A stretch of DNA of 41,701 bases from Acidobacteriota bacterium (lineage in GTDB: Bacteria > Acidobacteriota > Terriglobia > Terriglobales > SCQP01), in NCBI GenBank assembly GCA_021789895.1, contig JAJYIU010000030.1, forward strand, positions 1 to 41,701, written 5' to 3'. Position 1 is the stretch's first letter, and every line of letters begins with the position of its first letter. Shown here in pieces: positions 1-41,701 of this stretch. Under the pieces are notes generated by a model, which searched no databases, had not been told where the DNA came from, and saw only the letters and a program-made list of their open reading frames with translations. A program made the position numbers and the translations under genes.

Positions 1-2
1 CC

Positions 3-656
3 GGCTGGGAGGTGGCGCTGCTGGCCCGCCGCGCGGCGCCGCTGGCGGCGCTGGCGGCGCAGGCGCCGGAACGGGCGCTGGCGCTGCCCGCCGATCTGGC
101 CGATCCCGCCGCGGTCGCGCGCGCCGCCGCCCGCCTGCGCGCCTGGCGCCCGCGGCTGGCGGCGTTGATTACCGCCGCCGGCGATTTTTTTCAGCGCCCC
201 CTGGCCGCGACCACCCCGGAAGAATTCGAGCGCCTCTGGCGCATCAACGTGTTCAGCAAATTCCTGCTGCTGCGCGAGCTGGCGCCGCAACTCGAGCCGG
301 CGGCGCAGGCGCCTCCGGCGGCGGTCGTTCACATCGCCTCGCTGGCCGTCCATCAGGACTTTCCCGGCGAAAGTGCCTACGCCGCCTCCATGTACGCCGT
401 GCAGGGCATGGCGCGCAGCCAGGACCTGGAGTTGGCCCCGCGCGGCATTCGCGTGGCCGTGCTCTCCCCCGGCCTGGTGCGCACCGAGCTGACCGAGCGC
501 AGCTTTCCCGCCTCCGCCTTGAGCGCCGCGCTCGCGCCGGAAGCGATCGCCGCCAGCATTCTCCACCTGATTGCCGCCATCCGCGCCGGCGGCTACATTG
601 GCGAAATCCTGCACCTGCCCGGCCGGCCCGCGCCCTCCGGCGAGCTCCGCCGATAA
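3..656 (+). CDS. Short-chain dehydrogenase/reductase, 5'-truncated by the window edge
   Basis: The frame is open to the left edge, so the N-terminus with the glycine-rich NAD(P)-binding loop lies outside the window. What remains fits a classical SDR: the strand after the dinucleotide loop (WEVALLARR), an AAG motif in the position of NNAG, the structural Asn in RINVFS, a serine strand (HIASLA) and the PG motif after it (LSPGLVRTEL). SDRs reduce or oxidise carbonyl/hydroxyl groups with NAD(P)H. The active-site YxxxK reads Tyr-Ala-Ala-Ser-Met here: the catalytic lysine position is a methionine codon at 390-392. The substrate cannot be inferred. The gene ends 73 nt before cutC on the same strand. 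Family assignment is secure; enzymatic activity is doubtful because of the missing lysine. Confidence 0.85.
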   Translation, partial: GWEVALLARRAAPLAALAAQAPERALALPADLADPAAVARAAARLRAWRPRLAALITAAGDFFQRPLAATTPEEFERLWRINVFSKFLLLRELAPQLEPAAQAPPAAVVHIASLAVHQDFPGESAYAASMYAVQGMARSQDLELAPRGIRVAVLSPGLVRTELTERSFPASALSAALAPEAIAASILHLIAAIRAGGYIGEILHLPGRPAPSGELRR

Positions 657-729
657 TGTTTTCCGGCGCGCTGCCGCAGGCGATCTGTCGCCGGAGTGGA
701 ATTGCTTTGCCGGCCGCGGCCGCGCTTTT

Positions 730-1485
730 ATGAGTCGCCCCGTTCCCGTCCAGATCGAGATCGCCGTGGATTCGGTCGAATCCGCGCTGGCCGCGGCGCG
801 CGGCGGCGCGCACCGGCTGGAGTTGGCCGCCGCCCTGGAACTGGGCGGCCTCACGCCTTCGCCCGGCTTCGTCGCCGCCGTGCGCGCGCAGGTGGCGCTG
901 CCTCTCTACGTGCTGCTGCGCCCGCGCGCCGGCGATTTTCTCTACTCCGCGGCGGAGTTGGATATCATGCGGCGCGACCTGGAAACTGCGCGGCAGGCCG
1001 GCGCGGCCGGCATCGTCATCGGCTTTCTCACCCCCGCGGGCAGCGTGGATGGCAAGCGAACGCGCGAGTTTGTGCGCCGGGCGCGCCCGCTGGCGGTGAC
1101 CTTTCACCGCGCCTTCGACCTGGCCGCCGATCCCGCCGCCGGGCTGCAGGCTTTGCTTGCCTGCGGCGTGGACAACCTGCTGACTTCCGGCGGGTCGCAA
1201 TCGGCGGCGGCGGGCTGGGAGTCAATCGCAGCTCTGGCGCAGGCCGCTCGCGGCCGCATCGAGCTGCTGGCCGGCGGTGGCGTGACCGCCGCCAATGCGC
1301 GCTCGCTGGTCGAGCGCGCCGGCGTGCGGTGGCTGCACGCCGGCTTGCGCTCGCCGCTTCCCAGCCGCATGCGCTATCGCAACGAAAACATCGCCCTGGG
1401 CGCGCTCTCCGGCCGTGAATACCTGCGCCACGTCGTGCGCGAAGAGCCGGTGCGGGCGCTGCTCGCGGCCGTGGCGCAAACCTGA
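730..1485 (+). CDS. cutC: CutC family protein (copper homeostasis)
   Basis: The 251-residue product matches the length and TIM-barrel pattern of CutC. It begins with the family-typical opening strand (IEIAVDSVESALAA), continues with the ARGGAHRLELAAALELGG loop, the LLRPRAGDF motif and VTFHRAFD, and ends near LLAGGGV and HAGLRS. CutC was first linked to copper tolerance, though its biochemical role is still unsettled. The ATG at 730 was chosen because homology starts immediately after it and the frame upstream overlaps the SDR gene. It is convergent with the CRTAC1 gene, with only 25 nt between the two stop codons and no obvious hairpin there. Confidence 0.93.
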   Translation: MSRPVPVQIEIAVDSVESALAAARGGAHRLELAAALELGGLTPSPGFVAAVRAQVALPLYVLLRPRAGDFLYSAAELDIMRRDLETARQAGAAGIVIGFLTPAGSVDGKRTREFVRRARPLAVTFHRAFDLAADPAAGLQALLACGVDNLLTSGGSQSAAAGWESIAALAQAARGRIELLAGGGVTAANARSLVERAGVRWLHAGLRSPLPSRMRYRNENIALGALSGREYLRHVVREEPVRALLAAVAQT

Positions 1486-1510
1486 ATTGTGGCGGGGATT
1501 GAAGACTGCC

Positions 1511-3313
1511 TTATCGCGGCCGGCAATTGTCCCCTTGCGCGTCGCAGCTCCGCAACGGCTGGCGGGCGGTGATGCCTTGGCCTTCGGTTACGGTGATGAA
1601 CTCGTCGCCGCGGACATTCTCCAGCATCGTCTTCGCCCCGCTCGGCCAATGCAGTTCGACCCGCACCGCCCGGTCGCTGCTGCCCAGTCCGAACGTCAGC
1701 GGCAGCTCGTTGGCGGAAAGATAGCTGGAACCGCTCTTGACGTATTGTTCCTGCCAGCCGGCGGCGGTTTCGACCCGCACCAGCGTGCCGATGCCGTCGC
1801 GGTTGCTTTTGATGCCGATGGTGCGGATGCGCAGTGCATGATTGCCGTTGCCGCGATTGTAGTAGAGGTAGGCGGGGCCGGAGCTGGTGGTCTCGGCGAT
1901 ATCGGGAAAGCCGGTGAGATCGTAATCGGCGTAGGCCGCGCCGCGCGCTACTACCCGGCGGTCAAAGCCGCCGCCCATCTCGCCGGCCACATTGCGGAAT
2001 CGCCCGCCGCCCAGGTTCTCGAACAGCAGCGGCGGCTCGGCATAATGCACCTGCGGCTGCACCGCATGGATGCCCGGATCGAGATGGCCATTGGCCACGA
2101 ACAGGTCGGGCCGCCCGTCGAGATTGTAATCGAAGAAAAAGGTGCCAAAAGAGAGCGAGAGCAGGCTGGCGCGGCCCACCGCCGATACCGGCGCCATATC
2201 CACGAACAGTCCATGGCCGTCGTTGTGATACAGGCCCAGCATCTGGTTGGAGAAATTGCCCACCACCAGGCTGAAGCGCCCGCTGTTGTCGTAATCGGCA
2301 ATATCGGTGCCCATGCCTCCGCGGGCTACGCCGTCTTCACTGAAGGCCACGCCGGCCCTGACCGCCTGCTCGCTGAAGGTGCCGTTGCCGTTGTTGCGGA
2401 AAAGTTCGTTCGGCTCGGTGTCGTTGGAAACGAATACATCCGGGCGATGGTCGTCATCGTAGCCGTGATAGAAAACCGTCACCCCCAGCGATTTGCTGGA
2501 CGGATCGTAAATCCCGGCGGCGCGGGTCACATCCCGGAATCGCCCGGTGCAGGCCCCGCCCTGGCGAATCTGCTCATACAGCCGGGGCGATACGCCAGGA
2601 TAGTTGTTGGGCGTGCAGTAGTCTTTGTGCTTGCCGTCCACGGTGCAGAACAGGTCCGTTTGCGGCGTCCAGCGAACGTAATAATCCACCCAGAGATCGA
2701 GGCAGCCGTCGCGGTTGTAGTCGAGCCAGGCGGCGCTGGTGGCGAAGCCGGGGTGATGGTTCAAGCCGGCGGCGCGGGTGACATCGGTGAAGGTGCCGTT
2801 GCCGTTGTTGCGGAAGAGGTGGTTGCCGCCGACGCCGGTGATGAACAGGCTGTCGTGGCCGCTGTTGAGGTAATCGCCCACCGCCGCGCCCATGCCGTAG
2901 AACACCTTGGCCAGGCCGGCCTGGCGGGTGACATCGGTGAAGGTGCCGTTGCCGTTGTTGCGGTACAGCTTCATCGTTTGGCCGTGCCGCCGGGTGGGAT
3001 GGCCGGGCCAGTCGGCGCTGTCAACCAGCAGCAGGTCGGGGAAGCCGTCGTTGTTGTAGTCGAGCCAGGCCACCCCGGAGCCGAGCGATTCGGGTAGATA
3101 CTTTTTCCCGAAGGCGCCGTTGTTATGGATAAAGCGAATGCCGGCGCCGGCGGTGACATCGGCCAGGCGCACGCTGGCGGGCGGCTGCGTAGCGCGCGAG
3201 GCGGCGGCCGGGTGCGCGCCGGGCGCGGATGGCCGCAGGCGCGTCCGCGCCACCAGCAGAACGATCGCGATCAGCGCCATCGCGGCGCCGGCTCCGAGTA
3301 AAATACGCTTCAC
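1511..3313 (-). CDS. CRTAC1 family protein with FG-GAP/VCBS repeats and ASPIC/UnbV domain
   Basis: The 600-residue protein has an N-terminal hydrophobic anchor or signal segment (about residues 4-22) and then a beta-propeller built of repeated Asp-rich calcium-loop units. These take the form WLDYNNDGFPDLLL, RNNGNGTFTDVT and DYDNSGRFSLVV. It ends with an ASPIC/UnbV domain (about 500-585: VRVETAAGWQEQYVKSG, ELHWPSG). Such proteins are exported and their function is poorly defined. The start codon is GTG at 3313. An AGGAG lies 12 nt upstream, overlapping the end of the preceding cytochrome/TPR gene, so the two are almost certainly one transcript (16-nt gap). Parts of the repeat are identical at DNA level (see the repeat entry). 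Confidence 0.92.
   Translation of the reverse strand: MKRILLGAGAAMALIAIVLLVARTRLRPSAPGAHPAAASRATQPPASVRLADVTAGAGIRFIHNNGAFGKKYLPESLGSGVAWLDYNNDGFPDLLLVDSADWPGHPTRRHGQTMKLYRNNGNGTFTDVTRQAGLAKVFYGMGAAVGDYLNSGHDSLFITGVGGNHLFRNNGNGTFTDVTRAAGLNHHPGFATSAAWLDYNRDGCLDLWVDYYVRWTPQTDLFCTVDGKHKDYCTPNNYPGVSPRLYEQIRQGGACTGRFRDVTRAAGIYDPSSKSLGVTVFYHGYDDDHRPDVFVSNDTEPNELFRNNGNGTFSEQAVRAGVAFSEDGVARGGMGTDIADYDNSGRFSLVVGNFSNQMLGLYHNDGHGLFVDMAPVSAVGRASLLSLSFGTFFFDYNLDGRPDLFVANGHLDPGIHAVQPQVHYAEPPLLFENLGGGRFRNVAGEMGGGFDRRVVARGAAYADYDLTGFPDIAETTSSGPAYLYYNRGNGNHALRIRTIGIKSNRDGIGTLVRVETAAGWQEQYVKSGSSYLSANELPLTFGLGSSDRAVRVELHWPSGAKTMLENVRGDEFITVTEGQGITARQPLRSCDAQGDNCRPR
2374..2963 (-). repeat. Near-identical nucleotide repeats inside the CRTAC1 gene
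   Basis: A 39-nt stretch at 2776-2814 recurs exactly at 2925-2963, and its inner 26-27 nt recur at 2374-2400. All encode the propeller loop RNNGNGTF (followed by TDVTR in two copies). Identity at the nucleotide level, including third positions, points to recent duplication or gene conversion between propeller blades. Confidence 0.85.
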
Positions 3314-3329
3314 GGCAGATTCATTCTCC

Positions 3330-6300
3330 TCAATATCTCGCCCGCGGCCGCGTCCCCCGGCCGGCGGAGGCGCCGGGCTGAGGCCGGCGGCGGCCGCGCC
3401 CGGCCGGCCGGAATTCCCCGGCTTCGGCTGCGCGTTGGGGCGGCGCGGCAGGCTGGAGCGGAGCGAGGCGGATCACCGCGCCCGTGCGGGTCATGGCCAG
3501 GCGCGCCGCCGGCGGATGGGGCCAGCGCCCGCCCGCGTCGAGCAGCGCCGGGCCGCGCCAGGCGTGGGCGACGGCCGGCTCGCCGGCGAAGGCCATGCCG
3601 GAGAGATGTTCGTGCACCGGCTGGGCTTCGCGGTCGGCATTCGGATGCTTCAGAATATACGCCCCGGCAATCGCCTGCGCCGATTCATCCGCCTTAAAGC
3701 GCAGATACATCTGCTCCTGCCGGCGCGAGCGGCGCAGCTCGCCCAGGCCGCGGTAGCAAAGCATCAGGTTATAGTGCGCCATCAGGTTTTCCTGGTCCAC
3801 CCCCAGGGCGTCCAGGAAGTAAGGGATGGCGCGCCGGAATTGCGCCTGCAAAAAGCGCAGCCGCCCGGCCTGGTTGAGCACCACGCGGTCGTGCGGGTGC
3901 GTGCGCAGCACCTGCTCCAGATCGCGCTCCGCGGCGCGGTAGTGGCCCATCGCCTTTTCCGCCATGGCGCGGAAAAACTGCGCCGGCGCCAGGTCCGGCG
4001 ACAGCCGGATGGCGTGGTTCAGGTTCCGTTCCGCGCGGCCGACCTGGCCTTCCTGTAATTGCTCGCGGGCCAGGTTGACCCAGCCGGCGGCATACTTCGG
4101 ATCCAGCCGCACCACTTGCCGGAACGCCTGCCCGGCGCCGGTCAGATCGCCCTGCAGCAGCAGGCCGATGCCGTAATCGTTCCAGCGGATCACTTCGCGG
4201 AAACCGCGCCGCGCGGCGGCCGTGGCGGCGGTTTTTCGCCCCAGCGGCAAGGTGACGCGGTCGGCGCTGATGGTCACGATCGGCAGGTTGGGAATCTGCT
4301 TCAGTTGGCCGGCTACGCCCTGCAGCGGTGCGTCAAACAGCGTGGCGCGATCGTCGAAGGCATCGCTGTCGGCGCCCGCGGCCATCCGCCCGGCATAGGA
4401 AAAGCGGTTGAAGTAATAGCCGAACTTGCGGTACTTCAGCTTCGCGGCCAGCGTCACCGGGCCCGGCGTGCCGGGCGGAATGGTGACCCGGAAATGCACG
4501 GTGTCGGCGGCGCCGGGAGGAATCAGGCGCACCACCACGGCGGCGTGCGCCGACCAGGCATTGCGCTTGTTGATGACGTGATCGTGCTGGTCAACCAGCA
4601 AAGCGTGATAAAAGTGGGCGCTCGGATCAATGCGGCCGTCCGGCTTGACAAAGCCGCTCCAGAAAAACGGCCGGCCATGGCCGTCGAGCGCCTTGAATTC
4701 CAGCCAGACGTCAAACGCGTCAATCGTCCCGCCGGGGAAGAAGTGCCCCAGGCGCAAGGTGCGCTCGACCACGTCAAAGCAATAGCTGCCGCCGGGGCGC
4801 AGCGTCGGCCGGGTCTCGTCGAGCGGCGCGATCACCTGCAGCTTGCCGCCCCGGTGCAGCACCGCGGTCTGGCCGAACTGGCTGCTTTCCTCGCCTTGCG
4901 CGAACAGCGTCGCGGTTTGCGCCGTGGAGGGCGGGGCCGCGCGCGCCTGCTGTTCCGTCCCGGCGCCGCGCGCCAGCGCGAAGATATCGGTCGAAACCGC
5001 GCCTTGCAGAAAATGCTCCACCGTGCTCAACTGCTTCCGGTCGCGGTTGACGAAGGGCAGGGCGGTATTGGCCGCGGGAAAGCGATGCGAGCGGATGAAG
5101 CCGTTGACCGCCGCCGGATCGTTCGAGCGCACCCGTGGCATGTGGCAGCCGGCGCAGTTTTTCGGCTGCGGCGGGTAATAGAACGAGCGCGCCCCCTGGT
5201 CGTCGGTGCCGCTGGCCTGCCAGGCGTCGTATTCGTCGAAGCCCCGGATCCAGCGGTAATGATTGTCGGGCACGTCCAGGTGCACTTTGTGGCAACTCGA
5301 GCACAACTCCGCCGTCTGCCGGGTGAAAAAGCGCGGCAGGAAGTTGCGGTCGTGCGGGGTGGGATCCAGGTGCAGGATGGCGTCATAGCCCCAGCGCAGG
5401 AACGGGTTTTTGCTGTGGACCAGGTGGTTGAGGCTGGGATCGGAAACTACGAAATCCGCGTTGCCCAGGGTGCTGTTGACGTGCACGATGCCGTGGCAGG
5501 CAAGGCAGCCCAGCCCGGCCTGCGCGCGCCGGGTGTGTAACTGCTGCACGATCGGCGTTTTCCAGTGCCCGGTCAGCAGCACGGCGGGATCATGGCAGCC
5601 GGCGCAGACCGCGCTGCCGGTGGTCGTGCCCTGCACCTGCTGCATATACTGAATGGCCTTGCTGTAGTACTGGTTGTTGAAAGAGGAGAAATGGTGCGCC
5701 GATGACTCCCATTCGCGGTAAATGCGCGGATGGCAGCGCTGGCACTCCTGCGAATCCTCATAAAAGCTTTCCGGAATGAACGCGTTTTTCCGGCCGTGAT
5801 AGAAGGTCGTGATGTCGGCCGGGGCAAACGGGGTGTTGCCGGTCTCGGCCTGGGATGAGACATACCCCACCCCGCGGTTGGCGATCCGCGACCACGGCGA
5901 GGGATGGAAATGGCGGTAGACGCGGAGCGTCACCGGCACGGCGACGATGGCCGCCGCCAGCGCGGCGATCCCGGCGCGCAGCGCCGGCCGCAGCCCGGCG
6001 CGGCGGCGCAGCCCCGCGGCCGCCAGTCCCAGCAGCAGCAGCGCCGAAGCGGCTTCATGCAGCCAGAGAAGCGTCCGTTGATGCAGGCCGTTGCCCCAGA
6101 TCAGCAGCGCCCAGCCCAAGGCCGCCGAAGCGGCCAGCAGCAGCCAGAAACCGGCGTTGAACAGCGGCGTGCGCTCGCCCGCGGCCGCGCGCCGCCAGCG
6201 CCGCCAGCCCGCCCATCCCAGGAAGGTCAACAGCACGCCCAGTCCGGCATGCGCCAGCACCAGCACCGCGTACCATAGCGCCACGGCGGGAAACGCCGCC

Positions 6301-6365
6301 GGCGCCGCCGCGCTTAAGGCGGCAGCCAGCAGCAAGGCCAGCAGCAGTTTCGAGAACCTGTTCAT
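3330..6365 (-). CDS. Membrane-anchored pentahaem c-type cytochrome with C-terminal TPR repeats
   Basis: The protein is about 1011 residues. Four hydrophobic segments occupy roughly residues 8-150. A cytochrome domain follows with five CxxCH haem sites at about 208, 254, 287, 355 and 404 (CQRCH, CAGCH, CLACH, CSSCH, CAGCH). A beta-rich region follows, then TPR helices at about 715-890. The last 90 residues are Pro/Ala/Arg-rich and low in complexity. A role in electron transfer on the outer face of the inner membrane is inferred from the haem sites and anchor; the partner is unknown. I prefer ATG 6365 over the TTG two codons upstream. It precedes the CRTAC1 gene by 16 nt, a pairing I associate with Acidobacteriota. 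Haem attachment would need a cytochrome c maturation system such as ccmF/ccmH at 18.5-21 kb. Confidence 0.88.
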   Translation of the reverse strand: MNRFSKLLLALLLAAALSAAAPAAFPAVALWYAVLVLAHAGLGVLLTFLGWAGWRRWRRAAAGERTPLFNAGFWLLLAASAALGWALLIWGNGLHQRTLLWLHEAASALLLLGLAAAGLRRRAGLRPALRAGIAALAAAIVAVPVTLRVYRHFHPSPWSRIANRGVGYVSSQAETGNTPFAPADITTFYHGRKNAFIPESFYEDSQECQRCHPRIYREWESSAHHFSSFNNQYYSKAIQYMQQVQGTTTGSAVCAGCHDPAVLLTGHWKTPIVQQLHTRRAQAGLGCLACHGIVHVNSTLGNADFVVSDPSLNHLVHSKNPFLRWGYDAILHLDPTPHDRNFLPRFFTRQTAELCSSCHKVHLDVPDNHYRWIRGFDEYDAWQASGTDDQGARSFYYPPQPKNCAGCHMPRVRSNDPAAVNGFIRSHRFPAANTALPFVNRDRKQLSTVEHFLQGAVSTDIFALARGAGTEQQARAAPPSTAQTATLFAQGEESSQFGQTAVLHRGGKLQVIAPLDETRPTLRPGGSYCFDVVERTLRLGHFFPGGTIDAFDVWLEFKALDGHGRPFFWSGFVKPDGRIDPSAHFYHALLVDQHDHVINKRNAWSAHAAVVVRLIPPGAADTVHFRVTIPPGTPGPVTLAAKLKYRKFGYYFNRFSYAGRMAAGADSDAFDDRATLFDAPLQGVAGQLKQIPNLPIVTISADRVTLPLGRKTAATAAARRGFREVIRWNDYGIGLLLQGDLTGAGQAFRQVVRLDPKYAAGWVNLAREQLQEGQVGRAERNLNHAIRLSPDLAPAQFFRAMAEKAMGHYRAAERDLEQVLRTHPHDRVVLNQAGRLRFLQAQFRRAIPYFLDALGVDQENLMAHYNLMLCYRGLGELRRSRRQEQMYLRFKADESAQAIAGAYILKHPNADREAQPVHEHLSGMAFAGEPAVAHAWRGPALLDAGGRWPHPPAARLAMTRTGAVIRLAPLQPAAPPQRAAEAGEFRPAGRGRRRPQPGASAGRGTRPRARY

Positions 6366-6371
6366 GATCAA

Positions 6372-6543
6372 ATGCCCGGGCGGGGGCGGCGGGAATGGCC
6401 GCGGGCTGATTTTATACGCAGCCGGGATAGCGCGGCACTAATCAGAACCGATTAATCTGGCAATTAAAATCGTGTAGTGCGGCGCCGCACAATGCGGGCA
6501 TCGCGCCGGGCGCGGCTCTCCGCCGCCCGACCGGGGACATGGC
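6372..6543. promoter_or_regulatory. Intergenic region with palindromes and a candidate -10 element upstream of the cytochrome gene
   Basis: This is an AT-richer spacer between the response regulator stop and the cytochrome gene, both on the minus strand. It holds a perfect 14-bp palindrome (GTGCGGCGCCGCAC, 6477-6490), an inverted repeat TAATC-N6-GATTA (6439-6454), and on the minus strand TATAAA (6411-6416) about 40 nt before the cytochrome start. The 14-bp palindrome could end the two-component operon, although no clean U-run follows. The inverted repeat could be an operator. No -35 hexamer was convincing. Confidence 0.4.
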
Positions 6544-7218
6544 CTACTCCGGCTTGATCAGGCCTTTTTTCACCGCGTACAGCACCAGCTCGGCGGTGCG
6601 GTGCAGCCCCAGCGTCTGCATCAGGTTGGCGCGGTGCACCGCCACGGTGTTGGGGCTGATACCCAGCCGCTGGCCGATTTCCTTGTTCGAGCAGCTTTCC
6701 GCCACCAGTTGCAGAATCTGCTTCTCGCGCTGGGTCAAGCGCTCGAAGGGATCGTCGGGCTCGCCCTCGCGCCCTTCCCGCACGGCTTCAATCAGCAGCG
6801 CGGCGATGCCGGGGCTGAGGTACGACTGCCCCGCGGCGACCGCGAGCACCGCTTGCGCTAGGTCCAGATCGAGCGCGTCTTTGAGCAGATAGCCTTTAAT
6901 GCCGACCCGCAGCGCCTGGCGCACATAGCTCTCTTCCGCGTACATGCTCAGGATCATCAGCTTGATCCGCGGATCCATGCGCACGATCTGTTCGGCGGCC
7001 TCGATGCCGTTCAACTCCGGCATGGCCATATCCAGCAGCATGACGTCGGGATGATGCACGCGCGCCAGCTCGACCGCGTCCAGGCCGGTGCGGCCCTCGG
7101 CCAGGACGCGAATGCGGGGATGGTCCTCCAGCAGGCGGCGAAAGCCTTGCCGCACCAGCGCGTGATCGTCCACCAGCACCACGGTGACGGGGTTCATGGG
7201 TTCCAATGTTGCCATCAT
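6544..7218 (-). CDS. NarL/FixJ-family response regulator (LuxR-type HTH)
   Basis: The 224-residue regulator has a receiver domain (about 10-125) with the acidic pair Asp17/Asp18, phospho-acceptor Asp63 in MLLDMAMPE, a Ser in place of Thr in ILSMYA, and Lys113 in YLLKD. A LuxR-type helix-turn-helix follows (about 158-215: LTQREKQILQLVAE, NKEIGQRLGISPNTVAVHRANLMQTLGL). It overlaps the histidine kinase stop by ATGA, so the pair is translationally coupled. An internal ATG at 7197 is an alternative start. The target genes are not shown by sequence; the divergent exported protein at 8751 and the cytochrome operon downstream are candidates by proximity only. Confidence 0.96.
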   Translation of the reverse strand: MMATLEPMNPVTVVLVDDHALVRQGFRRLLEDHPRIRVLAEGRTGLDAVELARVHHPDVMLLDMAMPELNGIEAAEQIVRMDPRIKLMILSMYAEESYVRQALRVGIKGYLLKDALDLDLAQAVLAVAAGQSYLSPGIAALLIEAVREGREGEPDDPFERLTQREKQILQLVAESCSNKEIGQRLGISPNTVAVHRANLMQTLGLHRTAELVLYAVKKGLIKPE

Positions 7219-8597
7219 AAGGGGATTTCGACTTCGACCGCGGCGCCGGGCCCGGGATTGAAATGGAAGCGGCCGCCCAGCATTTCGGCACGCTCGCGCA
7301 TGCCGCTCAGCCCCAGCCCGCGCCCGGCCTCGGCCGGCATGCCGGCGCCGTCGTCGGCGATGCGCAGCCGCAGCGTTTGCCCGCCGGCGGCCAGCAATAG
7401 TTCCACCTGGTGCGCGCCGGCGTGCCGGGCCACGTTCGTCAATGCCTCTTGCGCAATACGGTAAAGATGGATCGCGGTTTGCGGCGGCAGCAGCGGCAGC
7501 ACCCCGCGAACTTCCATTCTAGCCGCAATGCCGGTGCGTAATTCGAATTTGCGGACCTGCTCGCGCAGCGTCTGCTCCAGGCCAAAATCGTCCAGCGCCG
7601 GCGGGCGCAGCATCTGCGCCAGCCCGCGCAGCTTCTGCTGTGCTTCCTGCGCCACCCCGCGCGCCTCCCGCACCTGAGCCACCGCCTCCCCGCTGGCCGC
7701 CGGCAGATGCTGCTGCAGCCGCGCCAGCATCGTTCCCAGCGCCGTCAGCAGTTGTCCCAGCTCGTCGTGCAGATCGCGCGCCACCTGCCGCAGCGTCGTT
7801 TCCTGCACCTCCAGCAGGCGGCGATTGGCGGCGGCCAGGTCGTGCGAGCGCCGGTCCAGCGCCTGGGTGAGCGCCTGCGCATGCGCGAACGAAGCCCGGT
7901 TGGCGCGCAGCACCCACACCGCAATGCCGCCCGCCAGCGCCAGCAGCAAGCCGGTTAGCCAGAGAATATTGCGCATCACCCCGCCGTAGATGGCCTGCAT
8001 CGCAGCTTCCGTGCGCTGCTCCCGCCGGCTGTTGCGCGCCAGCCAACTGGTGATCAGGTTGTGTATGTACATGCCTTGCGGCGCCAGCTCGCGGTTGACC
8101 AGGTCCGCCGCCTGGCTCTCGTAGCCGGAACGCGCCAGCGCAAAGGCCTGGTCGCTGATGTTCCAGAACTGGCGCAGCGAGCGCGCCATCTGTGCGTTTT
8201 CCGGCCGCCCGCGCCCCGGCGGTGCCAGCCGCTGCTCCCGCGCCAGCGCCTGGTCCAGATCGCGCCGCAGTCGCAGAAAATCCGCCTGCCAGACCAGAAT
8301 CGGCACCTGCGGCTGCCGCCCGATCATGTTTTCCACCGAAAGCGTCAGCTCATACGCGTCTTCCTGGATGCGCAGCAGCTCCAGCGTGTCGCGATGCCCG
8401 CGCTCCAGTACCTGCCGCTGATAGCCGCGCAATTGGCGCATCTGGCGCGCGGTATAGACCCCAAAACCCAAGAACAGGGCCAGCATCATGCCGATGCCGG
8501 CCAGCAGCCGCAGGTGCGGCGAGGGCGCGCCGTGGGCAAGGGGTGCCGGATTCGGCGGCGGGGTGACGGCAGTGGCTTCTTGCACGGCTGCGGTCAT
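7215..8597 (-). CDS. NarL-type sensor histidine kinase (HisKA_3)
   Basis: The 460-residue sensor has two membrane segments (about 29-50 and 209-231) bracketing a helical extracytoplasmic domain. A short coiled linker follows, then a HisKA_3 dimerisation domain with phospho-acceptor His277 in RDLHDELGQLL. The HATPase domain shows the N box (EALTNVARHA, about 384-393), the DDGAGM box (415-420) and the GLGLSGMRERA box. It should autophosphorylate and pass phosphate to the coupled response regulator. The ATG at 8597 is preferred: a longer frame to 8759 would overlap the divergent gene at 8751, and its extra 54 residues look like translated promoter DNA. The ligand sensed is unknown. Confidence 0.94.
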   Translation of the reverse strand: MTAAVQEATAVTPPPNPAPLAHGAPSPHLRLLAGIGMMLALFLGFGVYTARQMRQLRGYQRQVLERGHRDTLELLRIQEDAYELTLSVENMIGRQPQVPILVWQADFLRLRRDLDQALAREQRLAPPGRGRPENAQMARSLRQFWNISDQAFALARSGYESQAADLVNRELAPQGMYIHNLITSWLARNSRREQRTEAAMQAIYGGVMRNILWLTGLLLALAGGIAVWVLRANRASFAHAQALTQALDRRSHDLAAANRRLLEVQETTLRQVARDLHDELGQLLTALGTMLARLQQHLPAASGEAVAQVREARGVAQEAQQKLRGLAQMLRPPALDDFGLEQTLREQVRKFELRTGIAARMEVRGVLPLLPPQTAIHLYRIAQEALTNVARHAGAHQVELLLAAGGQTLRLRIADDGAGMPAEAGRGLGLSGMRERAEMLGGRFHFNPGPGAAVEVEIPL

Positions 8598-8750
8598 GGT
8601 AGCAGTTTCGCGGCCCCATGGGCCGCCCGTCCAGCCCCCGCTCCGCTGCCGCCGTCCGGCCTGATAACGGACAGCATTCGCCGGTCTAAGACTTGAAATT
8701 GCCGGAAAAAGGAATAGCGTAAAAGTGAAAAGCCCCGGGAGGGGGCCACT

Positions 8751-9227
8751 ATGAGCCATTTCCGCAACGGAACCTGGCGTTGGCTAACCTCCGCGCTGCT
8801 GGCGCTGTTCTGGTTGGCGCCGGCCACGGCCCAAACTTGCACCCACGCCTGCTGCCCGCATCACTTCAAAGTCATCCAAGGGTATCTGGATTTTCTGCAC
8901 ACCACTCAACTGAGCGCCCGCAAGGAAACGGCGGCTGAGTTCAGCAGCAAATTCACCCGCGAAACCGCGCAAAGCTTCCTCAAGCTGGAAGTGACCGCGA
9001 TGCGCGCGGCGGCGGCGCATTTCGCCCAGGAAAACGACCCCCTCAACCAGAAAGCCATTCTGGCCATCGCCGACCGGCTGAATCTGGCCGAACAGCAGAT
9101 GGAAGCCGCCAAAACCGACGCCCAGGCGCAGGCGGTTTTTGATGCTTTGAACCTGGACCTGCATCTGCCTCCGCCGTCCGCCCCGGTGGCCGTGGTCACG
9201 CCGGCGAAAAAAGGCATGAAAAATTAA
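8751..9227 (+). CDS. Small exported protein of unknown function
   Basis: The 158-residue protein has a clear signal peptide (about 1-28, ending ATAQ-TCTHACC) and a mature N-terminus rich in Cys and His (TCTHACCPHH). The remainder is predicted helical, with a Pro/Val-rich linker and a basic tail. I do not recognise the family. A strong Shine-Dalgarno (GGGAGGGGG) about 5 nt upstream of ATG 8751 supports the start. It is divergent from the two-component kinase across about 150 nt, so it is a plausible regulon member. The clustered Cys/His could bind metal or form disulfides; this is inference. Confidence 0.8.
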   Translation: MSHFRNGTWRWLTSALLALFWLAPATAQTCTHACCPHHFKVIQGYLDFLHTTQLSARKETAAEFSSKFTRETAQSFLKLEVTAMRAAAAHFAQENDPLNQKAILAIADRLNLAEQQMEAAKTDAQAQAVFDALNLDLHLPPPSAPVAVVTPAKKGMKN

Positions 9228-9453
9228 TCCGGATTGCGCAGCCAGCCGGCGTCGCGCGCGGCAAGCTCCGGGCCCCGCCGGCTTCTGGCCGTAGGCGTCC
9301 GCGGGCGAGCCTGCCGCCGGGGAAGTCTGCGCGTATATAACTTTGCCGGGCAAGCGGACATCCTCCGGCGGGGATCGTATATATTTCACTCCACTACGCG
9401 GCGAAAAGCCGTATGATGGCCAAGTCCGGCCATCCCTTCAGGAAGAGGAAGGC

Positions 9454-11607
9454 ATGCCAGTGCGAACGTTAACAAACCGGCTTTTTAAGCTGCATCTGCT
9501 GCTCATTCTGGGTTTTGCCGCCGCCCTTCAGCTCCGGGCCCAAACCGCTTCCCCGGCGCCGCGCCCGGAGGCGCGGGCGCGCCAGATCGTCGCGCGCATG
9601 TCGTTGGCTGAAAAACTTCGCGAATTGCATGGAACCGCTAGCCACGGACGCTTCCGCCATGTGCTGCCTGTGCGCCGGCTGGGCATTCCCGAACTGCGCG
9701 TCGCCAACGGCCCCGCCGGCGTCGGGCCGGCCGACGATCGCCCGCAAAAACCCGCCACCGCGCTGCCCGCTCCGATTGCGCTCGCCGCCACCTGGGACCC
9801 GCGCGCCGCCTATCGCTATGGCGCCGTGATCGGCGCCGAGGCCCGCGACCTGGGTTATGGCCTGATGGAAGGACCCGATATCAACATCGCCCGCGTGCCG
9901 CAGAACGGCCGCACCTTCGAAGCCTTTGGCGAGGACCCATTCCTCGATGGCCTCCTTTCGGTGCAGGAAATCCGCGGCATCCAGAGCCGGCGCGTGATCG
10001 CCGATGTCAAACACTACGACGCCAACAACCAGGAAACCGACCGCTTCCTGGTCAACGAGCGGATTCCCTTGCGGGCTCTGCACGAAATCTATCTGCCCGC
10101 CTTCCGTGCATCGGTCGTGCGCGGCCATGCCGCCGCGGTCATGTGCGCCTATCCCAAAGTCAACGGCGCCTATAACTGCCAGAACCCCTACCTGCTGGAA
10201 ACCGTGCTCAAACACGGCTGGCATTTCCCCGGCTTTGTCACCTCCAATTTCGGTGCCACCCACAGCACCGTGCCCTCCGCGCTCGCTGGCCTCGATTTGG
10301 AAATGCCCACCGGGCGCTACTTCGACGCCAAACTCGCGGCCGCGGTGCAGGCCGGCAAAGTCAGCCAGGCGCAGCTCGACCGCAAGCTAGTGCGCCGCTT
10401 CGCCACCATGATGCGCCTGGGCGTGTTCGCCGCCTGGCCGCAGCGGCCCTTGCCGGTCAAAGCCGACGGCGCTATCGCCCGCCGTATTGCCGAGGAAGGC
10501 GTGGTGCTGCTGAAAAATTCGCCCGTCCACGGCCGGCCGCTGCTGCCGCTTTCCTCCGCCGGCCTGCATTCGCTGGCGCTCATCGGGCCCTACGCCGCCC
10601 AGGCCATGACCGGCGGCGGCGGCAGCTCCCACGTCGTTCCGCTTTACACCGTTTCGCCGCTCGCCGGGTTGCAGGCCCGCGCCGGCGCCGGCGTCAGCAT
10701 CCGCTTCAACGACGGCGCCGATCCGGCCGCCGCCGCCGCGCTCGCCCGCCGCTCGCAACTGGCGATTGTGATGGTGGGCGATCGCGAAACCGAAGGCCGC
10801 GACCACCCCATCACCCTGAGCGGCAATCAGGACGCCTTGGTGGCGGCCGTGGCCGCCGCCAATCCGAACACCATCGTGGTGCTGAAAAGCGGCTCGGTGG
10901 AGCTGATGCCCTGGGTGAATCGCGTGCCGGCGATCCTGGAAGCCTGGTATCCGGGCGAAGAAGACGGCAAGGCCGTCGCCGCCGTGCTCTTCGGCGACGT
11001 GGATCCTTCCGGCCGGCTGCCGTTGACTTTTCCTCGCCGCCTGGCCGACCTGCCCGCCCACACCCGCGCCCAATATCCCGGCGTGCCCATTCCCGGCGCC
11101 AAACCCATTCAACTCTTCCGCCGCCGGCAGGCCCTGCCCATGCAGGTCGTCTATAGCGAGGGTCTCGACGTCGGCTACCGTTACTACGACGCCCACCACA
11201 TCGCCCCGCTGTTCCCCTTCGGTTATGGGCTTTCCTATACGCAGTTCCGGTTTAGCCGGCTGCGCATTACTCCCTCGCGCCTCGCAATCGCCGCCGCTCA
11301 CCCTGCGGCCGAAATCAGTTTTCGCGTCGCCAATACCGGCCGGCGCGCCGGCGCCGAAGTGGCCCAGCTTTACATCGGGTTCCCTGCCGCCGCGGGCGAG
11401 CCGCCGCAGCAGTTGAAAGCGTTCGCGCGCGTCTCGCTCGCGCCCGGCCGCAGCCGCCGCGTCACCCTGCGCCTGCCGCTCTCGCGGCTGCGCGTCTGGA
11501 GCCAGGCTCGAGGCTGGCACGCCGTTCCCGGCAGTTACGCCGTTCTCGTCGGCGCTTCCTCGCGCGATATACGCTTGCGCGGGCGCTTGCAATTGCGCGG
11601 ACGCTGA
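9454..11607 (+). CDS. Exported glycoside hydrolase family 3 protein (beta-glucosidase-like) with a nucleophile substitution
   Basis: The 717-residue product has a signal peptide (about 1-30), a GH3 N-terminal barrel (about 40-335: GPAGVG, EAFGEDPFL, VKHYDANNQE), the GH3 C-terminal domain (about 350-590: EEGVVLLKN, IGPYA, YPGEEDG) and a C-terminal fibronectin-III-like domain. GH3 enzymes cleave terminal beta-glycosides with retention. The position of the catalytic Asp in the usual SDW/SDF motif is Asn265 (SNFGATHST; codon 10246-10248). A glutamate in the acid/base region (ETEGRD) remains. ATG 9454 was chosen for its GGAAGAGGAAGG ribosome site and for the signal peptide beginning there; upstream in-frame codons look non-coding. 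The spacer 9228-9453 holds TATGAT at 9412-9417 as a possible -10. Confidence 0.93.
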   Translation: MPVRTLTNRLFKLHLLLILGFAAALQLRAQTASPAPRPEARARQIVARMSLAEKLRELHGTASHGRFRHVLPVRRLGIPELRVANGPAGVGPADDRPQKPATALPAPIALAATWDPRAAYRYGAVIGAEARDLGYGLMEGPDINIARVPQNGRTFEAFGEDPFLDGLLSVQEIRGIQSRRVIADVKHYDANNQETDRFLVNERIPLRALHEIYLPAFRASVVRGHAAAVMCAYPKVNGAYNCQNPYLLETVLKHGWHFPGFVTSNFGATHSTVPSALAGLDLEMPTGRYFDAKLAAAVQAGKVSQAQLDRKLVRRFATMMRLGVFAAWPQRPLPVKADGAIARRIAEEGVVLLKNSPVHGRPLLPLSSAGLHSLALIGPYAAQAMTGGGGSSHVVPLYTVSPLAGLQARAGAGVSIRFNDGADPAAAAALARRSQLAIVMVGDRETEGRDHPITLSGNQDALVAAVAAANPNTIVVLKSGSVELMPWVNRVPAILEAWYPGEEDGKAVAAVLFGDVDPSGRLPLTFPRRLADLPAHTRAQYPGVPIPGAKPIQLFRRRQALPMQVVYSEGLDVGYRYYDAHHIAPLFPFGYGLSYTQFRFSRLRITPSRLAIAAAHPAAEISFRVANTGRRAGAEVAQLYIGFPAAAGEPPQQLKAFARVSLAPGRSRRVTLRLPLSRLRVWSQARGWHAVPGSYAVLVGASSRDIRLRGRLQLRGR

Positions 11608-11771
11608 CCGCGGCAGCCGGCCATTTCTTCCTGGCGGCCCCGACGGCGCCGGTCCATTCCTCGCCGGCGCGTGGAGAGCGGTAGCTGGAGCTGTCACTGG
11701 ATGGCGTGACTCCTGGCGCTGGAATCCTGAGTGCCGGGTATATATGATTAGGACCGGGAAGCGTCTCATCC

Positions 11772-13601
11772 ATGTGTGCGTTCTATTTCCATGGCAACCG
11801 CCCCGGCTTTAAGCATAGTTACACCTGGCGCTTTTTAAGCTGGGGATGTCTGGCTCTGCTGAGCCTCGCCGCGCTGGTGGGCTGCGGCTCCGCGATTTCC
11901 GCGCCGCCGCCACTAAGCATCCAATTGAATTCGCCTACCGTCCCCACCTATCTGTCTTCGGCCGGCAGCTTGTTGCTTTCCCAGGCCGGCACGCCGATCC
12001 AATTCAATGTCGCCGCCAATCAGGGTGGAGTGCTGAATTTATCGGTAACCGGGCTGCCGGCAGGAGTTGCGGTCAGCTATCCCTCGACCGTACAAAATAG
12101 TTTCACCATCGCAGTCACTGACCCGGCCCAGGCTCCCTCGGGCGATTACCATCTGCTGGTCACCGCTTCCCTCGCCGGGCAACAGGCCACGGCCTCGCAG
12201 CCGGTCACCATCGCCATTGCCGCCTCGCTGCAGGCCGCGGCCGGCGCGCCGCTGGGGTTGGCCATGTCCACTGCGTTCCAGCCGGCGGATTGGGATTACC
12301 CGTTTTTTCAGAACCATGCCAACGCCCCCGCGCTGCTCGCCGGCTTGCAGCCGCAGCATATACGCCTCCAGGCGATTGATGGAGCGGTGCCGGAAACTGC
12401 GCCCGGCGTTTGGGATTTCACCAAGCTGGACGCCATCGTGCAGCCGGTGCTGGGCGTGGGCGATCACAGCCCCGAGTTTCAAATCGCGGTCGCTCCCGCC
12501 TTCATGTACGACGCGAACGGCAATCTGCTCGACCAGACCTTTCAGCAATTCGGCCAATACTGCCAACAATTGGTCGAATACTACGCCGGCAACGGTTTTA
12601 CCGATGCCCAGGGCGTGCTGCATCAATCGCCCAGCCCTGATCGCATCACCTGGTGGGGCATCTTCAACGAGCCCAATATCAATCATCTGACCGCGCAGCA
12701 GTACACCCGGCTGTACAACACGGTCGTGCCGATGATGCAGGCGGCCGTGCCGGGCTTGCACTTTGTCGCAGTCGAGCTGGCCGATTTCGGCAGCCAGCCG
12801 CAGGATTACTTGCCGGCCTTCGTGAGCGGCGTGACCGCGCCGGTGGATGCCGTGGCGACGCATTATTACGCCACCTGCAACCAGCAGAGCACCGACCAGG
12901 AACTGATGAATGCGATCCCGCAGGTTTTCGACGCCCATCTGGCCTACATCCGCTCCGAACTGCAGACGAATCCCGCGCTGGCCGCGGTCCCGATCTGGGT
13001 GACTGAAAACAACGTCAACGCCGATTACAGCCAGAATGGCGTCAGCGCCTGCAATGGCGGTCCGTTCACGCTCGATCTGCGCGGCAGCAGCGCTTTCTTC
13101 GCCGGCTGGCGCGGTTATGAGTTCGCGCAATTCGTCCATGCCGGCGCGGCGGCGCTTTATCATTGGGATTTTGACGCCGATGCGCAGTTTGGCGAAGTGA
13201 ATTACGACAGCGCGCAGCCCTACCTCAGTTATTGGGTGGACCAGGCCTTGAGTGAAAACTTCCCCCCCGGCGCGCGCGAGTTGGCGGTCGGCGCCAGCGA
13301 AACCGGCGCATTGGAAATTCTGGCCGCACAGCGCGCCGACGGCTCGATTGCCATTCTGCTCGCCAACCACGCCGTCGCTGCCGCCGCCGACAATAACGGC
13401 CCGGGAGCGCCAAAATCCGTGCTGCTCGATCTATCCGCGCTGGGCGCTCTATCCTCCATCCACCAACAGACGTTCGATGCCTCCACCCCGGCCGCGGGCG
13501 CGCCTCTGTTGTCCATCTGTGCCAACGGCTGCAATGGGCCTTCCATCCATGCCCTCACTCTCAACGGCTACGGCATGCAGTTGTGGATCCTCCAGCCCTG
13601 A
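11772..13601 (+). CDS. Lipoprotein with clan GH-A (GH39-like) hydrolase fold
   Basis: The 609-residue protein carries a lipoprotein signal (hydrophobic stretch then LVGC, lipidated Cys38). A beta-sandwich, Ig-like domain follows (about 45-150), then a TIM-barrel region. Acid/base Glu300 in GIFNEPN and nucleophile candidate Glu412 in IWVTENN are spaced as in clan GH-A enzymes such as GH39. The C-terminal part resembles the beta domain often following such barrels. It would act on an oligo- or polysaccharide at the cell envelope; the substrate is not evident. It is followed after 5 nt by the SAM hydroxide adenosyltransferase. A TATATATGAT stretch at about 11739-11748 could supply the -10 element. 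Confidence 0.78.
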   Translation: MCAFYFHGNRPGFKHSYTWRFLSWGCLALLSLAALVGCGSAISAPPPLSIQLNSPTVPTYLSSAGSLLLSQAGTPIQFNVAANQGGVLNLSVTGLPAGVAVSYPSTVQNSFTIAVTDPAQAPSGDYHLLVTASLAGQQATASQPVTIAIAASLQAAAGAPLGLAMSTAFQPADWDYPFFQNHANAPALLAGLQPQHIRLQAIDGAVPETAPGVWDFTKLDAIVQPVLGVGDHSPEFQIAVAPAFMYDANGNLLDQTFQQFGQYCQQLVEYYAGNGFTDAQGVLHQSPSPDRITWWGIFNEPNINHLTAQQYTRLYNTVVPMMQAAVPGLHFVAVELADFGSQPQDYLPAFVSGVTAPVDAVATHYYATCNQQSTDQELMNAIPQVFDAHLAYIRSELQTNPALAAVPIWVTENNVNADYSQNGVSACNGGPFTLDLRGSSAFFAGWRGYEFAQFVHAGAAALYHWDFDADAQFGEVNYDSAQPYLSYWVDQALSENFPPGARELAVGASETGALEILAAQRADGSIAILLANHAVAAAADNNGPGAPKSVLLDLSALGALSSIHQQTFDASTPAAGAPLLSICANGCNGPSIHALTLNGYGMQLWILQP

Positions 13602-13606
13602 TCGCC

Positions 13607-14437
13607 ATGCTCCTCCCGTGCATCACGTTGACCACCGATTTCGGCCTCCGCGATCACTATGTTGCGGCGATGAAGGGCGTCATCTACCGTCTGGCTCCGG
13701 GCGCGGCCATTGCCGACATCACTCATGCCATCCCGCCCCAGGACATACCGGAAGCCGCCTACACCCTGGCGCAAGCGCATGCCTGGTTTCCGGCAGGCAC
13801 GATTCATGTAGTGGTCGTGGATCCGGGCGTGGGCACCGCCCGGCGGGCGCTGCTGGCCACCGCCGGCGGCCATTTTTTTGTCGCGCCCGATAATGGCGTG
13901 CTCTCGCCGGCGCTGGAGCGCGCCGCCGGCCCGGTCGAAGTCCGGCACTGCACCGCGGACCGGTTCTGGCTGCCCCAACCCTCCTCAACCTTTCATGGCC
14001 GCGACATTTTCGCGCCCATGGCCGCCTGGCTGGCGCGCGGCGCCGCCGCGGCGGAATTTGGCCCCCCGATTGACGACTACCTCCGGCTGGAGCTGCCCCG
14101 GCCCCGGCGCGAGGGCAGCCGCGTGTTCGGCGCCATCCTGCACCAGGATGGGTTCGGCAACCTGATCACCAACCTCACTCCGCGCGATTTGGATTGGACT
14201 TTGGCCGCTCCCCGGCGCTGGCGCGGGCAGGCCGGCCGCGCTCCAATCCGGGAACTGCGCGGCTGCTATGCCGGCGCTCCCGCCGGCTCGGTGTTTGCCA
14301 TTTGGGGCTCCTCCGGCTGGCTGGAACTTTCTTCCTCCGGCCAGTCGGCCGCCGAACTCACCGGTTTGGTGCGCGGGGAAGAGTTGCAATTCGAGCTTTG
14401 CCCCGGCGGCGGCGGCGCGGCGGGCGGGACAGGGTAA
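13607..14437 (+). CDS. SAM hydroxide adenosyltransferase (DUF62 family)
   Basis: The 276-residue protein has all the signatures of the DUF62/SAM hydrolase family: TTDFG near residue 11, DPGVGT (72-77), VAPDNG (92-97) and FHGRDIFAP (129-137), followed by the C-terminal beta-barrel domain (FGNLITNL). The Asp, Arg and His residues that activate water in this family are present. The enzyme splits S-adenosylmethionine with hydroxide to adenosine and methionine. The start ATG 13607 lies 5 nt after the preceding stop; an earlier in-frame GTG at 13583 would overlap that gene. Confidence 0.93.
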   Translation: MLLPCITLTTDFGLRDHYVAAMKGVIYRLAPGAAIADITHAIPPQDIPEAAYTLAQAHAWFPAGTIHVVVVDPGVGTARRALLATAGGHFFVAPDNGVLSPALERAAGPVEVRHCTADRFWLPQPSSTFHGRDIFAPMAAWLARGAAAAEFGPPIDDYLRLELPRPRREGSRVFGAILHQDGFGNLITNLTPRDLDWTLAAPRRWRGQAGRAPIRELRGCYAGAPAGSVFAIWGSSGWLELSSSGQSAAELTGLVRGEELQFELCPGGGGAAGGTG

Positions 14438-14522
14438 ACTAATTAAGGTAGCCGTCGCGGGCGGGGCGAATTCCGTATAGAGCGGCCGAGCGCGCGGGAT
14501 ACTGTTGGTCTTTGAGGAATTT

Positions 14523-14696
14523 ATGGGAAAAGTCGCTAAAACCGCCGACCGCGCCAAGTCCGAAAGCAATGAGCAGGCCTGCCCGAAATGCGGCAAGCCG
14601 CTGCGGATCGTCAAGCGCACGCGGAATCGCGAAATGGGCATCGCGGGAGGCATGTACCTCTCCTGCTCCGTTTGCGAATTCGCCGACAAGCTCTAA
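14523..14696 (+). CDS. Small zinc-ribbon protein
   Basis: The 57-residue basic protein has two Cys pairs (CPKCG at about 20-24 and CSVC at 48-51) and an intervening KPLRIVKRT strand, a zinc-ribbon pattern like those in the C-terminal ribbons of topoisomerase I. ATG 14523 is preceded by GAGGA. A TTG at 14505 in the same frame is less likely. It stands alone between the SAM hydroxide adenosyltransferase and the YihY gene. Nucleic-acid binding is possible but not shown. Confidence 0.8.
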   Translation: MGKVAKTADRAKSESNEQACPKCGKPLRIVKRTRNREMGIAGGMYLSCSVCEFADKL

Positions 14697-14808
14697 ATTC
14701 TGATCCGCGGTTCTGGCTCGCAGCCCGGCCGGAGCCGGCCCACCCGCCTGGACGGCTCGATCCGCCTTGGCGGTGGGATCCACTCCTCTCCAGAGGGAAG
14801 CGCCCGCC

Positions 14809-15711
14809 TTGCGTGCCTCCATCCCGATTTCTAAGGATCCGCATGGCCTGCCCTGGGGCCTGCGGCATTTCTTGCGCCTGCTCTGGGGCGCGCTGCTGGG
14901 CGCCTTCCACGATAACGCCCTTTCCATCGCCCGCGCCGCCACCTATTCCTTCCTGCTGGCGCTGTTCCCGGCGCTGCTGGTCTCGGCGCGCTGGCTCGCC
15001 CACGCCCGCAGCTTGCGTCCATTTGCGCCCTTGCTCGACCGCCTGCTGCCTCCCACCGTCCTGCATCTCCTCGTCTCCATGCTCGCCGGCAGCCATCGCC
15101 TGCCGCTGCATCTCATCCTCACCGCGCTGGCCGTCTCCCTCTGGGCCGCCTCCAGCGTGGTCGTCTCCTGGATCGAAGGCTTCCAGCACGCTTACCGCTC
15201 CCCGCCTTTTCCCTTGCTGCAGGAACGCATCCTGGGCCTGGGCTTATCGCTGATCTCGCTGCTGCCGTTGCTGGTCGGCGCCCTGCTGGTCAGCCTGGGC
15301 GAGGCCGCGGAAACGCGCCTGGCTTTCGCCTCCGGCTTTCACTTCCTGTTCCTCTGGGACGCCTTTCGCTGGCTGGTCGCCGCCGTCATGGCGGTGCTGC
15401 TGCTGGCCGCCATCTATTACTGGGGCGTGAACCGGCAAATGCAATGGCGGCGCGTGCTCCCTGGCGCGGTGGTCGCGACCCTGTTGTGGCTGCCCGCCAC
15501 CCTGCTCTTCGCCATGTACGCCACCCGCTATGCCGAATATTCCGATTTGTACGGCAGCCTGGCGGCGGTGGTGGTGCTGATGATTTGGATGTACCTGCTC
15601 TCGCTGGCGGTCTTGATCGGCGCCGAGTTCAATCGCGAGCTGGAACTGCGGCGCTGGGTCTCGCCCACCCTCCATCACCTTTTCACCCATCGCTACTCCA
15701 CCCCGCCCTAG
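14809..15711 (+). CDS. YihY/virulence factor BrkB family membrane protein
   Basis: The product of about 300 residues has six hydrophobic segments and the family pattern: an amphipathic N-terminus, the first membrane helix with AATYSFLLALFPALL, the long middle block WAASSVVVSWIEGFQHAY, and the terminal GSLAAVVVLMIWMYLLSLAVLIGAEFN. The family was once proposed as RNase BN; its role is unknown and probably in transport. The start is uncertain. I favour TTG 14809 with GAGGGAAG about 9 nt upstream, but in-frame TTG 14767 or GTG 14773 are possible. There is no ATG near the start of homology. Confidence 0.9.
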   Translation: MRASIPISKDPHGLPWGLRHFLRLLWGALLGAFHDNALSIARAATYSFLLALFPALLVSARWLAHARSLRPFAPLLDRLLPPTVLHLLVSMLAGSHRLPLHLILTALAVSLWAASSVVVSWIEGFQHAYRSPPFPLLQERILGLGLSLISLLPLLVGALLVSLGEAAETRLAFASGFHFLFLWDAFRWLVAAVMAVLLLAAIYYWGVNRQMQWRRVLPGAVVATLLWLPATLLFAMYATRYAEYSDLYGSLAAVVVLMIWMYLLSLAVLIGAEFNRELELRRWVSPTLHHLFTHRYSTPP

Positions 15712-15891
15712 CCTCCGCGGGCGCTAACGGCGAATGAAAAATGGCGTAAACTAATCCGGTCATCAAGCGGCCTGGTGCCCCGCGCATGACCGCAACGATG
15801 GATGAGGGTCATTGCATCGGCTGCTTTCCATCGCCAGATGAAGGGAACCGCTTGAGCGTTCGGCCGCCTGCCCCGCGCTCATTCGCAGCGT

Positions 15892-18171
15892 ATGGAAAAA
15901 GCACCGCCTTCAGGAGTCACGAAAGTCATCGTCGCCTCGACGGTGATGCTCACCTTCATCTCCTTTTGGCGGGCGGCGGCGGTGGTGCTCGCCGACCTGG
16001 GCTCTTCCGCCTTTTACGTTCCCGGCATTGCCGAAAAAGCGATTGGCGCCAGCGCCGCCTGGGTGGTGCTGGCGGTGATGCTGTTCAGCTACGCCGTGCG
16101 TGCCCTCTATATCGAGTCGAGCACGATGTTCGTCCGCGGCGGCGTGTACCGCGTGGTCAAGGAAGCCATGGGCTCAACCCTGGCCAAGCTGGCCGTCTCC
16201 GCCCTGATGTTCGATTTCCTGGTCACCGGCCCGATCAGCGCCGTTTCCGCCGGCCAATATCTGGGCGGGCTGTTGCACGATATTGCCGCCCGCTCCGGCT
16301 TCTCCCTGCTCGCCAGCGACCTGGCCATCAATCATTTCGCCGCCGTTTTCGCCGTCGTGGTCACCCTCTATTTCTGGTGGTACAACATCAAGGGCATTCA
16401 CGAAAGCAGCGAAAAGGCCATGCGCATCATGCAGCTCACCACCGTGATGGTGGTGATCCTGATCGTCTGGTCGGTGCTGACCCTATGGCATCATCCCAGC
16501 CCGCTGCCCCCGCTGCCCTCCCGCCATACGCTGGTCTTCCCCCGCGAATCCCTGGGCTGGCTTTGGGGCACCGGCGTCACCCAGATCGCCGCCCTCGCCC
16601 TGCTCATCGCCTTTGGCCATTCCATCCTCGCCATGAGCGGCGAGGAAACCCTCGCCCAGGTTTATCGCGAGATCCAAAGCCCCAAAGTGCGCAATCTCAA
16701 GCGCACCGGGCTGGTGATCTTCCTCTATAGCCTCATCTTCACCGCCGGCGTCGCCTTCCTGGGCGAAATGATCATCCCCGACGCGGTCCGCAAAAAAGCC
16801 CTGTTGGGCAACTTGCTGGGAGTGCTGACCAACTACCTCGTCGGCCCCGGCCTGCTCAAGCTCCTCTTTCAGGGCTTCGTCGTCGTCGTCGGCGTGGTCA
16901 TGCTGGCCGGCGCCGTCAATACCGCCATCATCGGCTCCAACGGCGTTTTGAACCGGGTCAGCGAAGACGGCGTCATGCCGGATTGGTTCCGGCGCCCGCA
17001 GCAGCGCTTCGGCACTTCCTACCGCATCATCAACCTGATCGTCGGCTTGCAGATCGTCATCATCCTCTTCAGCCGCGGCGACGTCTATGTCCTCGGCGAA
17101 GCCTACGCCTTCGGCCTGGTGTGGAGCTTCTGTTTCCTTTCCATTTCCGTCTTCATCCTGCGCTTCAAGCAGCCCGAAGGCCGGGAATGGAAGGTGCCCC
17201 TGAATTTCAAGCTCGGCGGGCGCGAAATCCCCTTCGGCTTGGGCCTGATCGTCCTCGTGCTGTTTTCCGTCGCGGTGATGAACCTGTTCACTAAGCAGAT
17301 CGCCACCATCTATGGCACCATCTTTACCGCCGCGTTCTTTACGCTGTTCGTCATTTCCGAGCATGCGCACAAGCGCCGCCGCCGCGAAGGCCATGAACTG
17401 GATAAGTTCCTGGCGCAGCCCGGGGAAGACATACGCCTGGACACGGTGCGCTGCCGCCCCGGCAATATCCTGGTCGCGGTGCGCGATTACAGCCAATTGG
17501 GACACCTGCGCCGGGTGCTGGAACGAACCGATACCACCAAACAGGATGTGGTCGTCGTCACCATCCGCATCGTCGATCCCGGCTACAGCGGCGGCATGCA
17601 GGTCACCGAATACGAGCAGCTATTGTTCACGCACGTCGTGGCCGTGGCCGAACGCGCTGGCAAAACGGTTTCCCTGCTCGTCGTTCCTGGCGCCAATCCT
17701 TTCGACGCGCTGGTGCAGACCGCGGCCCGGCTGCGCTCCGATACGATCGTCGCCGGCAAAAGCCGTCCGCTGTCGGTGCGCGAACAGGGCAACTTTACCG
17801 GCATGGCCTGGGAGCATCTGATTGAGCCGCGCCCGCGCCTGCGCCTCGAGGTCATGGATGGCTCCACCCTCGACGAAGTCTTCTACCTCGGCCCGCACTC
17901 GCCCCGCCTGCGCGATAAAGATATCGCGCTGATGCATGAAATCTGGCTGGAATTGACTCAGAATCCGCGTTACCGCGAGCTTCACCATTACCACGTCGTT
18001 TCCCTGGCGCTGAAACGCCTGCGCAACGAGCTCCACGGCCCCGATCGCCAGCAAGTCTTGCAAGGCTTTCAGGTGAAGCAGAATGCGCCCGAGGAAGAAA
18101 GCGCGGAAGCTTTCCCCAGCCAAACCGATGCGCCGGAACCGGCGCCGGCAGCCAAGCCTCAAGCGCATTAA
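15892..18171 (+). CDS. APC superfamily amino acid permease with C-terminal cytoplasmic domain
   Basis: The 759-residue protein has about 12 membrane helices over residues 1-510 with APC-type signatures in the first helices (FISFWRAAAVVLADLGSSAFY) and SGEETLAQVYREI in the middle. A cytosolic C-terminal region of about 230 residues follows. Its alternating strands and helices (NILVAVRDYSQLGHLRRVL, VVVVTIRIV, LLVVPGANPFDALVQTA, DTIVAGKSR) resemble a universal-stress/nucleotide-binding fold and may regulate transport. The last 30 residues are acidic and Pro/Ala-rich. No ribosome-binding site stands out before ATG 15892. The preceding 180-nt spacer holds no gene I can support. Confidence 0.92.
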   Translation: MEKAPPSGVTKVIVASTVMLTFISFWRAAAVVLADLGSSAFYVPGIAEKAIGASAAWVVLAVMLFSYAVRALYIESSTMFVRGGVYRVVKEAMGSTLAKLAVSALMFDFLVTGPISAVSAGQYLGGLLHDIAARSGFSLLASDLAINHFAAVFAVVVTLYFWWYNIKGIHESSEKAMRIMQLTTVMVVILIVWSVLTLWHHPSPLPPLPSRHTLVFPRESLGWLWGTGVTQIAALALLIAFGHSILAMSGEETLAQVYREIQSPKVRNLKRTGLVIFLYSLIFTAGVAFLGEMIIPDAVRKKALLGNLLGVLTNYLVGPGLLKLLFQGFVVVVGVVMLAGAVNTAIIGSNGVLNRVSEDGVMPDWFRRPQQRFGTSYRIINLIVGLQIVIILFSRGDVYVLGEAYAFGLVWSFCFLSISVFILRFKQPEGREWKVPLNFKLGGREIPFGLGLIVLVLFSVAVMNLFTKQIATIYGTIFTAAFFTLFVISEHAHKRRRREGHELDKFLAQPGEDIRLDTVRCRPGNILVAVRDYSQLGHLRRVLERTDTTKQDVVVVTIRIVDPGYSGGMQVTEYEQLLFTHVVAVAERAGKTVSLLVVPGANPFDALVQTAARLRSDTIVAGKSRPLSVREQGNFTGMAWEHLIEPRPRLRLEVMDGSTLDEVFYLGPHSPRLRDKDIALMHEIWLELTQNPRYRELHHYHVVSLALKRLRNELHGPDRQQVLQGFQVKQNAPEEESAEAFPSQTDAPEPAPAAKPQAH

Positions 18172-18475
18172 TCCGCCCCCGCCCCATCGCTGTCCAAACC
18201 AGCTAAGTAACTGATAAGAAGCTGTTTGCTTCACGATTCGGCCACTCCGTCCGCCGCCTCGCCTCATCATCGGACGCAAATTCATCCCCGCGCCCGCCGC
18301 CTGGCCGCGCCCGGCCTTTCCCCTCCGCGCTCTTATCACATGTGATTACCTCGGCGGCGCGAAACCGATTAGTAGTGCACTTTCTGCGCAACATCACCGT
18401 TTCCAGCCCCGCACACCGGTTCAGGACGGGATAGAATGATGAGTACACGCGGCAACCGGCCATTAAATTAATTGC
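18172..18475. promoter_or_regulatory. 304-nt spacer upstream of ccmF with a perfect 12-bp palindrome
   Basis: No gene is supported here. The main signal is ATCACATGTGAT at 18335-18346, a perfect palindrome in a locally AT-rich patch about 130 nt before ccmF, suitable as a dimeric regulator site. TAGAAT at 18432-18437 is a possible -10 without a good -35. A short GAAGC-N5-GCTTC hairpin follows the permease stop but has no U-run. Confidence 0.4.
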
Positions 18476-20479
18476 ATGCAAGTCTTGGGAACCTATGCCC
18501 TGCTGCTGGCCCTGATCACCGCCGGCTACGGACTCCTGGCCGGCCTGCTCGGCCTCTATATGCAACGCGAGCGGCTGACCGCCAGCGCGCTCCGCGCCGA
18601 TTTGGCCGTCTTTCCGCTGCTGACCGCCGCCGTGATCAGCATCTGGGGCCTGATCCTGCGCAACGATTTCGCCGTGGCCTTCGTGGCGGCGCACAGCAAC
18701 CGCGCTTTGCCCTTCTATTACAAGCTCTCCGTGCTCTGGGCCGGGCAAAGCGGCTCGCTCTTGTTCTGGAGCTGGGTGCTGGCTGGCTACGCTTTTATCG
18801 TCAATCTGACCAGCCGCAAGCGCCACCCCCATCTGCGCCCGCTGGCCGCCACCATCCTCGCCGGCGTCGAAGTCTTTTTCCTGCTGCTGAACAACCTCGT
18901 CACCCACCCCTTTGCCACCATCCCGGTCGCCGTTCCGGCCGACGGCAACGGACTCAACCCGCTGCTGCAATATCCGGAAATGGTCATCCATCCGCCGATG
19001 CTGTATCTCGGCTATATCGGCTTTTCCGTGCCCTTCGCCTTTGCCCTGGCGGCGCTGTTGAAACGCTATCCCGGCGACCGCTGGATCCATGTCACCCGCC
19101 GCTGGACTATGATCGCCTGGGGCTTTCTCTCCATCGGCATTGTCCTGGGCGGTTTGTGGGCCTATACGGTGCTCGGCTGGGGCGGTTATTGGGCCTGGGA
19201 CCCGGTTGAAAACGCCTCGTTTCTGCCTTGGCTGATGGGCACCGCCTTCCTGCATTCGGTAATGATGCAGGAAAAACGCGGCATGATGAAGGTCTGGAAC
19301 ATCTGGCTGGTGTTCGCTACCTTCCTGCTCTCCATCTTCGGCGATTTCCTGACTCGCTCCGGCGTGGTCGCCTCGGTGCACGCCTTCGCCCAGTCCTCGA
19401 TCGGCGCCTGGTTCATCGTCTTCATGCTGATCGTGCTGGCGCTCTGCCTCTACGCCTATCTCCGTAACCGCGATTTCCTGCGCAGCGAAAACCGCCTGGA
19501 AAGCTCGCTCTCGCGCGAGAGCGGCTTCATGTTCAACAATTTCGTCTTCCTGGTGCTGGTCTTCGCCATCCTCTGGGGCACCTTGTTCCCGGTGCTCTCG
19601 GAATGGATTCAGGGCCAGAAGATCACCGTCGGGCGGGCGTTCTTCGACCGCATCAATACCCCGATCTTCCTCTTCCTGCTGCTGCTCACCGGCGTCGGCC
19701 CGCTGCTGGCATGGCGCCGCACTTCCGCCGCCGGGCTCAAGCGCAACTTCCTGCTCCCCGGGCTGGCCTCGCTGCTGCTGCTGACGGGGCTCTGGCTGGG
19801 CGGACTGCGCGACGCCTATTCCGATATCGCCTTGGCGCTGGGTTTGTTCGTCGCCTGGCTGATCGCCAGCGAATTTTATCGCGGCGCGCGCGTGGTCGCG
19901 CGGCATGAAGGCGTCAATGTCGTGGCGGCCCTGCCCCGCTTGATCAGCCGCAATACCCGCCGCTATGGCGGCTATATCGTCCATCTGGGCATCGTCCTGT
20001 TGTTCATCGGCATTGCCGGCGCCGGCTTCAATCGCGATCTTTCCATGGCCATGCCTTACCACGCGCGCATGTCCATCGGCCCTTACACCCTGATTTCCGA
20101 GTCCTATACCCAAAATGACAATGCCAACTACAGCTCCGAAGCCATGATCGTGCAGGTGGAGCGCGGCGGCCGCCCGCTCATGACCCTCTATCCGGCCCGC
20201 CGCTTTTACAAGGCTTCCAACCAGGCGCAGTCCATCGTCGCCATCCACGTCACCCCGCTGGCCGATCTTTACCTGGTCTATGCCGGGCACGATCCCGCCA
20301 CCGGCCAGCCTATCCTGCACGCTTATTACAACCCGCTGACGGTCTGGATCTGGATCGGCGCCATCATCCTGGTGCTGGGCACGCTGGTAGCGTTGCTGCC
20401 CAATCGCCGTCCGCCCGCCCGCGCCCCGGCCTCCTCCTCCGCCCGCGCCGTGGCTCAGCCGGAGAGCGTGCAGGTATGA
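18476..20479 (+). CDS. ccmF: Cytochrome c maturation haem lyase CcmF
   Basis: The 667-residue polytopic protein (about 15 membrane segments) belongs to the CcmF/CcsA haem-handling family. It carries the tryptophan-rich periplasmic WWD motif (LGWGGYWAWDPVENASFLPWL region, about 237-257), conserved His residues in loops (VIHPPMLYLGY, HSVMM, SVHAFA) and a long periplasmic loop near the C-terminus followed by a final helix. CcmF attaches haem to CxxCH sites of apocytochromes. Its stop overlaps the ccmH start by ATGA. The spacer upstream holds a 12-bp palindrome. Genes for CcmA-E are not in the window. Confidence 0.96.
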   Translation: MQVLGTYALLLALITAGYGLLAGLLGLYMQRERLTASALRADLAVFPLLTAAVISIWGLILRNDFAVAFVAAHSNRALPFYYKLSVLWAGQSGSLLFWSWVLAGYAFIVNLTSRKRHPHLRPLAATILAGVEVFFLLLNNLVTHPFATIPVAVPADGNGLNPLLQYPEMVIHPPMLYLGYIGFSVPFAFALAALLKRYPGDRWIHVTRRWTMIAWGFLSIGIVLGGLWAYTVLGWGGYWAWDPVENASFLPWLMGTAFLHSVMMQEKRGMMKVWNIWLVFATFLLSIFGDFLTRSGVVASVHAFAQSSIGAWFIVFMLIVLALCLYAYLRNRDFLRSENRLESSLSRESGFMFNNFVFLVLVFAILWGTLFPVLSEWIQGQKITVGRAFFDRINTPIFLFLLLLTGVGPLLAWRRTSAAGLKRNFLLPGLASLLLLTGLWLGGLRDAYSDIALALGLFVAWLIASEFYRGARVVARHEGVNVVAALPRLISRNTRRYGGYIVHLGIVLLFIGIAGAGFNRDLSMAMPYHARMSIGPYTLISESYTQNDNANYSSEAMIVQVERGGRPLMTLYPARRFYKASNQAQSIVAIHVTPLADLYLVYAGHDPATGQPILHAYYNPLTVWIWIGAIILVLGTLVALLPNRRPPARAPASSSARAVAQPESVQV

Positions 20480-21006
20480 AGCCGTTCCTAAAAAATCAGG
20501 CCGCCGCCCGGCGGAAACTCCGCCTGCCCGCCGCATCGCTCGCGCTGCTGCTGCTGCTGCTGCTGTTCGCTTCCGCCGCCATGCGCGGTGGCGCTTCGCC
20601 CGTACCCGATCGCTACACCCGCCTCGGCCAGCAGCTTATCTGCGTGTGCGGCTGCCGCCAGGGCCTGCTGGTCTGCAACGACATACACTGCTCCTACCGC
20701 CATAAAATGCGGCAGGAGCTGCGCCGGCGCATCGCCCTGGGCGGCTCCGATACCGCCATCATCCAGGCCTTCGTGCAGGAATACGGCACCGCGGTGCTGG
20801 CCGTTCCCGCGCATCATGGCTTCGACCGGCTCGCCTGGATCCTGCCCTGGCTGGCCGCCGGCGCCGGCGTCCTGCTGCTGCTGCTGACCATCCATTTCTG
20901 GTCGCGCCGCCGGCTGCCCGCCCCCGCCGCTCCTTCCTCCGCGGCGCTCGACCAGGTGCGGCGCGAGTTGGCTGAAAGTGGCCTGCCGGAGGATGAGCCG
21001 CGATGA
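20476..21006 (+). CDS. ccmH: Cytochrome c maturation protein CcmH, Cys-rich variant
   Basis: The 176-residue protein has an N-terminal signal anchor (about 17-37) and a CcmH helical domain with its redox motif. A second membrane helix (about 118-138) and a cytoplasmic tail follow. In place of the usual LRCxxC it has CVCGC followed by VCNDIHC, five cysteines within about 17 residues. CcmH keeps apocytochrome Cys residues reduced for haem ligation. It is coupled by ATGA overlaps to both ccmF and the next gene. Confidence 0.93.
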   Translation: MKPFLKNQAAARRKLRLPAASLALLLLLLLFASAAMRGGASPVPDRYTRLGQQLICVCGCRQGLLVCNDIHCSYRHKMRQELRRRIALGGSDTAIIQAFVQEYGTAVLAVPAHHGFDRLAWILPWLAAGAGVLLLLLTIHFWSRRRLPAPAAPSSAALDQVRRELAESGLPEDEPR

Positions 21007-21314
21007 ATCTTGCTGCCCTTGCCGCCCTCGTTCTGACCGCCGCGGTCGGCTACTTCATCCTCAACGCTCCGCCCGAGCCGCTGGGCGACAGCCCGGAAGA
21101 AGCGAAAAAGCAGGCCCTGCTGGAACGCAAGCAGGCCGCCTACGAAAATCTCCGCGACCTGCATTTCGAGCATCTCGCCGGCAAGCTCACCGAGGCCGAC
21201 TACCAGGCCAGCCGCCGCCTGCTGGAAGGCGAAGCTGCGGCCGCGGTAACCGAAATTTCCCGCCTCGCGCCGCCCTCGCGCCGGCCCGACCCCGGCAAGG
21301 GTAAGCATAAATGA
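21003..21314 (+). CDS. Small CcmI-like protein
   Basis: The 103-residue protein has one N-terminal membrane helix (about 3-20) and a charged helical segment with EAKKQALLERKQAAYENLRDLHFEH and LTEADYQASRRLLEGE. It then ends in a Pro/Lys-rich tail. This resembles the N-terminal part of CcmI, which chaperones apocytochromes with CcmF/CcmH, but the TPR domain is absent. Both ends overlap neighbours by ATGA (21003-21006 and 21311-21314), supporting membership in the ccm operon. Confidence 0.8.
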   Translation: MNLAALAALVLTAAVGYFILNAPPEPLGDSPEEAKKQALLERKQAAYENLRDLHFEHLAGKLTEADYQASRRLLEGEAAAAVTEISRLAPPSRRPDPGKGKHK

Positions 21315-22657
21315 AGCTTTCGCCGCGATCCCGCCGCTGGAACTGGCGCGCCGCCCTCGTTGCCGCCCTGTGCGCGGCGGCCGGAGCGCATGCGCAATCA
21401 ACTCCGCCGGCCATGGGTCAAGCCGCGCCCGCCGCGCCGTTGGCGGGCATCGTCACCGACGCCACCTCGGGAAAACCCGCCGCCGGCGTGCAGGTCGAGA
21501 TTCTGGTGCCTGGCCAGCAGGGTATGCAGAGCGTCGGCGCCGCCCGCACCGGCGCGCATGGCCATTTTCAAATCTCGCCGCCCGCCGCCGGCGTCTTCCT
21601 GCTGGCGGCGCAGTATCGCGGCGTCGAATATTACCAGCCCGTTCATCCCGGTGCGCAGCAGCTGCGGCTTGAAGTTTTTCAGACCACTTCGGATACTCGT
21701 CAGCTCCGCGTGCATGAGCTGGCGACCGTGCTGCAGCCGGAAAAAGGCCAGTTGGCGGTGGTGGACGAATACATGGTGAACAACCGGCTTTCGCCGCCGC
21801 GCACCTGGTATCGCCCGGGAGGCATCTTCCGCTTTCTCATTCCGCGCGGTATCAAGGCCGACGGCGCGCAGGTGATCGGCCCCGACGGCATGACCGTGCC
21901 GCGTGACATCCTGCCCACCCGCCAACCCGGCATCTACACCCTCAAATACCCGCTCCGCCCCGGTCAAACCCGCGTGCAGGTTTCCTATCGCCTGCCCTAC
22001 ACCCCGCCCAAAGCCGCCCTCGATCTGGGCGCCCTCTATCCGGTCAACCAACTGCAGGTGTACGTGCCTTCGCCGATGCAGTTTGTCAGTCCTCGGTTTA
22101 GCCTCTTGGGCAGCCAGGATGGCTATCAGGTTTACGGGCTGGCGCATCCGCCCGCCCGCCTGCGTGTGCAAGTCGCCGGCGACGCGCCCTTGCCGCAGGC
22201 CATGCAGTCCATCGCCTCGGCCTCCGCCTCGCCCTCCGGCGCCGGCACTGCCGCCGGCGCCGCGGATGCTTCCAGCCCCGCAGCCGTCATCCCCAGCCCG
22301 AATTTCGTCGAAAAAAATTTCTTGACGCTGCTGGCCGGCCTGGCGCTGCTGGCCGCGGCCATGCTCTTTTATAAACTGCGCCAGCCGGAGCCTCTGCCCG
22401 CCGCCGCTCGCGCCTCGGCCGCGCCGCCCGCCGCACTCCCCGATCGGACTGCTCCCGTCTCACCCGCCGGCGATGGCGCCTCGCCCGCCGCCGAATCTGC
22501 GGATGATATGCAGCTCTTGAAAAACGACCTTTTCCTGCTCGAAGCTCGCCGCCATACCCATAACATTTCGAATGCCGACTACGAGCACGAGCGCCGGCAG
22601 CTTGAAGAGCGCATGCGCCGGCTGCTGAATCAGGCCTCCCCTGATCCCCGCGGCTGA
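21311..22657 (+). CDS. Exported carboxypeptidase-regulatory-like protein with a C-terminal CcmI-like tail
   Basis: The 448-residue protein has a signal peptide (about 1-30) and a carboxypeptidase-regulatory/Cna-B-like beta domain (about 42-120: LAGIVTDATSGKPAAGVQVEI). A second beta domain follows (about 150-290), then an Ala/Ser/Pro linker and a membrane helix (about 338-354). The cytoplasmic tail contains LFLLEARRHTHNISNADYEHERRQLEERM. That tail echoes the neighbouring small protein (helix, then DYxxxRRxLE). It is the last gene of the ATGA-coupled ccm operon. A role in envelope assembly or cytochrome maturation is inferred from context only. Confidence 0.82.
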   Translation: MKLSPRSRRWNWRAALVAALCAAAGAHAQSTPPAMGQAAPAAPLAGIVTDATSGKPAAGVQVEILVPGQQGMQSVGAARTGAHGHFQISPPAAGVFLLAAQYRGVEYYQPVHPGAQQLRLEVFQTTSDTRQLRVHELATVLQPEKGQLAVVDEYMVNNRLSPPRTWYRPGGIFRFLIPRGIKADGAQVIGPDGMTVPRDILPTRQPGIYTLKYPLRPGQTRVQVSYRLPYTPPKAALDLGALYPVNQLQVYVPSPMQFVSPRFSLLGSQDGYQVYGLAHPPARLRVQVAGDAPLPQAMQSIASASASPSGAGTAAGAADASSPAAVIPSPNFVEKNFLTLLAGLALLAAAMLFYKLRQPEPLPAAARASAAPPAALPDRTAPVSPAGDGASPAAESADDMQLLKNDLFLLEARRHTHNISNADYEHERRQLEERMRRLLNQASPDPRG

Positions 22658-22669
22658 TATTCCAGCCCT

Positions 22670-22834
22670 TTATTTCTTCTCTTTGGAGTTGCCGATGTGC
22701 GCCGGCCCGGGCGGCGGATCGCTGGCTGGAAACGATTCTTCCACTACTTCGTCGTATTCTTCTCCGGTCTTCGTCTCCGGCGGCGTCGTTTTCGGTGATG
22801 GTGAAGTTGGCTTTTGCGGGTCCTGGCTGGGCAT
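22670..22834 (-). CDS. Small SFPASDPP-motif protein
   Basis: This 54-residue protein is short and was found by reading the spacer after the ccm operon on the minus strand. It begins at ATG 22834 and ends TAA 22670-22672. The N-terminal half is Pro/Thr/Lys-rich and disordered; the C-terminal half has the motif YDEVVEESFPASDPPPG, which I recognise as a recurrent signature of small uncharacterised bacterial proteins. AAGG abuts the ATG. It is convergent with the ccm operon (12 nt) and divergent from the fusion gene at 22983 (148 nt). Function is unknown. Confidence 0.78.
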   Translation of the reverse strand: MPSQDPQKPTSPSPKTTPPETKTGEEYDEVVEESFPASDPPPGPAHIGNSKEKK

Positions 22835-22982
22835 CCTTGATTAGATGTTCGCCGGCCGGCCAGCGTTCACCGCCTCCTCGGCCCTGTGGACGCCGGATTG
22901 CCAAGCTTCATGCCGCTGGTTCGGATTCCCGGCGTCGCCCGGAACAGTTGCGGTGCACGCCGTAAACGGAGAGACTGAAGGC

Positions 22983-24008
22983 ATGCTGTTGGTGCTGAGC
23001 TGGCAGGCGGGCATTCCCGGCGAGCGGCTGGCGGAAGAATTGGCGGCGGAGCTGAACTGCTCGCTCTTGAATGCCGCCCGGCTGGAAGCTGCACTGAACC
23101 AGCATCGCGCCTCGCTCCCGTCTGCCCTCGCCGCGCCCTCGTCCCGGCACAATGGAGCCGAAGCGCCCGCGCCCGCGCCGCGGCTCGAATCTCAACGCCG
23201 CCGCCTCGAAATGCGTGAATCCATGCTGGCCGCGGCGATGGCCGCGCCGCTGATAATCGCCAACCTGGGCGGCGAATACGTCTTCAGCGCCGAAGACGCG
23301 CTGCGCGTCCGCCTGGTCGCATCCCGGCGCCGCCGCCTCGCCTGGCTGGCCGAAACTCGCGGCCTGGATCCCGCCGCGGCCGCGCCGGCGCTGGCTGCCG
23401 AAGCCGCCGCCACTCCGGGCTTGCAGCGCGGCGGCGAGCCCCGCCCCGACCGCTATGACCTGTTGCTGAACTGCGCCAGCTTCGGGCTGGCCGGCTGCCG
23501 CCGGCGCTTGCGCGAGGCCGCCGCCCTGCTCCCCCCCGGCCCTCTGCCCGCCGCCCGCGGCGAACGCCTGCGGCTGCATTTCCGCCTGCGCTTTGCCGAA
23601 ACTGCCGCCCCGGCCGCCGTCCCCGCTCCCGCCATCCCCCTGGGCGCTCCCGCTGCCCCCGCCCCGCTCCACTTTGCCCATCCTTCCGAGCGCATCTTCG
23701 CCCAGGTGCTCGATTTCTATCGCATACAGTGGCAATACGAGCCCCGCTGCTTTCCGCTCGAGCAGGATGCGGAAGGCCGCGTGACCGAAGCCTTTACCCC
23801 CGATTTTTATCTGCCCGACCAGAATCTCTATATCGAGCTGACCACCATGAAACAGTCGCTGGTCACGCGTAAGAATCGCAAGATCCGCCGCCTCGGCGAG
23901 CTCTATCCCGACGTCAAAATCCGCATGGTCTATCAGAAAGATTTCGAGGATTTAATCTTTCGCCTGGGCTTGGAAAGCGAAGCCGGCGGCGGCACGGCCT
24001 CGTTTTAA
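22983..24008 (+). CDS. Fusion of a degenerate cytidylate-kinase-like domain with a PD-(D/E)XK-like nuclease domain
   Basis: The protein has 341 residues. Residues 1-180 follow the pattern of cytidylate-kinase-like family proteins: an opening strand, an ERLAEELAAELNC helix, a mid strand (LIIANLGGEYVF), RVRLVASRRRRLAWLAETRGLDP, and DRYDLLLNCASFGL. The phosphate-binding loop lacks the Gly-x-Gly-Lys-Ser core (SWQAGIPGERL). After a Pro/Ala linker, residues 232-330 resemble a restriction-endonuclease-like fold with Glu253, Asp274 (TPDFYLPD) and Glu285/Lys290 (YIELTTMK), then a basic helix (VTRKNRKIRRL). From memory, a similar domain is found beside or fused to hypoxanthine phosphoribosyltransferase in other bacteria. 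ATG 22983 was chosen because homology begins there; GAAGG lies just upstream. Biological role is unknown. Confidence 0.75.
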   Translation: MLLVLSWQAGIPGERLAEELAAELNCSLLNAARLEAALNQHRASLPSALAAPSSRHNGAEAPAPAPRLESQRRRLEMRESMLAAAMAAPLIIANLGGEYVFSAEDALRVRLVASRRRRLAWLAETRGLDPAAAAPALAAEAAATPGLQRGGEPRPDRYDLLLNCASFGLAGCRRRLREAAALLPPGPLPAARGERLRLHFRLRFAETAAPAAVPAPAIPLGAPAAPAPLHFAHPSERIFAQVLDFYRIQWQYEPRCFPLEQDAEGRVTEAFTPDFYLPDQNLYIELTTMKQSLVTRKNRKIRRLGELYPDVKIRMVYQKDFEDLIFRLGLESEAGGGTASF

Positions 24009-24127
24009 ATTAGTCGCTGGCGCTATCGCCGGCTCCGGCCGAAACCGGTCACCTTGCGCAATGCTTGGATCTGCGTTTTCCCGATGCTGCGCCGCCTCCG
24101 CCTTGACCGGCCGGATCCCATGACGGC

Positions 24128-26479
24128 TTAGCGATGTAGCAGCACCACCGCCACGGCTTGCTTGCCGAGCTGCACGCTGAATTCGCTCGCGGCGCCGCGC
24201 GCGGCCAGCGCCGGGCTGGGACCGCCCAGCAAATTTTCCGCTCCGGCCCAATGTTGCGGCAGGCGGATTTGGAATTGCCCCGGATTCCCGTGATTGATGG
24301 CGATGAACAATAATCCGTCTTTTGCGTTTTCCCCGGCCGGCATGGCGCGCGCCGGCACGTTCAGCAGCCGGGCCTCGACCGCCGCCGCGCCCCCGCCGTG
24401 AACCGCCAGCGGCGGCGCGACTCCCGCCCAGCGCGCCAGCGCGCGAATCAGCTTGCCCGCCCCGGCGCTGTGCAGGGTTTGGTTGGCCAGGCCGAGAAAG
24501 GTGCCGATATAAATCGTCCGCCCGCGCCCGTAGTGCGATTCAACCACTGCCGGACGCCCGTCGGCAAAGCGCGCCAGTACCTGGCCGCGCTCGACCTTCA
24601 GCGCCTCTTCAAACTGCGCGGTCGGAACCTGCAGCCCGGCCATCCCGTTGGGCGCGCTGGGCGGAAAACGGAAGCTGGTCTTCGCCCCCGGCCACAGCGA
24701 TGCCTCTTCCACCCCGAACACTCGGTCCAGCCCGCCGCCGGGAATGCGCGGATACGCAAACCCGCGCGCGTCGTTCCAGGCGGTGCGCGCTTCGCCAATC
24801 AGCGTGCCGCCGTGTGCGACGTAGCGGGCCAGCGCGCGCGCCACCGGACGCGCCAGCGTAATGTCGTACGGCAGGTAGATGGCCTTATAGCGCCCCGCCC
24901 GCCGCGCTACGTCGTCGGCGTGCAAAAACGTGACCGGCAGATTTTCGCGGTACAGGGCGCGATAGACGCCCATCAGGGAATTGCGCACCGCCGCGCCGGG
25001 GCTGACGGTATCGCCGCCGCTGAGATAGCTGAGCGGATTGTAGAGCAGCGCCAGTTGCGCCCGCGCCGGCTGGGCCTCATGGAACAGCCGGCTGTGCGCG
25101 TTCACCACCGCCGCCAGCCGCCCGGCGGCGTGCGCGCGCCGCGTCAGCGTGCCGTCGAGATGGATCATGCCGTAGCCGTCCGATTCGTAGCCGGCGTTCA
25201 TCGGATACCAGGCGTAGTAGGCGATGGATTTGGCCCCGTGCGCAATCGCCGTCCAGCCCCATTCCGTCAGCTCGGCGCCGGTCACCGGATCGTTGACTCG
25301 CAGCCCGGTGGCGCCCTGCCCGGCCTGCATCTCGCCCACAAAAAATCCCCGCCCCAGGCTGGCGGCGTACGAGCCGTCAAACCCGAACGCGCGCTCGACC
25401 GGCGGCCAGCCGTGCAACTGCGCCTCGGCGTGCATCGGATAAATGCTGGCCCCGTAGTAATCCACCCGCCGGAACATCTGCCAGTCGTCCGGGTTGCCGT
25501 AGCCGTCCAGCGGCGTGTTCAGCACTCCGGGGATATCCGAGTGGCTGCTGGTAATGTAGTTGCGGCTGACCGCCATCACCGCCCCTGCCTTCGCCCCCAG
25601 GTCCGCCGCCAGCTTGTGCAAAATGAACGCCCGCCAGTCCATGAAATCGGCGTAGGAAAGAATCGTCCCGAAGCGCGGCGGCTGCACTTGGCTCCAGCGG
25701 CTGAAGCCGCGGTACCAGGCGCGGTTCAGCGCCGCCAGCGTGCCATATCTGCGCCGCAGCCAGCGCTGAAAACGGGCGATGGTATAGCGGTTGTAGTCGA
25801 ACTGCACATGCGGCAGGTCGTTGAACCAGACCCAGTTCACCAGGTGCGGCTCGCTCCACAGGTCATAGCCGTAGAAGGCCGGGCTGGCGGCCGCCGCCTG
25901 CGCCACGTGACGGTAGAAATCCAGCACCGCGGCGTGCACGCCGGGATTGTCGAAGCTGTAGCCCGGCGACGCCTGCGACTGTATGTGCACGCCGGTCGCG
26001 GTGACGAACTCGGCATGCGGAAATCTTTCCCCCACCCAATCCGGCGCCGAATCGGCATACACCTGCACGATCACCTTCAGCCCCGCCTGCTGCGCCAGCG
26101 CCAGCAACTGTTGCAGGTCGCGCAGGTCGAATACTCCCGGCCGGGGCTCGGCGGTGGACCAATCCACCCAGGTCTTGACCGTGTTGAAGCCCAGCCGCTT
26201 GATCGTCCGCAACTGCGCCAGCCATTCGGCGCGCTCGCGCCGCGGATGCCGCGAAAGCATCGGCGCGCGCGATTTCCCCCCGGCAAACCAGACCGCGATG
26301 GGAAAAAAGTCGCGCTCGCCCCGCGTCAGCCGCGCGAGGCGCGGGGCGCGGCGGCGGGCTGTACGGACGGGCGGGCGCTCGGGGCGCGAGCGGCGGCGGA
26401 CGGCGCGGCTTCCCGCCTGGCCCGCAAACGGCAGCGCGAGCAGCAGCGGCAGCAAAACGGCAATGGATTTCCAGCGCAT
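24128..26479 (-). CDS. Exported GH42-type beta-galactosidase
   Basis: The 783-residue protein has a signal peptide (about 1-23), a basic linker, a GH42-type TIM barrel (about 50-420) with acid/base Glu210 (YDLWSEPH) and nucleophile Glu383 (FFVGEMQAG), a trimerisation/flavodoxin-like domain (about 450-650: LALLYNPLSYLSGGD, YKAIYLPYD, GGTLIGEART) and a C-terminal beta domain. GH42 enzymes hydrolyse terminal beta-galactosides with retention. It lies 84 nt downstream of the TonB receptor on the same strand, but a strong terminator hairpin fills that gap and its U-run abuts ATG 26479, leaving no Shine-Dalgarno. Expression may depend on read-through. Confidence 0.92.
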   Translation of the reverse strand: MRWKSIAVLLPLLLALPFAGQAGSRAVRRRSRPERPPVRTARRRAPRLARLTRGERDFFPIAVWFAGGKSRAPMLSRHPRRERAEWLAQLRTIKRLGFNTVKTWVDWSTAEPRPGVFDLRDLQQLLALAQQAGLKVIVQVYADSAPDWVGERFPHAEFVTATGVHIQSQASPGYSFDNPGVHAAVLDFYRHVAQAAAASPAFYGYDLWSEPHLVNWVWFNDLPHVQFDYNRYTIARFQRWLRRRYGTLAALNRAWYRGFSRWSQVQPPRFGTILSYADFMDWRAFILHKLAADLGAKAGAVMAVSRNYITSSHSDIPGVLNTPLDGYGNPDDWQMFRRVDYYGASIYPMHAEAQLHGWPPVERAFGFDGSYAASLGRGFFVGEMQAGQGATGLRVNDPVTGAELTEWGWTAIAHGAKSIAYYAWYPMNAGYESDGYGMIHLDGTLTRRAHAAGRLAAVVNAHSRLFHEAQPARAQLALLYNPLSYLSGGDTVSPGAAVRNSLMGVYRALYRENLPVTFLHADDVARRAGRYKAIYLPYDITLARPVARALARYVAHGGTLIGEARTAWNDARGFAYPRIPGGGLDRVFGVEEASLWPGAKTSFRFPPSAPNGMAGLQVPTAQFEEALKVERGQVLARFADGRPAVVESHYGRGRTIYIGTFLGLANQTLHSAGAGKLIRALARWAGVAPPLAVHGGGAAAVEARLLNVPARAMPAGENAKDGLLFIAINHGNPGQFQIRLPQHWAGAENLLGGPSPALAARGAASEFSVQLGKQAVAVVLLHR

Positions 26480-26482
26480 GGG

Positions 26483-26526
26483 AAAAAAATTTAGCCGGGG
26501 CGGAGCGTCGCGCTTCCGCCCCGGCT
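26483..26526 (-). terminator. Strong intrinsic terminator between the receptor and GH42 genes
   Basis: A perfect 12-bp GC-rich stem (arms 26515-26526 and 26493-26504) with a 10-nt loop is followed on the minus strand by AAA and seven T (26489-26483). The T-run ends 3 nt before the GH42 initiation codon. Confidence 0.9.
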
Positions 26527-26563
26527 GCCTGCCGCTTACGCGCGGCTTCGAAGTGGTTGCATT

Positions 26564-29500
26564 TTAGAAAGTGAACTTGAATCCGAACTGCAACTGGCGC
26601 GGTGAATTGGCCTGGTTCGTGACCTGCCCGAAACCGGCCATCACGCTCGGATCCGTCGCCGCGCTCTGGTTCCAGAACACGTTGGGGTAGCCATACTGCA
26701 CCGAGTTGGTGATGTTGTAGGCCGCCAGTTGGAATTGCAGGTTCTTGCCCTCGCCGATGGGGAAGTTCTTGAAGATCGAGGCATCGAGGTTCGAGGTGCC
26801 GTCGGTGCGCACGTTCAGCGTCGCCGGCGCGCTGCCGGGGAAGAACTGGTTCTGGGGCTGGTGGAAGCAGGTCCAGTTGATCCACATGGCCGGGTTGCCG
26901 TTGCTCGCCGGATTGCAGCTCATGTTCGGACGCTGGCTGAAGTAGGGATCGCCGGTGCCGCTGGGCGCGGCGATCGGCACGCCGGTGGAGAGGCTGAGAA
27001 TCGTGTTCAGCGTCCAGCCGCCCAGGGCCTCGTTCGCCCAGCCGTGCAGGTCGTACTTCCGCCCCCGGCCGAAGGGCAGGTCGTACGAGGCTTGCCAGGA
27101 GAACCAGCGCGCCACGTCCTGCGTGCTCAAACCGCGGTCCAGATTGGGATTCTTCCAGTCCTGGTGGAAGCCGCCGTTGGTGCCGATGAAGCTCAGCGGC
27201 GAAGTATAGTCGTCGGTCAGCAGCTTGCCCCAGGTGAAGGCCCCCAGCGTGGTGAAGTGCCGGGTGAGCCGCTTCTGCACCTTCACCTGCAGCGAGTGAT
27301 AGACCGAGTCGCCCGCCGGCGCGCCGCTGATCGAGACCCCGGCGCCGCCGATGCTGCCGTTGGTGAACTGCGGATAGAGCTGCAGCGCTTCCGCCTGCGA
27401 GATGGTCGCCGCGCCGTAGATCGGCGAGGTCGGATCGGTGATCGCCGCCTCGTAGGGATTCGGCACCTGGTTGTTGAGCGCCGCCTGGTACTTCTCGATC
27501 GTCTGCAGCGACAGGATGTTGTAATCCTCGCCTCCCACCGGCAGGTGCAGCCCGCGGCTGCCTACCCAGGCCATCGAGAAAATCGTCTGGTGCGGGAACT
27601 CGTACTGCACCCCGAGGTTGAAATCGTAGGTGGTCGGCTCCGGCTGCGTCCGCAGCTCGGTGGTCAGCACCGTGCCCAGGTTGGTCGCCGGCCCGAGCGC
27701 GCCGTTGGTGTTCTGCACGATGCCGTTGGGAAAGGCATTGCCCAGCAGGCTGATCGGCACGGTATTGCCGTCGGCATTGGTGGTGGTGGCGTTCCAATAG
27801 GTCGAGGCGTCGAACGAGTCGCTGTTGAGCGAGGGGTTGGACACCATGTGCGTGCTCGGCCCGTAGAAAATGCCGAAGCCGCCGCGCACCACCGCGCGCG
27901 CAAACGGCTGGTAGGCGATGCCGATGCGCGGCCCGAAATCCTTCATGTTGGTCGTGAACGGGCTTTGCCCGTTGTGCACGAACTGCTCGCCGCCGACCAG
28001 CGGCACCCCGTTGACGGTGTAATGCAGCGTCGGATCGAACCACTCCAGCCGGTTATAGCGCTCCGTCCGCCCGCCGAAAATGTCCCAGCGCAGCCCCAGG
28101 TTGACCGTCAGCTTGCGCGACACGTGGTAGTCGTCCTGAATGTAGGCCCCGTAATACGGGCTGGCCTCGGCGGCGAAGATGTCCTTGGTCCAGGCGTTCT
28201 GCCATTCATTCCCCGGCCCCGAGCCCATGCCCAGCAGGAACGAGGCGAAATCGCTGCCGTCGCCCGCCCAGGTCGAGGAGCTGGTCGCGGTGTTGTCGAA
28301 CAGGTACCAGCCGCTCGGCGCGATCGGTTGCCCGTCGTTCATGAACTGCTTCTGGTACTCGAACCCGAATTTCAGGTTATGGCTGCCCTGGATGGTGTCC
28401 AGCGCGGCGATGAAATCGTGGTCCATGCTGGCGAAATGGAAGGTCGTCCACGGCTCCGATCCCAGGTTGGTGGTCGGCCCGTTGAAATAGATCATCGGTA
28501 TGTCGGCATACACCGACTGCTTCGCCAGCGACGCCGGGAAACCCAGCGAGGTCATGTCGAAGCCGATCTGGCGCGGGTCCCCGGTCTGGTTCTCGAAATG
28601 CCGCACGAACGAGTAGCGCAGCTCCAGAATCGTGGTGGGCGTGAGGGTGTAGTCGTCGGCCAGCAGGAAGTTGCGGTCGTTGGTGATGTTCTGATAGACG
28701 TTCGGATCGAAGATGTTCGAGGCGCCGTACAGGTTGGCGTTGCCGAACTTCAGCCGGCCGAAGGAGAAGCGGCCGAAAATGTGCTGCCGGTTGCTGAAGT
28801 TGTCGTCCAGGCGGATATCGAACTTCTGCGCGTCGTCCGGCTGCAGGCCGGAGGCGAAGTAGTTGTTGGTGTGGTAGGGGCCGACCCCGGCTTGGTTGGG
28901 CAGCGGAAAATATTTGTTGTAGGCCTGCGCCACCGGGTTCAGATCCCCAGCCGGGATGATGTTGCCGGCAAACGGCTGGCGGTTGCCGTTGCCCTGGTCC
29001 GGCACCAGCGGGTTGTAAATGGTGAAGCAGTTGGTCGGGTTCGCCAGCGTGCAGGCGTCGGCGGAAAAATCCCCCAGCCGCTCGGCGGCGGTGGGCACCG
29101 TCATCGAGCCGGTCTGCAGCGTCCGCTGCTGCAGCCCTTCATAGTCGGCGAAGAAAAACATCTTGTCGTGCCGGATCGGCCCGCCGATCGAGGCGCCCCA
29201 CTGGTAACGGTGGAAATTGAGCGGCTTGTTCGGCTGCCCCGAGGCCAGTTCGTTGGCCTTGGCAAAACTGTCGTTGGCGGCCAGCGCATTGGGACGGTTG
29301 TAATAAAACGCATCCCCGTGAAAATGATTCGCCCCCGACTTGGTCACCAGGCTGATCACCCCCGCGCCCCCGCTCTGATAGCTGGCCGGCACGTTGTTGG
29401 TTTCCACCCGGTATTCCTGCACCGCGTCCAGCGGCGGCCGCAGGGCGGGAATCACCGCGCCCAGGTTGTTTTCCCCGATCGAGATCGGGCTGCCGTCCAG

Positions 29501-30112
29501 CATGTAGTACACCGAGCCTTGCAGCGCCCCGTTGATGGTATAGCCCGACACCTCGGCGCCCGGCCGGGCGTTGAAATCCACGTTGTTCACCGAGCCGTTC
29601 ACCGGCGTGATCCCCGCCGTCAACTGCACCAGTTGATAGGCGTCGCGGGTCACCAGCGGCACGCGGTGGATCATCTCCGCGCTGATCAGTTGCCCGACGG
29701 TGGAATTGCTGGTCGCCATCAGCGGCATCGCCCCGGTCACGGTCACTGTCTGGGTCACCGCCCCGGGATGCAGCGTCAGGTTGACTGCCGTGGTCTGGTC
29801 CACCGTGACTGGAATGCCTTTCCGCACCAGGGTGGCGAAACCGCCATGGCTGACTGTCAACTGATACGTGCCGGGAGCGAGCGAGACGAAAGCATACAGG
29901 CCGGCATGAGTCGTCACCGTCGAGAGCAGCGTCCCGTTGGCGATATTCACGATCTCCACCTTCGCTGCGGGCACCGCCGCGCCCGAGCTGTCGGTGATCA
30001 GCCCGCTGACCGTGCCCCGCCCCGCCTGCGCCCGCGCCGCCGGGCTCAAGCCGATCGCCAGCGCCAGAATCAGGCTCAGGCTGCTCCACCACGCTAACCG
30101 TGCTGTTTTCAT
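26564..30112 (-). CDS. Oar-type TonB-dependent receptor with carboxypeptidase-regulatory domain
   Basis: The 1182-residue outer-membrane protein has a signal peptide (about 1-28) and a carboxypeptidase-regulatory-like domain (about 33-115: GTVSGLITDSSGAAVPAAKVEI). A plug domain follows (about 125-240), then a long beta-barrel ending in an aromatic residue (FGFKFTF), as expected for outer-membrane barrels. Such receptors import large substrates, often glycans, with TonB/ExbBD energy. AAGGAG sits 5 nt before ATG 30112. It is divergent from a GntR regulator, with a candidate promoter and operator in the 154-nt spacer. It leads an operon with GH42, suggesting a galactose-containing glycan as substrate (inference). 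Confidence 0.95.
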   Translation of the reverse strand: MKTARLAWWSSLSLILALAIGLSPAARAQAGRGTVSGLITDSSGAAVPAAKVEIVNIANGTLLSTVTTHAGLYAFVSLAPGTYQLTVSHGGFATLVRKGIPVTVDQTTAVNLTLHPGAVTQTVTVTGAMPLMATSNSTVGQLISAEMIHRVPLVTRDAYQLVQLTAGITPVNGSVNNVDFNARPGAEVSGYTINGALQGSVYYMLDGSPISIGENNLGAVIPALRPPLDAVQEYRVETNNVPASYQSGGAGVISLVTKSGANHFHGDAFYYNRPNALAANDSFAKANELASGQPNKPLNFHRYQWGASIGGPIRHDKMFFFADYEGLQQRTLQTGSMTVPTAAERLGDFSADACTLANPTNCFTIYNPLVPDQGNGNRQPFAGNIIPAGDLNPVAQAYNKYFPLPNQAGVGPYHTNNYFASGLQPDDAQKFDIRLDDNFSNRQHIFGRFSFGRLKFGNANLYGASNIFDPNVYQNITNDRNFLLADDYTLTPTTILELRYSFVRHFENQTGDPRQIGFDMTSLGFPASLAKQSVYADIPMIYFNGPTTNLGSEPWTTFHFASMDHDFIAALDTIQGSHNLKFGFEYQKQFMNDGQPIAPSGWYLFDNTATSSSTWAGDGSDFASFLLGMGSGPGNEWQNAWTKDIFAAEASPYYGAYIQDDYHVSRKLTVNLGLRWDIFGGRTERYNRLEWFDPTLHYTVNGVPLVGGEQFVHNGQSPFTTNMKDFGPRIGIAYQPFARAVVRGGFGIFYGPSTHMVSNPSLNSDSFDASTYWNATTTNADGNTVPISLLGNAFPNGIVQNTNGALGPATNLGTVLTTELRTQPEPTTYDFNLGVQYEFPHQTIFSMAWVGSRGLHLPVGGEDYNILSLQTIEKYQAALNNQVPNPYEAAITDPTSPIYGAATISQAEALQLYPQFTNGSIGGAGVSISGAPAGDSVYHSLQVKVQKRLTRHFTTLGAFTWGKLLTDDYTSPLSFIGTNGGFHQDWKNPNLDRGLSTQDVARWFSWQASYDLPFGRGRKYDLHGWANEALGGWTLNTILSLSTGVPIAAPSGTGDPYFSQRPNMSCNPASNGNPAMWINWTCFHQPQNQFFPGSAPATLNVRTDGTSNLDASIFKNFPIGEGKNLQFQLAAYNITNSVQYGYPNVFWNQSAATDPSVMAGFGQVTNQANSPRQLQFGFKFTF

Positions 30113-30125
30113 AGCCGCTCCTTCG

Positions 30126-30137
30126 TGACCCTGGTCA
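30126..30137. repeat. Inverted repeat TGACC-CT-GGTCA in the receptor leader
   Basis: A perfect 5+5 bp inverted repeat lies just upstream of the receptor gene's ribosome site; a further GGTCA occurs at about 30160. It may be a second operator half-site set or an RNA hairpin in the 5' leader. Confidence 0.35.
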
Positions 30138-30172
30138 TCGCCAGGAATGAAGTGTGTCGGTCACCATGAATC

Positions 30173-30189
30173 ACTAGTGCTTCGCTAGT
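30173..30189. promoter_or_regulatory. Candidate GntR operator ACTAG-N7-CTAGT
   Basis: A perfect inverted repeat with 5-bp arms (30173-30177 and 30185-30189) directly follows the -10 box of the candidate receptor promoter and would cover its start site. Position and symmetry fit repression by the divergently encoded GntR/UTRA regulator. Confidence 0.55.
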
Positions 30190-30190
30190 A

Positions 30191-30219
30191 CATTTACATT
30201 AATAAAAGTCGCGAGTCAA
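30191..30219 (-). promoter_or_regulatory. Candidate sigma70 promoter for the TonB receptor operon
   Basis: On the minus strand TTGACT (30214-30219) is followed by a 17-nt spacer and TAAATG (30191-30196), leaving a leader of about 70 nt to the receptor start. The -35 is good, the -10 weak. The surrounding spacer is markedly AT-rich compared with the genes. Confidence 0.5.
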
Positions 30220-30266
30220 GAATATTAATATGTTATTATCAGAACTCGGTTTTCAGATCACAAAAA

Positions 30267-31046
30267 ATGGTGTCCCTCGTCTTCCCTCCGCCTGCCGCCG
30301 CGTCCGCCGGCCCGCTCGACCGCGCCGCGGCGGTCCCCCTGTTCGAGCAGATTAAAATCGCCTTGCGCGCCCGCCTCGATCAGGCGTTGCGCATGGGCGA
30401 ACTGCACCCCGGCGATTTCTTTACCACCGAAAAAGACGTCTGCCGGCTCTATCAGGTCAGCATCATCACCGCCAAGCGCGCGCTCGATGAATTGGAATCC
30501 GAAGGCCGCCTGGTGCGCCAGCGCGGCCGCGGCACCTTCATCGCCCAGCCCCGCATCGCCCAGAATCTCGATCACTTCTACCGCTTTTCCACCCAGCTCC
30601 TCAGCCAGGGCCTGCGCCCCAGCTACCGCAATCTCCACGTCGGCGTCGTCGTGCCGCCGCCGCATATCGCCCAATTGCTCGAGCTCAAGCCGCGCGCCAA
30701 GGTGGTTTCGCTCTCTCGCCTGCGGCTGGTCAATGAAGAGCCGTTCTTTCTGCAAACTTCCTATCTGCCGCACGCCCTCTTTCCCGGCCTGGAAGAGCAG
30801 GACCACGACCGCTACGCCCTCTACGATCTGCTGCGCGAACGGTATCAGTGCGGCCCGGCCAGTTGCCAGGACACCTTCGAGCCGGTGCTGCTGCACAAAT
30901 CCGCCGCCCGCCTGCTCGGCGTCCCTGCGCGCAGCGCCGGCATGCTGATCGAGCGCGTCACCCGCACCGGCGATGGCCGCATCATCGAAGTCTCGCGCGG
31001 CGTCGTTCGCGGCGACCGCTGCCGTTTAAGCGTAGATTTGCATTAA
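30267..31046 (+). CDS. GntR family (HutC/UTRA) transcriptional regulator
   Basis: The 259-residue regulator has an N-terminal winged helix (about 22-93: PLFEQIKIALRARL, FFTTEKDVCRLYQVSIITAKRALDELESEGRLVRQRGRGTF) and a UTRA ligand domain (about 105-250). UTRA domains bind small effectors, often sugar phosphates. It lies divergent from the TonB receptor/GH42 pair and heads a plus-strand run of TPR, ROK, SIS and MFS genes, so it probably controls both. ATG 30267 lacks an obvious ribosome site; the leader is AT-rich (TATTAT at 30234-30239 may be its -10). Confidence 0.95.
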   Translation: MVSLVFPPPAAASAGPLDRAAAVPLFEQIKIALRARLDQALRMGELHPGDFFTTEKDVCRLYQVSIITAKRALDELESEGRLVRQRGRGTFIAQPRIAQNLDHFYRFSTQLLSQGLRPSYRNLHVGVVVPPPHIAQLLELKPRAKVVSLSRLRLVNEEPFFLQTSYLPHALFPGLEEQDHDRYALYDLLRERYQCGPASCQDTFEPVLLHKSAARLLGVPARSAGMLIERVTRTGDGRIIEVSRGVVRGDRCRLSVDLH

Positions 31047-31100
31047 CGCGGTTCGCGGCGCCCCGGCGCCCGCCCCGCCCGCGGTCGGCAATGTTCCCCC

Positions 31101-34031
31101 ATGCGGCGGCCTATTTCCATTTCAATTCTCCTCGCCGCCGCGCTCCTCGCCGTCTTCGCCTGCGCCGCCGCGGCGCAGGCGCCCTCTGCGCCGCCCCGCC
31201 TCGCCGCCATCCGCCGCGCGCTAGCGCGGCGCCAGTGGAAGCAGGCCGCTGCCTGGCTGAGCGCTTACCTGCGCCTCCATCCCCGCAGCGCCCCCGCCTG
31301 GGCCCTGGCCGGCATGCTGGCCGATGCCCAACGCGATTTCCCCCGCGGCGGCGCGGATTTGCTCCGCGCCCGCCGGCTCGATCCCAGTTCCGGCAATTGG
31401 AGCAACTGGGGCAATCACCTGCTGCTCGCCGGCCATCCCCGCCAGGCCCGCGCCGCCTGGCGCCGCGCCCTCGCGCTCGATCCTGGCTTCGCCGACGCCC
31501 GCTTCAACCTGGTGCTTTCTTTGCTGCGCCGGCCCGGCTGCGCGCTCGCCGCCGCCTATCCTTCTGCCTCGGCCCCGCCTCGCCCTCCCGCGCCGGCGGC
31601 CGCCCCGCTCCCCGCCTGCGTCGCATCCGCGCTCGCCGCCTGGCGGGCTTTTGCCCCCCACCAGCGCCTGCAGCCGGCCATTGCCGAGTTGGGCGTGCGC
31701 GCCCGCCTGGACGCGCGCCGCCCCGCCGCCGCCCGCCAATTGGCCCGCGCCGCTATCGCCGCCCAGCCCGGCCCTGCCAGATCCAGCTTGCAGGCCAGCT
31801 TCGGCATGGATTTCCTACGCGCCGGCTTCCCCCGCCTCGGCCGCCCCTGGCTCGCCGCCGCGCTCCGCGCCCATCCTCATAATGCCGCCCTGGCTCTGGC
31901 CCTGGCGCAGGCTGATTTCTTCACCGCCGCCCGGCCGCCCGCCGCCTCTGCCGCCGCCGCCATTCCGCCCGCCGGCCGCGCCGCCGCCGCCCGCGCGCTT
32001 CGCCGCGCCGCCGCCGAATTCCAGGCCTTGCATCGCCAACACCCCCGCGCCTGGCGCCCGGAATACTGGCTGGGTCGCGTCGCGCTCCAGGCCGGCGATC
32101 CCATACAGGCCGCCAGCCGCCTGCTGCGCGCCGAAGCCGCGGCGCCGCAACAGCCGCTGCCCTACGCCGCCCTGGCCTCGGTGCTTTCCCGCCAGGGATT
32201 CTGGTACGACGCCTATCACCAGTGGCGGCAGTATCTCCGCCTCGTCCCCAACGATGTCCCTGCCTGGCTGGCCTTGGCCATCGTCGGCCAGATGGCCGAT
32301 CAGCGCCGGCCCGCGCTCGCCGCCATGCACCATTATTTAACCGCGCGCCCGCGCGACGTCCGTGCCTGGTATCTGCTGTCGCTCATGCAGCAGGGACAAG
32401 GCGACCTGCCCGCCGCCGCCGCCGCCCTCCGCCAGACCCTCGCCCTCGACCCGCGCTATGCTCCCGCCTGGGATACTCGCGCCAAGCTCGCCCTTGCCGC
32501 CAACCATCTGCGCCGCGCCCGCCGCGATCTCGCTCAAGCGCTCGCCGCCCGGCCCAACTACGCCCCCGCCCTCGGCCGCCTGGGCGAATGGGAAATGCGC
32601 CGCGGCCGCCCCGAGCTGGCCCTGCCTCTGCTCCAGCGCGCCACCCGCCTCGCGCCTCGCCGCGTCGCCGCCTGGTACCAGTTGGCGCAATGCTACCTGC
32701 GGCTGCACGACCGCGCCCACGCGCAGGCGGCGCAGCGCCGCTTCCAGGCGCTGCGCCAGGCGCAGCCGGCCTCGGGCGCCAATGGCGGACTCATCGCCTG
32801 GCTGCGCGCCGATCTGCGCCTCTCCCCCGCCCAGCGCCGGCGCCATTACCGCGCCTTCCTCCGCCAGGTAGTCCAGGCCATGCCCGGCAATCGCCGCGCC
32901 CGTTGCCAGTTGGGCCTCGCCTACCTTCAGGCGCATCAGACCTCGCGCGCGCTTCCCCTGCTCCGCGCCGCGCTCGCGCCTGCTTCGCCCCCGGCCGGCG
33001 CTGCCGCCGGCCGCCTGCCGCGCCTGGATGCGCAAGCCGCCGCCAATGCGCTGGCCCAGGCCGGGCATTGGACGCTGGCGGCAGCCTATCAGCAGGCGGC
33101 GCTGGCCCCGCCCGCCCGCGCCGCCGCCGCCCCCCTCGATGTCGCCCCGGCGCTGGAATGGGCCCGCCTGGCCTTGCGCGCCGGCCGGCTCCAGCCCGCG
33201 CTATCGGTGCTGTCGGCCATCCCCGCCGCCGCCTCTCCCCGCGGCGCCGCCGCCGATCTCGCCGCCCTCGCCTACGCCCGCCAGGGACACAACAACCGCG
33301 CCTGGGCCGCCTTCCGCGTCGCCTTGCGCCTCAACCCGCGCAACCCCGATTTTTATCGCGACGCCGCCGTCTTCCTCGGCAGCCGCGGACAATGGCAGCC
33401 CGCCCTCCAGCTCATCGCTCTCGGACGCCGCCAGTGCCCCGCCGCCATTGCCCTGCCGCTCCAGCAAGCCGTGCTGCTCCAGCTTTCCGGACGCCGCGCC
33501 GAAGCCCAGCGCGAATTGCAGGCCATCGCCGCCGCCCCCGCCGCCGCCGCCCGCGCGCGCAGGGAAGCTTCCACCCTGCTCGCCATCTCCTACTACACCA
33601 CCGACCAGAAGCCCCGCGCCCGCCGCCTCTTCGCCCGGCTCACGCGCGCCGATCCGGCCAACGCCTCCGCCTGGTACTACCGCGCCCTGCTTGCCTCCGA
33701 AGCCGGACATGCCCGCCCGGCGCTGCGCCGCGTCCGCCGCGCCCTCGCGCTCCAGCCGCATGACGCCGCCGCCCTCTACCTCGCCGGCAAGCTGCTGCTC
33801 GATGCCGGCCAGTTGCCGCGCGCCCAAAGCGAGCTGCGCGCCGCCGCCGCCGCCCGCCCCGCCTGGCCCGACCCTCATTTCCTGCTCAGCCGCTTGTACT
33901 ATCGCCGCGGACAAGCCGCCGCCGCCCGGCTCGAGCTGCAGCGCTTTCAGCAGCTCAACCGCCTCGCCCCCGCCTGGAAAGCGCGCGAGCTGCAAACTTA
34001 TTTGAACGCCGTCGCCGAATCCGCCAACTGA
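31101..34031 (+). CDS. Large exported TPR-repeat protein
   Basis: The 976-residue protein has a signal peptide (about 1-26) and a continuous array of tetratricopeptide helices from about residue 30 to the C-terminus. Typical units include AAWLSAYLRLHPRSAPAWALAGML, AWRRALALDPGFADARFNL and ALRQTLALDPRYAPAWDTRAKLA. It is extremely rich in Ala, Arg and Pro, which opens all frames and creates many false overlapping frames. TPR arrays bind partner proteins or glycan-related complexes in the periplasm. It lies 54 nt after the GntR gene and 5 nt before the ROK gene, hence probably in the same sugar operon. Its partner is unknown. Confidence 0.9.
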   Translation: MRRPISISILLAAALLAVFACAAAAQAPSAPPRLAAIRRALARRQWKQAAAWLSAYLRLHPRSAPAWALAGMLADAQRDFPRGGADLLRARRLDPSSGNWSNWGNHLLLAGHPRQARAAWRRALALDPGFADARFNLVLSLLRRPGCALAAAYPSASAPPRPPAPAAAPLPACVASALAAWRAFAPHQRLQPAIAELGVRARLDARRPAAARQLARAAIAAQPGPARSSLQASFGMDFLRAGFPRLGRPWLAAALRAHPHNAALALALAQADFFTAARPPAASAAAAIPPAGRAAAARALRRAAAEFQALHRQHPRAWRPEYWLGRVALQAGDPIQAASRLLRAEAAAPQQPLPYAALASVLSRQGFWYDAYHQWRQYLRLVPNDVPAWLALAIVGQMADQRRPALAAMHHYLTARPRDVRAWYLLSLMQQGQGDLPAAAAALRQTLALDPRYAPAWDTRAKLALAANHLRRARRDLAQALAARPNYAPALGRLGEWEMRRGRPELALPLLQRATRLAPRRVAAWYQLAQCYLRLHDRAHAQAAQRRFQALRQAQPASGANGGLIAWLRADLRLSPAQRRRHYRAFLRQVVQAMPGNRRARCQLGLAYLQAHQTSRALPLLRAALAPASPPAGAAAGRLPRLDAQAAANALAQAGHWTLAAAYQQAALAPPARAAAAPLDVAPALEWARLALRAGRLQPALSVLSAIPAAASPRGAAADLAALAYARQGHNNRAWAAFRVALRLNPRNPDFYRDAAVFLGSRGQWQPALQLIALGRRQCPAAIALPLQQAVLLQLSGRRAEAQRELQAIAAAPAAAARARREASTLLAISYYTTDQKPRARRLFARLTRADPANASAWYYRALLASEAGHARPALRRVRRALALQPHDAAALYLAGKLLLDAGQLPRAQSELRAAAAARPAWPDPHFLLSRLYYRRGQAAAARLELQRFQQLNRLAPAWKARELQTYLNAVAESAN

Positions 34032-34036
34032 TCCTC

Positions 34037-34993
34037 ATGCCTGCTTCCCGCTCCACCGCCGCCGCTTATCTCGCCGCCGACCTCGGCGGCACCAAAATCC
34101 GCGCCGCCCGCCTGAGCGCCCGCGGGCGCATCGAAGCCCTGGCGGAAGCGCCCACCCCGCCCGGCGGCGAAGCCGTCGCCGCCGCCCTGCTCGCGCTGCT
34201 GCGCCGCCTGCGCACCCCCGCCACCCGCGCCGCCGGCGTGGACGTGCCCGGCCTGGCCTATCCCGATGGCTGCGTCTGGGCCCCCAACCTCCGCGGCTGG
34301 AATCATTACCCGCTGCGCGCGCAACTGCGCCGCGCGCTGCGCCTGCCGGTGCTGGTCGAAAGCGATCGCAACGCCTTCATCGCCGGCGAGGTCTGGCGCG
34401 GCGCCGCCCGCGGCTCGAGCGACGCCGTCTGCGTCATGCTCGGCACCGGCATCGGCGCCGGCATCTGGAGCGGCGGACGCCTGCTGCGCGGCGCTCGCGA
34501 GCTCGCCGGCGCCGTCGGCTGGCTGGCCCTTGAGCGCGAGTTCCGCCCCCCGTACCGCCGCCGCGGCTGCATGGAATCGCTCGCCGCCGGCCCGGCGCTG
34601 GCCGCCGCCGCCCGCGCCGCCGGCCTCGATTGGGATACCCCCACCCTCGTCGCCCGCGCCCGCGCCGGCGACCGCCGCGCCCGCCGCCTGCTCGCCGCCG
34701 CCGGCGATGCCCTCGGCCGCGGCCTCGCCAACCTGGTCAGTATCCTCAACCCCGCAATCGTGATCTTGAGCGGCGGCTTCGCCGAAGCCGCCGGCGATTG
34801 GCTGCGCGCTCCCGCCCAGCGCGCCCTCCAGCGCTGGGCCCAGCCGCTCGCCGCCCGCCAGGTGCGCCTCGTCTTCAGCCGCCTCGGCCCTCGCGCCCCG
34901 CTCGTCGGCCTCGCCGGCCTGGTCTCCGGCGCCCTGCCCGGCGCCTTGCCCGCCGCCTCTTCGCGCGCGGCCGCTCGCTTTATTCATTCCTAG
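34037..34993 (+). CDS. ROK family protein, divergent sugar kinase
   Basis: The 318-residue protein shows the ROK/actin-like ATPase fold. DLGGTK (15-20) binds phosphate, VESDRNAFIAGE contains the catalytic-type Asp110, GTGIGAG (136-142) is the second phosphate loop, and an adenosine-binding region (ILSGGFAEAAGDW) lies near the C-terminus. ROK kinases phosphorylate glucose, N-acetylglucosamine and related sugars. Two hallmarks are altered. The E-x-G-H sugar-contact motif reads A-V-G-W (159-162). The zinc-binding Cys cluster is reduced to a single Cys178 (RRRGCMESL). A different substrate or a loss of activity is therefore possible. It sits between the TPR and SIS genes in the GntR operon. Confidence 0.9.
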   Translation: MPASRSTAAAYLAADLGGTKIRAARLSARGRIEALAEAPTPPGGEAVAAALLALLRRLRTPATRAAGVDVPGLAYPDGCVWAPNLRGWNHYPLRAQLRRALRLPVLVESDRNAFIAGEVWRGAARGSSDAVCVMLGTGIGAGIWSGGRLLRGARELAGAVGWLALEREFRPPYRRRGCMESLAAGPALAAAARAAGLDWDTPTLVARARAGDRRARRLLAAAGDALGRGLANLVSILNPAIVILSGGFAEAAGDWLRAPAQRALQRWAQPLAARQVRLVFSRLGPRAPLVGLAGLVSGALPGALPAASSRAAARFIHS

Positions 34994-35006
34994 GAGAACG
35001 TTCATC

Positions 35007-35789
35007 ATGATTGAGCAATATCAACAGGAAATCAGCGCCGTGCTCGCCCGGCTCTGGAGCACTCAAACTTCCGCCCTGCGCCGCGCCGCCGGCTGGATGG
35101 CCGACTCCATCGCCGCCGATGGCTTGGTGCATCTGTTCGGCAGCGGGCACTCCGTGCTGCCGGTGCTGGATATGTTTCCCCGCTATGGCAGCTTTGCCGG
35201 CTTCAGCCCGATGATGGATTCCCGCCTCATGTGGCTGAGCGTCATGGATACCGGCGGCGCCAAGGAACTGCTCTGGCTCGAGCGCACCGAAGGCTACGCC
35301 GCCGTCTTTTTAGAGGATAAAGATCTCGCCCCCGGCGACGTCCTGCTCGTCTTCTCCCACGGCGGCCTCAATGCCGCCCCCATCGAAGTGGCGCTCGAAG
35401 CCCGCCGGCGGGGTCTGAAAGTGGTCGCCGCCACCTCGCTCGACAACTACCGCCGCCGCGCCGCCACCCACAGCAGCGGTAAAAAACTGCCCGACGTCGC
35501 CGACCTCGCCATTGACAATTGCGTCCCCGCCGAAGACGCGCTGGTCCAGGTCCCGGACATGCTCGGGCGCGTCGCCGCCGGCTCGACCGTCAGCTTCATC
35601 ACCATCGGCATGGCGCTGGTCGCCGAGGTCGCGGCGCAGTTGGCCGCCCGCGGCATCACCCCCCGCCAGTTCGTCTCGCCCAATGTCGCCGGCGTCCCGC
35701 CCGACCACAATCGCCAGGTCTTCGCCGACTTCAACGCCCGCCGCCAGCGGCATGCGGCCCGCCGCCAGCATACCGCCGCCAAATCATGA
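35007..35789 (+). CDS. SIS-domain sugar isomerase-like protein
   Basis: The 260-residue protein has an SIS fold: LVHLFGSGHSVLP (about 40-52) forms the phosphosugar-binding loop, DVLLVFSHGGLNAAPIEVALEARRRGLKVVAATSL the second motif, and a helical N-terminal extension precedes them. SIS proteins isomerise or bind phosphosugars; the subfamily resembles those annotated as sugar isomerase-domain proteins. A good ribosome site (TAGGAG) lies about 10 nt before ATG 35007. It is coupled by ATGA to the MFS gene. Next to a ROK protein it probably handles the kinase product (inference). Confidence 0.9.
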   Translation: MIEQYQQEISAVLARLWSTQTSALRRAAGWMADSIAADGLVHLFGSGHSVLPVLDMFPRYGSFAGFSPMMDSRLMWLSVMDTGGAKELLWLERTEGYAAVFLEDKDLAPGDVLLVFSHGGLNAAPIEVALEARRRGLKVVAATSLDNYRRRAATHSSGKKLPDVADLAIDNCVPAEDALVQVPDMLGRVAAGSTVSFITIGMALVAEVAAQLAARGITPRQFVSPNVAGVPPDHNRQVFADFNARRQRHAARRQHTAAKS

Positions 35790-36952
35790 AACCGGCGCCG
35801 CGCCAGGCCTCGCCGCGCGCCTTGGTGCAGATCAGCTACGCCGGCATGTTCCTCTTCGGGCTGGTCCTGTTGCTCATGGGCTCGTTGTTGCCGCTGCTGC
35901 CCCGGCTCAACCCCATCGAGGTCGGCATCCTGGGCTCGATCCCGCTGCTGGGCATTTTGATCTCGACCGTCTTCACCGGCCCGCTGCTGGACCGTTGGGG
36001 CGCGCGTCCCGTGCTCTCCGCCGGCTTGCTGCTGGTCGCCGCCGGGCTGGCGGCGCTGCCCTGGCTGGCCGGCTTCCGCGCCCTGGAAGCCGCCGCCTTC
36101 CTCTATGGACTCGGCGGCGGCGTCCTGAACACCGCCACCAACGCCCTGGTCTCGATCCTCTCCGCCGCCGGACGCGGCGCCGCGCTCAACCGCCTCGGCG
36201 CCTGTTTCAGCCTGGGCGCGCTGGCCGCGCCGCTGCTGATGCTCGCCCTGCTCAGCCTCACCCCCCATCCCGCCCCGCTCGCCTTGAGCGTGCTGGCGCT
36301 GCTGGCGCTGCTGCTGGCGCTCTCCGTGCTGGCGCGCCGCTTCCCCGCCGTCCCCCCGCAGAACGCCCGCGCCGGCCTCTCCGCCCTGCGCTATCCCATC
36401 GTCTGGGTGATGGGCGTGCTCTTGCTGTTCGAGTCGGGTAACGAAAACGCGATGTTCAATTGGGCCGGACGCCTGGCGCAACTGGCCGCCGGCGCAAGCA
36501 CGCGCCAGGCCGAATGGCTGCTGATCGGCCTCACCGCCGCCCTGGGCGCCGGCCGCCTGCTCGCCGGCTTCCGCCTCCAGGCCCTGCGCAACCGCACTCT
36601 GCTCGGGGCCTCCGCCGCGCTGCTCGCCGCCGGCGCCCTCCTGGGCTGGTTCGCGCCCGCCGCCCCCCGCCCGCTGCTGGCGCTCTCCGCCGCCCTGCTC
36701 CTGCTCGGCCTGGGCATGGCGATGGTCTATCCCACCGTGCTCGGCATCGCCGGCGACCGCTTCCCCGCTTCCACCGGAACGATTTTCTCCGCCTTGATGA
36801 CCCTCGGCCTGGTCGGCGGCTGGCTCGCCACCCGCTTCTCCGGACACCTCGCCGCCCCCCGCCCCACCCACGTGCTCGCCATCCCCCTCGCCGACGCCGC
36901 CGCCCTCGCCCTCCTCGGCTGGCTCATCACCCGCCCCGCCAAAGGCGAATAG
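35786..36952 (+). CDS. MFS transporter
   Basis: The 388-residue protein has about 12 membrane helices and the MFS loop signature between helices 2 and 3 (GPLLDRWGARPVLSAG). The second half begins near residue 205. ATG 35786 overlaps the SIS stop by ATGA, which fixes the start. As the last gene of the GntR-TPR-ROK-SIS operon it most likely imports the sugar released by the GH42/TonB route. Specificity is not readable from the sequence. It is convergent with the PIN gene, with 31 nt between. Confidence 0.93.
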   Translation: MKPAPRQASPRALVQISYAGMFLFGLVLLLMGSLLPLLPRLNPIEVGILGSIPLLGILISTVFTGPLLDRWGARPVLSAGLLLVAAGLAALPWLAGFRALEAAAFLYGLGGGVLNTATNALVSILSAAGRGAALNRLGACFSLGALAAPLLMLALLSLTPHPAPLALSVLALLALLLALSVLARRFPAVPPQNARAGLSALRYPIVWVMGVLLLFESGNENAMFNWAGRLAQLAAGASTRQAEWLLIGLTAALGAGRLLAGFRLQALRNRTLLGASAALLAAGALLGWFAPAAPRPLLALSAALLLLGLGMAMVYPTVLGIAGDRFPASTGTIFSALMTLGLVGGWLATRFSGHLAAPRPTHVLAIPLADAAALALLGWLITRPAKGE

Positions 36953-36983
36953 CTTGCTGAAAATACGCCGGAGCCGCCTTCGA

Positions 36984-37418
36984 TTACGGAATGGCTTCCG
37001 GACTTAGCAGAAATGGGTTGATGACTCTGACCCCATCCAACTCCTGGTCGGCTTGGAGATCTTCGGTCAGCAAATACCGTGCGCATGAGATTTGCGCCGC
37101 CGCCACAATGAGCGCATCCCCGAAGGAAAACCGATACCGGTCCTGGAGCTTCCAGCTCCGCTCGAGCATGTCATCGTCAACCGGGGTGGGGCCCCATGCG
37201 AGCAAATCGCGGATTTCTTCGCGGGCTTGCGATCTTTTCTTCGGCCATTTTTGCGTGATTTTAACGTAAAACTCTTGCAGGACTTGATAACTGATCCGCC
37301 CGCGGCGGCTTTGCCAAAGCGCGGCTCGCCATGCGCGTGCGGCCTGTTGCTTGCCGGGGTCGGCGTCGTCGAGCGCATAGATCAGCAGGTTGGTATCAAC
37401 GAAGATCGGAGCGTGCAT
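36984..37418 (-). CDS. vapC: VapC-type PIN-domain toxin
   Basis: The 144-residue PIN domain carries the acidic residues of the RNase site: Asp8 in FVDTNLLIYAL, a Glu in QVLQEFYVKI, an Asp in FSFGDALIVAAA and a further Asp in LLTEDLQ. VapC toxins cleave tRNA or rRNA and are neutralised by VapB. ATG 37418 is used; it overlaps the antitoxin end by 23 nt, typical of translational coupling. A longer frame to 37448 is less likely. Confidence 0.92.
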   Translation of the reverse strand: MHAPIFVDTNLLIYALDDADPGKQQAARAWRAALWQSRRGRISYQVLQEFYVKITQKWPKKRSQAREEIRDLLAWGPTPVDDDMLERSWKLQDRYRFSFGDALIVAAAQISCARYLLTEDLQADQELDGVRVINPFLLSPEAIP

Positions 37419-37641
37419 GCGCCTCCTCGCGTGATAGGTAATGACCATCGGTCTTCAGGAAAGGTTTTCTCGCCAGCGCTCGCCGCATGGCGCGTTCGTA
37501 GCGCTCCGTTTGCGTCATCCGCTCTTGCAATAAGCCGGCCAGCAGTCGCGAAACGCTTTTGTCCTGCCGGGCGGCCTCGATCCGGGCCCAGCGGGCGACG
37601 TCTTCTTCCAATGTGATCGTGATGTTGCGCAGGCGGCTCAT
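37396..37641 (-). CDS. vapB: VapB-type antitoxin with ribbon-helix-helix domain
   Basis: The 81-residue protein begins with a ribbon-helix-helix DNA-binding unit (RNITITLEEDVARWARIEAARQDKSVSRLLAGLL, about 4-38) followed by a charged tail that would wrap the PIN toxin. The start ATG 37641 lies only 6 nt downstream of a strong -10 box, so the transcript is probably leaderless. An inverted repeat in that promoter is the likely site of autorepression. It overlaps the toxin gene by 23 nt. Confidence 0.9.
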   Translation of the reverse strand: MSRLRNITITLEEDVARWARIEAARQDKSVSRLLAGLLQERMTQTERYERAMRRALARKPFLKTDGHYLSREEAHARSDLR

Positions 37642-37674
37642 GACACGAATATAGTGTTGCACGATTTTCGTGTC
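37642..37674. promoter_or_regulatory. Candidate VapBC operator, inverted repeat GACACGAA-N17-TTCGTGTC
   Basis: Perfect 8-bp arms at 37642-37649 and 37667-37674 flank the promoter core, one arm overlapping the -10 and the other the -35. This is the geometry expected for a ribbon-helix-helix antitoxin repressing its own operon. Confidence 0.75.
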
Positions 37675-37676
37675 AA
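37648..37676 (-). promoter_or_regulatory. vapBC promoter (TTGACA-17-TATATT)
   Basis: On the minus strand a consensus -35 (TTGACA, 37671-37676), an exact 17-nt spacer and TATATT (37648-37653) precede the vapB ATG by 6 nt. Transcription should start at or within a nucleotide or two of the ATG. Confidence 0.85.
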
Positions 37677-37775
37677 CGAAGCAACCCCCGTCAGTATTTG
37701 TTCCCACCAAAGCAAATCGCTCAGGATTTGCGCCCGTTTAAGGAATTTCGAAGAAATTGCGCCAAGCCAATGCCC

Positions 37776-37799
37776 CCGCAGCGGGTCCCCGCTGCCCGC
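37776..37799. repeat. Palindromic repeat, copy 1
   Basis: The element has arms GCAGCGGG (37778-37785) and CCCGCTGC (37788-37795) separated by 2 nt, then CCGC. The same sequence with one base fewer recurs 94 nt downstream. The spacer 37677-38079 that contains it has no supportable gene. Confidence 0.7.
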
Positions 37800-37869
37800 G
37801 TGGGCCTTGGCACAATGCCACGCCGCGTCCGCCATCTCAGCGCCGCCCGCCGCATTCCTTTCGGCAATT

Positions 37870-37892
37870 CCGCAGCGGGTCCCGCTGCCCGC
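37870..37892. repeat. Palindromic repeat, copy 2
   Basis: Arms GCAGCGGG (37872-37879) and CCCGCTGC (37881-37888) surround a single T. It is otherwise identical to copy 1 over about 23 nt, REP-like in size and symmetry. Confidence 0.7.
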
Positions 37893-38020
37893 CTGCGCCT
37901 CACCCTGCGCCGGCATCGTTTCCGCCACTACCCCGCTGCTGTTACTCATTCGTCCTGTCATTTTCGTCAGCTATTCCGCCCGCCCATCCCCCCGGCCATG
38001 GTTGCTGTTTTTGGGGATTA

Positions 38021-38045
38021 AGCTGTCGGCTGTGCGCCGACGGCT
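38021..38045. terminator. Hairpin downstream of the TPR/carboxypeptidase-regulatory gene
   Basis: A 10-bp stem with one G-U pair (38021-38030 and 38036-38045) and a 5-nt loop lies 35 nt past the stop of the minus-strand gene. A T6 run at 38052-38057 lies on the plus-strand side and is displaced by 6 nt; on the minus strand no clear U-run follows. It may be a weak terminator or simply a structured repeat. Confidence 0.35.
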
Positions 38046-38079
38046 GACGGCTTTTTTCGGCTTCCTGCCGGCTCCGCGC

Positions 38080-39039
38080 CTACTTCAAGCCCGCCAGCAG
38101 CCGCCGGGCCAGCGAGGCGTACGCGCTCTGCGGCTGCAGCTTGATTACCTGCTGCAGCATGGATTTTGCTTCGGTCCGGTCGTTGGCTGCCGCCGGCCCG
38201 GGACGCCGTGCCGCCTGCGCGTAGGCCAGCCCGCCGCCCAGCCAGGCTTGGGCATTTTGCGGAGCCAGTTGGGTGGCGTGTTGAAACACCGGGCCGGCCG
38301 CCTGCGCGTGTCCCGATTGCAGCAGCGCCACGCCCTCGTCATAGTAGGCAACCGCCGCCTGCGCGGGATTGATCCGCGCCGCCTGCTGGTAGTCCGCCGC
38401 CGCCTGCTTGAGGTGTCCGGCCCGGATCAGCGCCTGTCCCCGTGCCAGAAACAGGTTCGGATTCTGCGGCGGCGTCGCCACCGCTGCCAGCCCGCCCTGC
38501 ACTTGCCGCAGGCGGAAGTTGGCCAGCACTGGCCCGCCGTTATATCCGGATTCGATATCCAGGTTGGTCATCCTCGCCACCAGGCGTTGGCCCTGGTATA
38601 GGCTGATCTGGTAGATTCCGCGCGGCAGCCCATAGCGGCCGTAAATGCCTTTTTTGTTGGTCTTGGTGGTCCAGCGCCCCAGGTTTTTGACCTTCTCTTC
38701 CCCGGTGCGGTTCACCCGCTGGGTCGTACCCACCATCACCAGCGGACGCACCAGCGCGGTGCGCAGAATCACCACTTTCAACCCCGCCACCGGTTTGCCC
38801 TGTGTGTCGGTAACGTGTCCCCAGATGCCCATCAAATGGAACCCGTTTGGTGCAATCCGGACGCTCATCTGCGCCCCCGCCGGCAAGCTCAGCGCCGCCG
38901 CCAGGCTCAGCGCCGCCGCCAAGCTCAGCGCCGCTGTCAAGTTCCGCCTTGCCATCCCTATAGTCGTCTTCGTCGCTCGTCCCAACGCTGCTATCGGCAG
39001 GAAGGCGATCTGGCCAAAGCGCGAATTTGAGTTCGACAT
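38080..39039 (-). CDS. Exported protein with carboxypeptidase-regulatory-like domain and TPR repeats
   Basis: The 319-residue protein has an unusual signal region made of ALSLAA repeats (about 36-55, ending PAGAQ), a carboxypeptidase-regulatory-like beta domain (about 70-170: GIWGHVTDTQGKPVAGLKVVIL, YGLPRGIYQISLY), and three or four TPR-like helical repeats (about 195-315: AAADYQQAARINPAQAAVAYYDEGVALLQSG). An SD sequence AGAGGTG 5 nt before ATG 39039 supports the long start, giving a 28-residue extension before the hydrophobic part; ATG 38955 would begin directly at the signal peptide. It probably works at the envelope; the partner is unknown. Confidence 0.85.
   Translation of the reverse strand: MSNSNSRFGQIAFLPIAALGRATKTTIGMARRNLTAALSLAAALSLAAALSLPAGAQMSVRIAPNGFHLMGIWGHVTDTQGKPVAGLKVVILRTALVRPLVMVGTTQRVNRTGEEKVKNLGRWTTKTNKKGIYGRYGLPRGIYQISLYQGQRLVARMTNLDIESGYNGGPVLANFRLRQVQGGLAAVATPPQNPNLFLARGQALIRAGHLKQAAADYQQAARINPAQAAVAYYDEGVALLQSGHAQAAGPVFQHATQLAPQNAQAWLGGGLAYAQAARRPGPAAANDRTEAKSMLQQVIKLQPQSAYASLARRLLAGLK
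38885..38938 (-). repeat. Three tandem 18-nt repeats encoding the signal-peptide core
   Basis: Units 38885-38902, 38903-38920 and 38921-38938 differ by one to a few bases and encode successive Ala-Leu-Ser-Leu-Ala-Ala blocks. Copy number changes would lengthen or shorten the hydrophobic core in steps of six residues without a frameshift. Confidence 0.8.
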
Positions 39040-39044
39040 TTTTT

Positions 39045-39051
39045 CACCTCT
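39045..39051 (-). promoter_or_regulatory. Ribosome-binding site fixing the start at 39039
   Basis: AGAGGTG on the minus strand lies 5 nt before ATG 39039, whereas no comparable site precedes the alternative ATG 38955. TATGAT at 39071-39076 (minus strand) may be the -10, without a recognisable -35. Confidence 0.55.
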
Positions 39052-39140
39052 ATTGTTCTAAACACCCGCCATCATACCCCCGCCTCCCCCCTCGCGCCAC
39101 CCTGGGTTGGAGTATTGAGCTTAGGGGTATTGCGCTTTGT

Positions 39141-39614
39141 TCAAGACTTTTCCTCGTAACCCGATGTCGGCCGGTATGCTCCAGGTTCGATAATTTGTAC
39201 GTTGCAAATGTCTGGATTAAGATGACTAAAATCTTTATCTGTCGTCAGCAATGTCGCGGCCGCCGCTCGTGCCGTCGCGGCAATCCATTTGTCGTTGTCG
39301 GAAATTGTACGGGCACCCTTGGGATGCGTGAGATTTTTCTTGTCTACTTCGACATACGCCTCGATGATTGAACGGTCGTTGAGATCAATTGTTACCATAT
39401 CAGCCAGCATCTTGGCCAAAGCTTGGCGTTTATTTTCACCCCATTCGTGGCGTTCGGTCATAGCCCAAATCTCTCCATGGCTGACAATGCTGATTAGCGG
39501 CTTGTGGGTCAATTGCGATAGGGAGAAGACGTGGTTAAGGTATTGTCCCAGCTCTCGCCCTCGGATGAGGGCCAGGAGGATCGAGGTGTCGAATAGATAG
39601 AGTGTATCGTTCAT
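39141..39614 (-). CDS. PIN-domain protein, VapC-like toxin of a non-classical pair
   Basis: The 157-residue PIN protein has Asp9 (LFDTSILLALIRG), Glu48 (SIVSHGEIWA), Asp in TISDNDKWIAATA and Asp in LLTTDKDF, so the metal-dependent RNase site is complete. The sequence is of the longer VapC-like subfamily with a GREL/GQYL motif after the first strand. No classical VapB gene lies next to it. The upstream neighbour on the same strand, 138 nt away, is the 320-residue protein at 39753-40715. The gene is clearly less GC-rich than the core genes. Toxicity is inferred from the family. Confidence 0.85.
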   Translation of the reverse strand: MNDTLYLFDTSILLALIRGRELGQYLNHVFSLSQLTHKPLISIVSHGEIWAMTERHEWGENKRQALAKMLADMVTIDLNDRSIIEAYVEVDKKNLTHPKGARTISDNDKWIAATARAAAATLLTTDKDFSHLNPDICNVQIIEPGAYRPTSGYEEKS

Positions 39615-39654
39615 CGCTCTCGCTCATAGGTCAGTTGGCGGTAAATACGATACA

Positions 39655-39686
39655 GGGTCAAGTTTTATTTTTGGGGTCGAGATTTA
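39655..39686. repeat. Imperfect direct repeats between the PIN gene and its upstream partner
   Basis: GGGTCAAGTTTTA (39655-39667) and GGGTCGAGATTTA (39674-39686) match at 11 of 13 positions, spaced by 19 nt. T-rich GGGTCAAGTTTTATTTTT-like sequence is reminiscent of ends of REP-associated transposase elements; that link is a memory-based guess. Confidence 0.4.
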
Positions 39687-39752
39687 ATGAATGCATTCAA
39701 TTTCAGGTCGAATTCATCGGATAGGATTTATATCCTTGGATCAATTCGTTAT

Positions 39753-40715
39753 CTATTTGCGCAACTCCTGCAGCATGGCTTGCAGTTGCTCGTCGGTTTC
39801 CTCGCCAGGCCATTGGCCGAAAAATCGGGGCACGCCTCGCTTGGCTTGCTCACCCGGCTTGTAGCGCGTTGGGCGGGGCTGCTTTTCGACCGGACCGGGA
39901 ACTTTCTCGAATAGTTTGGATTCATTCCGGCCGCCGGCGACGCTGTCGGCGTCAATGCGAAGCAGAGAGCCGGAGGGGCGGTAAATGGCTTTCCCCGCGA
40001 TTACAATTTTCTGGCCCAAGAACGATTTCAGGGTCTCCATCTTCTCTGCGTCGCTTAGAATTCCTCGCACCGGATTCCGTTCTTCCAATAGCAGCTCGAA
40101 TGTCCGCGTGCTGTGGCGAATCATGTCGAGCTGGCCGGCCACTCTCACCGGCCTCGGCGCGGGCGTATGCTCGCTGAGGTCGCTGGCCTTTTTTGCAACC
40201 TCCTCGTCCACGCGCGTGAATGCGTGCATTCTTGGGTTGTTGTTTTGAGGTAGGTCCATTGCAATCAGCTGGTGTTCAAAAAGTGCATGAATGTGGCTGA
40301 TTTGTTTTAGTAGGTGTAAGTCGTAAAGTGGACTTCCGGCGTCGCCGGTTCTGACGTCCTTCATCACGCGGGCGAGTACATGGATAGCTGTGTCTTGAGG
40401 CGCCGGTTTTGTATCCCAGAGTGCCTGTTGTTGATACAGCTCTTCTGCGGCTTCGCCAAGGATCGGAGCTTCAAGATGTAGTATGGTGTTCTCGTGCCGC
40501 TTGCCCGAAATGCCAGCGATGCGCACGTCGGTAGCCTGCCGCAGCCAGAGGGGCGGAGCGCCGGTATGGCTGCTCGTCCCTTCGATCGCCATCCGCACGG
40601 AACCAAGCATCATCGGCGCCAACTGCCGGCAAAGCTGTCCGCAGAATTCCAGCGGCAGGTGTTTGCCATAACCGTCCCTGGTGCACAGCACGATTGCATG
40701 TTCCTGGTATTGCAT
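39753..40715 (-). CDS. Conserved uncharacterised protein, probable partner of the PIN gene
   Basis: The 320-residue protein has no catalytic motif I can name. The N-terminal two-thirds contains blocks such as LGSVRMAIEGTSSHTG, WLRQATDVRIAGISG and NTILHLEAPILGEAAEELYQQQALW. The C-terminal third has TRTFELLLEERNPVRGILSD, GQKIVIAGKAIYRPSGSLLRIDAD and a closing RFFGQWPGEETDEQLQAMLQEL. I recall similar proteins, ending in a W-P-G-D/E-E-T-D-E motif, encoded just upstream of PIN genes, which would make it an antitoxin-like partner; this is memory-based. SD AGGGAGG lies 7 nt before ATG 40715. Confidence 0.72.
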   Translation of the reverse strand: MQYQEHAIVLCTRDGYGKHLPLEFCGQLCRQLAPMMLGSVRMAIEGTSSHTGAPPLWLRQATDVRIAGISGKRHENTILHLEAPILGEAAEELYQQQALWDTKPAPQDTAIHVLARVMKDVRTGDAGSPLYDLHLLKQISHIHALFEHQLIAMDLPQNNNPRMHAFTRVDEEVAKKASDLSEHTPAPRPVRVAGQLDMIRHSTRTFELLLEERNPVRGILSDAEKMETLKSFLGQKIVIAGKAIYRPSGSLLRIDADSVAGGRNESKLFEKVPGPVEKQPRPTRYKPGEQAKRGVPRFFGQWPGEETDEQLQAMLQELRK

Positions 40716-41490
40716 GGCGTTGCCTCCCTTCCAGCCCTCTTCTCTGGCTCAGTTTATTTTAATCGCGGCCGCCGCGGCTTTTGGCCTTGGGTTGACGGTG
40801 TTGATTCCGCTGCATTGAGCTCGCTTTCGCGCCCGCTTGGCGCGGGTGCCCTCAATAGTGCTGGTGCCGGTTCGTCGTTCGTGTACTATGCCGCGAGCTT
40901 GCCCTCGCAAGCGCGATGCAAAAACGTAGGTTTTGCTCAAAGCATGTCAATCCGAAGCATTTGCTTAAAAATATGCCGTACGAAGCCCAGCGACGCTTAT
41001 CGCTTTGCTCACTATCCTTGTTGCAGTTGCAATTTTATACAGGTTTTCCGCAGGTCAAACGCTGGCGGCCCGCTGCCGGCCCCCGGTATTACCAATTCGT
41101 TACCAGCCTGGGCCGGCGCAAAAAATCCCTCCCGGCCATGGCTTTCGGTAATCTCTTATCGCCGCGCACTCAAGCACTTCCGCCGGAATTCTTCGCCGGC
41201 CCTGCCGCCCGCGGCGCTTCCGGAATCCCGCCGCCCTCATCGATGTTTATATGTTGGTTACTATCCCGGCGCCGGCCGGCCCGGGCTGCGTCTGTAAGCT
41301 ATAGAAATCTGAGCGAAAATATTTATTTTGATTACGTTTTATTTTTTAAACTCGATGATTGGTCATTTTCATGATTTTAGTTTTGATTTCATGCGGCTTT
41401 TCTCCATCTTCGCTTTTGCTTCGCCTGAAATGCCATATATCTTGCTTGATTTATTGATGTTATAAGCTGTAAACCGTACTTTAAGATGGC
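40716..41490. other. Intergenic region without a supportable gene, turning AT-rich to the right
   Basis: CCTCCCT at 40723-40729 is the ribosome site of the minus-strand gene at 40715. The rest shows open frames on both strands with no recognisable domain, ribosome site or codon bias. From about 41290 to 41490 the base composition becomes strongly AT-rich. Small hairpins occur at 40897-40936. Confidence 0.5.
40897..40936. repeat. Two adjacent small hairpins
   Basis: GCTTGC-CCTC-GCAAGC (40897-40912) is followed at once by GCAAAA-N7-TTTTGC (40918-40936). Tandem small stems in a geneless spacer suggest an interspersed repeat or the remnant of one. Confidence 0.4.
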
Positions 41491-41491
41491 G

Positions 41492-41500
41492 TGCTATAAT
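41492..41500 (+). promoter_or_regulatory. Extended -10 promoter element TGCTATAAT
   Basis: A consensus TATAAT (41495-41500) is preceded by TG-C, the extended -10 arrangement, at the junction of AT-rich and GC-rich DNA. No good -35 is seen, as is common for extended -10 promoters. The start site would be near 41507. Confidence 0.6.
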
Positions 41501-41506
41501 GGGATT

Positions 41507-41679
41507 GTAGAGTCAGAAGACTTAAACGCCGCGCGGCGCCGCGGCCCGGCCGCCAGATGACTCGGGCCGCCCCCGCCGGCGTGCTCTTTGACAATTCGCC
41601 GCCCTCCGCCTCCGCCCGTTCCGTGCGGGTGTTTGAACGCCAACCGTTTCTCGCGCCCGCGCGGAACGGCGGCCTTTTT
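41507..41679 (+). ncRNA. Candidate structured transcript (non-coding RNA or long leader)
   Basis: Downstream of the extended -10 element the sequence can form two strong helices. One is an 8-bp stem GCGGCCCG/CGGGCCGC (41541-41548 with 41563-41570). The other is a 14-bp stem with one G-U pair (41616-41629 with 41656-41669), followed within 6 nt by a T5 run (41675-41679). A third 7-bp stem (41669-41675 with 41681-41687) would compete with the end of the second. No known RNA family was recognised. It could be a small RNA ending in a terminator or the leader of a gene beyond the window. Confidence 0.3.
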
Positions 41680-41701
41680 CAGGCTGCCTGCAGACTTCAA
41701 T

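Follow-up and report, generated by a model that had tools for sequence, protein, structure and literature searches.

A nuclease-like domain regularly paired with a second HPRT paralogue in a predicted purine-linked module of bacteria

What is the role of a bacterial protein that joins a kinase-like half to a nuclease-like half for which no Pfam or NCBIfam model gives a match above its cut-off? We asked this of a gene in a 41,701-nucleotide stretch of an Acidobacteriota genome (the window), for which a preliminary description had proposed a nucleotide-sensing pseudo-kinase coupled to a nuclease, acting in defence, repair or nucleotide control. A nucleotide-coupled nuclease is still the best reading, stripped of the idea of a decayed pseudo-kinase, of Lys290 as a conserved active-site residue and of defence. 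With confidence evenly balanced, we infer from sequence comparisons a metal-dependent nuclease subunit that would act with a PRPP- or purine-binding partner derived from hypoxanthine-guanine phosphoribosyltransferase (HPRT); activity, ligand and substrate are all part of that inference.

The open reading frame is a real gene (Table 1). Its start is most likely at 22983; the nearest orthologue, L002, opens with the same Met-Leu, and an alternative longer in-frame ORF opens at 22845. Compared with L002, the window's copy has a dN/dS of 0.07 in the C-domain (CTD), 0.33 in the N-domain and 0.56 in the linker; the gene is therefore under selection, its C-domain most of all. The full-length AF2 model has a mean pLDDT of 82.1.

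Table 1. Positions of the gene, its domains and its conserved residues in the window
Feature	Position	Strand	Details
Whole gene: PF13189-like N-domain, linker and PD-(D/E)XK C-domain	22983..24008	+	341 aa
N-domain, residues 1-185, cytidylate-kinase-like fold (PF13189), P-loop lysine absent	22983..23537	+	Pfam 4.2e-7; 3hdt, 3fdi
Variable linker, residues 186-230	23538..23672	+	AF2 pLDDT 54-62 around 211-230; dN/dS 0.56
C-domain (CTD), residues 231-330, PD-(D/E)XK fold, phage endonuclease I kin	23673..23972	+	
Glu236, 60/60, matches T7 endonuclease I Glu20	23688..23690	+	alignment, 60 representatives
Tyr252-Glu253-Pro254, (near-)invariant	23736..23744	+	60 representatives
Asp274 (PD motif), 60/60, matches T7 endonuclease I Asp55	23802..23804	+	
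Glu285, 60/60, matches T7 endonuclease I Glu65	23835..23837	+	
Thr287, 60/60, at the classical E-x-K lysine site (T7 Lys67)	23841..23843	+	
Lys290: K 38, N 10, R 8, D 3 of 60	23850..23852	+	
Lys297-Asn298-Arg299-Lys300, helix following the E285 strand; K297 60/60, K300 59/60	23871..23882	+	

A kinase-like half and a conserved nuclease-like half

The cytidylate-kinase-like fold first proposed for the N-terminal half is borne out. Residues 6-137 match PF13189 (Cytidylate_kin2) with 30.8 bits (E 4.2e-7), above the Pfam gathering cut-off of 28, and in VIA comparisons the AF2 model aligns to the PF13189 crystal structures 3hdt (Z 17.6, rmsd 2.4, 157 aligned) and 3fdi (Z 16.8, rmsd 2.4, 152 aligned), with cytidylate kinases ranking below them at Z ~12. 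The P-loop lysine of a functional (d)CMP kinase is absent, the window reading SWQAGIPGERLA. The preliminary description took this as degeneration, but the P-loops of the two solved members of the family, EREYGSGGRIV and REFGSGGHLV (GSGGR and GSGGH), have no lysine either, so its absence here marks no special decay. What sets the window's lineage apart from 3hdt and 3fdi is that it also lacks the GSGG loop and that its N-domain, more diverged than most, is fused to the C-domain.

The CTD is the conserved part of the protein: it is 52-70% identical to the window's copy across phyla, with 12-25% for the N-domain in the same lineages, and its mean distance of 0.41, against 0.51 for housekeeping HPRTs, makes it more conserved than that enzyme. 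No Pfam or NCBIfam model matches it above cut-off; PF05367, the phage endonuclease I family, reaches 12-19 bits where its gathering cut-off is 29.1. T7 endonuclease I is recovered by a profile built from 35 CTD sequences (3cae, E 1.3e-5; 1m0d, 0.0051), and profile-profile comparison with phage endonuclease I gives a probability of 99.1%. The phage relatives of the CTD in IMG/VR are themselves PF05367, and its matches in PHROGs are endonuclease and Holliday-junction-resolvase families, with best values between 1e-5 and 1e-7.

Because the full-length fold search was filled by N-domain matches, the C-domain was predicted and searched separately. Modelled alone, it reaches a pLDDT of 90.8, with an alpha-beta core on which Glu, PD and (D/E) follow in order, and its VIA rows are mostly PD-(D/E)XK proteins: I-Bth0305I (Z 7.8), Bax1 (7.6), Vsr (6.8), an XisH-type protein (6.6), VRR-Nuc (6.4) and TnsA (6.2). 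Mitoribosomal proteins are also among them, at Z 8.4 (the top row; rmsd 3.1, 86 aligned) and 7.6. Given such middling Z values, the assignment to PD-(D/E)XK rests on sequence homology and those values together; Foldseek with the C-domain model returned no row below 1e-3, the VIA rows listed do not include T7 endonuclease I, and homology to endonuclease I rests on the sequence profiles. Taken together, model and profiles show that the CTD is a PD-(D/E)XK domain homologous to phage T7-type endonuclease I, in agreement with the nuclease-like fold suggested at the outset.

Metal-site residues and a candidate lysine

Among 60 CTD representatives clustered at 80% identity, E236, E253, D274, E285, T287 and K297 are invariant. 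The residue order is that of phage endonuclease I (PF05367; T7 gp3, a Holliday-junction resolvase), with E20, D55 and E65 (T7 residues numbered by counting along the chain) corresponding to E236, D274 and E285. Unlike the phage enzyme, the CTD is cellular and HPRT-linked, matches Pfam models only below cut-off, has an invariant K-N-(R/K)-K helix motif, and carries Thr287, in all 60 representatives, in place of the E-x-K lysine kept in nearly every phage relative aligned over that position. The acidic residues are thus as conserved as had been anticipated; the proposed Lys290 is a lysine in only 38 of 60, and it is K297, 12 residues after E285 and in the next helix, that is invariant instead.

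By analogy with other nucleases of this fold, K297, within the K297-K300 helix motif, is a candidate relocated catalytic lysine. The PD-(D/E)XK superfamily tolerates lysines positioned elsewhere, and in the cap-snatching endonucleases of segmented negative-strand RNA viruses, also PD-(D/E)XK enzymes, the catalytic lysine can sit on the following helix, as with K134 of influenza A and K124 of Hantaan virus (PMC4909276); the Toscana virus enzyme has a helix lysine, K145, and Thr129-131 shortly after E127 (PMC6847833). The likeness is confined to the active site, and it makes catalysis with a helix-borne lysine plausible.

Because the E-x-K lysine is absent, the CTD could instead be a binding-only domain. 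It would then be a catalytically dead nucleic-acid binder that regulates transcription or RNA together with the HPRT paralogue, in the manner of PurR or of TilS-HprT, a reading that we consider rather unlikely. The loss of the lysine from 60 of 60 representatives fits this reading, but the metal-site Glu, Asp and Glu are invariant across phyla and pure binding would have no need of them.

The HPRT paralogue and its possible part in gating

The nuclease-like domain had been described as a neighbour of nucleotide salvage enzymes, and a survey of its partners, as then suggested, revealed a stronger association than claimed, along with PF13189-like, GAF and PC4-like partner domains. At 132 of 148 evaluable loci the CTD is followed on the same strand, within 700 nt, by an HPRT gene (median gap 39 nt), and at 35 of those 132 the two share one reading frame; the other 16 loci, among them the window's own, have no adjacent HPRT. 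A PF13189-CTD protein followed by HPRT occurs in Acidobacteriota, Bacillota and one deltaproteobacterium, and the three parts are separate genes in Ornatilinea (L022) and Anaerolineaceae (L048), where the PF13189-like gene was named by eye, and at a third locus (L230), where a profile matches it. Actinomycetota and Acidobacteriota have the CTD and then HPRT with no N-terminal part, Dormibacteria and other Chloroflexi a CTD-HPRT fusion, and Dehalococcoidia a GAF-CTD-HPRT chain; a PC4-like-CTD protein, its PC4 match under the Pfam cut-off, precedes HPRT in Nitrospirota, Desulfobacca and, by eye, one acidobacterium. At some loci the two genes overlap, the nuclease-like gene first. There is no fixed wider neighbourhood, flanking genes varying by locus, and 20 module loci contained no purine-related riboswitch. 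At one locus (L300, G781) the HPRT precedes the C-domain gene by ~2 kb, and a DUF151-like ORF (by eye) separates them. In the literature searched, we found no paper naming the pairing and no description of the cellular role of the CTD.

Counted as matches at strong E-values in the genomes sampled per phylum, the CTD is present in ~112 of 246 genomes of Gaiella's phylum (Actinomycetota), nearly half of the sample; ~58 of 201 of Ornatilinea's (Chloroflexota), over a quarter; ~30 of 299 of a Clostridia phylum; 13 of 199 Acidobacteriota; and 3 of 148 of Desulfobacca's phylum. A module of this kind would be conserved across Actinomycetota, Chloroflexota, Bacillota, Acidobacteriota and further groups. 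For a domain so widespread and conserved, yet without a Pfam or NCBIfam model above cut-off, a basic cellular role is very likely. Among plasmids and phages there were one fused hpt, in Thermomicrobium roseum, a single weaker match and only distant nucleases of phages. On several phage contigs (L090, L100, L101) two endonuclease-I-like domains are encoded separately, many of them preceded by other domains, and L085 has a NUMOD3 motif; this suggests homing endonucleases of the same catalytic fold.

The overlap with the nuclease-like gene first and the phage relatives would also fit a pair of defence or toxin-antitoxin type, with HPRT controlling a nuclease toxin. We judge this very improbable. 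A defence role, one of those first proposed, is disfavoured by C-domain conservation, which exceeds that of housekeeping HPRT, and by the want of any PADLOC model matching over most of the length, the matches being weak and partial (E 2e-4 or weaker); the dN/dS of the C-domain, its identity across phyla and the fusion of both parts into one chain at 35 loci also speak against such a pair.

The linked HPRT is a second paralogue. Each of the 31 genomes tested encodes an HPRT that passes the TIGR01203 cut-off, and almost all of them encode two. In a tree of 79 rows the 32 housekeeping HPRTs fall into a single group (98/97 support), with the linked copies outside it. The housekeeping or linked label changes 3 times on the tree, against a mean of 26 when shuffled, with the bootstrap not fully settled. 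Two strong HPRTs occur in 12 of 13 Acidobacteriota genomes with a CTD and in 14 of 186 without (Fisher 2e-11), and CTD distances correlate with those of the linked HPRT at r 0.64 and of the housekeeping HPRT at r 0.40.

We compared 78 linked and 30 housekeeping representatives residue by residue, using human numbering and residue roles. The loop Ser (S103) is kept in 40 of 78 linked and 30 of 30 housekeeping copies, the Tyr in 55 and 30, the catalytic Asp (D137) in 66 and 30, and the purine Lys (K165) in 25 and 28; linked HPRTs retain E133, T138 and G139 of the PRPP loop and also D193 and R199. By these counts, PRPP-binding residues are better preserved in the linked paralogue than purine-binding or catalytic ones, the latter being partly lost, a pattern that may, but need not, point to a PRT-type sensor. 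Halanaerobiales have Arg and the Dormibacteria fusions have Asn where the catalytic Asp should be (L061, L057, L065; L027, L030, L058), and the linked HPRTs of these two groups are, on their sequences, the strongest candidates for a PRPP sensor without catalysis.

Since most linked HPRTs keep the catalytic Asp (66 of 78), they may be working enzymes, and they usually score above the HGPRTase equivalog cut-off of TIGR01203. Both points would suit an ordinary or altered-specificity salvage enzyme, with a CTD that supplies nucleotides, repairs DNA or acts on modified bases. That seems improbable to us: many linked copies, branching outside the housekeeping group, have lost the purine-contact Lys and the loop Ser, and nearly all genomes tested already possess a housekeeping HPRT.

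An eroded active site beside an intact PRPP loop, like the PC4-like partner domain, would also accord with the regulatory nucleic-acid binder considered above, for which there are precedents. PurR has a helix-turn-helix in place of the PD-(D/E)XK domain, and its PRT domain belongs to another family. In this regulator of Gram-positive bacteria a PRT-derived domain is joined to a nucleic-acid-acting domain and serves as a PRPP/ppGpp sensor (PMC13170274), and B. subtilis HprT and TilS act at the ftsH promoter (PMC8152036).

On our preferred reading, the gene product would be the nuclease-like subunit of a widespread purine-linked module, with a core made of a ~100-aa PD-(D/E)XK domain and a second, specialised HPRT paralogue, and a third, N-terminal part that varies by lineage (PF13189-like kinase, GAF, PC4-like or none). 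The HPRT-derived subunit, alone or with the N-terminal domain, would bind PRPP or a purine nucleotide and would gate the PD-(D/E)XK domain, which would use metal ions and the helix lysine to cleave, or would at least bind, RNA or DNA. Weighing against this reading are the missing E-x-K lysine, the mitoribosomal protein that heads the VIA rows, the catalytic Asp still present in most linked HPRTs, the 16 loci where HPRT is not adjacent and the lack of purine-related riboswitches in 20 module loci. More tentatively, the module may represent a class of metabolite-gated nucleases in which an HPRT-derived sensor of PRPP or purine nucleotides controls a relocated-lysine PD-(D/E)XK endonuclease, with interchangeable accessory domains. 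If so, there would be a direct link from nucleotide supply to the processing of RNA or DNA. Two kinds of gene share the annotation 'hpt', and one of them may have been wrongly labelled as a simple salvage enzyme.

A split operon in the window's lineage

No HPRT lies beside the CTD gene in the window or in L002, L003 and L004. The window's own genome has HPRTs on contigs C34 and C29; in the tree, the former groups with housekeeping HPRTs and the latter with linked HPRTs, alongside the extra copies of the L002 and L003 genomes. Of 11 genomes in which the adjacent HPRT is absent or displaced, 9 have two HPRTs, and the genome of the HPRT-less locus L040 retains one outside the housekeeping group. 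A mutL/recF/nth-like setting noted by eye at L040 is not repeated at other HPRT-less loci. A matching paralogue kept elsewhere in the genome means that the module can split without losing either part, and by gene content and tree position the operon is split in the window's lineage with both components still in the genome.

Directly upstream of the gene, 18476-22657 holds cytochrome c maturation-like genes by eye, including a CcmF-like (18476-20479) and a CcmH-like gene (20476-21006). A similar order recurs in L002 but not in L003 or L004, so the split-off gene has moved within the lineage. A third HPRT-like match in this genome (L181, contig C17) is weak, at 42 bits, and adjoins aspartate carbamoyltransferase- and dihydroorotase-like genes; it is probably PyrR. 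Downstream, by eye, are a glycoside-hydrolase-like ORF on the opposite strand (24128-26479) and a TonB-dependent-receptor-like ORF of 1182 aa (26564-30112), near a GntR-like regulator (30267-31046); 24128-31046 is probably a sugar-use cluster. Further on, G+C is 74-77% in 31001-35000, where both strands carry long ORFs that overlap, and it falls to 52-56% in 39001-41000.
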